This document shows, piece by piece, positions 1-64,000 of a stretch of 64,000 nucleotides of DNA. The notes beneath the pieces were generated by a model, which made no database searches, was not told the origin of the DNA, and worked only from the letters and a program-made list of their open reading frames with translations. The stretch covers positions 1-64,000 of IMG/VR virus record IMGVR_UViG_3300028920_000029; one strand, 5' to 3'. The position numbers were made by a program, and so were the translations under genes. This DNA comes from a virus. Each line of letters opens with the position of its first letter. The first letter of the stretch is position 1.

Positions 1-745
1 ATAGTTGTTGTATTTCATCTGACGCCTTAGATGAAACGTTCTTTATCTTTGTTATCTCATCCATAATAATAACGTCCCATGTTTTTGGTAGGTTTTCTAT
101 TTCTATCCTAACAGTATCGTACGACATTATCCACAACCAATTAGACTCCATATCTGCCATACCTTCGTGGATCTTTGCCTTACGCTGAACAGCATTACCC
201 TCAACAATGTGAGCCTTTACTCCAGGACAAAACGAGAGTATTTTGTCTACCCAAGGCTTATGTATTTGGTTACTTTCACATACTATTAAACACTTAGAAC
301 CTTTAACTTTATGTAAAGCCATAGCGGCGTATAAAGAAATTATTGTCTTGCCCATCCCAACTTCCAGGGCTAGTAAGTATTTATGCATAAGAAATATTTG
401 ACTTACCACACTCTTTTGGTAGTCATATAACTTTGCCGTAAAGTTGTCCATCTCAGGAAAGTTGCAGCTAGAAACGTCTCCAGCCTTAAGTGACTTTAGT
501 AATTCTGTCTTACTCTTAAAATAGGTGTAAGCATCGTTAATCTTAGTATCTATATTAAATTGTTCCCCAGCTAATTTAAATATATTAAATAAATCATCTA
601 ACTCAGTAACTGGATAATACCAGCTCTTTCGGGCAGCAATCCACTTTCTAGACACACTATTCTTTACCAAGTCCCTAACTATTTGACTATCAGTACTTAT
701 ACGTGCCATACCTGGAAGCATAGCGTCGTACATAATCTCTGTCAT
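1..745 (-). CDS. SNF2/DEAD-like helicase, N-terminal part (truncated by window edge)
   Basis: The first 248 residues of a superfamily 2 helicase, read leftward and cut by the window edge. An ATG at 745 follows a GGAGGTGG ribosome binding site. Visible features are a Q-motif-like YQ (residues 109-110), Walker A EVGMGKT (128-134) and a motif II block DEITKIKN (229-236), which matches the DEAHxIKN pattern typical of SNF2/Rad54-type proteins. About 100 residues without a recognised domain precede the ATPase core. The family are ATP-driven DNA translocases. In phages they are usually linked to replication, recombination or DNA remodelling, so the placement beside a replication block fits. It is the only leftward gene here and is divergent from all the others. 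Confidence 0.85.
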   Translation of the reverse strand, partial: MTEIMYDAMLPGMARISTDSQIVRDLVKNSVSRKWIAARKSWYYPVTELDDLFNIFKLAGEQFNIDTKINDAYTYFKSKTELLKSLKAGDVSSCNFPEMDNFTAKLYDYQKSVVSQIFLMHKYLLALEVGMGKTIISLYAAMALHKVKGSKCLIVCESNQIHKPWVDKILSFCPGVKAHIVEGNAVQRKAKIHEGMADMESNWLWIMSYDTVRIEIENLPKTWDVIIMDEITKIKNVSSKASDEIQQL

Positions 746-763
746 AGACCACCTCCTACACGT

Positions 764-774
764 ATTATACCGAA
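764..774 (-). promoter_or_regulatory. Candidate leftward promoter motif TTCGGTATAAT
   Basis: Read leftward, TTTCGGTATAATAC contains a perfect TATAAT -10 box just upstream of the helicase ribosome binding site. The same 14 bases occur rightward in the hairpin ending at 1118, in mirror-image arrangement. No convincing -35 box is visible, so recognition may depend on an extended -10 or on a phage factor. Confidence 0.45.
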
Positions 775-811
775 ACATAGCAACATAAACTAGTGTTTCG
801 TATTATGGAAC

Positions 812-1118
812 AAGGTATACAAGTTGGAACATATGTTCCATAATGTGGAACTTGTAAGGTATTTTGTCAACCCGTCATTGATGGTACCATCAATGAGTAC
901 AATGGTACTCATTGGTACTCATTGAGTTCATTGGTATCATTGGACCAACCTATGCCAATGGACCAGCTGGGTTCATTGTCCGCGCGTCAATGGATACTTA
1001 AGTACCTAGATACTCTTTTAGTTAGTACTTAAGTATTACGTTCTACTACGTAGAACGTAATATGGGTCGGTAGACCGACCCATATTACGGATGGGTATTA
1101 TACCTTTCGGTATAATAC
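812..1118. repeat. Array of back-to-back inverted repeats in the divergent intergenic region
   Basis: The 406-base gap between the leftward helicase and the rightward genes has no ORF but is dense in palindromes. They are: TGGAACATATGTTCCA at 825-840, nested in wider arms TTATGGAAC and GTTCCATAA; the perfect 20-mer CATTGATGGTACCATCAATG at 876-895; AATGAGTAC/GTACTCATT at 892-913; TACTTAAGTAC at 995-1005 with GTACTTAAGTA at 1025-1035; a 12-bp stem at 1035-1061; a 15-bp stem with a 2-base loop at 1057-1088; and a 10-bp stem with TTTC loop at 1095-1118. Between 892 and 990 the word CATTG recurs many times. A replication origin, a multi-operator switch or a structured leader are all possible. Confidence 0.85.
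1106..1116 (+). promoter_or_regulatory. Candidate rightward promoter motif TTCGGTATAAT
   Basis: The same motif as on the leftward side, here forming the loop and right arm of the last hairpin of the array, 36 bases before the first rightward gene. TATAAT lies at 1111-1116 and no clear -35 box is present. Related copies occur at 33348-33358 and 47759-47769. Confidence 0.45.
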
Positions 1119-1151
1119 TAGTAGGAACATATAAAAGGACAGGAGGACAAT

Positions 1152-1688
1152 ATGTCTTGGGATACTATTAAAGCAATAAACCCAATTGTTTCGCGGCGCA
1201 AGCAGGCGGTGCGGTATATAAAAGATATTCTTATGACTAAGTATAACTTCCCGTATAACGCCTCAGTATTTCAGTTGGACTTCTATAGGCTGTTAAAGAC
1301 TATGGAGTCAGTTCACGAGATGAGTCCATCAGAGATACTGTTAATAATATCCAAGAATCCCTCACTTGTCAATTATATATACAGAAGAAAATATAAGGCG
1401 CTTAAGGATGCCTTGTTGCAGGGTTCTGGAAATGAGAAAAATAGGTTGACAACGTTTGTAACTTTAGTGTATGATTCATACTACAAGAACAAAAGTATTT
1501 TTAAGGCGTTGTTGGAAGTTAGGAAATATCCTTACGATAACTTTAAGAATTTAAAGTTACTAAGTGTTGTAAAGAAAAACTATCCGTTCGTGTTTAGTGA
1601 GGACCACCTAAAGCACGTCAAAGAGAAACTGGACGTGTGTAAGTATGCGGTGTTACTAACCGAGAACGGAATTAAGGAGAGGTACTGA
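1152..1688 (+). CDS. Hypothetical protein, first rightward gene
   Basis: A 178-residue basic, mostly helical protein that I do not recognise. It is rich in Lys, Tyr and Leu, and has no signal peptide, membrane segment or Cys cluster. The start follows GGACAGGAGGACAAT, an excellent ribosome binding site. It is the first gene after the inverted-repeat region, and its stop overlaps the next start (ATGA), so the two are probably translationally coupled. By position it may be expressed early. No function can be assigned. Confidence 0.7.
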   Translation: MSWDTIKAINPIVSRRKQAVRYIKDILMTKYNFPYNASVFQLDFYRLLKTMESVHEMSPSEILLIISKNPSLVNYIYRRKYKALKDALLQGSGNEKNRLTTFVTLVYDSYYKNKSIFKALLEVRKYPYDNFKNLKLLSVVKKNYPFVFSEDHLKHVKEKLDVCKYAVLLTENGIKERY

Positions 1689-2308
1689 TGAAGTTGAGTT
1701 ATGAAACATTTCTGGTTAACGATGTACTGCCAGATGACTTATTAGACTATGACCCAGATTTTAGTATTAAAGAATTCTTATCGAGGAAGAGAAGTTTTCT
1801 TTCCAAGTTAGCGGTAGAGGGGTCAGATCTTTTATATCCAGATTGGCTTGACGCAGTTTGTTGTGAGAACAACTTAAACCCAAAAGTTATTCTTGTGAAC
1901 CTACAGAAAGAGCAGAGTTTAGTTACAAAGAAATCAAAACCACCAGAGAAGATTATGAAGCGTGCTCTAGGTTTCGGTATGACTGATAGTGGGGACATAG
2001 AAAAGTATTACGGGTTTGCTAAGCAGAACATTGCAGCCATTAAGTGGTACAATAAGAATATAAGTTCGGCGTCAAGGAAACTTAGTGAAGGTAAGAAACT
2101 CTCAATTACTGTAGACGCTGGACTACTGAAGTTAACTACGGCAACAGTAAACACCTACTTGCTTTATAAATATACTCCATGGACGGGTGCTCCAGGTTCT
2201 TACTATGCTAGAAAGTGGGGTATACACGGAGTATACTTATTTTGGAAACTATGGAAGCAGTGGTGGAGAAAGGATTTAAAGAAATATAACCACGTAGATT
2301 TTAGTTGA
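1688..2308 (+). CDS. Lysozyme-like/transglycosylase-fold protein, putative cell-wall hydrolase
   Basis: A 206-residue protein whose middle reads NPKVILVNLQKEQSL (64-78), then RALGFGMTDSG (92-102), YYGFAKQNIAA and YLLYKYTPWTGAP, and ends with YLFWKLWKQWW. This order (LQKEQSL, GFG..DSG, GF..Q, YxYTP, FW.....W) matches a lysozyme-like family often found attached to bacterial surface proteins. Glu75 is the probable catalytic acid. I see no signal peptide, so release would need a holin or membrane damage. It is coupled by ATGA overlap to the preceding gene and followed by a good promoter. A second, different wall hydrolase lies at 25523. Its role in lysis or entry is inferred. Confidence 0.65.
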   Translation: MKLSYETFLVNDVLPDDLLDYDPDFSIKEFLSRKRSFLSKLAVEGSDLLYPDWLDAVCCENNLNPKVILVNLQKEQSLVTKKSKPPEKIMKRALGFGMTDSGDIEKYYGFAKQNIAAIKWYNKNISSASRKLSEGKKLSITVDAGLLKLTTATVNTYLLYKYTPWTGAPGSYYARKWGIHGVYLFWKLWKQWWRKDLKKYNHVDFS

Positions 2309-2334
2309 CATTGACAGTAATTTTAATGTATTAT
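2305..2334 (+). promoter_or_regulatory. Sigma-70-type promoter
   Basis: A perfect TTGACA (2305-2310), an 18-base spacer and TATTAT (2329-2334) preceded directly by TG. It overlaps the end of the lysozyme-like gene and lies 22 bases before the next start. TTGACA is repeated at 2311-2316, but at that position the spacing would be too short. Confidence 0.65.
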
Positions 2335-2356
2335 TAATTCATTGAAGGAGGAGCTT

Positions 2357-2476
2357 ATGAAAACTTATTTTAGTTGTCCAAGTTGCAAATTTAAAATCTC
2401 GCCAGAAATGAAAGCAGCGATTAAAGAAGGTAAATGTCCGTCATGTGGAAAGGAGATAGAGGTTAAGGATATTTAA
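2357..2476 (+). CDS. 39-residue zinc-ribbon protein
   Basis: A small ORF starting ATG after GGAGGAGCTT, with two CPSC/SCPSC-type knuckles: C7-x2-C10 and C28-x2-C31. This is a minimal zinc ribbon, and in phages such proteins are often regulators or nucleic-acid-binding accessories. It has its own promoter. Its TAA stop is in the same frame as the next ORF, with no other stop over the 49 codons between them (see findings), so a longer readthrough product is conceivable. Confidence 0.7.
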   Translation: MKTYFSCPSCKFKISPEMKAAIKEGKCPSCGKEIEVKDI

Positions 2477-2623
2477 TCCGTATTTCTTTTATTACAGACC
2501 TGTGAGGAACTAAAGCTTCCACTATCATCCGCCGACCTACAAAGATTCATTACGGTATTCTTAAAAGATAAGCTTGGTTGTTCGTTTCCTGATATCACTA
2601 TCGAGGAAAGCCTTCAGGATAAG

Positions 2624-2998
2624 ATGGCCATAGCAGCGCAGAAAAGAGAATACACACCTAAGAAAAAACCCGCACCTCAGCCACCAGTTGAGGAGTACGA
2701 TGAAGAGGATATAGAAGATGATGTTGTGTATCCAAGTGCGGAAGATGAGGAAGCGTACGCACCAACCGCTCCTAGTAGACCTGTAGCTCCTAAGAAAAAA
2801 GGTCCGAAGGTTTTGCCTCCTGACCCGTCCAAACTAACCAGAGGTAAGGAAGATAAAGGTATAACATTTTTAGGTAATGATGAAGTTCAGCGGGGGGTTA
2901 ACATATCAGGTAGTAGAACTACCGCCGATGACATTAACGCCGCAGCTGAGGCAGAAGCAAAAAGACCTAGTCCTAAAAAGAATAAAAACGTAGTGTAA
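2624..2998 (+). CDS. Hypothetical acidic/Pro-rich disordered protein
   Basis: A 124-residue low-complexity protein with alternating Lys-Pro blocks (KKKPAPQPP) and a strongly acidic stretch (EEYDEEDIEDDVV), ending in Lys-rich sequence. Probably disordered, with no recognised family. The ATG at 2624 has only a weak AGGA five bases upstream. The frame is open for 49 further codons back to the preceding gene's TAA, and those codons encode a plausible globular segment (residues like ELKLPLSSADLQRF and LQDK) without any ATG, GTG or TTG. The true N-terminus is therefore uncertain. Confidence 0.6.
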   Translation: MAIAAQKREYTPKKKPAPQPPVEEYDEEDIEDDVVYPSAEDEEAYAPTAPSRPVAPKKKGPKVLPPDPSKLTRGKEDKGITFLGNDEVQRGVNISGSRTTADDINAAAEAEAKRPSPKKNKNVV

Positions 2999-3011
2999 GA
3001 AAGGATATGAT

Positions 3012-3869
3012 ATGGCAGATACAGTTTATGTTGTTGGTTACCAACCAATAGAAACGGTTACACGTAAGTTAAAGATTGTTGACGTCCTTAACTTAGTTAT
3101 ATCAAAGGGGTTAATATCTAATAATATTTTAACTGATGTAGCCAATCATTTATCGACTATAGTTGCGTCAATGGATGACTCAGATTACATACTATTAAAC
3201 TCGGCGCACAACATGAATCTTTTATATGGGTTGTCTAGCCCAAGCGTATTTGTTTACGACCCGTCCATTTCAGCTACTGAGAGAGAACTAACGTCTATAG
3301 TTAGGAACTTACTAATTGGGTTAGGTAGTAACAATACCGCACGATTGTACAGAGATTCTTTAAACAACATAAGGTCTGGAATTACAGAACTAAAAGATCA
3401 GATACCAGCAGATACATATTTTAACCTATTGACTTTACTTACAGATCTTAATAAGTCGGATGTAGAGTCGTTGAATAAATATATATTATCATTAACAAAA
3501 GAAGCTAAGAAGCCGTTTACTAAGAGAGCTATTTACGTGGGAGATGTTATTGACCCAGAGTTTTTTAAGAACTTAGAGGACAGTGGCGTCCACGTCGTTA
3601 AGTATTATCCGTACGAGAACTTCTTACTTCCAGTAGATAGTATGGTTAAGAGTTATTTTAATAACTCGTATTACAACAGAATTTTACTCCACACGAAGAC
3701 CGAGCTCAGAACTGCCCTATTAGAGTATGCCCCGCAGATGTTGATTATCAACCCAGGAGGCATTTACCTAACAGAGATGGAAGCTGATCATTTAGTGGAG
3801 ACGTTTAAGAATGATGTTACGGTTTACAAACTACCAGGAATTTACAAAGGAGTGTCACTACAAACATGA
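3012..3869 (+). CDS. Hypothetical protein
   Basis: A 285-residue protein of mixed alpha/beta character. It begins with a beta strand (TVYVVGYQPIE), has a helical middle (about 25-165), then a second alpha/beta half starting RAIYVGDVIDPEFF. The C-terminal half looks like a Rossmann-type sandwich (strands VVKYYP, RILLHT, MLIINPGGIY), but I see no nucleotide-binding signature. A start after AAGAAAGGATATG-like sequence and an ATGA overlap with the next gene suggest coupling. Function unknown. The position just upstream of DNA polymerase suggests a DNA metabolism accessory, which is only inference. Confidence 0.7.
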   Translation: MADTVYVVGYQPIETVTRKLKIVDVLNLVISKGLISNNILTDVANHLSTIVASMDDSDYILLNSAHNMNLLYGLSSPSVFVYDPSISATERELTSIVRNLLIGLGSNNTARLYRDSLNNIRSGITELKDQIPADTYFNLLTLLTDLNKSDVESLNKYILSLTKEAKKPFTKRAIYVGDVIDPEFFKNLEDSGVHVVKYYPYENFLLPVDSMVKSYFNNSYYNRILLHTKTELRTALLEYAPQMLIINPGGIYLTEMEADHLVETFKNDVTVYKLPGIYKGVSLQT

Positions 3870-4285
3870 TCCCAGACAAGAAGCTTTTTATTGATCCGTT
3901 TATCGGTGTAGTTAAAGTTGTAACTCCTAAAGATGAGGCGTGGCTTTCGACTGTTAACAAGAAATTTGAAGAACTTCCGACGATTGATGAGTTTGTAGTT
4001 TTTTTAAATGGTATGTACCACACGTGTTCTTGCTTCGGTAAGTTTGCGATGTACAACAAATGGTTGTATCCAAAACTACCAGAGGAAACAGCGATACCTA
4101 AGAAACAGAGAACGGTCGTAGATGCTAAGTTGCATTCAGTGTTTATGAAATGTAATACAAAGTGTTCTAGATGTAAGTTGTATGATAAGTGTATTGAAGT
4201 AGACCTGGAGCGTGAGGAATTATCTGTGCTATGGTTTAATTTATACATAGAACAAGGAAAAAACTTTTTTGAAAGGAGGTTCTAA
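3866..4285 (+). CDS. Hypothetical Cys-cluster protein
   Basis: A 139-residue protein with a C-terminal cysteine cluster C-x3-C-x2-C-x6-C (from CNTKCSRCKLYDKC) and two further cysteines in TCSC. This could bind zinc or an iron-sulfur cluster. The spacing resembles the short Cys clusters of family 4 uracil-DNA glycosylases, but no catalytic motif is present. Its start overlaps the preceding stop by four bases and it is followed within 2 bases by the next gene. Probably part of the replication operon, function unknown. Confidence 0.65.
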   Translation: MIPDKKLFIDPFIGVVKVVTPKDEAWLSTVNKKFEELPTIDEFVVFLNGMYHTCSCFGKFAMYNKWLYPKLPEETAIPKKQRTVVDAKLHSVFMKCNTKCSRCKLYDKCIEVDLEREELSVLWFNLYIEQGKNFFERRF

Positions 4286-4287
4286 CT

Positions 4288-4563
4288 ATGACATTGAACA
4301 GTATGGGAGGAGATTTTGAAGGAAACGTAGATAAGGTGGATAAGGATAGATATTTTATTATTGATATGATAGGTATCAATCCTACAAGACCAGGAAATCT
4401 ACAGCCTAGGATTGTTGTATCTAATGCTACTAAGGCGGATATGGATAAGATTAAGGCTGGAGAGGTAAAAATACCTGACCCGATGATTGGCGCTAAACAG
4501 AGAATAACTGTTAAGGTAAGCTCTGTGCGAGATCTCGGTATTAAAGAAGTTCCGAAGGGATAG
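4288..4563 (+). CDS. Hypothetical small protein upstream of DNA polymerase
   Basis: A 91-residue protein with a strong ribosome binding site (GAAAGGAGGTTCTAACT). Predicted beta strands around YFIIDMIGI and RIVVSN, followed by RITVKVSSVRDL, suggest a compact beta-rich fold, possibly OB-like, but there is no diagnostic motif. It ends one base before the DNA polymerase start, so the two are almost certainly co-translated. A nucleic-acid-binding accessory role is a guess from context. Confidence 0.6.
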   Translation: MTLNSMGGDFEGNVDKVDKDRYFIIDMIGINPTRPGNLQPRIVVSNATKADMDKIKAGEVKIPDPMIGAKQRITVKVSSVRDLGIKEVPKG

Positions 4564-4564
4564 C

Positions 4565-7147
4565 ATGGCTAAGAAGAAAAAGAAAGATAAAGTACAGGCA
4601 TTAGCGATAGATAAGGAAAACTTTTCTTGTGTTAGGTGTGACCTACATAAGACTAAGACTAACTATGTGTTTCCTCACGGAAATATGGATGGAAAGATAT
4701 TGCTTATAGGGGAAGCTCCAGGGAAGGAAGAAGATGTTATGGGCCAGCCCTTTGTCGGTAGGGCTGGCTCTTTACTTCGTAAGGCAGTAGAAAAGGCTGG
4801 TATTGACCCTAGTGAGATAAACATACACAACTGCTGTATGTGTCGCCCACCACAAAATAGGCAGCCATCTAAGACAGAGCTTGAAGCATGCAATCCTTAT
4901 CTTCGTTGGGTTATTGAAAATATGCCAAATCTTAAGTTGGTGGTACTTTTAGGGGCTACCGCACTACAGGCGGTTCTTAAGCTTAAAAAGATTACAGAGA
5001 AGAGAGGAAGTTTAATTGAGAAGGATGGTATGTATTATCTTCCAATGCTCCATCCAGCAGCGATACTTCGTAATATGAATAACCTACCGTTATTTGAAAG
5101 AGACTTTGTATTTGCCCAAGAGATACTATCTGGAGATATTAAGTCTGGGACGTATAACACGGTTAAGAAGATGGATGAGTTTAAGGCGTTGGCTGAAGAA
5201 TTAGTTAAGAGCGATGTAGTTGCTGTTGATATTGAAACGTCTTCGCAGGATGACGGTAGTTTTTCTAACTTTATTAATGACGATATTATTGGTATATCTT
5301 TTGCGTGGAAGGAGTACGAGGGTTGGTATATCCCATTTATAGCTGAGGGGGAGGAGTTATGGAAGAAAGACGAAAAGGAATATATTATTTCTGAATTACG
5401 TAAGGTTCTCAAAATGGAAGGTAAGAAGTTAGTATTTCATAATGGTAAGTTTGACGTTAATTTTTTACGTAAAAGGTTTGACTTAAATTTATATGATGAC
5501 TACAAACACGGCGGTAAGATACGATTTCCGTTTTACTTTGACACTATGCTAGCGCACCAACTCCTAAATGAAAACCAACCCCATGATCTTAAGTGGTTGT
5601 TGAGGGGATACTCAGATATGGCTTTTTACGAGAAAGACCTTAAGATGTTTATTAAAGATAATAAAATAAAAGATTATGGGATGATACCACTTGATATTAT
5701 ATCTAAGTACGCTGCTGCTGACGCAGACGGGACACTAAGGCTATACAATAAATTTTCGAAGAGTATAGTGGATGAAGGTTTTGCGGGTTTATTTTTTGGA
5801 TTAATTATGCCGTTGTGTATGGTTCTATGTGACGTTGAGTATGTCGGGGTTAAGATGTCAAAAACGCTTATGGAAAGTTTAGAGATAAGTTTAAGTAAGA
5901 AGATAGATGATCACAAGTCTAAGATATATCATTTAGCGGGTGAAACATTTAATATTAATTCTAGGCAGCAGTTAGGAAATATACTATTTTATAAGTTGAA
6001 GTTACCTATGCCAGAAAAGAAAACTGCTTCTGGTCAGATATCCACCGATGCAGAGGTGCTAAAAGGTTTGGTTGATAATCATAAAATAGTGGAAGAGCTT
6101 TTAAAGTACTATGAAGTTAAGAAGCTTCACTCAACTTATATAGTTAGTAATCTAAAGAAACTTGATACGGACGATAGGATACATACAAGTTACAAGCAGC
6201 ACGTTGTAGTTACTGGAAGGTTAAGTTCCGCGCATCCAAACCTTCAGAATATACCAGCTCAGGCTGAGTTTAGGAAACTGTTTATTGCCGAGGAAGGGCA
6301 CTCATTTATTATTTCAGACTACTCACAGATAGAACTAAGGGTTATGGCTACGTTTTCTAAGGACCCAGATCTTGTACAGGCTTTTGAATCTGGAGGAGAT
6401 ATTCATACTGAAGTTGCTAAGAAGATTCTTAATAAGCAGGATGGAGATATAATATCTTCAGAAGAGCGAAGATTGGCTAAGACAATTAACTTTGGTCTTG
6501 TGTATGGTATGGGGCCGCTAACATTAGCAGAAAGATTAAATGTATCTATGGAGGACGCAGAAAGATTTTTAAGTACTTACTTTGCTCGGTTTAAGCAAGT
6601 AGCACAGTATCAAAAAGATATAAAGATGTTTGCTAAGAAGAATGGTTATGTTACTACGTTGTTAGGAAGAAAGAGGCGTCTAATAGATATAGATTCAGAT
6701 GTTAGGGGTAAGAGAATGGAAGCGGAGAGGCAGGCATTGAACAGTGGTATACAGGGAACTGCTTCCGAATGTACTAATTTAGCTGCAGTTAAGATATATT
6801 TTGCGTTTAAGGAAGCTAAGATACCCGCCAAGCTCGTACTAACTGTTCACGATGAGTTGGTATACTCTGTTCCAAACGAACACATTCAAGAGGCATCAAA
6901 AATAATTTATAATGTTATGCGTAGCACGGCAGAGAATCTATTAAAGTTACGAGTTGAAGTTGACCAATCTATTAATGATAAGTGGGTCGAGCTTAAGCCT
7001 ACACCGCCGCCAGATAAGATTGAGAAGGATAAAAAGTATGTTGAGGATTATCTTGAAGAGCTTAAGTTACCCAGAGACATGTTTAGTGCTATTGTAGAAA
7101 ACTATAACAAAGAAGTTAACACTTCAGAAAGGGGTAGTACACAATGA
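4565..7147 (+). CDS. polA: DNA polymerase I (family A) with N-terminal family 4 uracil-DNA glycosylase-like domain
   Basis: An 860-residue replicative polymerase. Residues about 20-190 form a uracil-DNA glycosylase family 4 domain, with C22-x2-C25 and C93/C109 as likely Fe-S ligands, motif GEAPGKEED (49-57) and the HPAAILR motif (163-169). A DEDDy 3'-5' proofreading exonuclease follows: DIE at 222-224, FHNGKFD around 291-297 and Y382-x3-D386. The polymerase core has motif A DYSQIELR (585-592), motif B with R636, K639, F643 and Y647, and motif C VHDE (761-764). The family synthesises DNA with proofreading. UDG-PolA fusions are known in some phages such as the SPO1 group. Its stop overlaps the SSB start (ATGA), so expression is coupled. 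Confidence 0.95.
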   Translation: MAKKKKKDKVQALAIDKENFSCVRCDLHKTKTNYVFPHGNMDGKILLIGEAPGKEEDVMGQPFVGRAGSLLRKAVEKAGIDPSEINIHNCCMCRPPQNRQPSKTELEACNPYLRWVIENMPNLKLVVLLGATALQAVLKLKKITEKRGSLIEKDGMYYLPMLHPAAILRNMNNLPLFERDFVFAQEILSGDIKSGTYNTVKKMDEFKALAEELVKSDVVAVDIETSSQDDGSFSNFINDDIIGISFAWKEYEGWYIPFIAEGEELWKKDEKEYIISELRKVLKMEGKKLVFHNGKFDVNFLRKRFDLNLYDDYKHGGKIRFPFYFDTMLAHQLLNENQPHDLKWLLRGYSDMAFYEKDLKMFIKDNKIKDYGMIPLDIISKYAAADADGTLRLYNKFSKSIVDEGFAGLFFGLIMPLCMVLCDVEYVGVKMSKTLMESLEISLSKKIDDHKSKIYHLAGETFNINSRQQLGNILFYKLKLPMPEKKTASGQISTDAEVLKGLVDNHKIVEELLKYYEVKKLHSTYIVSNLKKLDTDDRIHTSYKQHVVVTGRLSSAHPNLQNIPAQAEFRKLFIAEEGHSFIISDYSQIELRVMATFSKDPDLVQAFESGGDIHTEVAKKILNKQDGDIISSEERRLAKTINFGLVYGMGPLTLAERLNVSMEDAERFLSTYFARFKQVAQYQKDIKMFAKKNGYVTTLLGRKRRLIDIDSDVRGKRMEAERQALNSGIQGTASECTNLAAVKIYFAFKEAKIPAKLVLTVHDELVYSVPNEHIQEASKIIYNVMRSTAENLLKLRVEVDQSINDKWVELKPTPPPDKIEKDKKYVEDYLEELKLPRDMFSAIVENYNKEVNTSERGSTQ

Positions 7148-8007
7148 GTTGGGATGATGTAAGTAAGAATGATGGTTCTGCACCAGGAAAGGAACGTAAA
7201 CAGTTTCTTAAGGTGGAGACCGAAAAAAAGGTTAGGGTTTTAACTGCTCCCGAAATCTTTTACAAGCATTGGACGGGAACAACACTCGGTACAATGACCA
7301 CTGTTAAGTGTCCTGGTAGGGACAAGTGTATGGTGTGTCAGCGTAAACCAGATCAGCCTCCTCGCAAAAGAGGTATTATGGTTGTTCTTGACAGGTCTGA
7401 TGAGCAGTTAAAGTTTTATGATGCTCCGAATACAGTATTAGGGCACCTTAAAGCGTTTCATGAGGACCAATCCTGGGGTCCACTTCATGGATATGACGTA
7501 ACCATAAAAAAGAACGGTACAGGAAGACGTACAGACTACCAGGTTATGCCAAATCCACACAGCGCGTTGCCAGAAGACATTATGGCTAAGGTAAGAGCTG
7601 AGTTGGAAACGTTTGACTTGGTAGCTTTTGCAAGGCCACATACTCCAGAAGAGATTTTAGACATCATTAACGGACGTCCAAAATCTCAAAAGAATGTGGC
7701 TTCACAGTTTAACGTAAACGCAGGTTCAACATCACCGCCTGCACCAGCGCCTAGTGTTGCTCCAGTAAGTGTGGCGCCGAGCAACGTAACGCCGCCGACA
7801 GGTCCAGTACAGCCAGTGCAACCAGTACAGCCTGTACAACCAGTTACACCTGCGCCGTCAGCAGCTCCGCAGGCACCGCCTGCAGTGTCTCCGACACCCG
7901 CGCAGCCCGCGGCTCCTGCTCCGCCACCACCGAGTACGAATCCGCCGAATGCTGGCGGTGATGGTACTAAGACAACCGACGATCCATTCTTTAATAACTT
8001 TCTTTAA
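7144..8007 (+). CDS. ssb: Single-stranded DNA-binding protein (gp32/SSB-like)
   Basis: 287 residues. The N-terminal 190 residues resemble phage gp32-type ssDNA-binding proteins: a KKVRVLTAP strand, a knuckle with C56, C62 and C65, and VVLDRSD...LKFYDAP strands. A low-complexity Pro/Ala/Val linker follows (about 196-275, with VQP repeats). The protein ends in an acidic, aromatic tip DDPFFNNFL, resembling the SSB C-terminal peptide that recruits partner proteins. It would coat ssDNA at the fork. Its start overlaps the polymerase stop, consistent with a replisome operon, and a strong hairpin follows. The family call rests on motif order and tail, not on a database match. Confidence 0.8.
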   Translation: MSWDDVSKNDGSAPGKERKQFLKVETEKKVRVLTAPEIFYKHWTGTTLGTMTTVKCPGRDKCMVCQRKPDQPPRKRGIMVVLDRSDEQLKFYDAPNTVLGHLKAFHEDQSWGPLHGYDVTIKKNGTGRRTDYQVMPNPHSALPEDIMAKVRAELETFDLVAFARPHTPEEILDIINGRPKSQKNVASQFNVNAGSTSPPAPAPSVAPVSVAPSNVTPPTGPVQPVQPVQPVQPVTPAPSAAPQAPPAVSPTPAQPAAPAPPPPSTNPPNAGGDGTKTTDDPFFNNFL

Positions 8008-8016
8008 AGGATAAGT

Positions 8017-8042
8017 TTATGGGGACCTTCGGGTCCCCATAA
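8017..8042 (+). terminator. Strong UUCG hairpin after the SSB gene
   Basis: A perfect 11-bp stem, TTATGGGGACC and GGTCCCCATAA, capped by a TTCG tetraloop. It is followed by CAAAAAGG, not a T-run, so it is a poor intrinsic terminator. It may instead protect or process the mRNA 3' of the polymerase-SSB genes, or partly attenuate transcription. Confidence 0.6.
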
Positions 8043-8057
8043 CAAAAAGGAGATAAC

Positions 8058-8549
8058 ATGAATGTTTTAGGATTAGATTTATCTACTGTGTCGACTGGGT
8101 GGGCAATTGTTGACGAGAATATTAAGTTAGTCGATAAAGGTATAATAGATTTTGTTTCTAAGACTCCTCACAAGGAGAGGATGGTAATACTATCAGAACT
8201 TATTCAAGAAGTTTTAGATAAGAATGATATAGGTATGGTAGTTATAGAAGATACTTATGTAGCTAAGAACGTTGCTACTACTAAGTTGTTAAATAAGTAT
8301 AGCGGTGTGGCGATTTATACTGTGTATAAGAAGTGTCCTGATACGTGTGATATTGCGGTTTTGTCTCCTCAGACCATACGTTCGGCGCACTTTCCAAAAA
8401 GTAAGAAGCAGCAGACTAAGGAATATATGTATCACTACATAGTAAATAAATTTAGTTTACCCCCAGAAACTGTTAATGATTTAACTGATGCTATAGCTGC
8501 TGCGTGTACACCACATTTAAAGGAGATAGATAGCAAATGGCTGATGTAG
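8058..8549 (+). CDS. RuvC-like Holliday junction resolvase
   Basis: 163 residues with the RNase H-fold resolvase pattern. D7 sits in LGLDLSTVSTGWA, E64 in VVIEDTY, and D141/D144 in NDLTDAIAAA, giving the four acidic residues needed for two-metal cleavage. Length matches the RuvC family. The likely role is resolving branched replication/recombination intermediates before packaging. It starts after AAAAAGGAGATAAC, and its last codons overlap the following gene by 13 bases. Confidence 0.85.
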   Translation: MNVLGLDLSTVSTGWAIVDENIKLVDKGIIDFVSKTPHKERMVILSELIQEVLDKNDIGMVVIEDTYVAKNVATTKLLNKYSGVAIYTVYKKCPDTCDIAVLSPQTIRSAHFPKSKKQQTKEYMYHYIVNKFSLPPETVNDLTDAIAAACTPHLKEIDSKWLM

Positions 8550-8842
8550 AGAATAAGAAGTATACCATATATGTTTTAGGTAACGGTGAGTTCTTAGAGT
8601 TAGGAAACGTAAGCCAAACTGATTATGAAGATTTTGTGCACCTATCCCAGGATGCTCAGAAGGATTTTATAAACAAACGATTGGAAGTTATACCTAAGGA
8701 GCACAGGAAGCATGCAGGATTTTGTAAGGAGAAGAGTAGGCATGTGACTCTTAAGGAGTGTTTGTTATGTGCTAGAGGTAAGAACAAAACTAAAAAAGCT
8801 GAATGGGAAGCATGTAAGAATACGCACTTAGAAAGATATTAG
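8537..8842 (+). CDS. Hypothetical protein with Cys cluster
   Basis: A 101-residue protein beginning with a beta-rich segment (YTIYVLGNGEFLELG). It is followed by a basic region with CKEKSRHVTLKECLLC and a further Cys near the C-terminus, possibly one zinc site. AAAGGAGATAG precedes the ATG. It overlaps the resolvase gene end and precedes recA, so it probably belongs to the recombination operon. Unrecognised. Confidence 0.65.
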   Translation: MADVENKKYTIYVLGNGEFLELGNVSQTDYEDFVHLSQDAQKDFINKRLEVIPKEHRKHAGFCKEKSRHVTLKECLLCARGKNKTKKAEWEACKNTHLERY

Positions 8843-8950
8843 ATAGGGACTAGATAGACCCGAGCCAGGCGACCGCTCTTTAGCAATGGTGTAATGTGGG
8901 TAAAATAGAATTAAACGCTACAAGCGTTATATTCCTAAAGGAGGCAAGTG

Positions 8951-10033
8951 ATGCCCAAGAAAAAATCAAAAGAAAGAACTAACGACACAGTCGACAAGAA
9001 TGTGAAGGGAGACTTACAGGCTAGGTTGGCAGCAGTTAATGCTAAGCTAGCTAAGACGATGGATATAGTTCCATCTTTGCAGCACGAAGAGAAGGAGTTA
9101 ACTTTAAGACCTACAGGAGTTAAAACTTTAGATAACGCTTTATCTGGAGGATTTACTGAGGGAAGAGTAGTTGAGTTGTTTGGTGAGGAGCAGAGCGGTA
9201 AGTCTCTTATCTCTTTACTTACTATTGCGGAAGCGCAAAAATCTGGGAAGGTTTGTATGCTTGTTGATGCTGAGCAGGGGTATGTTCCTGATTGGGGAGC
9301 AAAGCTTGGGGTTGATAATGACAGTCTAATAAAGCTTAGGCAGAATGTTGTTGAGCCAGTATTCCAAACCATAGAGGCGTATGCTAAAGAGGATCTGGTT
9401 GATGTAGTGGTTATTGACAGTATAGCTAACATGGCGTCTAACTCCATGACAGAGAGTGAGATGGGAGCCGCGCAGTACTCCCCAGTGGCGTTAGCTATGT
9501 CACGCATACTTCCACTTATGTTACCGACACTTGCTGACCACAATGTTACACTAATACTCATTAACCAGGTAAGGGATGAGATTGGAGGATATCAAAAGTC
9601 ACTTAAAACTCCTGGCGGAAGGGCCATACGGCACGCCGCGTCCACAAGGATAAGAGTGTTTAAGTCTGGTTCATCTAAGTTAATTCGTCATGCCGAAGCT
9701 GTGACAGGTGTGGAAATAATGTGTGAGGTTAAAAAGCACAGAGGCGGAGCTAACTTTAGGACCGCAGAATTTAGAATAGACTATGAAAAAGGATTTGACA
9801 GGGAGTACGACCTCGCAACAGCTATGTTAGGTAAGGGAATGATAACACGGGCTGGAGCGTTTTATACAGTGTTGGCTACTGGAGCCAAACATCAGGGTTT
9901 TGAAAATCTTCTTGACGCGATGAGAGGAGACGAGCCGTACAGACAGAGACTGGAGGAAATATATAATGGAACCTATACAGCCGATACTGCAAAGTCCACC
10001 ACAGATACACCTGAATCGCCAGTACAAGAATAG
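8951..10033 (+). CDS. recA: RecA-like recombinase
   Basis: 360 residues from the ATG placed six bases after AAAGGAGG; a GTG one codon earlier is too close to that site. Walker A is GEEQSGKS (78-85), Walker B is VVVIDS, and the L2-like stretch NQVRDEIGGYQKSLKTPGGRAIRHAASTR (split here as NQVRDEIGGY and TPGGRAIRHAAS) is diagnostic of bacterial RecA rather than T4 UvsX. The C-terminal acidic RecA tail is short. The role is ATP-dependent strand exchange for recombination-dependent replication or repair. The preceding 108-base gap has a small hairpin AACGCT/AGCGTT (8914-8928). Its 3' end overlaps the next gene by 68 bases. Confidence 0.95.
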   Translation: MPKKKSKERTNDTVDKNVKGDLQARLAAVNAKLAKTMDIVPSLQHEEKELTLRPTGVKTLDNALSGGFTEGRVVELFGEEQSGKSLISLLTIAEAQKSGKVCMLVDAEQGYVPDWGAKLGVDNDSLIKLRQNVVEPVFQTIEAYAKEDLVDVVVIDSIANMASNSMTESEMGAAQYSPVALAMSRILPLMLPTLADHNVTLILINQVRDEIGGYQKSLKTPGGRAIRHAASTRIRVFKSGSSKLIRHAEAVTGVEIMCEVKKHRGGANFRTAEFRIDYEKGFDREYDLATAMLGKGMITRAGAFYTVLATGAKHQGFENLLDAMRGDEPYRQRLEEIYNGTYTADTAKSTTDTPESPVQE

Positions 10034-10601
10034 TTATTTTGAGGAAAGAAAGATATCCGAAGAAGTATTTAATGAATTCTATTTAGGTACTTGTGCGGGG
10101 TGCGCAGATAGTGTAATTTTACCACCAGGGATATTTGACTCTCCGACGTTTCCCGTGTATAATATTAATGGGGACTTAAAAGGTTATGGCTTTAGACCAG
10201 GAACAGACTATTGTAAATATTTGATCTTTGGATTTAAAAAGAGAGAGCAGCTTTACGGTATTAACTTTGCTATGGGTTCTATACTAGAGAAGAACAAAGT
10301 ATATATCGTAGAGGGGTACTTTGATGTACTCGCCGCGTTTAGTAAGGGTATACGAAATGTTGTTAGTATATTTGGTAATACCATATCCACGTCGCAGGCG
10401 TATACACTGGCGTCACTAACAGATAACTTTGTTTTTATGTTGGATAGTGACACTAGCGGAATAAACGGGAGCACTAAAAGTGAGAAGTTAGTTAAAAAAA
10501 TACTTCCGAACGTTAACGTTAGTTCGGTTTTATTATATCCTTACAAGGATTTGAACGAAAAACTTATGAGTATTGGAGAGGAGGATGTCAGAAGATTATA
10601 G
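9966..10601 (+). CDS. DnaG-type primase TOPRIM domain protein
   Basis: 211 residues with the TOPRIM signature VYIVEGYFDVLAA (E116, D120) and FMLDSDTSG (D160, D162), plus upstream NGDLKGYGFRP, as in the DnaG catalytic core. The N-terminal CHC2 zinc finger and the C-terminal helicase-binding domain of full DnaG are absent, so it is either a minimal primase or one half of a split primase-helicase. GGAGG lies nine bases before the ATG, inside recA. The 68-base overlap with recA is unusually long for this genome. Confidence 0.8.
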   Translation: MEPIQPILQSPPQIHLNRQYKNSYFEERKISEEVFNEFYLGTCAGCADSVILPPGIFDSPTFPVYNINGDLKGYGFRPGTDYCKYLIFGFKKREQLYGINFAMGSILEKNKVYIVEGYFDVLAAFSKGIRNVVSIFGNTISTSQAYTLASLTDNFVFMLDSDTSGINGSTKSEKLVKKILPNVNVSSVLLYPYKDLNEKLMSIGEEDVRRL

Positions 10602-10995
10602 TAAGTCTCACGAAGTTATAGTTGAGTCAATTGAGCAGTTAACTGAGAACGGACTGGTCTCGGAGATGGTGCCGTTTCAGGAAGAGATATATCATTACAA
10701 GGACAATCTACTGTTGATTTTAATGAACTTAGTTTCTACTGAGATAAATAGACTACCAGAAACCCAGCGGGAGGTTATGTTGAGGCACTATATTATGGGC
10801 GAAAGCTTAAGGGTTATTGCTAAGAATATAGGTATTAAGTGGTATGCCGTCCATAGAAGGAAATTGAGAGCGTTGCAGACGTTAAAGAACAGACTAAATA
10901 AGAATCCGTATGCTAATGACCTGTATAAAAAGTTTGAGGAGTCAGATCCTCCAGTAGAGCTACTTGTAAAAATATCTGAATTTTTAGGTAAATGA
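10585..10995 (+). CDS. Sigma-70 region 4-like protein
   Basis: 136 residues. The segment INRLPETQREVMLRHYIMG, then ESLRVIAKNIGIKWYAVHRR and KLRALQTLKNRL, is the classic region 4 helix-turn-helix layout (LPxxQRxVhxLrY...hxEIA...hsxxxVxxRhxRAhxxLr). The usual conserved Glu-Ile-Ala is replaced by RVIAKNIG. No region 2 is visible, so it probably cannot melt promoters alone. It could bind -35-like sites, redirect host RNA polymerase, or serve as a late transcription factor. Start choice: ATG after TTGGAGAGGAGG. It overlaps the primase gene. Confidence 0.65.
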   Translation: MSEDYSKSHEVIVESIEQLTENGLVSEMVPFQEEIYHYKDNLLLILMNLVSTEINRLPETQREVMLRHYIMGESLRVIAKNIGIKWYAVHRRKLRALQTLKNRLNKNPYANDLYKKFEESDPPVELLVKISEFLGK

Positions 10996-11056
10996 GGGGT
11001 ATACGGCCTTACCATATAGGTAGTGTAGGGCGTAATATGCCTTTTCGGAGGATTTG

Positions 11057-11497
11057 ATGCTAGCCTCAGAAGAAAACGTTAAAGATATAACGCGAATTTT
11101 AGATTTTTTTACTACTTTAGATAATGGTTCTCAGCGTAGGCACACACAAATGTTGCTTCCGCTCATAGAGAACACTAGAATGTTACTTGATAAACTTAAA
11201 GTAGAGGTTGATTTTCGGATACAGCTTCAATCGTTACAGATGCGAGGTTTTGAAGTTAACAACTTAATATTTGGAGATTATCCAAGCTATGATACTATGG
11301 TAACTACTCTTACGGAAGTAGTGGCTAACGCAAAGAAGATGGAATCTATGCGCCAGGAATTTAATTCCTACAGGAATAAGATTCCAGATAAGACTCGGGT
11401 TCGTTTGGAAGAACTATTTAAATATCCAACACGGTACCAGGAGCTATCAAGGTTGTGGAGTAAGGTATTAGATAGAGTTAAACAGGAGGCCAGATGA
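11057..11497 (+). CDS. Hypothetical helical protein
   Basis: 146 residues, nearly all helical with heptad-like Leu/Ile spacing, probably a coiled-coil or helical bundle. The ATG follows CGGAGGATTTG; a TTG one codon earlier is less likely. It overlaps the start of the giant protein by four bases (ATGA), so the two are translationally coupled and may work together, for example as chaperone and client. No family recognised. Confidence 0.65.
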   Translation: MLASEENVKDITRILDFFTTLDNGSQRRHTQMLLPLIENTRMLLDKLKVEVDFRIQLQSLQMRGFEVNNLIFGDYPSYDTMVTTLTEVVANAKKMESMRQEFNSYRNKIPDKTRVRLEELFKYPTRYQELSRLWSKVLDRVKQEAR

Positions 11498-14400
11498 GTA
11501 ACAAGCGTAAGGCAGCCAGCATAATAAATAACATATTAAATAAAACTACACCTACAGTGTCCGAGACAAGAAACGTTAAGGTTACGTCGGACCTCATACC
11601 ACTAACTTCAAATAATAAACACAAATTTATAAAGATAGGTATTGATACATACGTGTCAGAAGATGACGCATCAAGAACTTGGAGGGTGGAGTATATAGAT
11701 GATGTTCCTTATCTAGTAGCGGCCGACGCAGGTATGGTTTTTAGGCGCGACTATGACGTTAAGGCGAACCCAAAGGATCACACCATAACATTCTATAACG
11801 ATACAAGAGAGATTGGCAGCTTTCAAGCTAATTCTTTTTCACATCTTTTTAATCTTGAGTCTGACTTACAGAGCAGGATTGCGGACTATAGTGTTTTACC
11901 AGAAAATATGTTCTGTGATGTGATGAAGAAGGAAGCAAAGATTCTTGAGTGCAAGCACATTGACGCTAACAAAGTTTTAGCCGCAGATAAAAAAGATAAC
12001 TTCTCTTCATTTCAAAAAACCATACTTGATAAGTTTGTAGATGGAATAGATACTATAGCGGCTAGTGTTAAGTCTGGTCCGTACTTACAACAGGTTATGG
12101 ACCAGCATACTAAATACTATGGGGCGCACTCAGAGGATTCGTCAATAGCTAAACAAAACTTAAAAAAGATTGAGGACGGGAAGTCTGCTGTTATGGTGGC
12201 TTTGGAAAGTTTAAAGAAGAATGTCCTTGCGGCCGTATCATCAAAGAGTATCAGAAAGCACATGGAACTGGTAGAAAAGTATGGTCAGTTATATTCAGCA
12301 CTAAAAGATTCTTTATCATTAGACTCTATAGGAGTTACGGAAGAAGCCTTGCAACCGTTTGTTCAGGTACCGTCCGATATAAAAACATTAACTAATCAAC
12401 TGCTGTCACCTATAAGAAAGGTATACGATGAAGAAGTTAGTAAGGAAGATCAGGTTAGGGTAGTTCAGCCCAAGGAAGATAAAAAGAAAACTAAGAAGGA
12501 TAAGGACTCTGTTTCTTCTGAGTCAGTACTCGCAAGTTTTAAAAGACCAGTTAAGTTACTAGCCTACCTAATTAAATACAAGAAGGATATAGTATCTCCG
12601 ATATTTAGTGCATACTTTGTAAAGGCGGCTAGCGGACTAACACATATAGACACACTACTTGAATACTCTGAAGAAGAACAGGGATCCGTTATGGACTCAG
12701 TTAAAGCTAGCCTTCAGTCAGCTATGGAGGGATTTCTTAACGACCCGTTTAATTTTTCTTTAGGTGAGGAATACGATATATCTGTTAATAAGCAGCAGAT
12801 ACTTTCTAAGGACCACGTTGTTGCACTGCTGCAGTCATCTTTTAGGCAAACGTATGCAGAACTATTTAACAATTCTTTATCATCCTTGGTTTTATCTAAT
12901 CCGTTATCAGATTTTAAGATAGAGTATGAAGATAAAGAAGAAGAGTTTGCGAGGGTATTACATGGTATTGAAACGGCCTCAGCCTCACCTCTATTTAATG
13001 AAGTTAAGTCTGAGATCATAGCGCAGAAACTTTATTTTACTCCTAGAATGAATACTGTAGTCCAGAAAGTAATGGCGTCCAAAGGTATACTTAGTACCGT
13101 TGCTTCTGCAGAAGATATAACAAATCTAGTTTCTAATATTATCGCAGCCATTGTGGATTTAACTAACGGAGTTACTACTAAAAAGGCTGAGATTCAAGGC
13201 GTAGAGAGCTATGTCGATGAAGAGACAGAGCGAATGATAAGTGACGTCAGTAGTTCACTATTTAAGAAGTTCGGTCTTCCAAAAGATTCTAAGTCTGCGG
13301 CTAATTACGAGCACATGGTAAAGATGTTATTTGGGTCTGTTGGGGATGTCGGATCTTATATTACGCTATTAAAGGGTCAGATGGAAAAGGCTGGAAACAC
13401 CATAGCTAAGATAGATGCCATTAGGCAAAAGAAGGGTAAGGTTAAATTTGATAAGGAGTGGTCTGAAGACCCAGAAGTTCGTGAGTTAGAAACTCAAATG
13501 ATCATGGACAGCTTTATGACTTCGTCCATTATGACAAAACTAATTAATATAGTGAGTATGTCGTATACTAATCATGTTGGTGGAGATGATATTGAGGGAC
13601 TTCCAAACTTTATTGGGTTATTGTTAGACGAAGTTGATGAGGACTCCATAACAAACAAAAGAGATATTCAGGATAAAATTTATAGGTATATGCCGTCACC
13701 CACAAGCGGATCACGAGATTTATATCTATTGTCATTATTATTTAACTCTAAAGAACTGGATACATTCTTTAGTATGTTGGAGGAAGCAAGGGAAACTGAT
13801 GAGTATAAAGATAAGGGACCATCGGACACCTTAAGAATCCCTCCAGAAAAGCGTATATTTAATAAGTTTGTTAGCGTAAATATGGGTAAGAAAAGAGAAG
13901 CCATAAAAGGTGATGTCTCTAGAATATTCACAACTCGAGGAGATACAAAAAAGAAGTTTAATAAATATTTAAGTGACAACGCTTTTGTAGACGAGAACGG
14001 TACAAGTTTTTTCCCGCAGGTTAAGCTTCCAAAAGATACTATGGAAATATTAGTAAACCTAGGTAAAAACAATACGTTATTTCAGAGTAAGGAAGGGTCG
14101 TGGAAAGCTAAAATTATCGATCCAAACACTAAAGAACTAAAGCAAACAGTAACTCTTGATGAGTATCAAGATAAATATATGCCAAAGGATCAAAAGAAGA
14201 AGTTTCGTGGTAGGTTATCTGATATAGTTTCCAAATCGTACGAGATAGTTTTAACCGCTACTAGAGAACATAATCAGGTTGATGTAGTATACAACGCCTT
14301 AAAAGATTTTGTTGGAAGTTCTGACGCCATTCAGGAAGCGGTGTCTACGGCAGCAATATTTGGTAGCAGAAGTTTATCGGCTAAAATAAACTTTGAGTTA

Positions 14401-17400
14401 GTTCAGGCCGCATCAACACTTAGTATTACTGGGTTAGGTAATGTGGTGGATCCAGTTTCTGGGGATACTCTGGAAGAGCAGCGTGGTATGGCTGGAATGT
14501 CCTTACCTATGTCCGATCCTGGAAGTTCTAAGGCACTACCTATTTTTCCAGACAAGACAGTATTTAATAAAGAGAATTATATTATGACGCTAAACTTGAT
14601 GTCAGAGGCGTCGGCTAAGAGTAAGTCAAAAGTTAACTCCATGGAAATGTTATTACAGTTGAAAGACTCCTTAAAATCATTTTTAAGCGGTGTAGAGGGT
14701 TACGCCGCAGACTTTATTTCTAAGTTTAACATACGCTTAAATAGTATACACAGAACGGTTAATCAATTTATAACCGAAGATGTTTATAAAAAAGTTCTTA
14801 CTCATAGAAAAAATCAGTTGGAGCAGAATAAAGCGGACCTAGCGATACGTGCCGCCGAGTTGGAGGAGTTTACTGAAAGATCAACAAAGCCTCCCAAGGC
14901 TTCACCGAACGAAGTTAAGGCTATAAAGAATAGTTATATACCCGATATAGATAGGTCTATAGCAGATATTAACAAACAAATATCTAATCCAGATCAAAAG
15001 ATGATTCAGCTATTTAAGAACTACTTTTTTAGTACACTAATAGATGATATGTATTCTGATGGTAAGCTTGACAAGTTAATGAAAGCTCATACTGGGGGAT
15101 ATAAGGCACCAAAGAAGGTTTTACATGAGCTTAAATATAGAAAAAGGACGGATACCCATCTCAGTAACTTAATAAAGAAGTTTGCAAAGGAATCTGCGTC
15201 AGATGATATTATAGGTATGTCACTTACCACATTGCAATCTTTAGGGTTTTTATATGACTCCATGGGACCCCTTAATAGTATAACAAAAATATTATCATCT
15301 ACACATAAGGAAGCAAGTTCTTCTGGAACTATAGTAAGAGTTGCCGAGGAAGACTTTCGGTCTAAGGTTAAGAAGGTTTTAAACAACTGTGGGAGCATAC
15401 CAGCTATTAGTGGGCATCATACAAACTTAATGATAGGAAGGGTTAAAATAATACAAAACATTTTATCGGTTAGTGGTTTGGAAGCTAAGATTAGCCAGTA
15501 CGTAGACTTAGCTGAGTTGAGGTCTGCGCCAAATGTTGGTGCCCGCGCTACTCAGTGGGTACAGGCGCAGCCTAATGCTGCAGGGCTCACAGATGCATTA
15601 AACAAGGTATCGGTAAAAGAGTACACAGATAAAAGAAGAGAGGACTACTCTACAATTCTAGAGTTAGTATCTTCGGCAATGACACGTCTTGATGCCCTTC
15701 ACGGTTCTGGTGATGTTGAGGCGTTGGGTAATAGATATATAGAGGAAGCTCAGTTAGGTGTTCAACGTACTACAGAAGAGTTAAGCGCTGTAGTTAACAA
15801 ACTTAAATCTGGTACGGTTACGCCCGAAGATATGGAAGAACTTAAACGTAAAGAAGAATTACTTCAGTCAGAGATCCTTAAATCTAATAGACGTATAGAG
15901 TTTACGAAGAACATTATTTCACAGTACAAAGAGAATCCCAATGTAGAAATAGAGAAATTACCAGAATATGGTGAGTCATACTTCAGCGTAGGATTTTCAG
16001 AAGTTAAGGTTCCTCAGACCGTATCGCCAGAAGGCAAGGAATCTACTATGAAATTAGTTTCTAGGGAAGTATCGGTATTAGAAAGGAACTACAACCAGTT
16101 AATGACACTATTAAAGGAAGTACTCGGGCTGGACTTTAATATAGTAGAAAGGTTTCTTATGTATTATAACACTATAGATGATATGGTTGTTAGATATTTT
16201 ACTGAAGTAAATAAACTTATTAAGCAGGAAAAGGTTTTGAACCTTAATCCAGCCATGCGCAAGGTTGCAGAGGAAAAGTTAAATACGTCGTTTAGGGCTC
16301 GATTTATTAGAATGATGAGATTACCTTCTATGCATGTTATATCTCCTCACTTTATGTCTAGCCTATATGAGGCTATGGAATCCTTAAATTGGTTTGGTAA
16401 CAGTAAAGAGTATTATGTGGATAAAATAAAAAACTTAACGATAGACAGGAAGGATGCTGTTGATCTTCTTTCTGCCGCGTATAGTATGCTAATAACTAAC
16501 AATCAAAAGTTGGTAAAAATCTCCAGGAAGAGGGTTGACTTTTCTAAGCTATATAGTAACGCTGGCGATATGGATGTAGATTTGGAGCAGAAACTATTAT
16601 CGCAGTTAGGTTTACGTGGAGGAGAAATACGCAACGAGAAAGATCGTGTGCGTGCTAGACATATAATTGAGAAGCATTTACAGTCATTAGAGTTAGACGA
16701 AAAGAAATACAGTAAAGATTTAGTTAATGTTAGCCCCGTAGATTTAGCTACATTTTACTCATACGTACTTAATATCCTAAACATTTCTGAGTCAGAGGGA
16801 ACTTCAGAAGAAGAAACTTTTGCGTCCCTTTTATCTGAAGCAAAGGCTAAACTTAAAGTAAGTGAGAAGGATGCTAATACCGTAGCAGTAGATACAATAC
16901 TTGGTTCTGGTCTTAAGTCTGGGGATTCTTATGAGCTTACAGAAAAACTTTTAGTTTCGTTGTATGGAGTTGAGAGAGGTACTGGTTCTAAGGTAGATAA
17001 GGACCTAGAGTCGTCTCAGGCTAAGCACGTAGAAAATATAAGTAACGCTCACGTAGCCATGAAGAACTCGTTTAATCAGGTATTGGATTCACCGACGCAG
17101 GCGCAAATAAGTCAGATGTCTATGCCATGGCTGGCTGACGTATCTGCGTTTGATAAGCCAGGTACTGAGTTGCCGACTATTGTAGATCCAGTAACTGGTA
17201 AACAAACTAGAGTACAGGTGCCATCAGAAACTTTAAACCCAGTTTCTTTGGCGGATGTTGAGAGTGTTATATCTGATGCAAGGTCGTTGTTACCTGAAAT
17301 AATGGCTATGAGCGGCAGACCCGTTAGGTTGGCGGTAGGTAACTTAGATGAAGGAAACTATGGAGAGTTTGAGGCAGCGGTTATCTCGTTTTTATCTACA

Positions 17401-18117
17401 GACGTTATCACTTATCTGGTAAACATAACTAAAAGTAAAGAGGAGAAAGAGTCAGAAGCTGGCTCGTATATATCTAAGTTTAGTGATAAGAGGGTGTTCT
17501 CCATAACACAAATAGTTAAAGATCTATTATTTTTTATATCGTACATATATGACCAACAGCAGGGAAAGGTAGCTCCTCAAAAGACCATAGCGGACATAGC
17601 AGCTAAAATAGACAAGAAGGTTATTTCTACGGCTAAGGAGAAATCTCCGTACTCTGTGGATCCAAACGATTTACGTCTTATAGTAAACTCGCTTTTAACG
17701 CTGGCGTATAATGGTTTTATATCGCTTAGAAATCATAAGTTAATGGGGTCATTTGTAGATGTTATGTTTGCGCCAGTTACGGCTAAGATGGCTCATAGTA
17801 ATGGATCAGTAAAACTTGGTAAGATTATTGGAAATATGGTACCCACATCTGATATAATATTATCAAAGCTTGGTTCAAGCGAGGATGCAATAATAGAGCA
17901 GAATGTGGTAAAGATAACCAATACAGAGAATGTGTATGAAGGTATTGATTATGGTACCATGGGAGTTATTAACGATACACTAGAAGCTATAAGCGGTCCG
18001 ATGGTTGATACCATGGAAGAGTATACTAACGAGGTGCTTCGTCCAGATGATATGGATAAGCTTCTTGGAGGTATAATTCAGTCGCTAAAGAATATAAATA
18101 ATTTACTTGGAGGTTAA
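11494..18117 (+). CDS. Giant 2207-residue protein of unknown function
   Basis: The largest gene in the window. The N-terminus is basic (MSNKRKAASI), followed by a beta-rich 150 residues (TYVSEDDASRTWRVEYIDD...). Most of the remainder is charged alpha helix, with no transmembrane segment, Walker motif, RNA polymerase motif or obvious repeat. A hydrophobic start of the type seen in tape-measure proteins is lacking. Large helical phage proteins are often virion internal/ejection or tail components, but position between replication and fibre genes does not decide this. It is coupled to the preceding gene (ATGA) and followed five bases later by the next. Confidence 0.8.
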   Translation: MSNKRKAASIINNILNKTTPTVSETRNVKVTSDLIPLTSNNKHKFIKIGIDTYVSEDDASRTWRVEYIDDVPYLVAADAGMVFRRDYDVKANPKDHTITFYNDTREIGSFQANSFSHLFNLESDLQSRIADYSVLPENMFCDVMKKEAKILECKHIDANKVLAADKKDNFSSFQKTILDKFVDGIDTIAASVKSGPYLQQVMDQHTKYYGAHSEDSSIAKQNLKKIEDGKSAVMVALESLKKNVLAAVSSKSIRKHMELVEKYGQLYSALKDSLSLDSIGVTEEALQPFVQVPSDIKTLTNQLLSPIRKVYDEEVSKEDQVRVVQPKEDKKKTKKDKDSVSSESVLASFKRPVKLLAYLIKYKKDIVSPIFSAYFVKAASGLTHIDTLLEYSEEEQGSVMDSVKASLQSAMEGFLNDPFNFSLGEEYDISVNKQQILSKDHVVALLQSSFRQTYAELFNNSLSSLVLSNPLSDFKIEYEDKEEEFARVLHGIETASASPLFNEVKSEIIAQKLYFTPRMNTVVQKVMASKGILSTVASAEDITNLVSNIIAAIVDLTNGVTTKKAEIQGVESYVDEETERMISDVSSSLFKKFGLPKDSKSAANYEHMVKMLFGSVGDVGSYITLLKGQMEKAGNTIAKIDAIRQKKGKVKFDKEWSEDPEVRELETQMIMDSFMTSSIMTKLINIVSMSYTNHVGGDDIEGLPNFIGLLLDEVDEDSITNKRDIQDKIYRYMPSPTSGSRDLYLLSLLFNSKELDTFFSMLEEARETDEYKDKGPSDTLRIPPEKRIFNKFVSVNMGKKREAIKGDVSRIFTTRGDTKKKFNKYLSDNAFVDENGTSFFPQVKLPKDTMEILVNLGKNNTLFQSKEGSWKAKIIDPNTKELKQTVTLDEYQDKYMPKDQKKKFRGRLSDIVSKSYEIVLTATREHNQVDVVYNALKDFVGSSDAIQEAVSTAAIFGSRSLSAKINFELVQAASTLSITGLGNVVDPVSGDTLEEQRGMAGMSLPMSDPGSSKALPIFPDKTVFNKENYIMTLNLMSEASAKSKSKVNSMEMLLQLKDSLKSFLSGVEGYAADFISKFNIRLNSIHRTVNQFITEDVYKKVLTHRKNQLEQNKADLAIRAAELEEFTERSTKPPKASPNEVKAIKNSYIPDIDRSIADINKQISNPDQKMIQLFKNYFFSTLIDDMYSDGKLDKLMKAHTGGYKAPKKVLHELKYRKRTDTHLSNLIKKFAKESASDDIIGMSLTTLQSLGFLYDSMGPLNSITKILSSTHKEASSSGTIVRVAEEDFRSKVKKVLNNCGSIPAISGHHTNLMIGRVKIIQNILSVSGLEAKISQYVDLAELRSAPNVGARATQWVQAQPNAAGLTDALNKVSVKEYTDKRREDYSTILELVSSAMTRLDALHGSGDVEALGNRYIEEAQLGVQRTTEELSAVVNKLKSGTVTPEDMEELKRKEELLQSEILKSNRRIEFTKNIISQYKENPNVEIEKLPEYGESYFSVGFSEVKVPQTVSPEGKESTMKLVSREVSVLERNYNQLMTLLKEVLGLDFNIVERFLMYYNTIDDMVVRYFTEVNKLIKQEKVLNLNPAMRKVAEEKLNTSFRARFIRMMRLPSMHVISPHFMSSLYEAMESLNWFGNSKEYYVDKIKNLTIDRKDAVDLLSAAYSMLITNNQKLVKISRKRVDFSKLYSNAGDMDVDLEQKLLSQLGLRGGEIRNEKDRVRARHIIEKHLQSLELDEKKYSKDLVNVSPVDLATFYSYVLNILNISESEGTSEEETFASLLSEAKAKLKVSEKDANTVAVDTILGSGLKSGDSYELTEKLLVSLYGVERGTGSKVDKDLESSQAKHVENISNAHVAMKNSFNQVLDSPTQAQISQMSMPWLADVSAFDKPGTELPTIVDPVTGKQTRVQVPSETLNPVSLADVESVISDARSLLPEIMAMSGRPVRLAVGNLDEGNYGEFEAAVISFLSTDVITYLVNITKSKEEKESEAGSYISKFSDKRVFSITQIVKDLLFFISYIYDQQQGKVAPQKTIADIAAKIDKKVISTAKEKSPYSVDPNDLRLIVNSLLTLAYNGFISLRNHKLMGSFVDVMFAPVTAKMAHSNGSVKLGKIIGNMVPTSDIILSKLGSSEDAIIEQNVVKITNTENVYEGIDYGTMGVINDTLEAISGPMVDTMEEYTNEVLRPDDMDKLLGGIIQSLKNINNLLGG

Positions 18118-18122
18118 ATACC

Positions 18123-19292
18123 ATGAATGAAAAGGACATAACTAAATCGTACATCTATCATTCGGGAGGCTTTGAATTTGATAAGGTAAAGTTCGCTAAC
18201 TTTGTTGGCGACTTTCCTGAGCTTGTTCAGGAAATACCTAGAGCCTCACTCGAGAAGACTATCAAAGCAAATTTGGAGTCTGTTGGTGCAGAGATAGATC
18301 CAGAGGTAGATGCCAACGTAATCGAGGAAGTTCTTGTTACGTCGAATGCCGACATTGAGAACTTTCTAAAGGGTGCTCACGGTAAGAGGTTATCCGTAGT
18401 GCTTGGCGAAGTGAGAACATTTCCGTTCTTAAGAAGTGCGAGTATGCACAGGATAAAGACTGCACTTAGAGCAGTATTTGCTGAAGAGATGGCGGATTTT
18501 GGAAATGACGCTTTGGGACCTTATGATCCCGTAGAGTCTGTTGATGAGGTTTCTGGTCCAAAGGACGTAGTAGATGATTTAGCTCCTAAGGAACCAGGTG
18601 ATGAGTTGCAGCCTACTCCAGACGATCCAATGGTTTCTGAGGAAGCGGCTATAGATCCAAAAATAGAAGAGGATGCCATGATGACTATAGAGGGCTACCT
18701 ACAGAGGGAAGTTTTTAACAGTAAACTTATTCCTGCAGTTAAGCTAGTAGAGGCCAAACCGTTAAAAGGAGACAACAGGTACGTAATAAACCTTGAGTTT
18801 TCTTCTCAAGATGGTTCAGCTACGGCGTATGCTGAAGGAGTAATATACAATGGAAAGCTTATTCTTCCAGCAGATTTAGAAACTCAGGAAGGCGAAAGGA
18901 TAGGCGAGTTCAACGCTGAAACATTTCAAAAGGTATTTTCTGTAGAAGAGGCAGGAACTCCAAAGAATGATAATGACTATAACAGTCTTATGGATGACCT
19001 TAACGAGGCGCCGTCTTATACGGAGGCATCTAAGGTTATTGATAAGATTATAGAAAAGTTTGGTTCACACGTAGGAAGGACTACGTTTGAGTCATACTTA
19101 AGAAGGCACGCTCATGATAATAACGAAAAACAAACAGACTTTAAGGCTTCAAGACTTAACGTTCGTGTGGGTGAAACCGATATAGACGAAACAAAAGAAT
19201 ATACAGATAGAATGAGTATGATAGAGGATGACCAATTCCTTAAAGAGATAGAAGATAGGATGGCTAAAAAGAAGAAGAAGGAGGATAAATAA
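18123..19292 (+). CDS. Hypothetical acidic protein
   Basis: 389 residues. A helical N-terminal third (to about 130) is followed by a Pro/Asp/Glu-rich linker (DDLAPKEPGDELQPTPDDP). A beta-rich domain comes next (about 185-280: VKLVEAKPLKGDNRYVINL, TAYAEGVIYNGKLILP), then a helical, Lys-rich C-terminus ending KKKKKEDK. I do not recognise it. It follows the giant protein gene closely and is followed after two bases by another acidic protein, so these probably form one functional group. Confidence 0.7.
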   Translation: MNEKDITKSYIYHSGGFEFDKVKFANFVGDFPELVQEIPRASLEKTIKANLESVGAEIDPEVDANVIEEVLVTSNADIENFLKGAHGKRLSVVLGEVRTFPFLRSASMHRIKTALRAVFAEEMADFGNDALGPYDPVESVDEVSGPKDVVDDLAPKEPGDELQPTPDDPMVSEEAAIDPKIEEDAMMTIEGYLQREVFNSKLIPAVKLVEAKPLKGDNRYVINLEFSSQDGSATAYAEGVIYNGKLILPADLETQEGERIGEFNAETFQKVFSVEEAGTPKNDNDYNSLMDDLNEAPSYTEASKVIDKIIEKFGSHVGRTTFESYLRRHAHDNNEKQTDFKASRLNVRVGETDIDETKEYTDRMSMIEDDQFLKEIEDRMAKKKKKEDK

Positions 19293-19294
19293 CC

Positions 19295-20176
19295 ATGAAA
19301 AACGTATATGACCACAATGGTACGTTGGTTAGCATACTTAAGAAAGCTGATGATAAGAATTGTCTAGTTATAAGTGACAAGGGTGTTACATCAACAGTTA
19401 ACTCAGATGAACTTAAACCAGCTAAGTTGTACAACCAAGGTATATACCATGAAAAGTTTTTTCAGGCAGTTTTAGGCGGGCTGTTAGAGCCTCCTAAAAG
19501 GGTTAAGGCTAGCCTGAGTGTTTACAACGGAAAGTATGGTATAGCTGTAGCAGAGATAACAGATAAGGATTTTGTTAAGTATGCTATAGGATTACCAGAT
19601 GAGGCGTTTGGTCCAGGTGCAGACCGACTTGATGACCTTAAGATTAACAAAGATAAAGAGAAGGACTATGATAAGGATTCTGGAGACGATTGGATGGGAG
19701 AGCTAAGTACTCTTGATTCTATGGATGATCCTATGGGCGAGACTGAGGAGCTTCAGATTTCTGATGACGAACCTTTAGGTAATCTTTCTAAAATTACTAT
19801 CACTTGGGAGAACCCAGCAGCAGATGTATCTATATCAGAGATTAAGAATCTTTTTGGAGAGGGTCAGCCATTACCAGACCCAGATACTATAAAGGTAGAT
19901 ACTGGGGAAGAAACAGTAACCAGAAAGAAAAGTTGGAGAGAACGTCTTACAAAGACAGCTGCGCATAGAAAGGCGTATTATGGGCCAGCTCCAGTTATGT
20001 TTCACACCTGTCCGAAGTGTCAGACAATGCTTGTTATAGATACGAAGGCAGACAGAAAACCAGGAGATGAGAGGCGAGTTATTGTAAGGTGCCCAAATCC
20101 TAAATGTGGTTACGAATCACTTTATGAAGGATCTTTGCCAGGGCACGGTGCTAGCGGGCAGAGTAAACACAACTGA
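19295..20176 (+). CDS. Hypothetical protein with C-terminal zinc ribbon
   Basis: 293 residues. The N-terminal domain (1-110) has strands such as LVSILKKADDKNCLVISD and YGIAVAEITDKDF. An acidic linker (EKDYDKDSGDDWMGE...) follows, then a second domain, and near the C-terminus a zinc ribbon HTCPKCQTM...RCPNPKCGY. Just before the ribbon is WRERLTKTAAHRKAYYG, a basic-then-Ala stretch that loosely resembles the KK-phi-A motif of the tag described in findings. Function unknown. AAGAAGGAGGATAAATAACC precedes the start. Confidence 0.7.
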   Translation: MKNVYDHNGTLVSILKKADDKNCLVISDKGVTSTVNSDELKPAKLYNQGIYHEKFFQAVLGGLLEPPKRVKASLSVYNGKYGIAVAEITDKDFVKYAIGLPDEAFGPGADRLDDLKINKDKEKDYDKDSGDDWMGELSTLDSMDDPMGETEELQISDDEPLGNLSKITITWENPAADVSISEIKNLFGEGQPLPDPDTIKVDTGEETVTRKKSWRERLTKTAAHRKAYYGPAPVMFHTCPKCQTMLVIDTKADRKPGDERRVIVRCPNPKCGYESLYEGSLPGHGASGQSKHN

Positions 20177-20186
20177 GGGTTTAATC

Positions 20187-20366
20187 ATGAAAAGTTACGT
20201 TAACCTTAAAAAGATAGCTAAGCTTAGTGATGAAGCTCAGCAGTGGATAAGTGATAAGATAGCATTTCTAATTAAAGAAGAAGGACTGACGCAGGAACAG
20301 GCGCAAGGAAAAGCTTACGGAATGGCCAGACAGAAGTTTCCGTCGGTTCCAGAAAAAGGAGAGTAG
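20187..20366 (+). CDS. Small protein with MKSYVNLKKIA N-terminal tag
   Basis: 59 residues beginning MKSYVNLKKIAKLSDEAQ. The start is the ATG after GAGGGTTTAATC; the reading frame extends further upstream but has no support. The rest (ISDKIAFLIKEEGLTQEQAQGKAYGMARQKFP) resembles small phage and archaeal proteins with a Gln-rich helix pair. The first eleven residues are almost identical to those of the genes at 20368, 55748 and 62688 and to four internal segments of the protein at 56168. I infer a targeting or processing leader, so this may be a minor internal virion protein. Confidence 0.7.
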   Translation: MKSYVNLKKIAKLSDEAQQWISDKIAFLIKEEGLTQEQAQGKAYGMARQKFPSVPEKGE

Positions 20367-20367
20367 G

Positions 20368-20655
20368 ATGAAGAGCTATGTGAACATGAAGAAAGTTTCA
20401 GGAGTTGTACCAGGAGTACCTGATGGAACTGGGCCTTATGGAAGAGGAATGGGTCCTGGTGGTGGAAGGGCAGACGGTTCTGGATTACAGAATGGTCCTA
20501 AAACTAATGTAAATAAAAAGAAAGTACCTGGTGTTCCTGACGGAACAGGCCCAGGAAAGGATAGTCCAGCATGTCCGTACAATACTGACAGCGCCGATTA
20601 TGCCAAAGGATATGAGGATGGGCTTGCTGCTGGTAAGTCCAAGAAGGAGGACTAA
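20368..20655 (+). CDS. Tagged Gly-rich protein with duplicated VPGVPDGTGP motif
   Basis: 95 residues. It opens with the tag MKSYVNMKKVSG, then VPGVPDGTGP (14-23), a Gly-rich stretch (PYGRGMGPGGGRADG), then a second tag-like NVNKKK (47-52) directly followed by VPGVPDGTGP again (53-62). It ends with SADYAKGYEDGLAAGK. The protein is thus an internal duplication of tag plus GTGP unit. The Gly-rich part resembles the DUF5320 type. The ribosome binding site GGAGAGTAGG is adjacent. It is probably co-translated with its neighbours. Confidence 0.7.
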   Translation: MKSYVNMKKVSGVVPGVPDGTGPYGRGMGPGGGRADGSGLQNGPKTNVNKKKVPGVPDGTGPGKDSPACPYNTDSADYAKGYEDGLAAGKSKKED

Positions 20656-20657
20656 CG

Positions 20658-20864
20658 ATGCCAAATTTAGACGGAACTGGTCCAAGAGGAGAAGGTCCTA
20701 GAACAGGAAGAGGTATGGGAAATTGTACTATTCCAGGACAAGGAGTATATAGTGCGGGTTTTGGAAGAGGTCGTGGAGGAGTTGGAAGAGGTTTAGGTAG
20801 AGGAAGAGGCAACGGCTGTGGTATGCAGAGAAGAAATCGTTTTGGAAGGTCACAAGGAGAGTAA
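20658..20864 (+). CDS. DUF5320-like Gly/Arg-rich small protein
   Basis: 68 residues opening MPNLDGTGPRGEGPRTGRGM, then GNC and a long Gly-Arg repeat (GFGRGRGGVGRGLGRGRGNG). The N-terminal GTGPxGxGPxTGRGMGxC pattern matches DUF5320-type proteins known mainly from anaerobic bacteria and archaea. The RG-rich second half suggests nucleic-acid binding. AAGAAGGAGGACTAACG precedes the start. It shares GTGP words with the gene before it. Confidence 0.65.
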   Translation: MPNLDGTGPRGEGPRTGRGMGNCTIPGQGVYSAGFGRGRGGVGRGLGRGRGNGCGMQRRNRFGRSQGE

Positions 20865-20865
20865 G

Positions 20866-21261
20866 TTGGGATCATTTAATGACACTTTAGGTTTGATTAA
20901 GTATATAAAGACTGACGATGAGGGACACAATTGTCCTATATGTATGAGTCAGCTTATGTATATGTATGATGGAGTATCTGGTTTATTTAAGTGTTTGGAG
21001 TGTGGATACTCCAGGAAGCAGAATAGTGCGTTAGCTGGTCAGCACAGGTATGATCTGCCAGTTACTATTTTATCTGCTCGTTCTTTAAAGAAAGCATGGT
21101 TTGAATTACACCAGCCGATGGATGAGAAGCTTTTTAACATACTCGTTCAGCATGACTGGTCTCCAAACCAAGCTATCAAAGATGTTATAAAGGATTTAAA
21201 TTTGTCCGAGGAGGAATCTTTTCACTTCTTGGAGAAGATTCAGTCCTTAACTAAGGAGTAA
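20866..21261 (+). CDS. Zinc-ribbon hypothetical protein
   Basis: 131 residues from a TTG placed after AAGGAGAG; upstream in-frame codons lie inside the previous gene and lack a ribosome binding site. A zinc ribbon NCPICMSQL...FKCLECGYS spans about residues 25-50. The rest is helical (ILSARSLKKAWFELHQ, MDEKLFNILVQHDWSPNQAI). The HDWSPNQA region looks like a small helix-turn-helix. Unknown function, possibly DNA binding. Confidence 0.65.
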   Translation: MGSFNDTLGLIKYIKTDDEGHNCPICMSQLMYMYDGVSGLFKCLECGYSRKQNSALAGQHRYDLPVTILSARSLKKAWFELHQPMDEKLFNILVQHDWSPNQAIKDVIKDLNLSEEESFHFLEKIQSLTKE

Positions 21262-21265
21262 TCGT

Positions 21266-21964
21266 ATGGGTATAGAGTCTATACTGACTCATCCGTATAA
21301 AAAGAAGATAGATGATATGTGTATGCAGGATGAGGCGGCTACCAAAATAGTTAGCTGGGTTAAAAATACAGTAGATGAAGACCTAGGTATACCAGAAGAG
21401 AAGAAACAGTCTTACTACTTAACATATGGTAAGGTGTGTGACTACAAAAGGTTACAAAGAGAGACTGTTGGCGGTATGGCTGTGGCAGTTGCTGGGCCCA
21501 AGACTGATATAATAAATCCTGAGGATGTTAGCATAGACTATGGAGAGAATGCTGTCAACCTTAAACTGGTAGAAGAGGATGCTGCAAAGCATTTAATAAA
21601 CACCATAAAGACTTTTAGCAACCTTGCTAATGCCTTACAGGACAGAGCAGGTAAGATTAAGCAACGTCTTGATCTTGAAGGCGATACCATGGATGTTAAA
21701 GATCTTACTCTAATGGAGAAAAACCTTAGAGGTTACTTTGTGGAAATGCGAAACCTTATGAAAGATTATAACATGCAGACAGGTTCAGCAGATTTTTTTA
21801 AGAAACTTGGTGAAGGGTTAGGCGAGCAGGCAGCGAAGAACGTATTAGATAAGCCAAAGCAGGAAGAGATGAAGAATCTTATAACGGATATACTTAAAGA
21901 GGTTGAGGATGTTGATAAGATTCCTAGGTATTTGCAGAGACTAGAGGAGATATTAAACAAATGA
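21266..21964 (+). CDS. Hypothetical helical protein
   Basis: 232 residues, mainly helical and coiled-coil-like (about 95-230), with a short central strand region (NAVNLKLVEED). No signal, membrane or catalytic motif. Its stop overlaps the next start (ATGA). Length and helicity would suit a structural or scaffolding role, which is inference only. Confidence 0.65.
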   Translation: MGIESILTHPYKKKIDDMCMQDEAATKIVSWVKNTVDEDLGIPEEKKQSYYLTYGKVCDYKRLQRETVGGMAVAVAGPKTDIINPEDVSIDYGENAVNLKLVEEDAAKHLINTIKTFSNLANALQDRAGKIKQRLDLEGDTMDVKDLTLMEKNLRGYFVEMRNLMKDYNMQTGSADFFKKLGEGLGEQAAKNVLDKPKQEEMKNLITDILKEVEDVDKIPRYLQRLEEILNK

Positions 21965-22806
21965 GTCCATCACAATACTTTACTCCTTTGATTACACCAA
22001 AGGTAAAAAGAAATAAAGAGAGTTTTAATGATGAGCATCAGGATACGTCCCATGGGGATTATAAAACTGACGCTGCTCAGACTAAAGATATAAATACTAC
22101 TGGCGAAAAGGGCCAGGGAACTTATAATGAGAAAGAAGATAAGAGGGAGTTTTGGAAGTGGATGGATAGCTTGTATGGTACAGAGAATATATTTTTGCAC
22201 AAGCACGATCCTTTAGAACACTTTCCAGGAACTCACCCAAGTTTAGGACCGAACTTAGGTTCTTTGAAAATGCTTAGGCGTAGGGCTGCAGAAGACAAGA
22301 TAAGGATAGAGCTTCTTAAGGCTTTAACTCGTGCATATGATGCGGGAGTTATAACTACTCCTCCGACATACGCTAAGATAGAGGTTGGAGGAAAAGAATA
22401 TACTTATGAAGAACTTCCAGAGCATCTTCTTGATGAGGCGTTTAATAAGATAATTAATGATACGGTAGCTAAGGGACCAGTAGAAGATGATGCTGGCAAT
22501 CCAGAAGCTGACGTTGATGCGTTTACTAACGCTATGGAAAATCCTCCAGCCGACTTAGGTTTGGGAGGAGTTACGGCGGCAGCTACGTTTCCTACTAAGT
22601 GGGACATAGAAGGGGAAACGGTTATTTCACAGCCAGAGCAGACAGATAATAAGAGTCCAGTACACACTGGTCCTAGGTGGAAAAAAGAGATTGCTCCGCA
22701 TAGGGAATCAAAGCCATACATACAAGATGGAAGCGGAGCGGATGATCCAGAAAAGGCCAATGAAGACAGCCTTTTATCAAATGTTGATGTATTTTTCGGT
22801 ATGTAA
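21961..22806 (+). CDS. Hypothetical protein
   Basis: 281 residues. A polar, probably disordered N-terminal 60 residues is followed by REFWKWMDSLYG and a helical block (KMLRRRAAEDKIRIELLKALTRAY), then an acidic linker and a disordered C-terminus (TGPRWKKEIAPHRESKPYIQ) that ends in hydrophobic NVDVFFGM. Unrecognised. Coupled to the preceding gene by ATGA. Confidence 0.65.
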   Translation: MSPSQYFTPLITPKVKRNKESFNDEHQDTSHGDYKTDAAQTKDINTTGEKGQGTYNEKEDKREFWKWMDSLYGTENIFLHKHDPLEHFPGTHPSLGPNLGSLKMLRRRAAEDKIRIELLKALTRAYDAGVITTPPTYAKIEVGGKEYTYEELPEHLLDEAFNKIINDTVAKGPVEDDAGNPEADVDAFTNAMENPPADLGLGGVTAAATFPTKWDIEGETVISQPEQTDNKSPVHTGPRWKKEIAPHRESKPYIQDGSGADDPEKANEDSLLSNVDVFFGM

Positions 22807-22809
22807 TAT

Positions 22810-22989
22810 ATGGACAAGTATACTTTGTTGAAGAATAGATTAGATACCATTTGTTCTAAGATAGCTGACAAAGAAGTCGCTAGTGAGTTAAGTATATTAT
22901 TCTCTCATATCTTTACAGAGGTAGAGAAGCGAGAGAAAGAGTTGAATAAAGAGATAAAAAAATTAAAAAAAGAGGTGGGCAAGCAATGA
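22810..22989 (+). CDS. 59-residue coiled-coil protein
   Basis: A small ORF starting ATG three bases after the previous stop, encoding MDKYTLLKNRLDTIC..., with heptad-spaced Leu/Ile and a Lys/Glu-rich second half (EKREKELNKEIKKLKKEVG). A dimeric coiled coil is likely. It overlaps the next gene by four bases (ATGA). The ribosome binding site is weak, so its translation may depend on coupling. Confidence 0.55.
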   Translation: MDKYTLLKNRLDTICSKIADKEVASELSILFSHIFTEVEKREKELNKEIKKLKKEVGKQ

Positions 22990-24419
22990 AAAAAGAAGCA
23001 GCAGGTCAGGGAGGAACAAGTACTAGCTCCTCTATATCAGCGTTAATTGAAGAGGCTGTTAAGAGGTTAATAAAAGGCCAGGAATCCTTTGAGATGATAA
23101 TGGAGGATTGGTCTAACAGATTTCCAAAGATGACAGACAGGGAGAAGTATGAGGTTATGGGAGGACTTACGAATCTTGGGTTCGACATTACTCCATCCGA
23201 ATGGATATTTTATACTCCTCCAGAGTACAGGACTGCTATGATATCTTCTCAGTTTTTAAAGAGAGGTAAGACATATGGTTCCAGGTATGAGGATGTACAG
23301 GAAGCCATAAAGAAACTGAAAGAGGATATTAAAGAATGTGATCAGTGGCTTAAGGAAAATCCAGATGCTTCACGGATGAACCCACAGACTTTTAGAGATA
23401 AGAGTAGCAAACATTCTGCTATGGTTAGTAGGCTGGAAGAGTTAAACGAGGTACTTAAGGTAACCAAGTCAGCTTCTGTTTACAGTAAGAATGATCCTCT
23501 TGGAAGGGCTATGACTATTTTAGGTGTTAACGTTCATGACGCTATCACTGTTGTGGCTACTGACAAAGATAACAACCTAATATTTCTTGCTGCGGATGAG
23601 TTATCTGACACATCTCTTAAGAGTGAAATACTTGATGAAGACTCCGAAGAACCATTGGATCTTAACAGAAGTTTTGAAATGCTCGTTAAGAGTGGTGACC
23701 CACTTCAGACGTTCTTTGCAACTTACGATGTAGTAAACGGAGATGTACCAATAGAAAAAGAAAATCTTGAAACATATATAAAGGATTTTCTTACTCACAT
23801 AGAAAGCGAAAAGAATCTTTACGACTTTAAACCAGAGGAAGTTAACGATGCATTTAAGAAGTTAGCGGACTTTGTTGAGGAAAAAGGTCTTAACGTTGAT
23901 GTATCACAGTATATAGACTCAAGTATAGTTGCTCCAGAAGGGGAAGAAGTAGCCCCAGATGAAGACCTTGGAGAGGAAGTTGGAGATATGGAACCTACCA
24001 GGGAGCCAGAAGAGTCTATGCAGACAGAATCCATAAATCCCCCAGTTAGGGAGGCAGCAACAAAGGCTGAGATTAAGATAGCCGATACTGTAAGATATAT
24101 GAATAACATTCAGGATATACTTAAAAGGTTGAAAACGGCTGTAGACTTACCTAAAACGGCTGCGGCTGACCAAGCTATAGATAGTCTTTCTGAGTCTATA
24201 GATGAAGTACAGTTTTATATAAAAGAAGAACTACCTAACGAGCCTAACGTTAACAAGGAAGCTGCGTATGTATTTTTGAGGAACATAACTAACAAACTTA
24301 AAGATGTTGAAGCAGCTTATAAAAGCATAGATAAAGGATCAGAGATGCCGTATATTGTTGCTAAGTCACTAGTTAATGATATTAAGAAGGCTAAGTTAAT
24401 GCTTAACTCTTTAGGATAA
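22986..24419 (+). CDS. Hypothetical acidic helical protein
   Basis: 477 residues. A Gly/Ser-rich start is followed by helical segments, then an acidic low-complexity hinge around 315-350 (EGEEVAPDEDLGEEVGDME) and a helical C-terminal domain rich in Lys and Ala (REAATKAEIKIADTVRYMNN, LKTAVDLPKTAAADQA). The composition resembles phage head core or scaffold-associated proteins. No catalytic motif. GAGGTGGGCAAGCA precedes the start. Confidence 0.65.
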   Translation: MKKEAAGQGGTSTSSSISALIEEAVKRLIKGQESFEMIMEDWSNRFPKMTDREKYEVMGGLTNLGFDITPSEWIFYTPPEYRTAMISSQFLKRGKTYGSRYEDVQEAIKKLKEDIKECDQWLKENPDASRMNPQTFRDKSSKHSAMVSRLEELNEVLKVTKSASVYSKNDPLGRAMTILGVNVHDAITVVATDKDNNLIFLAADELSDTSLKSEILDEDSEEPLDLNRSFEMLVKSGDPLQTFFATYDVVNGDVPIEKENLETYIKDFLTHIESEKNLYDFKPEEVNDAFKKLADFVEEKGLNVDVSQYIDSSIVAPEGEEVAPDEDLGEEVGDMEPTREPEESMQTESINPPVREAATKAEIKIADTVRYMNNIQDILKRLKTAVDLPKTAAADQAIDSLSESIDEVQFYIKEELPNEPNVNKEAAYVFLRNITNKLKDVEAAYKSIDKGSEMPYIVAKSLVNDIKKAKLMLNSLG

Positions 24420-24430
24420 GGTGGTAGACT

Positions 24431-25111
24431 ATGTCTTTTCCATTAGTTAACAGCGGAACATCACAATCAGAGACGCTGACTTTAGCTGCTGATGGTTCAT
24501 ATCAGTCAGTAAGTTTGACTTATAGGGCCAGAGGTCAGGAGGTACTATCGAGCGGTGCTATATCTCCGTCGACCATAGTAGTTACTAGAGGTGGCGTAAC
24601 ATACACGGAAGTTTTTAGTTTGCCGATAAGTACAGGAGATTACTTTTACCACGAGGATGATGCTACGAACGAGACCAGTAAGCTACTGTTTCACAGTGAT
24701 CAATCTGGAGACGTTTCAGTTTCTTACACCACTCGCGGAAGTATTGTACAAGCCTCATATTTTAATATGTGGACTGGCGATGTGCCGAAAGCGATACTTT
24801 CTGGGTTAGTTGCATCCGCGTCATGGAGTACCATAGCTGTTAATGGCGGTACTTCTGTGTATGGTACTAGTATTGACACATCGGCTTACACCAGTGACGC
24901 GTCATTAGCCATAGTACAGGTTACTGTGGGAATGAATGACGCTACTGGAGACGCTGCAGGAACGGGATTGGTAGGCTCATCGTTTAAAAACGTCACAGGT
25001 TACGATGCCACAGACGTTATAGTTGGGACGCTATCCGACCCTACGGGTCTTTCAGATCTGGAGCTATATTACACTATAACAATACCGAGCACATCACCAG
25101 ATCCAGCATAG
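24431..25111 (+). CDS. Beta-rich probable virion protein
   Basis: 226 residues dominated by Ser/Thr/Gly/Val strands (SETLTLAADGSYQSVSLTY, GDVSVSYTTRGS, VTVGMNDATGDAAGTG), with almost no Lys or Cys. This composition is typical of phage decoration, tail or fibre-associated beta-sandwich proteins. The first 100 residues share the style of the protein at 38284 (TESHTLTAS..., an extended strand, then YYRSNQIEL). No export signal. A structural role is inferred from composition. Confidence 0.6.
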   Translation: MSFPLVNSGTSQSETLTLAADGSYQSVSLTYRARGQEVLSSGAISPSTIVVTRGGVTYTEVFSLPISTGDYFYHEDDATNETSKLLFHSDQSGDVSVSYTTRGSIVQASYFNMWTGDVPKAILSGLVASASWSTIAVNGGTSVYGTSIDTSAYTSDASLAIVQVTVGMNDATGDAAGTGLVGSSFKNVTGYDATDVIVGTLSDPTGLSDLELYYTITIPSTSPDPA

Positions 25112-25125
25112 GAAGGAGGAGGCTA

Positions 25126-25536
25126 GTGGTAGGTACAGAAGGTAAACACATAGTGTTTGACGTTTGGGGTGCCGATAAAGGTAAGCTTAACGATGTACGC
25201 TATATACAGGAGTTACTTTTAGAAGCCGCCAAGTTGGCGGAAGCTACCACGTTACATTCGTTCTTTCACCAGTTTGACCCTGACGGAATAACTGGTGTGG
25301 TTGTTGTATCAGAGAGTCATATCTCTATACATACGTGGCCTGGTGAAGGATTTGCCAGTGTGGATGTATATACTTGCGGTAATAAATGCTTTCCCGAGAG
25401 AGCAGTTAAATATATAACAGAAGAACTTGAAGGTAAATGTTGTAACGTAATAGGAATAGATAGGGGAAGCCGTCCGCGGTCTTTGGAAGATATGACTCCA
25501 GCGAAAGGAGGAGTTACTACAGATGAAAAAGAGTAA
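25126..25536 (+). CDS. speD: S-adenosylmethionine decarboxylase proenzyme (SpeD/SpeH type)
   Basis: 136 residues, the length of bacterial class 1b AdoMet decarboxylase. The motif VVVSESHISIHTWPGEG is followed by FASVDVYTCG. Self-cleavage would occur between E63 and S64 to give the pyruvoyl group, with H69 and C84 as the other conserved catalytic residues; all three are present. The known reaction is decarboxylation of AdoMet to supply aminopropyl groups for spermidine. Some homologues outside the usual context have changed substrate, so specificity is not certain. GTG start after GGAAGGAGGAGG. It overlaps the wall hydrolase gene by 14 bases. No spermidine synthase is in the window. Confidence 0.9.
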   Translation: MVGTEGKHIVFDVWGADKGKLNDVRYIQELLLEAAKLAEATTLHSFFHQFDPDGITGVVVVSESHISIHTWPGEGFASVDVYTCGNKCFPERAVKYITEELEGKCCNVIGIDRGSRPRSLEDMTPAKGGVTTDEKE

Positions 25537-26155
25537 AAAGTCGCGTGAGGGTCGTACAACCTTACGTGCAATACTTGCGTTATCTTTAGTTTTTGTTATA
25601 GGGTTTAGTCAGAGTGCCCATGAGGCTGGTGTAACATACTCAAACCCTAAAACTATGGATGAGGCGATTAGGGCATATTTGTCTATGTTTCCAAACTTAA
25701 CTTACACAGAAGCCCAAACTAACTTTTTAGTTGAGAGTTCAGGGAATCCTAAGTGTAAGTATTACGAACCGACTTTAAATGAACACTCTTGGGGTCCTGG
25801 CCAGATTTTGGAAAGTACTGCAAGAGCGTTAGGATACGATGGTCCTATGGAAAAAATGCTAACTTGGAAAGTAGGAGCTTTTTGGAGTATGAAGTACCTT
25901 AGTGATTGTAAGGCTAGGGCAGTTGAATATAGTAATAAGAAGTATCAGAAGTATGATAGGTATGTTGTACGGAGACATATGTACCACTTATACAACGCAG
26001 GAATGCCTAAGTGGAAATGGAAAGTAGTTAACGGTAAACGGCGTTGGGTGTATAAAAACAGGTGGCACGTACTGAAGTGTGAAAGGGTATACTGGAAAAA
26101 GTATAACCTAAATAAGCAAAAAGGAAGTTGGTATGTTCACGATCCATGCAGTTAA
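25523..26155 (+). CDS. Lytic transglycosylase (SLT fold) with N-terminal membrane/signal segment
   Basis: 210 residues. A basic N-terminus (MKKSKKSREGR) and hydrophobic segment at 15-30 (RAILALSLVFVIGFSQSA) form a signal or signal-anchor. The soluble domain has VESSGNP (catalytic E71), HSWGPGQILESTARALGY and a later YNAG, as in Slt/goose-lysozyme-type transglycosylases. The C-terminal third is unusually rich in Trp, Tyr and Lys, which may bind the wall. The likely role is an exported endolysin or a wall-remodelling enzyme. AAAGGAGGAGTTACTACAG precedes the ATG. Confidence 0.8.
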   Translation: MKKSKKSREGRTTLRAILALSLVFVIGFSQSAHEAGVTYSNPKTMDEAIRAYLSMFPNLTYTEAQTNFLVESSGNPKCKYYEPTLNEHSWGPGQILESTARALGYDGPMEKMLTWKVGAFWSMKYLSDCKARAVEYSNKKYQKYDRYVVRRHMYHLYNAGMPKWKWKVVNGKRRWVYKNRWHVLKCERVYWKKYNLNKQKGSWYVHDPCS

Positions 26156-26426
26156 AGATACAGGATTATGGATAAAGATGGAGTTAGGCGGTGACGTAGG
26201 GTCAATCGTTACTAATGTACTTTCAGATAGGCCAGATGTGAAGGATAAAGTTTTGGCTCACAAATCAGATCCCAGGTTGAGACAGGAAATAGACAAGGTT
26301 CTATCGACGCTTCAACGGGACATAGATTTAGCCGCCAATAAGTTAGATAGTTATACTATGTTTACCGAGGCCGTTGATAAGTTAAGGACTGTTTTTTTAA
26401 ACTACGTAGGAGTTTCTGAGGAGTAG
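26133..26426 (+). CDS. Hypothetical small protein
   Basis: 97 residues. The first ATG lies five bases after AAGGAAG inside the transglycosylase gene. An internal ATG (residue 16, MELGGDVGS) would give a more acidic start but has a poorer ribosome binding site. The rest is helical (IVTNVLSDRPDVKDKVLAH, EIDKVLSTLQRDIDLAANKL). No membrane segment, so it is not an obvious holin or spanin. Function unknown. Confidence 0.55.
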   Translation: MFTIHAVKDTGLWIKMELGGDVGSIVTNVLSDRPDVKDKVLAHKSDPRLRQEIDKVLSTLQRDIDLAANKLDSYTMFTEAVDKLRTVFLNYVGVSEE

Positions 26427-26428
26427 TT

Positions 26429-26704
26429 ATGGCCAAAAAGCTTAAGAAAACTTTACAGGATATTCTTATAGCTGTGTCAGAAATAAAGAAGCGTGAGTTA
26501 GTCATGACTGTTAATGGAGGTTGTTCCATAAATATTATGATTAGTGGGTCTCCGTCCTCGGAGGATGTACAAAAAGAGATATTAAGTATTGTAAAGGGAC
26601 TTCCAACGACGTCATATACTATATCTGAAGTAATAAGGTATCGTAAGAACTTTACACAAGATAAGAGAGACACTATTACGGAATTAGATATTAAACTAAA
26701 GTGA
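26429..26704 (+). CDS. Hypothetical small protein
   Basis: 91 residues with a helix (KTLQDILIAVSEIKKREL), a beta hairpin (VMTVNGGCSINIMISG), a second helix and a terminal strand (DTITELDIKLK). It looks like a small alpha/beta fold. It lies directly upstream of the fibre-like pair. No family recognised. Confidence 0.6.
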   Translation: MAKKLKKTLQDILIAVSEIKKRELVMTVNGGCSINIMISGSPSSEDVQKEILSIVKGLPTTSYTISEVIRYRKNFTQDKRDTITELDIKLK

Positions 26705-26711
26705 GGATTTA

Positions 26712-28577
26712 ATGGGATTACAGAAGCCACATTTTTCAGTTATAGATGGTACAAAGATATATGTCAATGACCTGGAAAGGCTTTCTGATTATGTGGAAGA
26801 GCTTAGAAAGTTTACTGGACAAGTAGTCAAAGATGGTATTCTTCATGGATTGGCCCTTACGTCATCCGACGGCGTTACTGCGACGTTAGGTACTGGTGCG
26901 GCTATGACAGAGACTGGAGATATAATAGTACTTAATTCTGATGATAGTGATGTAAGTATATCAGTAGCGCTTATAGCGGCCGCGGGTATTCAGGGGCAGA
27001 CTAAGGAGCTATGGTTATATAAGTTTGGTACGGATGACACGTTTACTAAGACAAGGTCTAACATAGGTAGTGGTACAGTAATAGTTGCTGATAAGGATAA
27101 CTGGGCTTTGGAATTAGTAACTCCAGGTACAAACCCACAGCTGCCGTTTCCTAGAGTTAAGATAGCGCAAACTTTGGAATTTAACACCGACCCAAGCGCG
27201 TTTACGTGGAGTAATACTGGAACGTACTTTAATTATTTTTATGCACTTAAGCAATTATCATACTTAAATAAACTTATTAACGGCAGGTATTCTGGAAAAT
27301 TAATTACTGAGGACGGATTGGGAAGTTCCGCCGTTGATACAGACAACATAGTTGACGGCGCTATAACCAATGACAAGGTTAGTGATATTGACGGAAGCAA
27401 GTTCTTAGACAGCAGTATAGACGCAAGTACAAAATTATCGAACGACGAGTTTTCTGGCACCCTTCTTACGGATTATACGTTATCAAGGAGTAAGTTGGAT
27501 AGATCAATTAAAAGAACGGTTAAGATGCCTACGGTACTTGCCATGCCTTATATATCTAATGGTGAGGTTGGTTATTATTCAGTTGATACGTTTGATAAGT
27601 CTACAGGTACTTTTTCAGATTTAATTTTTGCCTTTTGTTTATTTGGGGAAATACCAACCGACATAAGTACAGTAAATTTTGATAACATTGTTTGGGATAA
27701 AACGGTAAAAGATTTTATTGAGGCAAAGTGTACCGCCATAGATCCGAGTGACAACATAGTCTTTTCTAGAGATAGAATAAACGTTACGGAGACAGCTACC
27801 GTAGGTCAGATAGACGTTACTGGAGATGACGCGTATACGTATTCTTCAATAGCGCCAATTTTATCTGATGGATATGGATTTTGGTTGTTGGATCAGTATC
27901 CAAGTGGTGGAGGATATCCTAATGCTATAAAGATTTGCAACTATCTACCTAGGTCATTAGGTTACCCAGACTACATAGACATAATTGGGCAGACTAAGCT
28001 TGCTAGACAGTCTACTTCTACAGAGTTAAATCAGATAAGAAGAACGTTTACTTCGGGAGCTACAACGGCAACTAAGACTCCGATAGCGTTGTTATCTTCT
28101 CATATAGTTCCGCCAGATGGGTATGTTGTGGATAACATCCAGGCCGTACTAGTTATTAACAGCGAGTTTGTTGATAGATGTAGTTGGAAAAAATATCCAG
28201 TATGTTATACGTGGAGCATTCATGATAGATTTTGTTTGGCGCCGCCGTCAAAATCTTGGAATATGCATGACCATACAATATATATTGGTGATGGTTCTAT
28301 GCTCGGGACATATGATAGGGCAATAGTTTCATATAGCGGGTTTGAGGATTTGTTTCATGATAATACCACAGTTCTTGATTTAAGAATAAGTTTACGGTAT
28401 GTGGACCCAACTGACATAGGTAAGTCGCTATCTTCAGGTGGCGCGATATATGACAGCTATTCCACGGACTCAAATCCGTTTTATTTACATATGAGTGTTT
28501 GGAACAGTAAATGGAAAGTGTGGACTTTTATAGATAGGGATGCGTTGCTGGCGGAAGATTCAGCAACTATAGCATAG
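26712..28577 (+). CDS. Fibre/baseplate-like protein, paralogue A
   Basis: 621 residues. The N-terminal domain (about 1-190) reads KPHFSVIDGTKIYVNDLERL..., then ILHGLALTSSDG and GAAMTETGDIIVL, followed by ELWLYKF. This has the layout of phage appendage proteins with a structural base domain. The middle contains DGAITNDKVSDIDGSKFLDS, a repeated short-turn motif common in fibre shafts, and the C-terminal 300 residues are beta-rich with Trp/Tyr. The next gene is clearly its paralogue. Receptor binding or baseplate attachment is inferred. Confidence 0.7.
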   Translation: MGLQKPHFSVIDGTKIYVNDLERLSDYVEELRKFTGQVVKDGILHGLALTSSDGVTATLGTGAAMTETGDIIVLNSDDSDVSISVALIAAAGIQGQTKELWLYKFGTDDTFTKTRSNIGSGTVIVADKDNWALELVTPGTNPQLPFPRVKIAQTLEFNTDPSAFTWSNTGTYFNYFYALKQLSYLNKLINGRYSGKLITEDGLGSSAVDTDNIVDGAITNDKVSDIDGSKFLDSSIDASTKLSNDEFSGTLLTDYTLSRSKLDRSIKRTVKMPTVLAMPYISNGEVGYYSVDTFDKSTGTFSDLIFAFCLFGEIPTDISTVNFDNIVWDKTVKDFIEAKCTAIDPSDNIVFSRDRINVTETATVGQIDVTGDDAYTYSSIAPILSDGYGFWLLDQYPSGGGYPNAIKICNYLPRSLGYPDYIDIIGQTKLARQSTSTELNQIRRTFTSGATTATKTPIALLSSHIVPPDGYVVDNIQAVLVINSEFVDRCSWKKYPVCYTWSIHDRFCLAPPSKSWNMHDHTIYIGDGSMLGTYDRAIVSYSGFEDLFHDNTTVLDLRISLRYVDPTDIGKSLSSGGAIYDSYSTDSNPFYLHMSVWNSKWKVWTFIDRDALLAEDSATIA

Positions 28578-28588
28578 GAGGATAAGAT

Positions 28589-30487
28589 ATGAGTAAAATT
28601 AAACCAAATTTTAGCGCGCTTGATGCCGTTCATCCAAAGAGCGAAGACTTTAAGCGTATGCTAGATTATACGGTAGAGCTGATAGAGTCCTTAGGGCAGA
28701 CGTTTAATCCAGGGATACTATTTGGATTACAACTAAGTGCGATTGACGGGACAACATTAAGCTTGTCTCCTGGCGCCGCCATGTCAGAGAATGGTGATAT
28801 CATAGTTGTGGAGTCTGGGGAAGTTACGCTTCCTATTTCCACTATTGCGCCGTATTTTTTCGGTGAAGATAACTTAGGCGATATATGGTTGTACTACGAC
28901 GAAGCTGGTGGGGTCGTACAGCGAGCAGACCAGGATGGAGTTCTTCAGACGGTAGCATCAAAAAACTTATATACAGTTTCTATGGTGTCGGAGGATGCGA
29001 CAGGTGATTTTGATACTCCGAGAGTAAAGCTTGGTACTACGATTTCTCAGATTGATGATAACAGTCCTACACAATCTCAGCAGCAATTCTTAGATAATTT
29101 TACGTGGTCAAATACCGCTACTTATATAGATTACAGATACGCGTTAGAGAGTTTGACACATACTGGTGAACTAAATTCAGATGGTAAGTATACTGGTCCT
29201 CAGTTAGGGCCAGGTTCCTTGGCTGACGATGCGGTGCAAACCGCTAACATAGCTGATGGAGCGGTAACGAATAATAAGGTATCTTCGAATTCGACGGATG
29301 CCATAGACGGTTCCAAGATAGCTGATGCATCGATAGACGCAAATACTAAGTTGTATAATCTAAATATAAGTGGTGCAATGTTATCAGATTTTACTATTCC
29401 AGAAACTAAGTTGTCCAGGGATACTACTAGGAAGGTAAAGATTCCAAGTTGGGTAATATTACCTACGGCTGTAATCTCTGGAGGAAGTCAGATACCGTCG
29501 TATGCCGCGCTGAAGTGGTATAACGACGATACAAACAACTTTATATCCAGGCAGGATTTTCAGGACTTTAATGGAGACCAGTTAAACTCTCAGCATGAGG
29601 ATTGGCTTACAGTATATAGTGCTGGAAATATAAATCCAGATAATAATATACTATTTAGTCATGAGGCTATATCGGCCACAACGGATCCGTACCTTATATT
29701 GTTTGGAAGGACAGATTGTTGGGGCAGTGCTGGAAATTCTTATCCAGAGTATGCTAAGATTAGTAACTACCTAGCCGCAGGTTTAGGTTATCCAGGGTCT
29801 ATAGAGCTTGAGGGTATATGGCCGTTTGTGCGACCACTTTATAATACTCAATTTTCTGGTAACTGGGGATACACGCCATACATTATACCTCCAGATGGAT
29901 ACGTTATAGATAGCATAATATGTAATCTATCCACAGTAGACTTCGTTAGTGGGGCTTCAGTTGCGGATCCTTACTATGCGCCGTTAGTTGAGGTAGAACC
30001 TTTACACGGTCCAAATTGGTGGACGTGGGCTGGTTCTTGGAACTTATCTGTGGCTAATAGGATGTTGAATACAAAAACGTTAGTAGGTACCAAAGGAAGG
30101 GCTATTGTAGGACATTGGGGAGTAGCTAATTGGGGAGGAAACAGTTCGCCAGTTGCTGGAGTGTTTACATCTGGTGTAAACATTAACATAAAGTTGAGGT
30201 ATGTTGACCCTAACGATGCTACTACAGATAATCCTTATGGTATAGGATTTAATGTTAGTGATGCTAATAGTAGCACCGTAACGTTTACTGATTTTGATTC
30301 TGGGGATTACTCAGATCCAAATACTTTACCGTTCTATTTGCAGCAAAAAGTAAATAATAAGGGTACGTCGGATGGGACCATCTCTGGCCCAGAGGATGGA
30401 GAAACGTCCACCAGTTCGTCTTCAGTACTCAATAGTAGGCAACCTACTAAGATGTGGAGTTTTATCGATAGGAATTCATTAATTTAA
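28589..30487 (+). CDS. Fibre/baseplate-like protein, paralogue B
   Basis: 632 residues, paralogous to the gene before it. Matching landmarks are KPNFSALDAVHPKSEDFKRM, ILFGLQLSAIDG, GAAMSENGDIIVV, FTWSNTATYIDYRYALESL, IADGAVTNNKVSSNS and DGSKIADASID. The C-termini also both end in MWSFIDR or VWTFIDRD. Divergence is greatest in the middle and C-terminal part, as expected for receptor-binding variants. AGGAGGATAAGAT precedes the start. Confidence 0.7.
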   Translation: MSKIKPNFSALDAVHPKSEDFKRMLDYTVELIESLGQTFNPGILFGLQLSAIDGTTLSLSPGAAMSENGDIIVVESGEVTLPISTIAPYFFGEDNLGDIWLYYDEAGGVVQRADQDGVLQTVASKNLYTVSMVSEDATGDFDTPRVKLGTTISQIDDNSPTQSQQQFLDNFTWSNTATYIDYRYALESLTHTGELNSDGKYTGPQLGPGSLADDAVQTANIADGAVTNNKVSSNSTDAIDGSKIADASIDANTKLYNLNISGAMLSDFTIPETKLSRDTTRKVKIPSWVILPTAVISGGSQIPSYAALKWYNDDTNNFISRQDFQDFNGDQLNSQHEDWLTVYSAGNINPDNNILFSHEAISATTDPYLILFGRTDCWGSAGNSYPEYAKISNYLAAGLGYPGSIELEGIWPFVRPLYNTQFSGNWGYTPYIIPPDGYVIDSIICNLSTVDFVSGASVADPYYAPLVEVEPLHGPNWWTWAGSWNLSVANRMLNTKTLVGTKGRAIVGHWGVANWGGNSSPVAGVFTSGVNINIKLRYVDPNDATTDNPYGIGFNVSDANSSTVTFTDFDSGDYSDPNTLPFYLQQKVNNKGTSDGTISGPEDGETSTSSSSVLNSRQPTKMWSFIDRNSLI

Positions 30488-30501
30488 TTGGGAGGATTTT
30501 A

Positions 30502-30681
30502 ATGGAAAAAGAAAAGGCAATTAAGGATTTAAAAGATACTAAGGAAAAGTTAAAAAATTTCGTTCCGAAGGAATGTGAGATATATAGTCGCGTAGTGGGA
30601 TACTACAGGCCTATTAAGCAATGGAATCCTGGTAAGCAGGAAGAATGGAAAGACAGGGTAACGTACGAGAATTTAGACTAA
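30502..30681 (+). CDS. Mini NrdD-like protein (C-terminal motif of anaerobic ribonucleotide reductase)
   Basis: 59 residues from an ATG six bases after GGGAGG. After a Lys/Glu-rich helix comes C25EIYSRVVGYYRPIKQW (25-41), then NPGKQEEWKDR (42-52). This matches the CEVYSRVVGYxRPVxxWNxGKxEEFxDR segment near the C-terminus of class III (NrdD) reductases. The glycyl-radical loop and the Zn-binding Cys pairs of full NrdD are absent, so it cannot be a reductase by itself. No other nrd gene is in the window. Standalone ORFs of this type exist elsewhere, and their role is unknown to me. Confidence 0.7.
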   Translation: MEKEKAIKDLKDTKEKLKNFVPKECEIYSRVVGYYRPIKQWNPGKQEEWKDRVTYENLD

Positions 30682-30694
30682 AGGTGGAGAGTTA

Positions 30695-31192
30695 ATGGAA
30701 ATGAAAAAGCTTATAGTGTTAGTAATAGTTTTTTGGGCTATTATGTTTCTATTTGTAGCCTTAACTAAAGCAGGGGCTGTGGATATTGGTGGAGATATAG
30801 GAGAGATAGAGAAAACTCCAGTAGTTAAACCTACGCAAGTAGTTAAACCTACAGTCATACCTACGGCAACTCCAACCCCAACCCCCATACCAACACCATT
30901 TTATACCATTGTAAAGTATACAACGTCAACAGATATAAAGTATACGGCATTGCTGGCAGAACCCATTTATACCGAAAAAATGCTTTCTGTTAATCCTATA
31001 GTGTCTAAAGCTATATCAGCGTACCCAATTTCATCTGGGTTTGAGTATAGTGAAGATAAAAAAACTTCTTATGTTACATCAAAAATTGAGAGTAGGTATA
31101 AGTCTCTGTTTGAAAAAATGAAGCTTACGCCAGTTAATAACATTACAGAGGTATACTATAAGCCCACACCAACAGTGACGGTGGTAAAATGA
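30695..31192 (+). CDS. Membrane-anchored Pro/Thr-rich protein
   Basis: 165 residues. The segment MKKLIVLVIVFWAIMFLFVA (from residue 3) is an uncleaved signal anchor or signal peptide. A linker VKPTQVVKPTVIPTATPTPT and an extracytoplasmic domain of about 85 residues with Tyr/Ser/Lys follow. The C-terminus returns to KPTPTVTVVK. It opens the export cassette. Its stop overlaps the next start (ATGA), suggesting coupled synthesis. Likely exposed on the outside of the membrane. Function unknown. Confidence 0.65.
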   Translation: MEMKKLIVLVIVFWAIMFLFVALTKAGAVDIGGDIGEIEKTPVVKPTQVVKPTVIPTATPTPTPIPTPFYTIVKYTTSTDIKYTALLAEPIYTEKMLSVNPIVSKAISAYPISSGFEYSEDKKTSYVTSKIESRYKSLFEKMKLTPVNNITEVYYKPTPTVTVVK

Positions 31193-33012
31193 AACGAATA
31201 CTAACTATACTAACCATACTTTTACTACTTCCTTTATCGGCGTACTCTGCGACAGCTACTTGGCCAGAAGACGTAGTGGGTGTATGGGAATTTGAGGGAG
31301 ACGGAACCGATGATATAGGAGATATTGGAGATTTTGCCACGTATGGAGTAGGACCACAATTTAATACTTCGGTTGTTAAATATGGGACGTACTCTTATCA
31401 AACAAATGGGACTGGGTCCTATTACTTCTCAAATGACCAGTATACAAACTTAGCGGCGCTTGACCCAATAACAATTGAAGGATGGTGGAGATACGGGACA
31501 AACAATTCAAGTTTTTGGAAAATATGGTTAAAAGGAAATTGGGATTCAACTAGTGGTTTATATTGGATGCGAGGCGGTTATGGTTTATGGCCAGCTAGTG
31601 AAACAACCCTTTTTTGCACCCACTTTAACTGGAGGACTCCCGCGGGTCCTTCGGCAGATACTTGGGCTCATATATCGGCTCAATGGGATAGCGTAAGTCA
31701 AGTAGGCTCAATATATTTAGACGGCGTGAAGGTTGGAGATTGGACAGGTCAAGCAACAAACCCTTTTGCCTGTTATACAAGCAATAATTTTTTAGGGTGT
31801 AATACTAATGGAGCTAACTCAGCTACTGACGTTTATCTTGATAGAATAGTGGTTAGTAACGCACTAAGAAACGGTGTAGAAACAACACCCGAAGTTACGA
31901 CACCCACGGTTACTGAGACAGTAACTCAAACAGTAACTCAGACAGTAACCAAGACTATAACGTGTACGTGTACTCAGACAGTAACCAAAACGGTAACACC
32001 CACATATACGGTTACTAAGACTTCTACAGCAACACGAACGATAACTCCCACTTATACGGCTACGCCTACGGCTACTCCGACAGCTACAGTAAGTCACACA
32101 TTTACAGCTACGCCTACATTTACTCCTCAACCAACACTTATTATAGCAAAATCACAGAGTTCTGGTAGTATTTCTAATGGAGATACGTTTACATACTACA
32201 TTAATTGGGAAATTACTGGTAGTTCTACAGGTATTACAATACGCGATATTTACGACGCGTCTAAGATAGACTTTTTAGCGGCTTCACCAGTACCGACTAT
32301 TATTGCGACCACCCAAATAGTTTGGGATTTAGGTGAACAGCACGATACTGCAGGTGGTATAACGTTTACGGCAAGAGCGAAGGTAGGAACAGGTACGTTT
32401 TCTAACGTATCTAGAATAGAGGTTGCTTCCGCGCCAGTATTTCCGTCCGCAGAAATTACCGTAGGGTTTAATACTCCAACATTTACCGCTACTCCAACGT
32501 ATACTGTAACTCCTACACATACTATTTCACAGACGCATACAGTCTCTCCTACGCACACAGTAACAGAGTCTCATACGGCGTCGCCCACTATATCAAATAC
32601 GCATACCATAACGCCTACGATAACAGAGACCGTAACACTTACTCCGACCTTAACGATAACTATGACACATACGGTGACACCCACATGTACAGCCACACCA
32701 ACAATAAATTTAACTCCGCACTACTACTATAGTAGTTTAGATTACTTAGCGCACCCACAAAAGGTTAAGGTTACTACAACCACTGGAACAAAGATAATGG
32801 AGCATCCGTGGGCTGGCGGTATAGTTTCAGTCGGTATAGCTCAACTGAGGTCTGGTCCGTTGTCACCAGCAGTGGCAGTGGATGTTCAGATAAGGACATT
32901 TAATACATACACAGAGTTTAAGATAGTAGATAGTTCTGGGGATACGGTGGATTGTTCTTCAGTGAATGCTATACTAGAATACTTCGCCATACGCGAAAGG
33001 AATGAATTCTAA
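31189..33012 (+). CDS. Exported protein with LamG-like domain, Thr-rich stalks and shared C-terminal domain
   Basis: 607 residues. A cleavable signal peptide spans 1-20/21 (ends AYSA). A LamG/concanavalin-like domain (about 22-225) contains GVWEFEGDG, TIEGWWRYG and SIYLDGVKVGDW. Then come a Thr-rich stalk (about 230-315), a DUF11-like beta sandwich (SGSISNGDTFTYYINWEI), a second TPT/THT stalk (about 425-510) and a C-terminal beta domain ending VDCSSVNAILEYFAIRE. That end domain recurs in the genes at 33422 and 35737. A cell-surface or virion-surface adhesin-like role is inferred. Confidence 0.75.
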   Translation: MKRILTILTILLLLPLSAYSATATWPEDVVGVWEFEGDGTDDIGDIGDFATYGVGPQFNTSVVKYGTYSYQTNGTGSYYFSNDQYTNLAALDPITIEGWWRYGTNNSSFWKIWLKGNWDSTSGLYWMRGGYGLWPASETTLFCTHFNWRTPAGPSADTWAHISAQWDSVSQVGSIYLDGVKVGDWTGQATNPFACYTSNNFLGCNTNGANSATDVYLDRIVVSNALRNGVETTPEVTTPTVTETVTQTVTQTVTKTITCTCTQTVTKTVTPTYTVTKTSTATRTITPTYTATPTATPTATVSHTFTATPTFTPQPTLIIAKSQSSGSISNGDTFTYYINWEITGSSTGITIRDIYDASKIDFLAASPVPTIIATTQIVWDLGEQHDTAGGITFTARAKVGTGTFSNVSRIEVASAPVFPSAEITVGFNTPTFTATPTYTVTPTHTISQTHTVSPTHTVTESHTASPTISNTHTITPTITETVTLTPTLTITMTHTVTPTCTATPTINLTPHYYYSSLDYLAHPQKVKVTTTTGTKIMEHPWAGGIVSVGIAQLRSGPLSPAVAVDVQIRTFNTYTEFKIVDSSGDTVDCSSVNAILEYFAIRERNEF

Positions 33013-33422
33013 TGACTACTTTAGAAGAAAAGTTTAAGCTTATAAAGTTGGGTGCAGAAACATTTAGGGCTGTACTTTTAGATATAGGAATTATACTAGG
33101 TATCTTGGGAGCCCTAGCACAGGGTGGAGACCTGGTATTAAAGAAGGTAAACTTTGGTAGTGGCGGTATAGATGTAGCGTACGAGGCTAAAGAAAGGAAA
33201 ACCGTTAAGTTGGAGGCTATTAGGATTGAGGGGGCTGGTACAGGTTCTACGGACAAGAAGTTAAGGTTAATGCACCCAGATAAACTAAAACAGTTATCGC
33301 TTAAGAATAAGAAAGAGCAGGATATGATAACGCTTAGAAATTGGATTTTCGGTATAATGATGTTAGGACTACTAGGATTATTTTTTAGGAAGAAAAAGAA
33401 AAGAAAAGTGGAGTATCTGTAA
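33012..33422 (+). CDS. Two-helix membrane protein
   Basis: 136 residues. One hydrophobic segment lies at about 20-40 (AVLLDIGIILGILGALAQGG) and a second at about 108-124 (WIFGIMMLGLLGLFF), followed by RKKKKRK. Between them is a charged soluble region. The topology would suit an anchor or accessory for the exported proteins, or a holin-like role. I cannot decide. Starts and stops overlap both neighbours by one base. A TTCGGTATAAT motif lies inside it, 64 bases before the next start. Confidence 0.65.
   Translation: MTTLEEKFKLIKLGAETFRAVLLDIGIILGILGALAQGGDLVLKKVNFGSGGIDVAYEAKERKTVKLEAIRIEGAGTGSTDKKLRLMHPDKLKQLSLKNKKEQDMITLRNWIFGIMMLGLLGLFFRKKKKRKVEYL
33348..33358 (+). promoter_or_regulatory. 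Possible internal promoter motif TTCGGTATAAT
   Basis: An intragenic copy of the motif seen at both sides of the divergent control region, 64 bases upstream of the exported-protein gene at 33422. It also encodes part of a transmembrane helix, so chance is possible. Confidence 0.25.
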
Positions 33423-35740
33423 TGAAGAAATTATTATTAGGAGTTATGTTACTCCTACTCAGTACCCAGATATTTGCGGCCGCTGCATATGATACCGTAT
33501 CATTTACGCAGGGAACCAATAGTACGTTTACATTTTCACATACCTGTACAGGTAATGACCTAGTACTTTTAGTATTTGTTACAATGGAACGGCAAACACA
33601 AACAGTAAGTTCTATAACTTATAATGGGGACGCCCTCACATTTGTTCGTAGGGATACCACAGCTGTAAACACCGATATTACACAGGAAGTGTGGAAAAAG
33701 GTAGACCCAGCTACTGGCGCTAACGATATAGTGGTTACCCTAACTGGTAGTGTTGATACGGTTATCGGGGCACAGAGTTATACGGGTGTATCCGATGTTG
33801 GGGCTAATACTGGAAATGCAGGTGCCTCACCCACCAATGCTTTATCCACAACTATTACAACAACTGCCGATAATTCTTATTTAGTTGGAGTTGTCGCACA
33901 AGAAAGGGGCGGCGTTACAATAACTATGTATCCAGATATGCAGCTACGTTATGCGGTACAAACGGGAGGGGGCGTGGGGGATATGTATGGTTCAGGATTT
34001 GACAGATTAGTAACTTCTACAGGAGATTATATTTTAGGATTTACAAGTAGCTCAGCTGTAGGTAGCGCTATATCCGCAGTAGAGTTATTAGAGTTTATAG
34101 CTACCCCAACAGTAACTCCAACAATAACAGAAACCTTTGAAGATACCTTGACAGTAACTCCGACTGTAACACCGACGCGTACAAATACGCCAGATTGGAC
34201 ACGTACAATAACACCGACGCTCACGATTACGCCCTATTGTTCTTTATATTACGGAGGTACTGGGTTAGATAGATTTACGGATTCATTAGTGGACTCGCGT
34301 ACAAACGAGCAGGTAATAGTAGGGTACTCAGATTCGGAGGGATATGGGGATTCTGATGTGTGGATAAGGTGGCAGGATTTGGATGGTACGCTCCTAGAAG
34401 AAAAGTTTATAGGCGGAACAGAATTTGATGCTGCTTACGCAATTTCTGAGCACCCCACCGATGGCTGGGTACTTGTTGGGCAAACCGATTCTTTTGGGGT
34501 AACGGGACAAAATATATACGTAGTTAGGGTTAACGCAGAGTATAATGTGGTATGGCAAAAATATTATGGCGCTAGCGGTAACGCTAGAGGGGCGCACATA
34601 AAAGAAATAACATCTGATGGAGAAATAACGGGGTACGTTATAGTCGGGTACACCAACGATTTTACTTCTGGGAATTTAGACGCGTATATAATTATAACAG
34701 ATGTAGAGGGTAACTGTACTAACTCACATACGTATGGCAGTACTTGGGACGATGAATTTACGTCGGTAGAATACCATGAGGACGAAAATCATTTCCATAT
34801 TACGGGATATAAATCTGTAGCCTCAGATAACAAGGATGGGTGGGTGGCTGTTATTGACGCGACGTCGTTAGCAATACTTGATGAGAATACGTATGGTGGT
34901 GACGGAAACGACGTAATATATGATTGGGATACTTCTGAAGAAGATCCAGACGTTTCGTATTGCTATGGAACTTATACTAATAGTAGTTTAGACTTTTGGT
35001 TTTTACGAGTTGGAACAGAGTCTTTGAGTTTATTAAGTTCACATACTTATGGTGGTAGTGGTGTGGAATACGGTTATAGGGGTGTTGAACTTAACGGAAA
35101 TATATATATTTCGGGGAGTACCAGTTCTTATGGCGCAGGAGGGTTAGACGCGTATGTTGTTTGGGCAGAGACAGATGGTACTGAACTACGAACTTGGACT
35201 TTTGGGGGACCAAACGATGACGAAATTTATGATTATATTACTATAAACGCACCTATTGGAGAGATACACGCTTACGGATATACAGAATCGTACGGTTCTG
35301 GTCAGGCAGACGGTTGGATTTTATGTGGGCTTGATCCGCAATTTCCACAAATACCTTTTACCGCTACTGCGACAGCGACATTTACCTCAACTGTTACGCC
35401 GTCACCAACTATAACTCCTACGGCTACAATAACGCCAGGATCAATACTTATGACTAGTGTGCACTCAAAGATGCTACACGTTACTATAGACACCGAAGGC
35501 GGTACTGGTACCGCAACATGGCAAGGGCAATTTCCGTGGACTTGGTTTAACACGTACCCGTTTATACAGTACGTAAGTATGCCAGCAGATTCTATGGTAA
35601 AAAGGAATTATACATATTTAAGTAACACGTTGTCGTTTAGCGTGGTTGACATATCAGACGGCATTACTCCAGTAGACTGTTCGTCTACTAACGCAGTATT
35701 TGACGTTTTGATATTAGCCCCATTGGAGACTAGAGAATGA
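33422..35740 (+). CDS. Exported beta-propeller-like protein with Thr-rich stalk and shared C-terminal domain
   Basis: 772 residues. The signal peptide is MKKLLLGVMLLLLSTQIFAA. A beta-sandwich domain spans about 21-225. A Thr/Pro stalk (about 225-275: TPTVTPTRTNTP) follows. About seven repeats of the SBBP or propeller type come next, with recurring YGGTGLD, IVGYSDSEGYGDSD, TYGGDGNDV and SYGAGGLDAYV words. A short second stalk and the C-terminal domain ending FSVVDISDGITPVDCSSTNA complete it. Repeat spacing of about 50 residues suggests a closed propeller. Overlaps the next gene by four bases (ATGA). Confidence 0.75.
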   Translation: MKKLLLGVMLLLLSTQIFAAAAYDTVSFTQGTNSTFTFSHTCTGNDLVLLVFVTMERQTQTVSSITYNGDALTFVRRDTTAVNTDITQEVWKKVDPATGANDIVVTLTGSVDTVIGAQSYTGVSDVGANTGNAGASPTNALSTTITTTADNSYLVGVVAQERGGVTITMYPDMQLRYAVQTGGGVGDMYGSGFDRLVTSTGDYILGFTSSSAVGSAISAVELLEFIATPTVTPTITETFEDTLTVTPTVTPTRTNTPDWTRTITPTLTITPYCSLYYGGTGLDRFTDSLVDSRTNEQVIVGYSDSEGYGDSDVWIRWQDLDGTLLEEKFIGGTEFDAAYAISEHPTDGWVLVGQTDSFGVTGQNIYVVRVNAEYNVVWQKYYGASGNARGAHIKEITSDGEITGYVIVGYTNDFTSGNLDAYIIITDVEGNCTNSHTYGSTWDDEFTSVEYHEDENHFHITGYKSVASDNKDGWVAVIDATSLAILDENTYGGDGNDVIYDWDTSEEDPDVSYCYGTYTNSSLDFWFLRVGTESLSLLSSHTYGGSGVEYGYRGVELNGNIYISGSTSSYGAGGLDAYVVWAETDGTELRTWTFGGPNDDEIYDYITINAPIGEIHAYGYTESYGSGQADGWILCGLDPQFPQIPFTATATATFTSTVTPSPTITPTATITPGSILMTSVHSKMLHVTIDTEGGTGTATWQGQFPWTWFNTYPFIQYVSMPADSMVKRNYTYLSNTLSFSVVDISDGITPVDCSSTNAVFDVLILAPLETRE

Positions 35741-38223
35741 AGAAGATATTTTTAGTGTGTATATTAGTTTTTATAGCGTGTAACGTTTCGGCGTATACCT
35801 GGACAAACCCAGCAGATGTTACTACTACGTCAGCAGGCTCGGTTAGTATCGCTGCCAGTGATGCAGTAGTTATGAATGATTACCTGTATATTTTTGGGGA
35901 AGGAAACACATTAAATCCTAACGGTACGTCGAACACCTTATATACGGCTCCGTTGGCGTTTAGTACTCCGTTTGTTACAAGGCCAGAGAGGGTTACGATA
36001 TCTAGTAAGTTCGGGGATATTTTTGGGTATAGTAATAGGTTATACTGGTTTCCGCAAACTATTGAGTACGACGCTGTTCCAGGACACTGCTACGATATTT
36101 ATTCATCTATAGTTTTTGGTACGTACGTTGGAGGGTTTAGCGATATAGGAGATCTGCCTGGGTATGATACTTATCCAGGAATACTCAGAACTATGGCGCA
36201 CGACGAAACCAATAATAGATTTTATACGTTTGGCGGCGCAATATACCCCAATCAGATAACGTCAAACTATTTGAATGTTGCTTCCGACGGTACCGACGTT
36301 TTAGTTAGTCAAATACAAATACAACATTTTGCGTTTAAAAGTCTTTGGCATCCTACGTGGTTTAAGATGGGCTCAGACCTTTTTTCTACGGATTTTGCTA
36401 GGGCATTAGATTTTTATACAGTAGCAAACATCTCCGTAACTTATGGAGGTTCTGATTGGTATATACTAACTGGGCATAGTGATGGCGGAAATGATGGTAA
36501 TGGGTATGGTATTCATAGAATAGACTCAGATGGGAATACATTGGCAATAGCGGATGTAACCGAAACAACGGGCCCTGAAGACTTATTATATTCTAATAGT
36601 GCAGTATATATGTGTGGAGACTTAGGTTCGGCTGGAGCATTAGTAAGAAAGTTTGATACAGATCTTAATAGTATTGCTGCTAGGTCTACAGGTATAGCTG
36701 GAACCACAGCTTTTAATGCTTTAACCGATAATGACACATACGTTTATGCTTGTGGCTATGTATCTGCAGCAGATCCAGTTGTACTAATTTCTAAGTTTCC
36801 AAGCGACTTATCATCTGTTCAGAACATGACGGTAAATGTAGTAAATAGTGCTGCTGAGAGTTTGTATGTTGGTACATCATATGACGATAATATATATTTT
36901 GGTGGAGTTGCCAATAACAACGCGTTAGTTATGAAAGTTAATCCGCAACTTACACCAATATGGACAAGAACATATGATCAAGGTGTTACAGAGACCATAG
37001 ACAACGGAATTTTTGTAGACTCTACTGGCGGGTCGGTTTGTGTTGTTGGTGATGCTGGAGGGTCGGATTTACTATTAGTAGTATATGATCTTGACGGAAC
37101 ATGCGTTACTGCAAAAACATTTACATCTGTAGCTATGGATGGTGAGGCCGCAATGTTGGATGACTATGTATATGGTGGTAATGCATCTAAGCTGCACAAA
37201 ATAGATTTCTTAGGTACCTCCATAGTATCTAGAGCCTGGGGATACGCGTCCTCAGATGTGTATCCGTCAAATATTATCTCAGGTACGGCTATATACGCTA
37301 ACTCAATAACAGATTCTTGGACAACCACCCTACCAGTAAGGTTATACGATGCGTATGCTACAGTGTATGGAGGATATTTATATATAGCTGGGGGTAGGGC
37401 GGTTAAGGATACGTCTCTTAGTGCAGTATACTCCGTTCAGCTTAACACAGATGGCACCCTTAAAATGAGTACGTGGGCCGCACAAACTTCACTACCTGCG
37501 GGGTATTCATTTGGTAGAAGTAAAAGAGAAAACAACATTTGGTATATTTTTGGGCAGCCAGATGATTCAGCAACAACTAACCACATGGTGGTTGGCGTTC
37601 TAGATGGGGCTGGCGGTATAGATAGTTGGACTGCCGACACTTCGCATCCAGCCAATTTGGCGTACGAAGATGTGGTAGTTAACGATAACGTATTGTACAC
37701 TATCGGCGGTTTCTCGGCGATGAATGAGACCCCAGTACATAACATTTATATGTCTTCATTAGACACCCCAACCTTTACTCCTACACAAACTGTAACACCA
37801 ACAAGTAATGCGTCTCCGTCTAGTACGGGAACGCCAAGAAATACTGGTACACCTACAATTACTATGACGCCCACAATAACTCCAACGTTTAGCACAACAC
37901 CTACAATAACGCCCACACATACAAACACGCCGCACGCTATATATTATAGGACTAGCCTAAACTACATACAGGGGTCCGTTTATATAGGAACCACAACTGG
38001 CGCAAATACTGTAGATGTGTCTGCACACTGGACGTGGTTTGAAGATGGTTATAGTGTATTTACAAGCAGAGATATAGTACAGGATAACACAAATATAGTT
38101 GTTTCAGAGAATGAATCTGGGCAATACTTTACAATTACCGTAGTTGACAAGACTACAGGTGACCCTATAGACGCATCGTCTAACACATGTCGCGTCTATT
38201 ATCAGGCTTTAAGAGAGCCGTAA
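35737..38223 (+). CDS. Exported kelch/propeller-like protein with Thr-rich stalk and shared C-terminal domain
   Basis: 828 residues. The signal peptide is MKKIFLVCILVFIACNVSAY, with a Cys at 15 that is probably not a lipobox. Repeated strands with NDYLYIFGEG, NRLYWFP, NRFYTFGGAI, YGGYLYIAGGRAV and VLYTIGGFSAM are kelch-like. A middle part repeats SAVYMCGD, YVYACGYVSA and NIYFGGVANN. A TPT stalk (about 675-725) leads to the shared C-terminal domain (FTITVVDKTTGDPIDASSNT). Likely displayed outside the cell or on the virion. The last gene of the export cassette. Confidence 0.75.
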   Translation: MKKIFLVCILVFIACNVSAYTWTNPADVTTTSAGSVSIAASDAVVMNDYLYIFGEGNTLNPNGTSNTLYTAPLAFSTPFVTRPERVTISSKFGDIFGYSNRLYWFPQTIEYDAVPGHCYDIYSSIVFGTYVGGFSDIGDLPGYDTYPGILRTMAHDETNNRFYTFGGAIYPNQITSNYLNVASDGTDVLVSQIQIQHFAFKSLWHPTWFKMGSDLFSTDFARALDFYTVANISVTYGGSDWYILTGHSDGGNDGNGYGIHRIDSDGNTLAIADVTETTGPEDLLYSNSAVYMCGDLGSAGALVRKFDTDLNSIAARSTGIAGTTAFNALTDNDTYVYACGYVSAADPVVLISKFPSDLSSVQNMTVNVVNSAAESLYVGTSYDDNIYFGGVANNNALVMKVNPQLTPIWTRTYDQGVTETIDNGIFVDSTGGSVCVVGDAGGSDLLLVVYDLDGTCVTAKTFTSVAMDGEAAMLDDYVYGGNASKLHKIDFLGTSIVSRAWGYASSDVYPSNIISGTAIYANSITDSWTTTLPVRLYDAYATVYGGYLYIAGGRAVKDTSLSAVYSVQLNTDGTLKMSTWAAQTSLPAGYSFGRSKRENNIWYIFGQPDDSATTNHMVVGVLDGAGGIDSWTADTSHPANLAYEDVVVNDNVLYTIGGFSAMNETPVHNIYMSSLDTPTFTPTQTVTPTSNASPSSTGTPRNTGTPTITMTPTITPTFSTTPTITPTHTNTPHAIYYRTSLNYIQGSVYIGTTTGANTVDVSAHWTWFEDGYSVFTSRDIVQDNTNIVVSENESGQYFTITVVDKTTGDPIDASSNTCRVYYQALREP

Positions 38224-38255
38224 TATTCGACTTTTCATTATATATGTTGGTATAC

Positions 38256-38263
38256 TGTATAAT
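38256..38263 (+). promoter_or_regulatory. Extended -10 promoter element
   Basis: TGTATAAT in the 60-base gap after the export cassette. No good -35 box is visible at the right distance (TTCATT at 18 bases is weak). It could start a separate transcript for the following packaging genes. Confidence 0.35.
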
Positions 38264-38283
38264 GGACTGAAAGGAGGTTCACG

Positions 38284-38916
38284 ATGGCGTGGCCAAGCAG
38301 TTATGATACTTTTACGACAGTAAAAAACAGAGGAGATTCGGTAACGGAATCTCATACGCTTACCGCATCAGCAGTAGCTTTTACTGTTACTACAGATTTC
38401 AATATACTTGAGAGTGTTTCATTTTCTGGTATATACACTACAGAGGTTACCACATCTCCAGCAGCTACACAGTTTAGGGTATACTATAGGTCTAATCAAA
38501 TTGAATTAGGGCCGTTAGCCTCTAACGCAACACTTAATATTACGTATGTTACATCTGGTAAGGCGGCTAAGGCGGACCATATCACGGATTTAAATACGGC
38601 GGTAACCAACCTACAGGAAACATTAGGTTTGAATCCTCAGGGTACTGAGGATACTTTGGTTGACAGGCTTGACGTTTTAGCGTCAACAACAGGTATGCAG
38701 GCTGAAATAGAAGATTTTACTACGGATCTTGATGGAGCAACAAATATATTTGGTTTATCTTATCAGCCAGTAGATGCTAGGCACGTTTCAGTTGAACTTA
38801 ATGGAATTCAGTTAAGGTTTAATACCGACTATATCGTTGATATTCAGAATGTTGTACTGTCGGAAAATCCGTATTCCACAGATACACTTCAGATTAAGTA
38901 CTTTAGAAGTACATAA
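38284..38916 (+). CDS. Beta-rich probable virion protein
   Basis: 210 residues. An N-terminal beta domain (SVTESHTLTASAVAFTVTTD, RVYYRSNQIELGPL) is followed by a helical stalk-like region (ITDLNTAVTNLQETLGLN) and a C-terminal domain with YQPVDARHVSVELNGIQLRFNTDY, the kind seen in trimeric attachment proteins. No signal peptide, so unlike the preceding three it is not exported. ACTGAAAGGAGGTTCACG precedes the start. Confidence 0.6.
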   Translation: MAWPSSYDTFTTVKNRGDSVTESHTLTASAVAFTVTTDFNILESVSFSGIYTTEVTTSPAATQFRVYYRSNQIELGPLASNATLNITYVTSGKAAKADHITDLNTAVTNLQETLGLNPQGTEDTLVDRLDVLASTTGMQAEIEDFTTDLDGATNIFGLSYQPVDARHVSVELNGIQLRFNTDYIVDIQNVVLSENPYSTDTLQIKYFRST

Positions 38917-38927
38917 GGAGGCGCTAA

Positions 38928-39236
38928 ATGGCTTTTTCGGTTAGGATACATGGTGTAAGAGACATACAGGCAGGAACTATTACCAATGATAGTATTAGTA
39001 CTAGCGCCGCCATAGTAGAAAGTAAGTTAAGTTTAACGCATACTACTGCGAATCTATACAACTATGGATTACGAACAGATGAAAGTAGAACTATAGAGAA
39101 TAACGTTTATGTAACATTTCCCACCACTGGGTTTAAGTGGGTAGATTCGCAAAACGGACGAACATATTTTGCTACTATAGTAAACGGAGTAATGACTCTT
39201 ACTGAAGATGCTTCAGGAGATGCTACAGGATCATAA
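38928..39236 (+). CDS. Small fibre-type protein
   Basis: 102 residues. AGTITNDSISTSAAIVESKLSL is a short-repeat motif shared in style with fibre shafts (compare DGAVTNNKVSS in the gene at 28589). It is followed by beta strands ending in TLTEDASGDATGS. Probably a short structural appendage or cap protein. AAGGAGGCGCTAA precedes the start. Confidence 0.55.
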   Translation: MAFSVRIHGVRDIQAGTITNDSISTSAAIVESKLSLTHTTANLYNYGLRTDESRTIENNVYVTFPTTGFKWVDSQNGRTYFATIVNGVMTLTEDASGDATGS

Positions 39237-39251
39237 TAAGGAGCTGATATT

Positions 39252-39401
39252 ATGGGTAATGGTGTTAAGGTTCTTGACCACAAGTCGATGTCAAAAGATT
39301 TAAAATACGTGGTTAAGGAATTTAAGAAGGTAAATAAAAACGTAGTGAGGAAGGCCAATGATCTTAGGACCCAACTTGTACAAAGAATCAAAACTAGGTG
39401 A
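39252..39401 (+). CDS. 49-residue basic protein
   Basis: A small ORF with ATAAGGAGCTGATATT before its ATG. It is rich in Lys, Val and Asn (KDLKYVVKEFKKVNKNVVRK) and predicted to form one or two basic helices. It overlaps the following gene by 44 bases in another frame. Unrecognised. Confidence 0.5.
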   Translation: MGNGVKVLDHKSMSKDLKYVVKEFKKVNKNVVRKANDLRTQLVQRIKTR

Positions 39402-39603
39402 AGAAGAGGCGTCGGCGATAGACCGAGCCAAAAAGAGAATACTTAAGAATCCTATAAAGCAATTGCCGTTGTCTAATAAGGGTGATGGTACTAATAGGTT
39501 TAACTCTAACGAGAAACCAGAACACGATATTAATTGGCAGTATACGCATGACGATATTCAGAAGGTTGATAATACCTTTAACGAGATCAAACCTTTTCTA
39601 TAA
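39358..39603 (+). CDS. Hypothetical small polar protein
   Basis: 81 residues, highly polar, probably partly disordered (NKGDGTNRFNSNEKPEHDIN). GAGGAAGGCC precedes the ATG. No recognisable motif. It lies between small structural genes and the terminase. Confidence 0.5.
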   Translation: MILGPNLYKESKLGEEEASAIDRAKKRILKNPIKQLPLSNKGDGTNRFNSNEKPEHDINWQYTHDDIQKVDNTFNEIKPFL

Positions 39604-39612
39604 GGCGGGAAC

Positions 39613-40287
39613 ATGACAAAACATGCACTAATCTTAAAGAAGGCTGAATACCTGATAGGCAGAGAGCTTACCAGGGTAGAAGCTAAAGAGATAGTTCAGA
39701 ACGTCAAAGTCGGGAATATGAAAGAACTTAAGGACGCAGTAGATAAGTTTGATAGAGTAAGAGATTTTACTGATGTAGGTAGCATTGTAGAGGGCAGTCA
39801 GATAAAGGATAAAACAACTAAGGAAGAACTTAACTCAGTAATCCACGATATAGCTGTTAAGGCTACCTCAGTTGATAGCGGTATGAAGTTGTTAAGGGCT
39901 TCAACTGGTAAGAGCAGGGAGAGTCTGATGAAGTATATAATGAATTTATATCTAAGGGATGCTATGATGAAAGATAAAAGAAGGAAAACAGCAGATGGTC
40001 ATAGGACAATACTAGACGGTCCAGCATCACTTACTGATAACGTATCTGATACTGATCCGTTTGTTACGCCATTTCATAATCCTGGGCAGGAAGATAACTC
40101 AACTACTCAGGTACAGGATGAGTATCAGCAATCTGGGTATACTAAGAATGAGCTTGAGACAAGGCCGTATCATAATGAAAAGAAAAGAAATAAGAAGATG
40201 AAAGATCAAATTAGGAAGTATATAGAAAACAACATTGGAAAACCTACTGGTGGAAAAGAAGATAGTGATTCCATCGGTAAGACATAA
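39613..40287 (+). CDS. Hypothetical helical basic protein, terminase-upstream
   Basis: 224 residues. The helical N-terminal 140 residues (KHALILKKAEYLIGRELTRVEAKEIVQNVKVG...) could contain a DNA-binding helical unit. The C-terminal 90 residues are disordered and polar, ending with KKRNKKMKDQIRKYIENN. The position two genes upstream of the large terminase makes a small-terminase role possible, but no diagnostic motif supports it. Confidence 0.55.
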   Translation: MTKHALILKKAEYLIGRELTRVEAKEIVQNVKVGNMKELKDAVDKFDRVRDFTDVGSIVEGSQIKDKTTKEELNSVIHDIAVKATSVDSGMKLLRASTGKSRESLMKYIMNLYLRDAMMKDKRRKTADGHRTILDGPASLTDNVSDTDPFVTPFHNPGQEDNSTTQVQDEYQQSGYTKNELETRPYHNEKKRNKKMKDQIRKYIENNIGKPTGGKEDSDSIGKT

Positions 40288-40298
40288 GGAGGAAGTAA

Positions 40299-40535
40299 AT
40301 GAAGGGTCAGTACACACAAAAGATTAATAGGAAATCAGGTATGAAGAGACAGGCGTTTCTTGACGACTTAGCTACAGAGGCTGTTGAAGATGCGTATAAC
40401 TTCAACTCAGTAGATGAGGCAGTTAATCACCTAACCTCTAAGTACGAGCTTTCAACTAATGAGGTTATATATCTCAAGAAGAAAGCTAAAGCTAACAAAA
40501 TTGGTTTTGTTGAGGAAAAAAGAAAGGAGAACTAG
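40299..40535 (+). CDS. Hypothetical small helical protein
   Basis: 78 residues, fully helical, with FNSVDEAVNHLTSKYELS-type helix pairs and a basic C-terminus. It lies two bases before the large terminase start, a common place for small terminase subunits, but the size is small for that role. AAGGAGGAAGTAA precedes its ATG. Confidence 0.55.
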   Translation: MKGQYTQKINRKSGMKRQAFLDDLATEAVEDAYNFNSVDEAVNHLTSKYELSTNEVIYLKKKAKANKIGFVEEKRKEN

Positions 40536-40537
40536 TA

Positions 40538-42271
40538 GTGATTGTTGAGCAGGTTGATCCACTCAGGTTTGTAGAGGAACACTTTACATTACAGGGAAAG
40601 CCATTTATTTTACTAGATGATACCCCAGACAATGCTAGGCATTATTTGCAAGGTATGTATAATACTATTGTCTTTAGGGCACCAGTACTAAAGAAACCCA
40701 TAATTATTGTTAAGGGTCGTCAGGTTGAGATGACAACTACAATGAATAACCTAGTGGCATACTATTTAGCCAACAATAAGTTCTTTGATATTTTGTACAC
40801 GTTTCCTAAAGGGGACCAGGCTAAGCGTTTTTCTGATACAAGGTTTGATCCGTTACTTAGGTATATGAGCGCTGCAGATATACTTCCAAGACTTAAAGAC
40901 GGTACTTATAATAAATCAGTTAAGCAGTTTGCTAATGGTTCCACGTTGTTTATTTATGGTGCGGCGGATAAAGGTGATAACATTCGAAGTATTGCTGCGC
41001 AGATGCTTATAAAGGATGAGTATCAGGATATGGATAAGGCCGTAGAGGAAACGATAGATGAAACATTAACTCACTCGAAGTATAAGCTAAACATATCTTT
41101 AGGTACGCCAAAGTATACGGCCACGAGATTTGAGGAGAGATGGAAACAATCTAATATGATGTACTACAATTTGTTTTGTGAGTCTTGTGGTACACCTTTC
41201 GTATTAACCATGGATAGAATGGTTAAGGAGCATATAGTTAGGTGCCCTAAATGTAAGCATGACGCTGATAAGAGATTACTTATTCCTAACGGTAAGTGGA
41301 TGCACCACGGAGAGAAGGACGCCGACTATTTAGGATTTCACTTATCTCAGCTATACGTACCTTATATAACACTTGAGGAGTTACAAAGGAAAATAAAGCA
41401 GCGTGAGCAGGAAGGGGCCGACGTAGAGCGGTATATTAAGAACGAAATATTAGGGGAGTTTTATAGTGGTATTAGGCAGCAGCCCGACAGAAACGTTATA
41501 AGACGGGCGTTTAATAGGGAGCTACCGTATGATGTGTTTATTCCTATGCATATTAGGGTATATATGGGAATTGATTGGGGTGGTTGGAATTCTATTGACA
41601 ACAACCCAGAAAGCAGCTATACTGTAGTTAGTATAGGAGCGTTTGATAAGTTTGGTAATTTGAGAGTAAACTACATAGAAGTTATAGATGAAAAGGATGA
41701 GATGAAGCAGGTGGATAGAGTATCGCAGCTTATAGATAAGTATCACGTATATCTAGCGGTAGCCGACAAAGGTTATGGTAAAGTAAAGAATCATCACCTT
41801 AAGGTTAAGTGGGGTAATAGATTTAAGGATTGTAAGTATCTACAAGGTAGTGCTGGTACGTTATATAAAGAAGGAGATAATGGTACTATTATGATAAACA
41901 GGGATTATTCATTAGAGGAACTATATTCGTCTATGGGTAATGGTAATATGCAGATTCCGCATAACGATCGTACAGAGTGGATCATAGAGCATTTTCTTAA
42001 TCATGAGATTATGGTTGAGGAACACGGAGGAACCGTGTACAAAAGATTTGTTAAGGTTGACGGGCATAATAAAAGAACTGACGCTGTACATTCTATAAAC
42101 TATTTAAGGATAGCAGCGTTTAAAGATAATAAAGCTTATGACCACTCACCGCTTATAGGGGCAGATAAGAAAAGGCATCAGGCCCCGAGGCCTAGGTTAT
42201 CTGGATCGGCTTTGGAAGGGCCGACTATGATGAAAATCCATAAACAGTTAAAAGCTATGAGAAGGTCCTAA
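40538..42271 (+). CDS. terL: Terminase large subunit
   Basis: 577 residues. The ATPase has an atypical Walker A KGRQVEMTT (59-67), a Walker B MLIKDEYQD (D161, E162) and a coupling motif NISLGTP. A zinc ribbon CESCGTPF...VRCPKCKHD follows the ATPase, as in GpA-type terminases. The nuclease part has MGIDWGG, AVADKGYG and a late acidic RTDAVHSINY. It cuts concatemeric DNA and drives it into proheads. GTG start after AAAGGAGAACTA. Portal follows directly. Packaging strategy (cos or pac) cannot be told from this. Confidence 0.9.
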   Translation: MIVEQVDPLRFVEEHFTLQGKPFILLDDTPDNARHYLQGMYNTIVFRAPVLKKPIIIVKGRQVEMTTTMNNLVAYYLANNKFFDILYTFPKGDQAKRFSDTRFDPLLRYMSAADILPRLKDGTYNKSVKQFANGSTLFIYGAADKGDNIRSIAAQMLIKDEYQDMDKAVEETIDETLTHSKYKLNISLGTPKYTATRFEERWKQSNMMYYNLFCESCGTPFVLTMDRMVKEHIVRCPKCKHDADKRLLIPNGKWMHHGEKDADYLGFHLSQLYVPYITLEELQRKIKQREQEGADVERYIKNEILGEFYSGIRQQPDRNVIRRAFNRELPYDVFIPMHIRVYMGIDWGGWNSIDNNPESSYTVVSIGAFDKFGNLRVNYIEVIDEKDEMKQVDRVSQLIDKYHVYLAVADKGYGKVKNHHLKVKWGNRFKDCKYLQGSAGTLYKEGDNGTIMINRDYSLEELYSSMGNGNMQIPHNDRTEWIIEHFLNHEIMVEEHGGTVYKRFVKVDGHNKRTDAVHSINYLRIAAFKDNKAYDHSPLIGADKKRHQAPRPRLSGSALEGPTMMKIHKQLKAMRRS

Positions 42272-42283
42272 CGGAGGTACTAT

Positions 42284-43909
42284 ATGTACATTGAGAAAAA
42301 TCAGCCACAGATGAGTTCAAGATCAAAAAATATAATTAAGAACTCTCAGGCTTCTACTCCTGCAAATGTATTACGCAGGGAAGCGGCTATAGGTACTAGC
42401 GCTATGAGTCCTGGAGTTTTAGGTGCGGTTAACAGTGGTCCAGTTTTACGTATGGCTATGAAGCCGTTCTCTCCACTATACCAAGAATCTAACCTCATGC
42501 TTCCAAAAGATAGGAAGACCATGAACGCTTATAATAGACATTACTATGAAACGGACTACTGGGTAGGCAATGCTATAGAACTACATACAACCTTCCCGTT
42601 GGGAGGGTTTCAGATAATTTCAAGGCACAAAGAAATAGAAAAAGTGTTTAACAAGATGGCAAAAAAGATAGACTTATATAATATACTATTGGCAGTTGGT
42701 TTGGAATATTGGATATACGGAGAGTCATTCCCATTCTTAGAGTGGGATGAGACAGAAGGAATGTGGTATAGGGCAACCGTATTTAATCCAGACCTTATTG
42801 AAGTACGTAGGACTCCGTTCTCTAACAAATCAATAATATCACTTATACCAGATTCAGAACTTAAACGAATAGCGACATCGACTCACCCCTCTGACCAGGT
42901 ATTACGTTCGCAGATATCGCCGAAGATTCTCGATTACGTCCTAAAGGGTGAGTCGATTCCTTTAAACTTTAGAAACGTTGCTCACGTAGTTAGAAAGACG
43001 GTCCACCATGACGTTAGAGGAACATCTATTATTCAGCGTGTTTGGAAAGAGCTTATGCTTAGAGACGCTATGAGAGAGGTTCTTTTTGTTATGGCGCAGA
43101 ACCACATAACTCCGTTAAAGATATTTAGGATTGGAGGGAAGGAGAAAGATTACTTCCCGACGGATGATGAACTTGAGTACTGGCAGGGTATAGTTGAGGA
43201 AGCTCAGAACGACCCGAACTACTCAATTGTTACTCACGAAGCTTTCGATGTAGAGTATAAAGGTTTTACTGGGCAGGTCCTTGACGTTACACAATACTTA
43301 AAGCTTATAGAAGATCACGTTCTTCAGGGTCTTGGAGTTACTAAGGCTATCATTTCTGCCGAGGGTGTTGCTTATGCTAATGCTTCTGTAGCGTATGAAA
43401 TTCTACAGAAGAGATACTCATATGTTAGAAACGTTATGTCTCAATGGCTTATCAATAAGGTATTTATGCCAGTGTCCATCGCACACGGATTTAAAGATAA
43501 GCGTGGGGGATATATAGTTCCTATGATTAAGTGGGACAACATATCCTTTACTAAGGATGGAGATTGGAGAAGGATGATTGTTGACCTTAATAAGTCTAAA
43601 AAGGTATCTGATAGAACACTCATTACTGAAGTTGGTCTTGACTACGACGAAGAGCAGGAGCTAGTAATTAAAGAACAAGTAGCGGCCAAACTTAAGAAGG
43701 AAAATATAAAAGCTATGCAGGATCAGGCCGAAAGCGGAGGTCTTGGGGACCTTGGCGGTATGGGAGGCGGAATGGATCTTGGTGGCGGCATGGGAGGAAT
43801 GGGCGGAGGAATGTCTGACCTAGGAGACTTAGGAGAGGGATTTGCTGGCGAAGGTGGAGAAGTTCCTTCAGGAGAAATGGGAGGCGGCGAGGAACTCGGC
43901 GCTCCATAA
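42284..43909 (+). CDS. Portal protein
   Basis: 541 residues with portal landmarks: YYETDYWVGNAIELHTTFPLG, YGESFPFLEWDE, NVAHVVRKTVHHDVRGTSII, the wing/stem FRIGGKEKDYFPTDDELEYW and LKLIEDHVLQGLGVTKAII. The dodecameric portal forms the DNA channel at one vertex. The C-terminal 55 residues are almost entirely Gly/Met/Glu (GMGGGMDLGGGMGGMGGGM), a flexible tail that might contact DNA or core proteins. Adjacent to terL as usual. Confidence 0.9.
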   Translation: MYIEKNQPQMSSRSKNIIKNSQASTPANVLRREAAIGTSAMSPGVLGAVNSGPVLRMAMKPFSPLYQESNLMLPKDRKTMNAYNRHYYETDYWVGNAIELHTTFPLGGFQIISRHKEIEKVFNKMAKKIDLYNILLAVGLEYWIYGESFPFLEWDETEGMWYRATVFNPDLIEVRRTPFSNKSIISLIPDSELKRIATSTHPSDQVLRSQISPKILDYVLKGESIPLNFRNVAHVVRKTVHHDVRGTSIIQRVWKELMLRDAMREVLFVMAQNHITPLKIFRIGGKEKDYFPTDDELEYWQGIVEEAQNDPNYSIVTHEAFDVEYKGFTGQVLDVTQYLKLIEDHVLQGLGVTKAIISAEGVAYANASVAYEILQKRYSYVRNVMSQWLINKVFMPVSIAHGFKDKRGGYIVPMIKWDNISFTKDGDWRRMIVDLNKSKKVSDRTLITEVGLDYDEEQELVIKEQVAAKLKKENIKAMQDQAESGGLGDLGGMGGGMDLGGGMGGMGGGMSDLGDLGEGFAGEGGEVPSGEMGGGEELGAP

Positions 43910-43928
43910 TAATAGGAGGTAATACAAC

Positions 43929-44321
43929 ATGGCAATAATCAATCAGAGGTATAAGACAGTTATAACAGATGATTTGAGTACGGACCCGCAGGTTACTCAG
44001 GAAGTTAACTATACGAACTCAAACTATGACAACCACATAACTAAGACCATTACAGCTAGTTCATCTGGGGACGGCGCTATATCTAGCAACACTCCAGTAA
44101 GCATTATAAATGAGTCTAGTGATGCACGGTATGTTATTATTAACAGTACAAAGAAGGTACACCTGTATCTTAACTCGGCTACGTCTCCGACAGTAACAGG
44201 AACTAACCAGGATTTATCGGCTACGTTCATGGTACTGGACGGTAACATAAATGAGGTGTGGGCGGTTAACACCGACACTGACGGGAACTCGGCCTACATT
44301 AAGGTGGTATACGTTTATTAA
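43929..44321 (+). CDS. Small beta-sandwich probable head protein
   Basis: 130 residues, Ser/Thr/Asn-rich strands (ITKTITASSSGDGAIS, DARYVIINSTKKVHLYLNS, NEVWAVNTDTDGNSAYIKVVYVY). The fold and size resemble the protein at 63008 (DDSDVEVWVRVG..., VTLAVTNDSGSAIQVSYYG). Likely a small virion component. Strong ribosome binding site AATAGGAGGTAATACAAC. Confidence 0.55.
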   Translation: MAIINQRYKTVITDDLSTDPQVTQEVNYTNSNYDNHITKTITASSSGDGAISSNTPVSIINESSDARYVIINSTKKVHLYLNSATSPTVTGTNQDLSATFMVLDGNINEVWAVNTDTDGNSAYIKVVYVY

Positions 44322-44332
44322 GGAGGTAGTGG

Positions 44333-44545
44333 ATGGGTAGCAGAAAGAAAGGTAAGAATAGACATAATCCCAGAGTTGGGCGATTTAAAGTTCTTGATCT
44401 GGTCTCTATGGCTAACATTACTTTTGGCAGCGATGACTTTAAAAAGTATGCCGCAGCTTACGCCAAAGGTAAGAACACGACAGTTGAAGCCTTATCGAAA
44501 CCTGAACTTTTATCGCTGTATCAGAAGTATTTGGGAGGACAATAA
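44333..44545 (+). CDS. Hypothetical small basic protein
   Basis: 70 residues. A very basic start (MGSRKKGKNRHNPRVGRF) is followed by a helical second half with DDFKKYAAAYAKGKNTTVEAL. It may bind DNA or the acidic portal tail. Start after AAGGAGGTAGTGG. Unrecognised. Confidence 0.55.
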   Translation: MGSRKKGKNRHNPRVGRFKVLDLVSMANITFGSDDFKKYAAAYAKGKNTTVEALSKPELLSLYQKYLGGQ

Positions 44546-44548
44546 TAC

Positions 44549-45430
44549 ATGAAACTTAATAGGCGCATAGTATTTGCTAAAGGAAAGTTCTATATAAAGA
44601 ACATTACCGTTCCAATGATACATGAGTATTACAACTCAGTACTTCCAAGAATGGAATCTGAGTTGGAGGATAACAAACTATATCTTCTTAATGGTGTAGA
44701 GGCTGTTAAGACTTTAAAAGATAACGAACCTTTTGTTATGGTACACGTCTCTCCGTTACGTGGAGTAGGTGATAGTGTTTTCAAACCAATAGTTAAAGAG
44801 TTTATATCTACTGTTCAGGGTATGCCAGATATAGATAGTCTTCAGGTATACTTTGATGGTAATAGAGGATATAAGATATGTCCGTATTTTGGAGGACCCA
44901 AACGTATGTCTGATAGCAACTCAGCGCTAACTGAGCTACTTAATCCACTGTTCACTAAATATGTTGATAAGGTTCGTTCTACAGTAAATGTGCCAAATCA
45001 GCGCGTAACTTTACCTTACTCCATAAATAAAGACACGGGTCTTGCGCAGATACCAGTTAAAGATTTAGATACATTTAACGCGGAAGATGCCAAGATTACA
45101 AACTATACTAAGGCTAGCTACGTTATGCTGCCAGAGTCAGAAAGCGAAGTTCCAGCTATAGGTATAGACTTTGATAACACTCTCTTTCTTCCTTATGGTG
45201 AAGACTATTATTCTGGAGAGCTAAATGAAAGTGTAGCTGAGTTAGCTATCTATGCTAAGAAGGCAGGTTATAAAGTTATAATATTAACCGCCAGGGTAGT
45301 TAACCATCCAGAAGACATCGATTTCATAGCTAAGTTTTTGGAAGCGCACGGGGTTCCATTCGATGAGATTACACCCATAAAGAAGCCAGAGATTGAGATA
45401 ATAATTGATGACAAGGCTGTAGCGCCGTAA
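44549..45430 (+). CDS. Fusion: degenerate primase (AEP)-like N-domain and HAD-family phosphatase
   Basis: 293 residues. The C-terminal domain is a HAD hydrolase: GIDFDNTLF (D207, D209), VIILTAR (245-249), K279 and IIIDDK (285-289), as in polynucleotide 3'-phosphatases. The N-terminal part has the motif order of archaeo-eukaryotic primases/LigD polymerases: FVMVHVSP (62-69), VYFDGNRGYKI (100-110) and LPYSINKDTGL (155-165). However, the usual motif I Asp-x-Asp is HVS and the His of motif II is Lys, so polymerase activity is doubtful. The HAD call is firm; the AEP call is inference. Lies in the packaging block. Confidence 0.7.
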   Translation: MKLNRRIVFAKGKFYIKNITVPMIHEYYNSVLPRMESELEDNKLYLLNGVEAVKTLKDNEPFVMVHVSPLRGVGDSVFKPIVKEFISTVQGMPDIDSLQVYFDGNRGYKICPYFGGPKRMSDSNSALTELLNPLFTKYVDKVRSTVNVPNQRVTLPYSINKDTGLAQIPVKDLDTFNAEDAKITNYTKASYVMLPESESEVPAIGIDFDNTLFLPYGEDYYSGELNESVAELAIYAKKAGYKVIILTARVVNHPEDIDFIAKFLEAHGVPFDEITPIKKPEIEIIIDDKAVAP

Positions 45431-45447
45431 GGCAGGAAGGAGGTTTT

Positions 45448-46203
45448 ATGGTTACTGCGGAGAAGTTTACTCCGAAGAAACTCAAAATTCTAAATAAAGT
45501 AGTTAGTTTGTGCGCAAAAGGAATGTCCAAACGAGGTATAGACGCAAAGCTTGGTGTGGACAGAAGTACTATCAGGTATGACTTTGTAAGCTCCTATAAT
45601 GTAACATTTGATTATGCTAACAAAGTTTCTCAGGATGTTCTAAAGCATAAGCTTACGTATCTTGATGTAAAATCTAAGTATGGTAGAAAAGGCTTAACTG
45701 CATTGTGGCACTTTCATGTGTTATTAGAGCAGAATAGGTATCTAAAGTTAGGTACAAAAGTTAAGGACTTTAGGGAGAAGGGTTTATCGTTTGGCGAGAT
45801 CGGTAAGAAGTTAAACTTGTCTTATACATCTACCAACATGGCTTATAGAAAGCTAATGAATGTTACAAGGACTGGAAACGTTCACTGCGATAAGGGAGAA
45901 AAGTTGGCCAAAAAAGTGTTGAGTCTCTATGCGGAAGGAAAGACGATAAAAGAAATAGCTAAGACAGTAAAACGTACAGAGGCTCATATAAGGTCTACAC
46001 TCAGGGAAAAGTTTGGTATAGCTATTAAACCAACTAAGTACAATCTTACTGACGCAGATTTGGGAAAGCTGCATAAATTACGTGGTAAGCTTTCCTGGGC
46101 AGAGTTAGCGTATGTTTTTTCTGTACCACGACAGTCTTTACAATATCAGTATAGTAGGTATCTAGCCGAAAGGAGGCATACAAATGCCAAAGAAAAAAAG
46201 TAA
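45448..46203 (+). CDS. Four-fold helix-turn-helix DNA-binding protein
   Basis: 251 residues with about four HTH units: KVVSLCAKGMSKRGIDAKLG (about 18-50), FREKGLSFGEIGKKLNLSYT (about 107-135), LSLYAEGKTIKEIAKTVKRT (about 158-190) and LRGKLSWAELAYVFSVPRQS (about 212-240). The units resemble resolvase/transposase-type HTHs. This looks like a sequence-specific binder, either a regulator or a small-terminase-like recogniser, given neighbours. AGGAAGGAGGTTTT precedes the start, and the 3' end overlaps the next gene by 20 bases. Confidence 0.7.
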   Translation: MVTAEKFTPKKLKILNKVVSLCAKGMSKRGIDAKLGVDRSTIRYDFVSSYNVTFDYANKVSQDVLKHKLTYLDVKSKYGRKGLTALWHFHVLLEQNRYLKLGTKVKDFREKGLSFGEIGKKLNLSYTSTNMAYRKLMNVTRTGNVHCDKGEKLAKKVLSLYAEGKTIKEIAKTVKRTEAHIRSTLREKFGIAIKPTKYNLTDADLGKLHKLRGKLSWAELAYVFSVPRQSLQYQYSRYLAERRHTNAKEKK

Positions 46204-47323
46204 CGCAAGGCTTACTACAAGGGACAAAGAGATCATTCATGCTTTAAAGAACAAAGGTAATTCTGTAGATGAAATTGCGGAGTTTTTGGAAATCTCAAAG
46301 AAGCGCGTAGAGATGGTTTTGAAGACGTTTGAGCCCTCAGATGTACTAGATACGTTTAAGACATCGTATCAGGAAAAGGTAGAGCAGATTGAGGATTTTG
46401 AAAGGATACTTCAGAACAAGAAAGACAGTGCCGACAAAGGAAAAGAGATATGGGAGATAATGAAAAAGAAGCATGTCGACTATAAGGCCAGTTGGGAGGC
46501 AGACAGCAAGGCAACATTTAACTTTAAGCAAAGGAATATATGCTTAGCGTTGGTAGCGGACTTCCATATAGGCCACGAGGGAGTAGATCTTGAGAGGTTG
46601 GAACAGGACCTAAGGTTACTGGCGAAGACACCTAATATGTATATGGCGTTTTTAGGAGACTCGATAGATAACTTTATTGATTTAGAACATAGAGAGGCCA
46701 TGATTAACGCAGTTACATCTCCTAAGGAGCAGCTATATATGTTGCTGCATATGTTTAAAAACATACTTAAGGAGCCTAGTCATAAGATATTGTTTGCCAC
46801 AAAGGATAATCACGTTACTCACAGAAACAAAAAGAATACTGGTATAGACTGGTCGAATAAGTTATGGAGTGACATGAATGTTTTTTATGGCGGTGAGGAG
46901 GTTTTGGCTACACTTAACGTAGGTAAGGTTTCCTATAAGCTATTGGCTCGCCACAAGTATAGAGGTAAGTCAAATATACATTTGACTGCCAGTTGTAAGA
47001 ACCTACTTAAGAATGGTAGATATGAGGATGTTGATATTGTGGGGTTGGCTCATACACATGAGGGTGCCGTGGAAAACTTCAGCTATAGAGGTAGGTCTAG
47101 GGTAGCATGTCAGACAAGTACCTATAAGTTGTTTGATCCGTATGCCGCTAAGTTGGGGTTTGATAAGCCTAACATATACATGCCGTGTGTAATACTTTCT
47201 CCAGACGAGAAGGAGTATGTTACATGTACAAGTATAAAGAAGGGCGCAGAGATGATTACAAAAATGAACGCGGGACCAGAATGTAAGTGTAAAACTAGAA
47301 GAAAAGTTAAAAGGAGAAAATAG
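46184..47323 (+). CDS. Calcineurin-like metallophosphoesterase with N-terminal HTH
   Basis: 379 residues. An HTH (about 10-50: TTRDKEIIHALKNKGNSVDE, IAEFLEISKKRVE) is joined by a coiled linker to a phosphoesterase domain. Visible metal ligands are D126-x-H128 (VADFHIGH), GDSID (158-162), KDNH (207-210) and GLAHTHEG near 290. Related phage proteins act on DNA or nucleotides (SbcD-like), but substrate is unknown here. The C-terminus is Lys/Arg-rich with CKCK. AAAGGAGGCATACAA precedes the start within the preceding HTH gene. Confidence 0.8.
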   Translation: MPKKKSNARLTTRDKEIIHALKNKGNSVDEIAEFLEISKKRVEMVLKTFEPSDVLDTFKTSYQEKVEQIEDFERILQNKKDSADKGKEIWEIMKKKHVDYKASWEADSKATFNFKQRNICLALVADFHIGHEGVDLERLEQDLRLLAKTPNMYMAFLGDSIDNFIDLEHREAMINAVTSPKEQLYMLLHMFKNILKEPSHKILFATKDNHVTHRNKKNTGIDWSNKLWSDMNVFYGGEEVLATLNVGKVSYKLLARHKYRGKSNIHLTASCKNLLKNGRYEDVDIVGLAHTHEGAVENFSYRGRSRVACQTSTYKLFDPYAAKLGFDKPNIYMPCVILSPDEKEYVTCTSIKKGAEMITKMNAGPECKCKTRRKVKRRK

Positions 47324-47324
47324 A

Positions 47325-47615
47325 ATGGGTATGTATGATTGGGTGGAGTACTCTTGTAAGTGCCCAAAGTGTGGGACCAAAGTTGATGGGTTTCAAACTA
47401 AGAGTGGGCCAAGTATGCTAAAGGTGCTTAAAGTTGGTGAGGTGGATAACTTTTACTCCTCGTGCGAAAAGTGCGGTACTTGGGTAGAGTACACCCTTAA
47501 ACCTGATTCAAAGCATTTGTATAGCATTGACGACTATACTATGTCTACTGAAAATCCACTGGCTTCAGATGATGATGCCGATGACTTTGAGGAGCCAATG
47601 GATACTCAGAGATAA
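47325..47615 (+). CDS. Zinc-ribbon protein
   Basis: 96 residues. CKCPKCGTKV and later SSCEKCGTWVEY form a four-Cys zinc ribbon, and the C-terminus is acidic (SDDDADDFEEP). It starts one base after the phosphoesterase stop and ends the long rightward block. A run of hairpins and a terminator follow it. Possibly a regulator or adaptor. Unrecognised. Confidence 0.65.
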   Translation: MGMYDWVEYSCKCPKCGTKVDGFQTKSGPSMLKVLKVGEVDNFYSSCEKCGTWVEYTLKPDSKHLYSIDDYTMSTENPLASDDDADDFEEPMDTQR

Positions 47616-47624
47616 AATCTAACC

Positions 47625-47685
47625 GCCCGTGTGCGGGCATAATTTAAAGCTAATCGTCCCAGGTTGGGTAGCCCTGGCCTGGGAC
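47625..47685 (+). other. Two RNA hairpins between packaging and head blocks
   Basis: GCCCG-TGTG-CGGGC (47625-47638), and GTCCCAGG (47656-47663) with CCTGGGAC (47678-47685), whose 14-base loop contains GTAGCCC. No T-run follows either, so they are not classical terminators by themselves. They may be mRNA end-protecting structures upstream of the terminator. Confidence 0.6.
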
Positions 47686-47710
47686 TATAAGTTCTTTCGG
47701 CTATTTTCCT

Positions 47711-47739
47711 AGTCCCCCGACAGCCTCGGGGGACTTTTT
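47711..47739 (+). terminator. Rho-independent terminator
   Basis: AGTCCCCCGA (47711-47720), loop CAGCC, TCGGGGGACT (47726-47735) and a run of five T. A 10-bp GC-rich stem with T-tail is the clearest intrinsic terminator in the window. It closes the packaging-gene transcript. Confidence 0.9.
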
Positions 47740-47758
47740 CTTTCCAATCTATGCCATA

Positions 47759-47809
47759 TTCGGTATAATTCTGTCAATTTCTTGCTACACCCAACTCCAT
47801 ATATATTAT
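47759..47809 (+). promoter_or_regulatory. Promoter region for the head-gene block
   Basis: Contains TTCGGTATAAT (47759-47769), the same motif as at the divergent region. Downstream, a second candidate pairs TTGCTA (47782-47787) with TATTAT (47804-47809) at 16-base spacing. Either would transcribe the scaffold and capsid genes that start at 47828. Confidence 0.5.
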
Positions 47810-47827
47810 AGAGGGGAAAGGAGAGGT

Positions 47828-48088
47828 ATGTTGAATATAAGGTTTTTAAGGCGTTTAGCAGAGGGCGGTTCTTCACAGCCAGCTCCTAGTTTAGGGGATG
47901 CAACTAGTGGACCAGTTCCTACCACAGACCCAGAAGGTACTGGAGATCCAGAAAATATATCTAACAGATATAAGTATGAACGTATGTACAGTAAGATATC
48001 TTTAGATAAGCTTTTGGAGTTATATCCAGAGCTTAGTAAAAATATAAAAGATGTAAAAGATCAATACAACAGGAATTATTGGGAGTAA
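47828..48088 (+). CDS. Small protein, first gene of the head block
   Basis: 86 residues. It starts MLNIRFLRRLAEGGSSQP, a short hydrophobic-basic leader ending in LA, similar in type to MLHLLRKIAGKK at 63334 and to the KKIA tag. A disordered Pro/Gly/Thr linker and a helical C-terminal half follow (SLDKLLELYPELSKNIKDVK). I infer a possible prohead component with a cleavable leader. AAAGGAGAGGT precedes the start. Confidence 0.55.
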   Translation: MLNIRFLRRLAEGGSSQPAPSLGDATSGPVPTTDPEGTGDPENISNRYKYERMYSKISLDKLLELYPELSKNIKDVKDQYNRNYWE

Positions 48089-48091
48089 ATT

Positions 48092-48265
48092 ATGTCATTT
48101 AAAAAGATCGGGGATTCAACACTAACAAAGGTAATCAAAGAGGATGATGGGGAAGATAAGGTTATGTTAGTGTGCCCTAAATGTGGAGTTAGATACTCTT
48201 CATCAACCTGCCCAAATTGTGACGGAGGATCCAAAAAGGATGGACGCGAAAGCAAAAGCAAATAA
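48092..48265 (+). CDS. 57-residue zinc-ribbon protein
   Basis: A small ORF (MSFKKIGDSTLTKVIKEDDG...) with a zinc ribbon LVCPKCGVRYSSSTCPNCDG. The start follows GGGAGTAAATT. It overlaps the scaffold-like gene by 26 bases in another frame. A protein-protein or nucleic-acid adaptor is possible. Function unknown. Confidence 0.6.
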   Translation: MSFKKIGDSTLTKVIKEDDGEDKVMLVCPKCGVRYSSSTCPNCDGGSKKDGRESKSK

Positions 48266-50735
48266 GGTTTTGGAGTACGTAGAAACAGCCCCTAAGACGC
48301 CTACCTCAGAAGAGGTAGCAACTCTTAACCAGGCTAACGCTGAGAAGCGCGCCGAGTTTACCAACGTATTAATAGATAATATTAAGAACGGGTATGTTTC
48401 CTACGAGGACGCAGTTAAACGCGCCAAGAATTACTCCAAAAATCCTGATGACGCAAGCGTTATACTTGCCAGGATTAGCGAATACGAGTTTCCTATGCAG
48501 CGTTCAGCTAGCGAGAAATCTAAATCGGAGGTTGAGAATATGGATCCTATTGCAGAGAATCTGAATGTTCTTGCTAAAAGGTTTCCCAACTGGTCCAGGT
48601 GTCTTGGAGAAGTCCTGAAAGATGAAGGATGGATTAAAGATAGCTGGAACATGGGTACTGGAGAGCAAGCCCCGCCCGATAATACTATCGAGCAGGTGAA
48701 GAAAGAAGAAGACAACAGAATGAAGTCACAAACAAAGGAAGGTGAATCCCAGATGAAAGACAACGAGAAGAAGAAAGAAGAGCATCTTAGGGCTGACGAC
48801 AAGTCTCCTAAGAAAGAAGCAGCTGACAAGAAAGCCTGGAATTTAGGTACAGGAGATGCAGTTGATTCTAAGAAGTGGGACAAGAACGTAGACAAAGAAG
48901 AAGAGAAGAGAAAAGGCGCCGAGATTAAGGAAGGCGAAAAGGTAATGAAAGAGAACGAAAAGAAAAGAGAAGAGTACCTAAGGGCTGGATCCGAGCAGTG
49001 GAAAGTTACACTTGCTAAGGATGAGAAGAACGTTAGAAAATCAGCCTGGGAGATCAGGGATACAAAAGATGGAGACCTTGTAGTTAGGGCAACCATTGAT
49101 GACATCACTGATGGTAACGAAAAGTTTACTGATGAAGCTATTGCAGAAGCTACTTCAGAAGACTTCGGAAACCTTATCACAGAAAATCTTGGAGAGCACG
49201 GCTTGGAAGCTGTTGCTAAAACACTTCTTGGTGACGACCTTACCAAGTATGCTATGGCAGAAGAAGGTTCAATTGATCAGTCCAACAAGGACACATCAAT
49301 GTTTAACGTAAAAAACTATGGTGCTACCCAGGGTAAGGGTGGAAAGGACATAGATTTTGGTAAGACAGAAGTTAAAGAAGGCGGAGAAGCAGGTAAGCAC
49401 GTTGATGCAGAAAACAAAGTATCAATGGAAAAGATCGCTTCTCAGTACTTTGCATACAGGGGTATCTTTGCTGACCTTAAGGATACAGTTTCAGAGTTTG
49501 CTAAAAAGGCTGAATCAAAGTCAGTTAGCGAGCTCGTTAAGAAAGCAGAAGATATGCTTGACGGCGTTAAGACAATGATAGACGAAGGAGCTCCAGAAGG
49601 AGATATTATAGAGCCATTAGCTGATGCAGGTTCTTCACTTAATCAGCTTAATGACATCTCATCTCTGATCGCAGAAGCTAAGGGTATGACTGACGACCCA
49701 GCTTTGGCTGAGCTTCTTGATAAAATAGAGGCTGCAGCTGCTCCAGCAGCAGACGTAGCTATAGAAGGAGAAGTAGAAATAGAATCATCTGACGCTCCTG
49801 CAGAGGAAGAAGCTTCTGAAGAAGAGAAGGAAGAAAAGGAAGAGGAAGAAGTAGACGAAACAGTTGAAGCAGCAAACTCACTGAAGAACAAACTCAAAAA
49901 GATGGCTGCTGGTAAAGACTCAAAAGACTATGACATTCCTCAGACTCACAACATTCAGAAAGATTTCCACGGCGGAGAAAAAGGAATACAGCAGGATGGA
50001 GCTAAGTTCCATAACATATGGGAAGTAGCAAAAGAAATAGACGCTATCGGCGGAAAGAAAGCTGCTGGTAAGCTGTCATCCATGCTTGCAAAGATAAAGA
50101 AAATCGCAGAAGAAAAGGGCGTAGATCCTAAGAAGTACTTCGATTCAATATTCGGAGATCCTAAAGCTACAAAAGAGTACCTAGCACCTAACTCAGTTGA
50201 CGGAGTTATGAGCGAATGGAACGCAGCTACAAAGGACAGCACTTCACAGTCTTACGCTAACTTAATAACAAAAGTAAAGAAAGCATATTGGGCAGCCCAG
50301 GACATGGTTAAGAGGGGTATGCTTAAAGAATCAAAAGAAGAGATCGATTCTCAGGTTGATAGGTTCATAAACATGGACGAAAAGAACATGGAGAACTATC
50401 TTGAAAGCCTGGAGAAGCTCTCAGCTTCCATCGATTTTGAAGATGGAAGGATCAAAGTAGCTGTTATAGACCCAGCAGAAGACAAGTTTGTTGTTAGAGG
50501 ATTTGTTGATGGTGTTCCTGTAGCAAGGTTTACTAAGGAAGACCTTAACATCTCTGGCAAGGTAACTAGAACTGCACTGAGAAGGTCAGCGGCTCTTACA
50601 AAAACAGCTCTTGAAAACGGAATGTTTGACGAAGTTTTGGCAGACGACGACGCTCTTGAATCAGTAGGCGAAACGCTTGATGGTATGAACGTTGGCGTGG
50701 AAGAAACCAAACTTACAAACATAAACGATTTTTAA
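48240..50735 (+). CDS. Probable scaffold/prohead core protein
   Basis: 831 residues from the ATG after GGAGGATCCAAAAAGG; a GTG 57 bases upstream lacks support. Extremely charged and helical, with an internal duplication (DSWNMGTG...KKKEEHLRAD and KAWNLGTG...KKREEYLRAG, about 135-240) and an acidic hinge EEEASEEEKEEKEEEE. There are several basic-hydrophobic-Ala sites such as KLKKMAAGKD and IKKIAEEKG. Composition and position just before the decoration and capsid genes match phage scaffolds. Codon use shifts toward C/G-ending codons, like the capsid gene, indicating high expression. No sequence family is recognised. Confidence 0.65.
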   Translation: MDAKAKANKVLEYVETAPKTPTSEEVATLNQANAEKRAEFTNVLIDNIKNGYVSYEDAVKRAKNYSKNPDDASVILARISEYEFPMQRSASEKSKSEVENMDPIAENLNVLAKRFPNWSRCLGEVLKDEGWIKDSWNMGTGEQAPPDNTIEQVKKEEDNRMKSQTKEGESQMKDNEKKKEEHLRADDKSPKKEAADKKAWNLGTGDAVDSKKWDKNVDKEEEKRKGAEIKEGEKVMKENEKKREEYLRAGSEQWKVTLAKDEKNVRKSAWEIRDTKDGDLVVRATIDDITDGNEKFTDEAIAEATSEDFGNLITENLGEHGLEAVAKTLLGDDLTKYAMAEEGSIDQSNKDTSMFNVKNYGATQGKGGKDIDFGKTEVKEGGEAGKHVDAENKVSMEKIASQYFAYRGIFADLKDTVSEFAKKAESKSVSELVKKAEDMLDGVKTMIDEGAPEGDIIEPLADAGSSLNQLNDISSLIAEAKGMTDDPALAELLDKIEAAAAPAADVAIEGEVEIESSDAPAEEEASEEEKEEKEEEEVDETVEAANSLKNKLKKMAAGKDSKDYDIPQTHNIQKDFHGGEKGIQQDGAKFHNIWEVAKEIDAIGGKKAAGKLSSMLAKIKKIAEEKGVDPKKYFDSIFGDPKATKEYLAPNSVDGVMSEWNAATKDSTSQSYANLITKVKKAYWAAQDMVKRGMLKESKEEIDSQVDRFINMDEKNMENYLESLEKLSASIDFEDGRIKVAVIDPAEDKFVVRGFVDGVPVARFTKEDLNISGKVTRTALRRSAALTKTALENGMFDEVLADDDALESVGETLDGMNVGVEETKLTNINDF

Positions 50736-50744
50736 TTTTAGTAG

Positions 50745-50788
50745 TGCCCCGACTCCCTAGCGGAGTCGGGTCGCTCCCCTGCGGCACA
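50745..50788 (+). other. Structured RNA element after the scaffold gene
   Basis: CCCGACTCC-CTAGC-GGAGTCGGG (50749-50771), enclosed by an outer GTGC (50745-50748)/GCAC (50785-50788) pairing. CGCTCC downstream can also pair with GGAGCG near 50813. A very similar hairpin, CCCTACTCC-CTGT-GGAGTAGGG, follows the capsid gene. No T-run, so mRNA processing or stability is as likely as termination. Confidence 0.6.
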
Positions 50789-50844
50789 ATGTCGCCTTAT
50801 GAGGATAACACGGAGCGAACCTGACGAAGTAAAGGGTAAGGGCA

Positions 50845-50869
50845 ATAAAGACTTTAAAGTCTTTATAAT
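50845..50869 (+). promoter_or_regulatory. 22-bp palindrome overlapping a TATAAT box upstream of the capsid operon
   Basis: A perfect palindrome centred on AAAGACTTTAAAGTCTTT (50847-50864), with flanking AT pairs extending it to 50845-50866. A TATAAT (50864-50869) begins at its last base, and the decoration-protein ribosome binding site follows. This is the arrangement of an operator/promoter, although the -35 is poor (GGCAAT region). An RNA hairpin role is the alternative. Confidence 0.5.
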
Positions 50870-50891
50870 ATTTATTAGGAGGAATGTCTAG

Positions 50892-51752
50892 ATGGCTTAT
50901 TTAAGACCGTTACAGACACTGGATAAACCAGTCAGCTACACACTTGGCACAAGCCAAACAGTGTACAGAGGACAGGTAGTTACACTACTTGCTTCTGACG
51001 GCCTTGCTTACGGAACATATTCGTCAGGCAATGCTATGGTAGCAGGTTTATCTATCGACAACAACGCTTCCAGTATCTATGAAAAGTTAATTGCTACGTA
51101 CACAACGTCAATTACACTTGATGCAACAGGTTCTGGAACAGCATCAACAATCTCAACAGGTAAGGTTTTTAAAGGTTCAGACATGGGTGCTACAGGATTC
51201 GACTCTCTTACGGGTTGGACCGTTACTCACAAAGGACCTTCAGAATCAACTTACACTGCCGTAGATGACACATCTACGTGGTATGCTGCTACTGACGTTT
51301 CTGCAGGAACAATCGCTGTTACATCGGTTAACTCAACTGGTGACGCGACTGGCGCAGGATCAATTCAGGTTACAGCAGTTCTTGACATTTTAAAGTCAGG
51401 AGACGGATTTACATCCGTAGAGGACCAGTTTGACAACAGTACTTCTGGTTCTGGAAAGACAACTGTTTATTGGAGTGAAGGTATCTACGAAACTGACCAG
51501 TATGATCCTAACGTATCCTACTCAGTAGGAGCACCACTCTATGTTAAAGGCGACGGAACACTCGTTGCTGGAACAGAAAGCGCCGTATTAAAAGATGCTG
51601 ACGGAGACCTTGTAGTTGGACAGGTGCTTAGAGCACCATCGTTAACACTCACTGCGGAAACCAGAGTAACATCTGGAGAATCGAACCCGAAACCAGAATC
51701 GCTTCAATTTTTCTTTAGGAAACCTGTTACACAGGTTACTTCCTTAGCGTAA
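50892..51752 (+). CDS. Probable capsid decoration/stabilisation protein
   Basis: 286 residues, beta-rich, Ser/Thr/Gly/Asp-dominated (TLDATGSGTASTISTGKVF, GDATGAGSIQVTAVLD). It starts MAYLRPLQTLDKPVSYTLGT and ends in TQVTSLA. Located between scaffold and major capsid, with capsid-like codon use and its own leader region. These features suit an abundant capsid-binding protein. GTTYRG-type strands at the N-terminus (TVYRGQVVTLLASDGLAYG) resemble the DUF2190/decoration fold, a weak similarity. AGGAGGAATGTCTAG precedes the start. Confidence 0.6.
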   Translation: MAYLRPLQTLDKPVSYTLGTSQTVYRGQVVTLLASDGLAYGTYSSGNAMVAGLSIDNNASSIYEKLIATYTTSITLDATGSGTASTISTGKVFKGSDMGATGFDSLTGWTVTHKGPSESTYTAVDDTSTWYAATDVSAGTIAVTSVNSTGDATGAGSIQVTAVLDILKSGDGFTSVEDQFDNSTSGSGKTTVYWSEGIYETDQYDPNVSYSVGAPLYVKGDGTLVAGTESAVLKDADGDLVVGQVLRAPSLTLTAETRVTSGESNPKPESLQFFFRKPVTQVTSLA

Positions 51753-51767
51753 TAGGAGGAAAGTATA

Positions 51768-52796
51768 ATGGAAATAATTAACAAGAAAAACTCACTCGAC
51801 AAAAAGGCTAGCGTTAGCTTCGGCGACGACGGCCACATTAACGCCTCCGACCGAACAGACGCGATTAAAAGGGTTGCCAAGTACTTAAAAGCTGGCGACG
51901 AAGGTTCATATGATGAGAAGGTGTCTAACCTCTTTACCGCAGAAGAGCAGACACAGTTAACGAACAGATTTGCTTCACAGAATACAAGGTACGTAATTGG
52001 TCAGGCAATGGCTTCACCTCTTAAAACATTCTTAGAATATAAGGGTGTTATGAGAAGAGCGCTTAGGGTCGATCCTCTCGCCCCTGGTGCGCTGCCTGTG
52101 TACGACAGGGATACTGAGGAAATCTCAGCAGACGTCCTTGCAGCACAGTCTTCAGTAGATCAGACAAGGGTAATCGGCGACAGGATATACGTTCCAGTAT
52201 TTGAAATCGCTGCATATCCTACTGTTAAACTGAGGGAAATCAAGATCAGAAGGTTCAACATGATTGACCGTATCCAGGTTAGGACAAGGCAGTTCATGCA
52301 GGAATCAGAAGATGCGACAATCATCAACCTTATTGATACAGCTTCAACAAGAGACAACACCGAGTTGACTGTTGACACATCTGACTCAGGAAACGGTCTC
52401 GGCTACATCAAGAGGCTCGACCTTGTTAAGTTGGCTCGACAGATCACAAGGCACGACCTGTTCGCAGTTTCTTACTTCATGTCAATATACCGCTACAGCG
52501 ATATAGAAATGTGGGGAAGAGACGAGCTCGATATTCTGACACAGAAACAGATTATCGACACAGGCTTGCTGGCAACACTGCACGGTAAGAATATCTACGT
52601 AACCAAGAAAATTGAGTACGATACGATATACTGTACCTCAGACCCTGACTACGTTGGAATTTTCCCAGTGTACCAGGACATCGAGGTAATCCCTGCTGAC
52701 ATACCTTACCAGACATCGTTTGGCTGGGTATTCACAGAGCTTATAGGTGCCGCGATTTTCAATGGAAAAGGTGTTGCAAAGACAACTATTTCCTAA
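51768..52796 (+). CDS. Major capsid protein (HK97 fold)
   Basis: 342 residues. A charged N-terminal arm (MEIINKKNSLDKKASVSFGD) is followed by a helical segment and then the HK97-type core: YDRDTEEISADVLAAQSS (E-loop region), VPVFEIAAYPTVKLREIKIRRFN, and the spine helix IDRIQVRTRQFMQESEDATI. The A-domain ends with PYQTSFGWVFTELIGAAIFNGKGVA. This matches T4-gp23/SPO1-type capsids more than lambda E. LDKKAS may be a processing site. Codon choice (CTC, ATC, GAC, AAC) differs from neighbours, consistent with very high expression. Confidence 0.85.
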   Translation: MEIINKKNSLDKKASVSFGDDGHINASDRTDAIKRVAKYLKAGDEGSYDEKVSNLFTAEEQTQLTNRFASQNTRYVIGQAMASPLKTFLEYKGVMRRALRVDPLAPGALPVYDRDTEEISADVLAAQSSVDQTRVIGDRIYVPVFEIAAYPTVKLREIKIRRFNMIDRIQVRTRQFMQESEDATIINLIDTASTRDNTELTVDTSDSGNGLGYIKRLDLVKLARQITRHDLFAVSYFMSIYRYSDIEMWGRDELDILTQKQIIDTGLLATLHGKNIYVTKKIEYDTIYCTSDPDYVGIFPVYQDIEVIPADIPYQTSFGWVFTELIGAAIFNGKGVAKTTIS

Positions 52797-52799
52797 TGG

Positions 52800-52859
52800 T
52801 TGACAATACCACATTTTTGTGGTATCTATAGGGTGGAGGGGGCCTAGCAATAGGCCCCC
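52800..52859 (+). promoter_or_regulatory. Post-capsid hairpins with overlapping TTGACA promoter
   Basis: TTGACA (52800-52805) and TATCTA (52823-52828) at 17 bases form a candidate promoter whose spacer is the stem-loop ATACCACA-TTTT-TGTGGTAT (52806-52825). Directly after is a GNRA-capped hairpin GGGGGCCTA-GCAA-TAGGCCCCC (52838-52859), strong but with no T-run. It probably ends or protects the abundant capsid mRNA. Confidence 0.5.
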
Positions 52860-52931
52860 GAAATCCAGTTCTTTAAAGCAATTATAGAAGGGCGCGCCGT
52901 AGTAGTTACGACCCCTTAAAACTAAATCATC

Positions 52932-52970
52932 CCCGACCCACATCGGGCCCCTACTCCCTGTGGAGTAGGG
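52932..52970 (+). other. Second pair of hairpins before the HNH gene
   Basis: CCCGA/TCGGG (52932-52947) and CCCTACTCC-CTGT-GGAGTAGGG (52949-52970). The latter is nearly the same as the hairpin after the scaffold gene. Both are followed by ACACGGAG further down, so the two regions are probably duplicated RNA elements. Confidence 0.55.
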
Positions 52971-53016
52971 ACGCACTTATAATAAATACACGGAGAACTA
53001 TTGAAGGAAAAAACTC

Positions 53017-53625
53017 GTGAACATAACTAGATTGGCTTTGAAAGCTAAGAAAAAGTACGTAACTGATTCCAAAGAGTATATGAGGTTGCATTGCCAAGCT
53101 TATAGGTATGAATTCAAACTTAAGGCTTTAAAGATTTATGGTTTGGTTTGTGCTGAGTGCGGGATGGATGACCCAGATACTTTATGTTTTGACCATATTG
53201 GTGGCGTAAGGAAGGAAGATAGGTCACCCTCGTTCATTTATAGGTTGGTGCGGGAACCTAAAAGAGAGGATATCCAGATACTTTGTGCGAACTGTAACTG
53301 GAAAAAGCAAAGTAACCTTTATACTAGACGTAGCCCAAGGACATACTTTACCACTAAAGTTAAGGTGTTGAGGGCTTATAGTACCACACCTGAGGCTTCT
53401 TGTGTGTTATGTGGCGAGAATGATATAGAATTACTTTGTGTTGATCATATTGACGGGGGAGGAAACAAACATAAGCGTACAGCTAATATTAAGGGACGAC
53501 TACCTACTTGGTTAAAAAAGCATAATTATCCGCCAGGATACAGAACCTTGTGTTTTAATTGTAATTTGAAATCATATATAAAACTAGCACGTGCAAGGCT
53601 TCACGAGGTCTTGCACGCTCCGTAA
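53017..53625 (+). CDS. Tandem HNH endonuclease (homing-type)
   Basis: 202 residues holding two HNH zinc-finger nucleases. The first is CAECGMDDP...LCFDHIGG...ILCANCNWKK (about 45-100). The second is CVLCGEND...LLCVDHIDGGGNKH...LCFNCNLKS (about 130-190). Two HNH copies in one protein are unusual. GTG start after TTGAAGGAAAAAACTC. Codon use and the flanking structured RNA differ from the head genes around it, indicating insertion of a free-standing homing gene after the major capsid. It might act on related phages lacking the insert. Confidence 0.8.
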   Translation: MNITRLALKAKKKYVTDSKEYMRLHCQAYRYEFKLKALKIYGLVCAECGMDDPDTLCFDHIGGVRKEDRSPSFIYRLVREPKREDIQILCANCNWKKQSNLYTRRSPRTYFTTKVKVLRAYSTTPEASCVLCGENDIELLCVDHIDGGGNKHKRTANIKGRLPTWLKKHNYPPGYRTLCFNCNLKSYIKLARARLHEVLHAP

Positions 53626-53652
53626 GGAGCCTCCTTCAATGATGTGCTACAG

Positions 53653-53695
53653 GGGCTGAGGGCCTCTTCCCGTGTAGGTCCTTAGCCCTGCCTTT
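53653..53695 (+). terminator. Rho-independent terminator-like hairpin
   Basis: GGGCTGAGGGCCT (53653-53665) pairs with AGGTCCTTAGCCC (53676-53688), a 13-bp stem with two G-T pairs and a 10-base loop, followed by TGCCTTTT. It would end transcripts from the capsid and HNH genes. Confidence 0.75.
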
Positions 53696-53728
53696 TAGGA
53701 CTTATATTTATACTTAGGAGGATTGCTA

Positions 53729-53809
53729 ATGGTACTATATATTAACTATGGGCTAATCACCCACCCACGTAATACGTCTGTTTGGAGGTGTCTAAATGGC
53801 CTTACCTAA
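53729..53809 (+). CDS. Possible 26-residue leader peptide
   Basis: ATG after an excellent TTAGGAGGATTGCTA, encoding MVLYINYGLITHPRNTSVWR... and stopping inside the next gene. It overlaps that gene's start by 14 bases, so it could couple its translation. Only the strong ribosome binding site supports it. Confidence 0.25.
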   Translation: MVLYINYGLITHPRNTSVWRCLNGLT

Positions 53810-54617
53810 ACCTACCGATTTTACAGGTACTTATGAGCCCTTAGCCTATGACAGGTTTTCCGCCAATCTTTTGTGGACTCCCGTAGATGGCGCGGATGAG
53901 TACTGGATTTACAGAGACTTAGATAAGATAGTAGTAGAGCCTCCCTTTGAGACTACTGTATACAACAACCAGGAATATGTTATCTATAGGGATACTGCTG
54001 CGTGGACCAACGCGCAGCCTCTGGATTGTTTCTTTTGGGTACAGGCAGTAGAAGGCCCAGATGCTACAGGTAACTACGAAGAGGGAGACCAGACCGACGC
54101 CCTGTCTCTTATCCATCCATTTGTTATAAGGATTATAGAAGAGGCCAGGTCTATGATAGGAGACGACTTTAGGATCTTTGGTAACATAGCTTCCACTGGT
54201 ACTGACCTACTTGAACAGGTAAGCGCTTATAACTATAAGGTGGCTGTGGAGCAGGCTTTATCCGACATCAACTCTACTCCTACTCCTACGGCGTATAACT
54301 ATGGTACCTTCCCCGCAATGTGGAAGAACCTAATAACCGTGGGTACCTTGGTGTGGATGCTGCCCAGACTTATATTATTCGAGAAAGCTAAGGCTATGCA
54401 GTTTCAGGATCAGGGGCAGGAGTGGACTCCACCCGATCTATCAGAGTCCCTTAAGGGATTGCTCGATATGTATAAAGATATATATGACGACAGGCGAGTG
54501 GCTATTAAACATAACGTGAGGCCTATGCCTAAGGCTGTGGGAAGTCTTCGTGCTCTTTTCATATCACCACAGTTGCTCAAATGGCGCCATGTGCCCACAG
54601 GAAGGCCTTATTTTTAA
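53796..54617 (+). CDS. Probable head-completion/neck protein with N-terminal Ig/FN3-like domain
   Basis: 273 residues. The N-terminal 100 residues look like a fibronectin III-type domain (YDRFSANLLWTPVDGADEYWI, CFFWVQAVEGPDATGNY). The C-terminal part is helical (VIRIIEEARSMIGDDFRIFG, VAVEQALSDINSTPTP, LVWMLPRLILFEKAKAMQF), like gp13/gp14-type neck or adaptor proteins. TTTGGAGGTGTCTAA precedes its ATG. Position after the capsid fits a connector role, which is inference. Confidence 0.55.
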   Translation: MALPKPTDFTGTYEPLAYDRFSANLLWTPVDGADEYWIYRDLDKIVVEPPFETTVYNNQEYVIYRDTAAWTNAQPLDCFFWVQAVEGPDATGNYEEGDQTDALSLIHPFVIRIIEEARSMIGDDFRIFGNIASTGTDLLEQVSAYNYKVAVEQALSDINSTPTPTAYNYGTFPAMWKNLITVGTLVWMLPRLILFEKAKAMQFQDQGQEWTPPDLSESLKGLLDMYKDIYDDRRVAIKHNVRPMPKAVGSLRALFISPQLLKWRHVPTGRPYF

Positions 54618-54675
54618 GGGGTTTTTTAGGATTTATTTGGGGAGCCAGGAAACAGTAATAAAGTAACAGAAATAT

Positions 54676-54705
54676 TTGACATGAGGTTTTTAATTTTGCT
54701 ATACT
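54676..54705 (+). promoter_or_regulatory. Promoter of the second homing endonuclease
   Basis: TTGACA (54676-54681), 18-base spacer, TATACT (54700-54705) with TG at -14/-15 (TTTTGCTATACT). The ribosome binding site AGGAGGTAG follows about 25 bases on. The gene can therefore be transcribed independently of the head block. Confidence 0.75.
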
Positions 54706-54740
54706 TCTAATAACTTAAAAACTTATTAGGAGGTAGTAAA

Positions 54741-55751
54741 ATGGAAAAGAGAAAACGTGGAAAGAAAGTTACGGTAGTATGCGACGCTTGTGGTAAGGAG
54801 TTCACTAAGCCACCTAGCCTCGTGAAATCACGAAACTATTGTAACCGAGAATGTAAGGCGAAGGGAAACTCAATGCTCTTTGATCAGGAACCAGAGAGGC
54901 GTAAGTTGGCAGCTCAGAAAACTAAGGAACAGCTTGCAACCAAGGGCCACCCCAGTATTGGTAGGCACCATAACGCTGAAACCAAGATTAAGATAAGTGA
55001 AAAGCGCAAAGCCTTTTATCAAACTGAGGAAGGTAAAGAAGCCAGGACTAAGATATCCGAGCAGCGTAGGGCCAGCGCTGGTAACTATCATCACTCCGAT
55101 GAAACCATCGAGAAGATACGAGCCAAGAAGCTAGAGCGTGATAAGGACCCAAGCTACCAGGACAAGATTAACGACTCACTAGAAGAAAAGCGAAAGGACC
55201 CAGAGTACCATAAGAACCTTAGTGAAGGGGTTAAGCGTTTCCATGCTAGTCCAGAAGGACATGAGGTAGCCAAGCGTAAGAGTATTAAGATGAGACTAAT
55301 AAAAAAATCGTTCTATAAAACTCCTGAAGGTAAGCTGGTTAGGGGGAAATTAAGTAGTCTCATGTCTGATAAAATAGTTTCAGGAGAAATAAAGCCCAAT
55401 AGTCATGGGCACTTCGGTATACGCGCGGATCTTAACGAAGTCTTTAGGTCCAACTTAGAAGCTAACTACGCCAGGATACTTAAGTACAAAGGTACCTCAT
55501 ATGAATATGAGAATACGACATTTAAACTTAGTACTGGGCAGACTTACACACCAGACTTTTACTTACCAGATACTGACGAATATGTAGAACTAAAAGGATA
55601 TTATAAGGCAGGAGAAAGACTTAAGTACGATATGTTTAAAAAGGAGTACCCCAACGTGAAGTGGAGAATTATACTACAGACATCACAGGAGTGGGAAGAC
55701 TTAAGGAGTAAGTACAAACCCTTAATCCCACTATGGGAAGGAGTAAAATGA
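54741..55751 (+). CDS. Homing endonuclease with zinc finger, NUMOD3 repeats and PD-(D/E)XK-type nuclease
   Basis: 336 residues. An N-terminal treble-clef finger CDACGKEF...YCNRECKAKG (14-42) precedes NUMOD3-like DNA-binding repeats (GRHHNAETKIKISEKRKAF, HHSDETIEKIRAKKLER) and a long basic helical region. The C-terminal nuclease has FRSNLEANYARIL, then YTPDFYLPDTDEYVELKGYY, that is E...PDF...ExK as in PD-(D/E)XK enzymes. It resembles free-standing phage homing enzymes. It has its own promoter and ends inside the start region of the tag protein gene. Confidence 0.8.
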   Translation: MEKRKRGKKVTVVCDACGKEFTKPPSLVKSRNYCNRECKAKGNSMLFDQEPERRKLAAQKTKEQLATKGHPSIGRHHNAETKIKISEKRKAFYQTEEGKEARTKISEQRRASAGNYHHSDETIEKIRAKKLERDKDPSYQDKINDSLEEKRKDPEYHKNLSEGVKRFHASPEGHEVAKRKSIKMRLIKKSFYKTPEGKLVRGKLSSLMSDKIVSGEIKPNSHGHFGIRADLNEVFRSNLEANYARILKYKGTSYEYENTTFKLSTGQTYTPDFYLPDTDEYVELKGYYKAGERLKYDMFKKEYPNVKWRIILQTSQEWEDLRSKYKPLIPLWEGVK

Positions 55752-56146
55752 AAAGCTACGTTAACTTAAAAAAGTTAGGATCAGATGTGTTATCCCAACT
55801 TAAAGATGAAAATAAAAAGCAGCTGTATAAAGATGCAGTTAAGGCGCTGCCACTTTTATCTAAGTTTGAGCTCCACCCGCCCATTAGTCCTGGTTACTAT
55901 GATATAATACTTACATTAGACACATCAGGGTTACTTCAGAGTACGGCTACAGCCATAGTTAACAAGATTTTAGATGCTGGTCAGGAGTTATTTGATAAAC
56001 GTATAGTGGATATAGACGGTGCAGTGAGTTTTACTGGTGGTAGACTATGGTTGTTTGGTCAGGGAAAAGACAGCTTTATGTCGGTTATTAACCAGGGCGC
56101 CAAAATTGACACTATAGACGTAAGTATAGGAGAAGTAATAAAATAA
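55748..56146 (+). CDS. Tagged LPxLRKF-family protein, single module
   Basis: 132 residues starting MKSYVNLKKLGSDV; the ATG follows GGAAGGAG, and an in-frame ATG 15 bases upstream is too early for that site. After the tag come a helix (LKDENKKQLYKDAVKA), then LPLLSKFELHPPISPG, YYDIILTLDTSGLLQSTATA and IVNKILDAGQELF, matching the family pattern seen in the next protein and in the gene at 58852. It ends in a strand (IDTIDVSIGEVI). Probably a small virion or prohead protein, related to the polyprotein modules. Confidence 0.7.
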   Translation: MKSYVNLKKLGSDVLSQLKDENKKQLYKDAVKALPLLSKFELHPPISPGYYDIILTLDTSGLLQSTATAIVNKILDAGQELFDKRIVDIDGAVSFTGGRLWLFGQGKDSFMSVINQGAKIDTIDVSIGEVIK

Positions 56147-56167
56147 AGCTTATAGGAGAGAAAGGTA

Positions 56168-57991
56168 GTGGAAATAGATAACAAAGCTACAGAAGAGCAA
56201 GGTTTAGAGTTGGCGTATAGACTAATTCCTTTTCTACGGAAGTTTACTTACAAGAAATTTTCTCCTAGGTCTATGACGCTACACTGGACTTTGGACGTAT
56301 CAAAAATGTCCAGGCAGTTTATTATTAGTATAATGAAAAAACTAGCTGAGCTGCATAATATCGAAGATTTAAATTATAGACCTTCTAAAAGGATGCTAAA
56401 TTGTTTTTTGCGAGATGAGCACGGACGTGGAATAACTAATAACTTTGTTACTCCTCATTCGATAGAACACACAGTAGCTACGGAGCCTAATATTCCCACG
56501 CTTATAACCGAAGAGCTTGCGCTTAATAGCGATGATATGGTTAAGAAATCTAAAAGCCTCGTTAACTTAAAGAAAGCAGCCAAAGACGGGGTGTTAGAAG
56601 AAATATATTCGATTCTTCCAGAGTTACGAAAGTTTTCTATGTTTCGGTATTTTGGTTCGGAAGCCAACCCATATACAGATTTTAAACTTAATGTGGAGGG
56701 TTGGTCTAGGACTGCTATAATAGGTGTGATGAAGCTCATAAGGCATTCTGGGTTTGTGGGTAAGCTACGAGCGGCGGGCAGTGGTGAGTTAATTAGCTCT
56801 TGGTATAACGACGAAAGCTTAAACATAGCCCTAGCGAACCCAAATATTTATCCCTTGTCCATATCTGTAAGGATATATGACATATCTATTCGTCCCACGC
56901 AAGCAGGAAGCCTCGTTAACTTAAAGAAAGTATCTACAGCTGACGGTAAATGGGAACTTAACTATATACTTAGTGTAGTCCCAGAGCTAAGCAAGTTTAA
57001 CATAAGTGCTCCTATACAAGTATATAACGGAGACCTGGTTCAGTTTAAGTTTAGTTTGGGTGCTGGGCCGCTCAGTAACGTTACTGTAGCTACCTTGCTA
57101 CGTAATATCTATAAAAAACTTATTGAGAACGCGAGGAATAATAAGCCTATACGGAATACTTATGCGGACATGTCCATAGAACTAAGTCCTCAACTTAAAG
57201 ATACGTCGGTTTTGGAAGATACCTACCCTGCGCTTGGTGAGGTAGTAGCTCAGGCCGAAAGAGGTAACATAGCTATACTTGCGATGTATATTATGACTCC
57301 CTCTAAAGAGTACCGAGATGGCGAACCAGAAAAAAGGAACCGACCTCTGCGGGACTATACGGATGCTAAGTCCTGCGTTAACTTAAAAAGAATATCAGCA
57401 GAAGATGAAAAGATGAATAACATACTTAGATATAAGGTTATGCAGCTTAGAAATGATAAGGATATAGAAGCTTATATTCCAGTGTATTATAAGAAGATAA
57501 TAGATAAGTTTAGGAAGGGTGAGCACCTGCAGCCCCCAGAAATCATGGGGTCCATTAAGTCTATCAACGACGCGTTAAAATCGTGGAGGGATAGCAAAGA
57601 GCACTACAGAAAGATGCACGGGAGTTACGTTAACTTAAAAAAGATAGCTGAAGATAAGCTGGACAAGTTTTGTCCGTCTTGTGGTATGATGGTTGACAGG
57701 TTGTACCCAGTTATTGGTAAGGAAAAGATATGCTATGATTGTTACAAGAAGATGCTTAGGGACCGTAAGAAGAAAGCTGGAAGGTTTGAAAGTGATAAAG
57801 AGTTGGAGGATGTTAAGGAACTCTTTGCTTACTTTGAGAAGCAGCCCTATCCATGGAACGAAAGGGCCGAAGCTATAGCAAAGAAGCATGATTACTATGG
57901 TACTCCGTTATCCATAGTTAAACGGATGTTAGTAAACATACAAAAGGAACAGCAGGGAGTAGATCAATTTCCAACTAAGGAGGATAAGTAA
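56168..57991 (+). CDS. Multi-module tagged polyprotein
   Basis: 607 residues made of five modules, four of them opened by a tag. Module A (1-129, no tag) has PFLRKF at 21-26 and TLDVSKMSRQFIISIMKKLAEL. Tags start at S130 (SLVNLKKAA), S248 (SLVNLKKVS), S402 (SCVNLKRIS) and S486 (SYVNLKKIA). Modules B and C after tags 1 and 2 repeat the family fold (LPELRKF, VPELSKF, then LNVEGWSRTAIIGVMK or FSLGAGPLSNVTVATL). Module D (402-485) is a helical bundle. Module E carries a zinc ribbon (C502, C505, C522, C525) and a helical tail. GTG start after GGAGAGAAAGGTA. Processing by the nearby prohead protease is inferred. Confidence 0.75.
   Translation: MEIDNKATEEQGLELAYRLIPFLRKFTYKKFSPRSMTLHWTLDVSKMSRQFIISIMKKLAELHNIEDLNYRPSKRMLNCFLRDEHGRGITNNFVTPHSIEHTVATEPNIPTLITEELALNSDDMVKKSKSLVNLKKAAKDGVLEEIYSILPELRKFSMFRYFGSEANPYTDFKLNVEGWSRTAIIGVMKLIRHSGFVGKLRAAGSGELISSWYNDESLNIALANPNIYPLSISVRIYDISIRPTQAGSLVNLKKVSTADGKWELNYILSVVPELSKFNISAPIQVYNGDLVQFKFSLGAGPLSNVTVATLLRNIYKKLIENARNNKPIRNTYADMSIELSPQLKDTSVLEDTYPALGEVVAQAERGNIAILAMYIMTPSKEYRDGEPEKRNRPLRDYTDAKSCVNLKRISAEDEKMNNILRYKVMQLRNDKDIEAYIPVYYKKIIDKFRKGEHLQPPEIMGSIKSINDALKSWRDSKEHYRKMHGSYVNLKKIAEDKLDKFCPSCGMMVDRLYPVIGKEKICYDCYKKMLRDRKKKAGRFESDKELEDVKELFAYFEKQPYPWNERAEAIAKKHDYYGTPLSIVKRMLVNIQKEQQGVDQFPTKEDK
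56555..57649 (+). repeat. Four internal copies of the VNLKK tag coding sequence
   Basis: Copies start at 56555, 56909, 57371 and 57623, each with the core CGTTAACTTAAA. The first two share AGCCTCGTTAACTTAAAGAA exactly. The same core, with variation, begins the genes at 20187, 55748 and 62688. Spacing between copies (354, 462, 252 bases) differs, so this is module shuffling rather than a simple tandem repeat. Confidence 0.85.
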
Positions 57992-58161
57992 TGGCTACTA
58001 AAAAGCATGGGCGTAACAAAGACAAGTGTAAGTTGTATCAATCTAACGGGACTAGAAGAAAGAACAAAGTTAGGAATCTTAAGAAGAGATTAAAAGGGTA
58101 TAAGAGCCCAGAGAACTATATGATAGATGAAGATAAGTTTATGATTGTGAAGGTAAAATGA
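57991..58161 (+). CDS. 56-residue basic protein
   Basis: A small ORF (MATKKHGRNKDKCKLYQSNG...) with strongly basic composition and a short acidic patch. It starts in a TAATG overlap with the polyprotein stop after AAGGAGGATAAGTA. Probably nucleic-acid binding. Its TGA overlaps the next ATG. Confidence 0.55.
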   Translation: MATKKHGRNKDKCKLYQSNGTRRKNKVRNLKKRLKGYKSPENYMIDEDKFMIVKVK

Positions 58162-58268
58162 AGATACTTAAATATATTGCGTTTGGTTTTTGGATATTAG
58201 TAGCAATAGTTATATACATAGTCTGCGCAATATGGGACGGTATTAAGAGATTGTTTGGGAGGATATAG
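58158..58268 (+). CDS. 36-residue single-helix membrane protein
   Basis: MKILKYIAFGFWILVAIVIY then IVCAIWDG and a basic end KRLFGRI: one transmembrane helix. Coupled on both sides (ATGA and TAGTG overlaps). The first residues KILKYIA resemble a minimal membrane anchor. Could be a lysis accessory or a membrane-associated peptide. Confidence 0.5.
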   Translation: MKILKYIAFGFWILVAIVIYIVCAIWDGIKRLFGRI

Positions 58269-58594
58269 TGTTTACTGTAGCAGGATGGAAAGAGGATGAG
58301 GACAGAGCGATGAAGACTGCCTACAAGTTGTATCAGAAACTTGTAGCCTCAGAGTATCCTGGTGTGAAGGATAAGGCGGAGAAGATAGCTAGCGACTTAG
58401 TGCTTAAAAATATAAATGTTTACGAAGCGTTGGGGGAGTTCAGGAGTATATTTGTTCCTTCTGAAAAAGAATTTAGTATGGAAGACGGGTCAACAATGGA
58501 ACACCTCAAAGAAAGACACGGACTTATAAAACTAATTTTAAAGGAGGGATACCATGTTACAGCTCCTAAAGTTTTTATTCGTAGGAAAGGATAA
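58268..58594 (+). CDS. Hypothetical helical protein
   Basis: 108 residues from a GTG after TTGGGAGGATATA. Helical with conserved-looking Lys/Asp pairs (DRAMKTAYKLYQKLVASEYP, KAEKIASDLVLKN). The C-terminus is basic (APKVFIRRKG). It overlaps the next gene by 41 bases. Unrecognised. Confidence 0.5.
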   Translation: MFTVAGWKEDEDRAMKTAYKLYQKLVASEYPGVKDKAEKIASDLVLKNINVYEALGEFRSIFVPSEKEFSMEDGSTMEHLKERHGLIKLILKEGYHVTAPKVFIRRKG

Positions 58595-58862
58595 GTTTGC
58601 GCAGGAATGGTTTGATAAGATACTTGAAGCTACAGAGAGGTTGTCTAAGTCTGGGCAAAGAAAACTGTTTAAGACTGTGCTGGCTATGCTGTTAGTTTTT
58701 ATCCTGTGCATACTATTTATTGTAGTAGCTCACGATAAAGACTTTTTTCTTCAAGGAATACAAGCATTCCTGACGGCTATCTGTGTGTTGGCTGGAGTAT
58801 ATAGTGTGGCTAACTCAGTTGAGCATGCCACTGATGGAGGTAAGAAAAAGAATGGCAAGTAA
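58554..58862 (+). CDS. Holin-like two-helix membrane protein
   Basis: 102 residues. An N-terminal amphipathic region is followed by two transmembrane helices, VLAMLLVFILCILFIVVAH (about 43-61) and GIQAFLTAICVLAGVYSVAN (about 68-87), and a basic tail GGKKKNGK. Size and topology match class II holins. It is adjacent to another small membrane ORF but far from both wall hydrolases. AAAGGAGGGATACC precedes the ATG. Confidence 0.55.
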   Translation: MLQLLKFLFVGKDKFAQEWFDKILEATERLSKSGQRKLFKTVLAMLLVFILCILFIVVAHDKDFFLQGIQAFLTAICVLAGVYSVANSVEHATDGGKKKNGK

Positions 58863-59250
58863 TCCAGAACCATATACTAAAGACCAGATAGTGGAATACA
58901 TAGTATCTTATCTTCCTAGTCTACGTAAGTTTGACTTATATAGCTTTGATGAGGTTCAGCCAAATAAGATGACCACTTTAGTGTTTAGGTTAGATGTATC
59001 TAAGTTTAATATATCTACGAGGGTAAAGCTAATTTACAACTTGGCTGACGCTGCTAAGGCTGTTAACGATACAGATGGCGCGTCTATTAGTTTTGACTCG
59101 CCTCTGTTTAAAAGGCTTGATGCTAACGGAGAAGACCTTTCGACGTCCTCTCGGTTCGTATTAAGGCAAGACGGGCATAGTGTGGTAGAAGAAAAGGCTG
59201 CAGACCCAAAGTTTCACTACATCGAAATGACGGTATTTTATTATGGTTGA
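58852..59250 (+). CDS. LPxLRKF-family protein without tag
   Basis: 132 residues from the ATG after GGAGGTAAGAAAAAGA. It lacks the VNLKK tag and opens MASNPEPYTKD. QIVEYIVSYLPSLRKFDLYS, then TTLVFRLDVSKFNISTRVKL and IYNLADAAKAV follow, matching module A of the polyprotein (PFLRKF..., TLDVSKMSRQFIISIM) closely. It ends in a strand FHYIEMTVFYYG like SISVRIYDIS of module B. The absence of a tag supports a two-part design of leader plus domain. Confidence 0.65.
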   Translation: MASNPEPYTKDQIVEYIVSYLPSLRKFDLYSFDEVQPNKMTTLVFRLDVSKFNISTRVKLIYNLADAAKAVNDTDGASISFDSPLFKRLDANGEDLSTSSRFVLRQDGHSVVEEKAADPKFHYIEMTVFYYG

Positions 59251-59261
59251 GGTGCAAATAG

Positions 59262-59291
59262 TTGAGTTTACTTGTAAGAATAATGTATACT
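59262..59291 (+). promoter_or_regulatory. Promoter upstream of the prohead protease
   Basis: TTGAGT (59262-59267), 18-base spacer, TATACT (59286-59291) preceded by TG. The spacing and -10 are the same as for the homing endonuclease promoter at 54676. Confidence 0.6.
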
Positions 59292-59351
59292 ATTACTAAG
59301 CGGACTAAAGAGCTTTACCTTCGGTACCGCTATGCTTAAAGGAGGTATGAT

Positions 59352-60221
59352 ATGTTTATAAAGACTGCTGATTGTTCTGTTGTAGACGTCTTAGATACCA
59401 GGAAAGCTGGGTCTATCTTTGATGAGATAGTTACCAACTCCGAGATAGCTAAGGCTTCTACGCTGGACGAGAGTGATATAAGGCGTCAAGGTTATAATAG
59501 GTTTAGGGCTATAGCCGAGAAACGTTCTGATCGTTTGGCTATAGCAACCAGAGCCATCTCAGCTTATGAAACTCACTCGTTTAACAAGAACGGTGATGCC
59601 TTTGAGAGGGATCAACTTGAGAAATTTCATAAGACGTTTATACTTAAGCCGCATCTTTGGGACCACGATTTATCAATAGGTTCAGTTAGGGGTATAATAG
59701 CTGACGCAAGTTGGAATCCAAAGGAAGACTATGTTGAGACGCTTATCTTTATTGATAGGGAACAGTTTCCTAAGTATGCTTCTAACGTGGAGAAGGGGTA
59801 CATAAATAGTTTTTCTATGGGAGTAGAAGTTAAGGAGGCTGAGTGTTCTATTTGTCACAATATCGCGCGGACACCCGCGGAATTATGTATTCACGCAGAA
59901 AGATACAAAGGACTTTACGTTCAGGGTAAGAAGTGTTTTGAGTTTAACAGGGACCTGGAGTTTATTGAGCAGAGTGCTGTTGCATCTCCAGCAGACCCAG
60001 ACTCACATACTTTGTACATACTGGCGCACGCAAAGGCTGGTCAGCATAAAGAGATAGAGAATCTTAGGAAGCTTGCGTCAATACTTGATAGCTATACAGA
60101 GGAAGACAAGCGTAGGTTTAACGATGAGTACTACCTTATCACATCTTCTGTTGATAGGTTGGCTACCAGAATAGCAAAGGATCTTGGGATATCGTTTGGG
60201 GATCCGAGGCGAGGTGAGTAA
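59352..60221 (+). CDS. Prohead maturation protease
   Basis: 289 residues. The catalytic pattern PHLWDHD (100-106; H101 and H105 are candidate catalytic His), GSVRGIIADASW and NSFSMGVEV (S153 or S155 as nucleophile) matches the herpesvirus-assemblin-like U35 prohead proteases. A zinc-binding insert ECSICHN...ELCIHA (C165, C168, C179, H181) follows, as in several large phages. It would cleave scaffold, capsid arm and tagged internal proteins during maturation. AAAGGAGGTATGAT precedes the ATG, and a separate promoter lies upstream. Confidence 0.8.
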   Translation: MFIKTADCSVVDVLDTRKAGSIFDEIVTNSEIAKASTLDESDIRRQGYNRFRAIAEKRSDRLAIATRAISAYETHSFNKNGDAFERDQLEKFHKTFILKPHLWDHDLSIGSVRGIIADASWNPKEDYVETLIFIDREQFPKYASNVEKGYINSFSMGVEVKEAECSICHNIARTPAELCIHAERYKGLYVQGKKCFEFNRDLEFIEQSAVASPADPDSHTLYILAHAKAGQHKEIENLRKLASILDSYTEEDKRRFNDEYYLITSSVDRLATRIAKDLGISFGDPRRGE

Positions 60222-60955
60222 TGGGGCACATATATAAATTCACAAAACATGTACTTGCATACTCACCATATTTTAATGAGGCTGAGAGAGTATACTTTGA
60301 TACATTATCAAAGGGTATTACTGGGTCATACCTAGTACTTGCTAAGTACGGTTTAGGTGGAGAAGCCAACAAAGATCTGAAGGATTTGTATAGGCACCTT
60401 AGTTGGTATAACCTTAAGAAGAACGACAAAGATTACAGGCCCACCGATTTAGGTATGCTGTTTAGTCAAATAGCTACGGTAGTGGATGAGTCTTTAGTAA
60501 AGCACGGAATAGTTAACAAGCAAGGACTTGATGAGTTTTTACCCAGGGATATATTAAGTAAGCTTCCGAGCACTCCCATGCAGCAGAACCCAAAGAATTA
60601 CATACCAGAAGAGCAAATGATTAAGGATACATCATTACGATCCGCGCCAGCTGAGAAGGATAAGGGAGTACTACAGTCATTGGAGGAACAAGCTATGGAT
60701 AGAAACAAAAAGTGGAAGGAGTATAGAGAGCACCAGGATACACCGCCAACCCCAGTTAGGGCCAGTCTTATAGGAAACATTCTTAAGAAAGGCGAGGCAG
60801 TAACACAGGATATAGGTAAGCTTCCTATGAGTAGTTCAGATGATATGAAGGAAGTAGCAAAGAAGACTAAGGATAACATCACAAAGAACAAGCAACTTCT
60901 TGACGAGGCCGACGCCTTAGCTGAAGATATGGAAGAGTTAGATAAGATTACATAA
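60221..60955 (+). CDS. Hypothetical protein following the protease
   Basis: 244 residues. The helical N-terminal half (HIYKFTKHVLAYSPYFNEAER, DLYRHLSWYNLKKND) and the Lys/Glu-rich coiled C-terminal half are separated by a Pro-rich linker. SLIGNILKKGEAVTQ resembles a basic-hydrophobic cleavage-type site. Coupled to the protease by one-base overlap. May be a head or neck-assembly protein. Unrecognised. Confidence 0.6.
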   Translation: MGHIYKFTKHVLAYSPYFNEAERVYFDTLSKGITGSYLVLAKYGLGGEANKDLKDLYRHLSWYNLKKNDKDYRPTDLGMLFSQIATVVDESLVKHGIVNKQGLDEFLPRDILSKLPSTPMQQNPKNYIPEEQMIKDTSLRSAPAEKDKGVLQSLEEQAMDRNKKWKEYREHQDTPPTPVRASLIGNILKKGEAVTQDIGKLPMSSSDDMKEVAKKTKDNITKNKQLLDEADALAEDMEELDKIT

Positions 60956-60967
60956 GGAGTAACCTTA

Positions 60968-61909
60968 ATGGCATTTTATGAGTTGCACCGCTACGTTAGA
61001 AGGGTAGTAGTACAAGAGCTGCAGTTGTTGGTGAACGATCATCCAATGTACACCACAGATAGGGCTGACGACACTAAGTTTCAGACGTCCCCTACTAAGG
61101 TTATGGAACGATATAACTTTGACGGCAGACAGTACCCAGCTATAGTAGTTACCACTACTGAGTCTAACGAACAGCGTTTGTCTATGGACAGGCTAATAAC
61201 TGAGGCTTACGGGCACTCAAGAGCAGCTACTATGATGTCATATGTAACTCCTAAAGTGGTAGATGATTCAGAGTACACTGGCACATACTCTGATGCAGTG
61301 TACTTACTAGAGTACGCACAGACATTTGCTGAGGATGATGAGGATATTAAGCTTAAGAAATTCTCGGTAGCTGCAGTAGACGATGACCCCACAGGAGCAT
61401 CAGGAGATGTTGAGTGGTTTGATATTGTACCAGATGAAAGGCGCACAGATATAATAGATGGTGTAGAAATACATATAGGTTCTTTTAATGACATACGTCC
61501 TGGCAACCAAATATACATAGAGACGTTTGAGGATAACAGATACCTGGGAGATATATTCGGGAGCAGGTTTGATATATCTATGAACATATCTGTGTATGCG
61601 CAGACGCAGTACGAAACTGAAGAGTTACTTGATATGGTAAATTCGTGGTTCACATACTATTTACCACATCAATTATACTTTAAGCACAGCATCAACGCCA
61701 AAACAGTTAACACTAGTGGAGCAGTGGAAAAGGATGAGCGATACGGAGAAGAGGCGTTTACTGGTAACCTTACAGTTACGTTCTCTGTAGAACACCAGTT
61801 CTTTAACCCAGTAAATATAATGACGTCTTATCAGTTATGGCTAGCGCTTAGAGAGCAGGTAGACTCTACGACTGGGCAGATACTTTTACCTATAGAGATT
61901 GAGGATTAG
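60968..61909 (+). CDS. Probable neck/tail-completion protein
   Basis: 313 residues. It begins MAFYELHRYVRRVVVQELQL and contains RYNFDGRQYPAIVVTTTESNEQR. The C-terminal part includes DISMNISVYAQTQYETEELL, MVNSWFTYYL and NLTVTFSVEHQFFNPVNIM. This pattern (PAIVV, helix with D..V..W, beta strand) resembles phage tail-terminator/neck proteins. ATAAGGAGTAACCTTA precedes it. Confidence 0.5.
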   Translation: MAFYELHRYVRRVVVQELQLLVNDHPMYTTDRADDTKFQTSPTKVMERYNFDGRQYPAIVVTTTESNEQRLSMDRLITEAYGHSRAATMMSYVTPKVVDDSEYTGTYSDAVYLLEYAQTFAEDDEDIKLKKFSVAAVDDDPTGASGDVEWFDIVPDERRTDIIDGVEIHIGSFNDIRPGNQIYIETFEDNRYLGDIFGSRFDISMNISVYAQTQYETEELLDMVNSWFTYYLPHQLYFKHSINAKTVNTSGAVEKDERYGEEAFTGNLTVTFSVEHQFFNPVNIMTSYQLWLALREQVDSTTGQILLPIEIED

Positions 61910-61917
61910 GAGATACT

Positions 61918-62691
61918 ATGGCATATTTAAGAAACATACCAAGCAGCGGTGACCCGTTTGAGAAAGGTAAGAATGGATTTATACCATCTAATCCTACCGA
62001 CGCTGGGGTGGAGCAGAGGTTTGATAGCTTGACAGATAGGTTCCAACCTAAGGAACAGTATACAAGAAAGATATACCAGGTAGCAACTGGAGATGAGAAC
62101 GTACTGCACGAACATATTGAAAGGCTTAGCAGGATGATAGAAGCCAGAGGCGAGCTTGTAACGCTTGTTAAACGTAAACTTGATGGTGAAAGATGTAACT
62201 GCTATGATACAGTTATGGATGTTGTTAGGCGTAAGTATTGCTTGCAGTGTTATGGTACTAGGATAAAGAATGGTTATGAGCTATTTAATAATACTAATAG
62301 AGATGATGGTAAGATATACATAGCGGCTCCGTTTGCTGAAGCTAGGATAGATTGGGAAGACCACGGACGAGTACAGACGGAGGAGCTAACTTATTGGACT
62401 TTGCCGTATACCCCGTTAGAAAACGGAAGCACTACGTATTCTTACGACTGGTTAATAAGATATAATAATGATGGTACTGAGTTAGGAAGGTATTATATAC
62501 ATAATGTTAAACCTTCTAGGAGTGTAGATAACTATGTTACGTATCAACACTTTACGGCTGCGTTAGCAACAAGACCTACTTACGATCATGAAGGAACTAT
62601 GGTAAGGCGAGGCGATTTGATATATGAAGTGGATACTAGTACGTTAGATGTAGTTGAGGGAAACTTAGAAAAAGGAGCTGACGAACGATGA
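61918..62691 (+). CDS. Hypothetical connector-region protein with Cys knuckles
   Basis: 257 residues. GERCNCYDTVMDVVRRKYCLQCYGTR (about 96-121) holds a C-x-C...C-x2-C knuckle, and beta strands follow (KIYIAAPFAEARIDWEDHG). The Cys knuckle with YG resembles phage zinc-containing baseplate or head-closure proteins. The rest is polar. Coupled to the next gene by ATGA overlap. Confidence 0.55.
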   Translation: MAYLRNIPSSGDPFEKGKNGFIPSNPTDAGVEQRFDSLTDRFQPKEQYTRKIYQVATGDENVLHEHIERLSRMIEARGELVTLVKRKLDGERCNCYDTVMDVVRRKYCLQCYGTRIKNGYELFNNTNRDDGKIYIAAPFAEARIDWEDHGRVQTEELTYWTLPYTPLENGSTTYSYDWLIRYNNDGTELGRYYIHNVKPSRSVDNYVTYQHFTAALATRPTYDHEGTMVRRGDLIYEVDTSTLDVVEGNLEKGADER

Positions 62692-62996
62692 AATCAGTAG
62701 TTAACTTATACAAGATAGCTAAGTGGGAAGCTGAGCATGAAGCTGCTCTTAAAGAAGATGCAATGAGAGAGAAGGGAGAACAAATAGAGGGAGGGCTTGC
62801 CGATAATATGACATTGGAAGACATAGCTAATAGGCATGGAGTAAACATGGGTAAGATAGTGTCACAAATAAATAAAGGTATCCGTGTTGAGTATGAGCAC
62901 ACGAATGATGCTAAACAAGCTATGGAGATAGCTAAGGATCATCTGGTTGAGGATTCAGAATACTACACAAAATTAGAAATGATAGAAAATCACTAA
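62688..62996 (+). CDS. Tagged DUF5661-like protein
   Basis: 102 residues starting MKSVVNLYKIAKWEAE, a variant of the tag. The C-terminal half has IVSQINKGIRVEYEHTNDAK, then QAMEIAKDHLVEDSEYYTKL, matching the VExEHTxDxxxAxEIAxDHLxExxxYYxKL pattern of DUF5661, common in phages. A tag in front of an unrelated small domain supports a separable leader. Coupled to the preceding gene (ATGA). Confidence 0.65.
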   Translation: MKSVVNLYKIAKWEAEHEAALKEDAMREKGEQIEGGLADNMTLEDIANRHGVNMGKIVSQINKGIRVEYEHTNDAKQAMEIAKDHLVEDSEYYTKLEMIENH

Positions 62997-63007
62997 GGAG
63001 GTAACGT

Positions 63008-63334
63008 ATGAAAGACCATCAGTTTTACCAGAAGCACCAAGAAGTAGCAGATGCAGAGAATTTTAACTTTACTATTGACGGTACGACTACTATTCATCAC
63101 GATAAGAAAGCTGTTCTTATTGTTGGCGATGATTCGGATGTTGAAGTATGGGTAAGGGTTGGAGATTCCAGAGTTGATTGGACTACAATGACTGACTACG
63201 TTGATAGCGTAGGCTCTGGCGCAACAAAGCTTACATATGTAAACATACCGTTTCCATGTAGCTCGGTTACGTTGGCAGTTACTAATGATTCTGGTTCAGC
63301 AATTCAAGTATCATATTATGGGGGCTCTGCATAA
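63008..63334 (+). CDS. Small beta-sandwich probable virion protein
   Basis: 108 residues. Strands FNFTIDGTTTIHHDKKAVLI, DVEVWVRVGDS and SVTLAVTNDSGSAIQVSYYG; no signal peptide or motif. Similar in size and style to the protein at 43929. AAGGAGGTAACGT precedes the start, and it shares one base with the following gene. Confidence 0.55.
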   Translation: MKDHQFYQKHQEVADAENFNFTIDGTTTIHHDKKAVLIVGDDSDVEVWVRVGDSRVDWTTMTDYVDSVGSGATKLTYVNIPFPCSSVTLAVTNDSGSAIQVSYYGGSA

Positions 63335-64000
63335 TGCTGCATTTGTTACGAAAGATTGCAGGTAAGAAAGCCAAGCCTACTGTAGAGGGGGAGATAGGAC
63401 TGTCAGAACTTAAGTCCAGATTTCAAAGTGGTAGGCTTTTAAACAAGGTTCTTCCGTTGATATCTTTTACGTACAAACCAGTTAGTGGTTCCAGCGAAAC
63501 ATACAATGCTGAGGATATTAAACTCTACTATGAACATAAATATGAAGGAGAGGACTACGCTTTATACAGTACACCTATAATGAGGCAGATGGTTATAGAT
63601 GTAATAGACGCTCACTTCTTAGAGATGTTAAATCTTCTAGGTACTATATCATCTGATGGGTCTATAATTCCTCCAGAGGATGATGCTATAGTAGCTGTTA
63701 CAGCTATGCTTGTTAGGAGATATATTGAAGAGGCTGATCGAGGTGGGTCACTTAACGTTAATATGTTAAACGATGTATTCGACCGAGACCACTATAAGCA
63801 GAAGGGAGTTACTGGTCCAAGGATGACGTTTAACAATAACACTACCAGCCAAAGCAGACTTATAGATCAGAACAGAGACAGGCTTAACTTCTTTTCACAG
63901 AACGTAGACATACGAAGACTTAATGAGATGACCAATCTTAAGCAGCTGGTTGAGTATTTCTTAGAGATCCAAGATAAGGATTCGGCTATTAAATTGGTGA
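63334..64000 (+). CDS. Hypothetical protein with KIA leader (truncated by window edge)
   Basis: The first 222 residues are visible. It starts MLHLLRKIAGKKAKPTVEGE, a short hydrophobic-basic leader ending KIA-G, of the same type as the tag. A helical region and a polar stretch NNNTTSQSRL follow, then NRDRLNFFSQNVDIRRLNEM. TAATG overlap with the preceding stop. Probably structural. The end lies outside the window. Confidence 0.6.
   Translation, partial: MLHLLRKIAGKKAKPTVEGEIGLSELKSRFQSGRLLNKVLPLISFTYKPVSGSSETYNAEDIKLYYEHKYEGEDYALYSTPIMRQMVIDVIDAHFLEMLNLLGTISSDGSIIPPEDDAIVAVTAMLVRRYIEEADRGGSLNVNMLNDVFDRDHYKQKGVTGPRMTFNNNTTSQSRLIDQNRDRLNFFSQNVDIRRLNEMTNLKQLVEYFLEIQDKDSAIKLV

Follow-up and report, generated by a model that had tools for sequence, protein, structure and literature searches.

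The stretch of viral DNA analyzed here (64,000 nucleotides, hereafter the window) is part of a 173,362-base virus record and carries, on its + strand at positions 56168..57991, a 607-residue fused protein with a GTG start codon and a good Shine-Dalgarno site. This protein comprises five modules and four internal copies of a short peptide tag, with the pattern S[LCY]VNLK[KR]xx found at residues 130, 248, 402 and 486, exactly the four positions listed in the initial annotation of this DNA. Specifically, the copies (all on the + strand) read SLVNLKKAA (internal tag 1, residue 130, 56555..56581), SLVNLKKVS (internal tag 2, residue 248, 56909..56935), SCVNLKRIS (internal tag 3, residue 402, 57371..57397) and SYVNLKKIA (internal tag 4, residue 486, 57623..57649). 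The number of VNLK[KR] matches expected in 607 residues from the amino-acid composition is 0.0016, and none of 100,000 shuffles of the protein contained two of them.

With respect to the modules themselves (again all on the + strand), alignment and comparison with paralogues place three of the five in one LPxLRKF-type family. Module 1 (56168..56551) lies at the N-terminus and is untagged, module 2 (56582..56908) follows tag 1 and is 33% identical over 75 residues to a separate gene at 58852 (pairwise E 3e-5), and module 3 (56936..57370), of LPxLxKF type with a long extension, follows tag 2. The initial annotation had recognized only two such modules. The family also includes a tagged gene at 55748 and the untagged gene at 58852, and its modules are mutually only ~20% identical. 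Tag 3 leads into a predicted helical segment (module 4, 57398..57622), a low-confidence assignment from a single-sequence model with a pLDDT of 35, and tag 4 leads into a CxxC...CxxC zinc ribbon with a helical tail (module 5, 57650..57988). The zinc-ribbon module has an untagged, free-standing homologue in a related phage, L011, at ~14416 (E 4.1e-5, 32% identity).

A single-sequence AlphaFold model of the whole 607-residue protein was unusable (pLDDT 35). Modeling of the five module paralogues gave a pLDDT of ~80 for the module and a pTM of 0.76, with the tag residues 1-9 below a pLDDT of 50; the tag is accordingly predicted by the model to be a disordered leader preceding a folded domain. Foldseek searches with the module model returned nothing significant from the PDB or a viral library (best E 0.02 and 0.03, respectively). 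For the 607-residue protein as a whole, a Pfam search returned no family, the top PHROG match had an E of 0.02, and protein and DNA searches of 2.9 million viral contigs and 50,697 phage records identified no homologue.

The tag is not confined to this protein. When the complete 173,362-base record was scanned in six frames, eight copies emerged, four in the 607-residue reading frame and four at gene starts, with no further copy above noise. All eight lie on the + strand within the first 63 kb, in the region that holds the terminase, portal, capsid protein and protease genes. The four gene-start copies belong to two small genes beginning MKSYVNLKKIA (20187..20366) and MKSYVNMKKVS (20368..20655, Gly-rich), to a single-module gene in which MKSYVNLKKLG is followed by an LPxLxKF module (55748..56146; fold pLDDT 80, residues 1-9 below 50), and to a gene in which MKSVVNLYKIA precedes a DUF5661 domain (62688..62996; Pfam PF18905, E 2.3e-13, above cut-off). 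The peptide is therefore the true N-terminus of separate genes, as had been proposed. The LPxLRKF-module paralogue at 58852..59250 (+) is untagged. Elsewhere in the window, a 2207-residue open reading frame at 11494-18117 has no PHROG match.

Among the neighboring head genes, the major capsid protein (51768..52796, +; phrog_2522, E 2.6e-54; 38% to Bacillus phage G gp27) is without a tag. Its first ~50 residues (51768-51920) form an N-terminal extension relative to phage G gp27 that ends Y[DN]E in most relatives and YEQ in one (L015), and may represent a scaffold-like propeptide with its cleavage site. Two endonuclease-like genes (53017-53625 and 54741-55751) sit between the capsid/neck-type genes and the tagged cluster, one HNH-like by eye and the other with Phage_endo_I and NUMOD3 matches. 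A prohead (head maturation) protease with the conserved H and SFSMG motif (59352..60221, +; phrog_18299, E 1.1e-13) starts 1.36 kb downstream of the fused gene, in agreement with the placement of a prohead protease about 1.4 kb downstream in the initial annotation, and is 57% identical in the relatives. Its C-terminal part contains a tag-like stretch, ENLRKLAS (60048-60077), which is conserved as ERLKKIAS in two relatives (L011 and L013); the prohead protease of phage SPN3US has a C-terminal propeptide that it removes itself. A search for the protease in genome contigs found none.

Relatives of the virus were located through the major capsid protein (58-74% identical), and the clusters complete enough to read were those of L011 (equivalent to L008 and L009) and L013, with L012 representing a fragment of the L013 type. 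Their equivalent tag, MS[FY][VI]NF[KR][KR][IL][SAG], likewise occurs both at gene starts and inside open reading frames. In L011, whose record is 150 kb long, a 4.7-kb segment next to the genes for the capsid protein and the protease contains all five exact tags. One L011 frame (12812-14386), tagged at residue 1 and again at residue 327, is a fusion with nucleotidyltransferase-like and rubrerythrin/ferritin-like Pfam matches, all sub-threshold. An L013 frame (7041-8072) contains three internal tags; its L011 orthologue keeps one of these (SSINFDKLG) and has lost another, although the corresponding module is kept. A ferritin-like module that is 83% identical over 52 residues between the two phages stands alone as a tagged gene in L013, whereas in L011 it lies within an internal segment led by a tag. 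Tags are thus retained in fusions of independent lineages, and modules are exchanged between free and fused forms. These comparisons of sequences indicate that the gene fusions differ between phages and that tags tend to travel with their modules. Since the tags stand in different fusion contexts and the modules switch between the two states, we regard the tag as a portable leader and the 607-residue protein as a set of fused gene units. The leader-plus-domain reading of the initial annotation is upheld by these relatives, in which tags persist between modules in other fusions; homologues lacking inter-module tags had been named as the observation that would speak against it. The tagged L011 gene after the protease (L011:17488-18642) consists of three tandem LWxRAxxDxxxFL modules, only the first of which is tagged, and L013 has a single such module. 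That gene and its positional counterpart in the window, the gene after the protease (60221), were considered as a common scaffold and share no detectable similarity.

In terms of how the fusions arose, two internal tags in the relatives keep an ATG and a strong Shine-Dalgarno site (AAGGAG/AAGGAGG), and the module downstream of each may therefore also be made alone. The internal tags of the window, unlike these two, have no ATG plus Shine-Dalgarno start signals, and at internal tag 1 (residue 130) neither an adjacent start codon nor a Shine-Dalgarno site was found. The presence of start signals in relatives and their disappearance in the window suggest gene fusion caught at different stages. 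Such a history raises the possibility that the leader matters only at gene starts, that loss of stop codons fused neighboring genes, and that the internal copies are passive leftovers. The surviving start signals at the two internal tags of the relatives fit this explanation, as do the loss of one internal tag between L011 and L013 and the weakening of another to INFDK/INFNK. The codons GTT AAC TTA are also shared by six of the eight window copies (~0.08 each by codon usage), which suggests recent copying, and the DNA of tags 1 and 2 is identical over AGCCTCGTTAACTTAAAGAAAG. Nonetheless, the fit to the consensus is about as good for the four internal tags of the 607-residue protein as for the tags at gene starts, and these internal tags have been kept even though the LPxLRKF modules have diverged so far from one another and the start signals are gone. 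We therefore judge it unlikely that the internal tags are simply residue of past fusions.

Alignment of 19 tags from three viruses provides a clearer view of what has been conserved. The tags align over exactly nine residues, with the Asn invariant (19/19) and the Ser nearly so (18/19), to give the consensus S-[YF]-[VI]-N-[LF]-[KR]-[KR]-[hydrophobic]-[AGS]. Conservation ends sharply on both flanks, and the modules are otherwise mostly unrelated. A search of genome and viral collections with the tag as a DNA pattern recovered only this phage group, and other matches look like chance. Six copies in the window contain the near-identical DNA word GTTAACTTA, which would fit a tag that operates not as a peptide signal but at the level of nucleic acid, for example as a recombination seam, a promoter or a ribosome-loading element. 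The relatives, however, encode the same peptide with different synonymous codons (GTAAATTTC, ATAAATTTT, ATCAATTTT and GTGAACTTT), which argues that selection acts on the peptide. On the basis of this codon variation we rejected a nucleic-acid-level element, which we consider highly improbable.

The initial annotation further suggested that the units are cut apart or anchored at each tag, for example by the nearby prohead protease. If the protein were a processed polyprotein, this protease would cut in or beside each of the tags, releasing separate proteins inside the head. The protease gene is indeed close to the fused gene and is conserved along with the cluster; a protease might recognize a sharply bounded motif of nine residues whose last residue is small; and in T4 the prohead protease removes the leaders of internal proteins (PMC9026906). 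The SPN3US enzyme cleaves after AXE, and 42 packed head proteins of that phage stay uncut (PMC10052503). In the present alignment, a [hydrophobic]-x-E sequence accompanies 13 of the 19 tags, compared with 62% of random 30-residue windows, and is thus not enriched. T4 gp21 cleaves after xxE, and HK97-type proteases of other specificities exist. In addition, no xxE site recurs at the tags and the capsid protein lacks the tag, so that the junctions and the capsid precursor have no cleavage motif in common, and the tag is also found on single-domain genes, which offer no units to separate. Cleavage by the prohead protease at the tags is consequently not borne out by the sequence, although an enzyme of different specificity could cut there, and we regard a processed polyprotein as rather doubtful; of the two options, anchoring at each tag fits the evidence better.

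Gene-start tags of other sequence were also observed among other members of the capsid family. A 485-kb uncultured phage that is a capsid-protein relative (LR745208.1) has a gene-start tag of 30 residues, LRSKLIRLAHENPxLRPxLLPLLKEA, in 11 copies, at sites that include 398486-398575, L018:14701 and L018:22328, and this tag is absent from all other phage records searched. In Bacillus phage G (JN638751.1), another capsid-protein relative, ten genes start with M[KR]RL[IM][KR]K[ASG], for example those at 28218, 73330, 207449 and 446709. Some of the phage G genes have ParB_N (E 3e-9) and SLOG (E 3e-6) matches above cut-off and PARP-like matches below it. ParB-like and ADP-ribosyltransferase domains occur in proteins described as delivered with phage DNA (PMC5512222), and the domains of the tagged phage G genes would be as expected of proteins that are packed in the head and injected. 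Lineage-specific gene-start tags may then be a means of loading used generally across this capsid family, and their presence in phage G and the 485-kb phage suggests that the principle reaches beyond the clade of the window virus.

Building from these observations, we lean toward the view that the nine-residue tag is a portable, disordered docking leader, and probably a head-interior targeting signal that loads cargo into the phage head. This preference derives from analogy, as MKSYVNL resembles the leaders of T4 internal proteins and the N-terminal signal of phage P1 DarB. According to this model, the leader would attach freshly synthesized accessory proteins to the inner shell or the scaffold, and the bound proteins would be packed into the head. 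The 607-residue protein would represent an in-frame fusion of neighboring tag-led genes that offers five cargo modules and four docking points, and the most likely mode would be a single chain that enters the head intact and is anchored there at several sites. Certain observations do not sit easily with a docking leader. The resemblance to T4 leaders extends over seven residues and could be due to chance; we found no precedent for an internally placed capsid-targeting sequence, the known one working at the N-terminus; and both module 1 and gene 58852 are untagged, as is the L011 internal position at which the module was retained and the tag lost. A more far-reaching proposal, in which a single nine-residue signal, interchangeable and placed ahead of nearly every module, would load the chain and also mark its cut sites while modules are freely added, shuffled and fused, seems to us improbable. 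To our knowledge, descriptions of short phage-head loading signals are limited to a few phages and to the protein N-terminus. If our reading is true, a lineage in which the same signal serves both at gene starts and within fused chains would reveal a modular form of head-cargo assembly. The tag would also allow packed proteins to be predicted from sequence alone among the unknown proteins of large phages, and would offer a candidate tag for multi-point loading where phage heads are used to deliver proteins.

Among known systems, the capsid-targeting sequence of T4 (the leaders of IPI, IPII and IPIII) is likewise a short N-terminal peptide common to otherwise unrelated head proteins. The T4 internal head proteins start MKTYQEF or MKTFKEF, and MKSYVNL agrees with them at K2, S/T3, Y4 and the hydrophobic residue 7. 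In T4, ten residues suffice to bring a protein into the head, with positions 4 and 7 carrying most of the targeting (PMC9026906). In the window virus, about ten N-terminal residues are similarly shared by otherwise unrelated proteins, and Y4 together with L7 or M7 is present in three of the four MKS genes, the exception at 62688 having V4 and L7. The MSFVNF form of the relatives preserves the same aromatic/hydrophobic spacing, shifted by one. The T4 leaders differ in being N-terminal and in being cut by gp21 after xxE, whereas the window motif is also internal and has no recurrent xxE prohead-protease site at the leader end (19 tags); we compare the two by analogy. The phage P1 protein DarB provides a second parallel, since an N-terminal signal loads this large internal protein into the head much as we propose for the tag (PMC9024508). 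The Dar N-termini, however, are reported to have no consensus (PMC9024508), in contrast to the single consensus and eight copies seen here.

Encapsulin cargo-loading peptides offer a parallel outside phages, in that they are short and disordered and hold cargo, ferritin-like proteins among others, within a shell of the HK97 fold. These peptides are mostly C-terminal, however, and unrelated to the tag in sequence, and phage heads are filled with DNA; the tags are N-terminal or internal, as opposed to C-terminal peptides that bind an HK97-fold shell (PMC11202242). The propeptides of SPN3US ejection proteins occur on internal head proteins of a phage that, like the window virus, is large and encodes a prohead protease, but they are mostly long and cut at AXE, and no repeated inter-module tag has been described for them.

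Finally, polyvalent proteins of phages and conjugative elements (Iyer et al. 2017, PMC5512222) are multidomain proteins that are proposed to be delivered with the DNA and are in some cases cleaved, and, like the 607-residue protein, they combine unrelated domains in one polypeptide encoded near virion genes; no peptide tag between domains appears in the passages considered. The 607-residue protein, encoded among virion genes, indeed unites at least two distinct domains in a single chain, and its lack of any known domain in Pfam and PHROG searches sets it apart from polyvalent proteins with catalogued effector or peptidase domains. The initial annotation had stated that no phage polyprotein of such a layout was described. 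As far as our searches extended, the statement holds for the tag layout but not for multidomain phage proteins as such, some of them cleaved (PMC5512222). T4-type targeting leaders and polyvalent proteins are the closest known kinds, and the new element presented by this locus is one leader used repeatedly and internally in what would be fused cargo chains.
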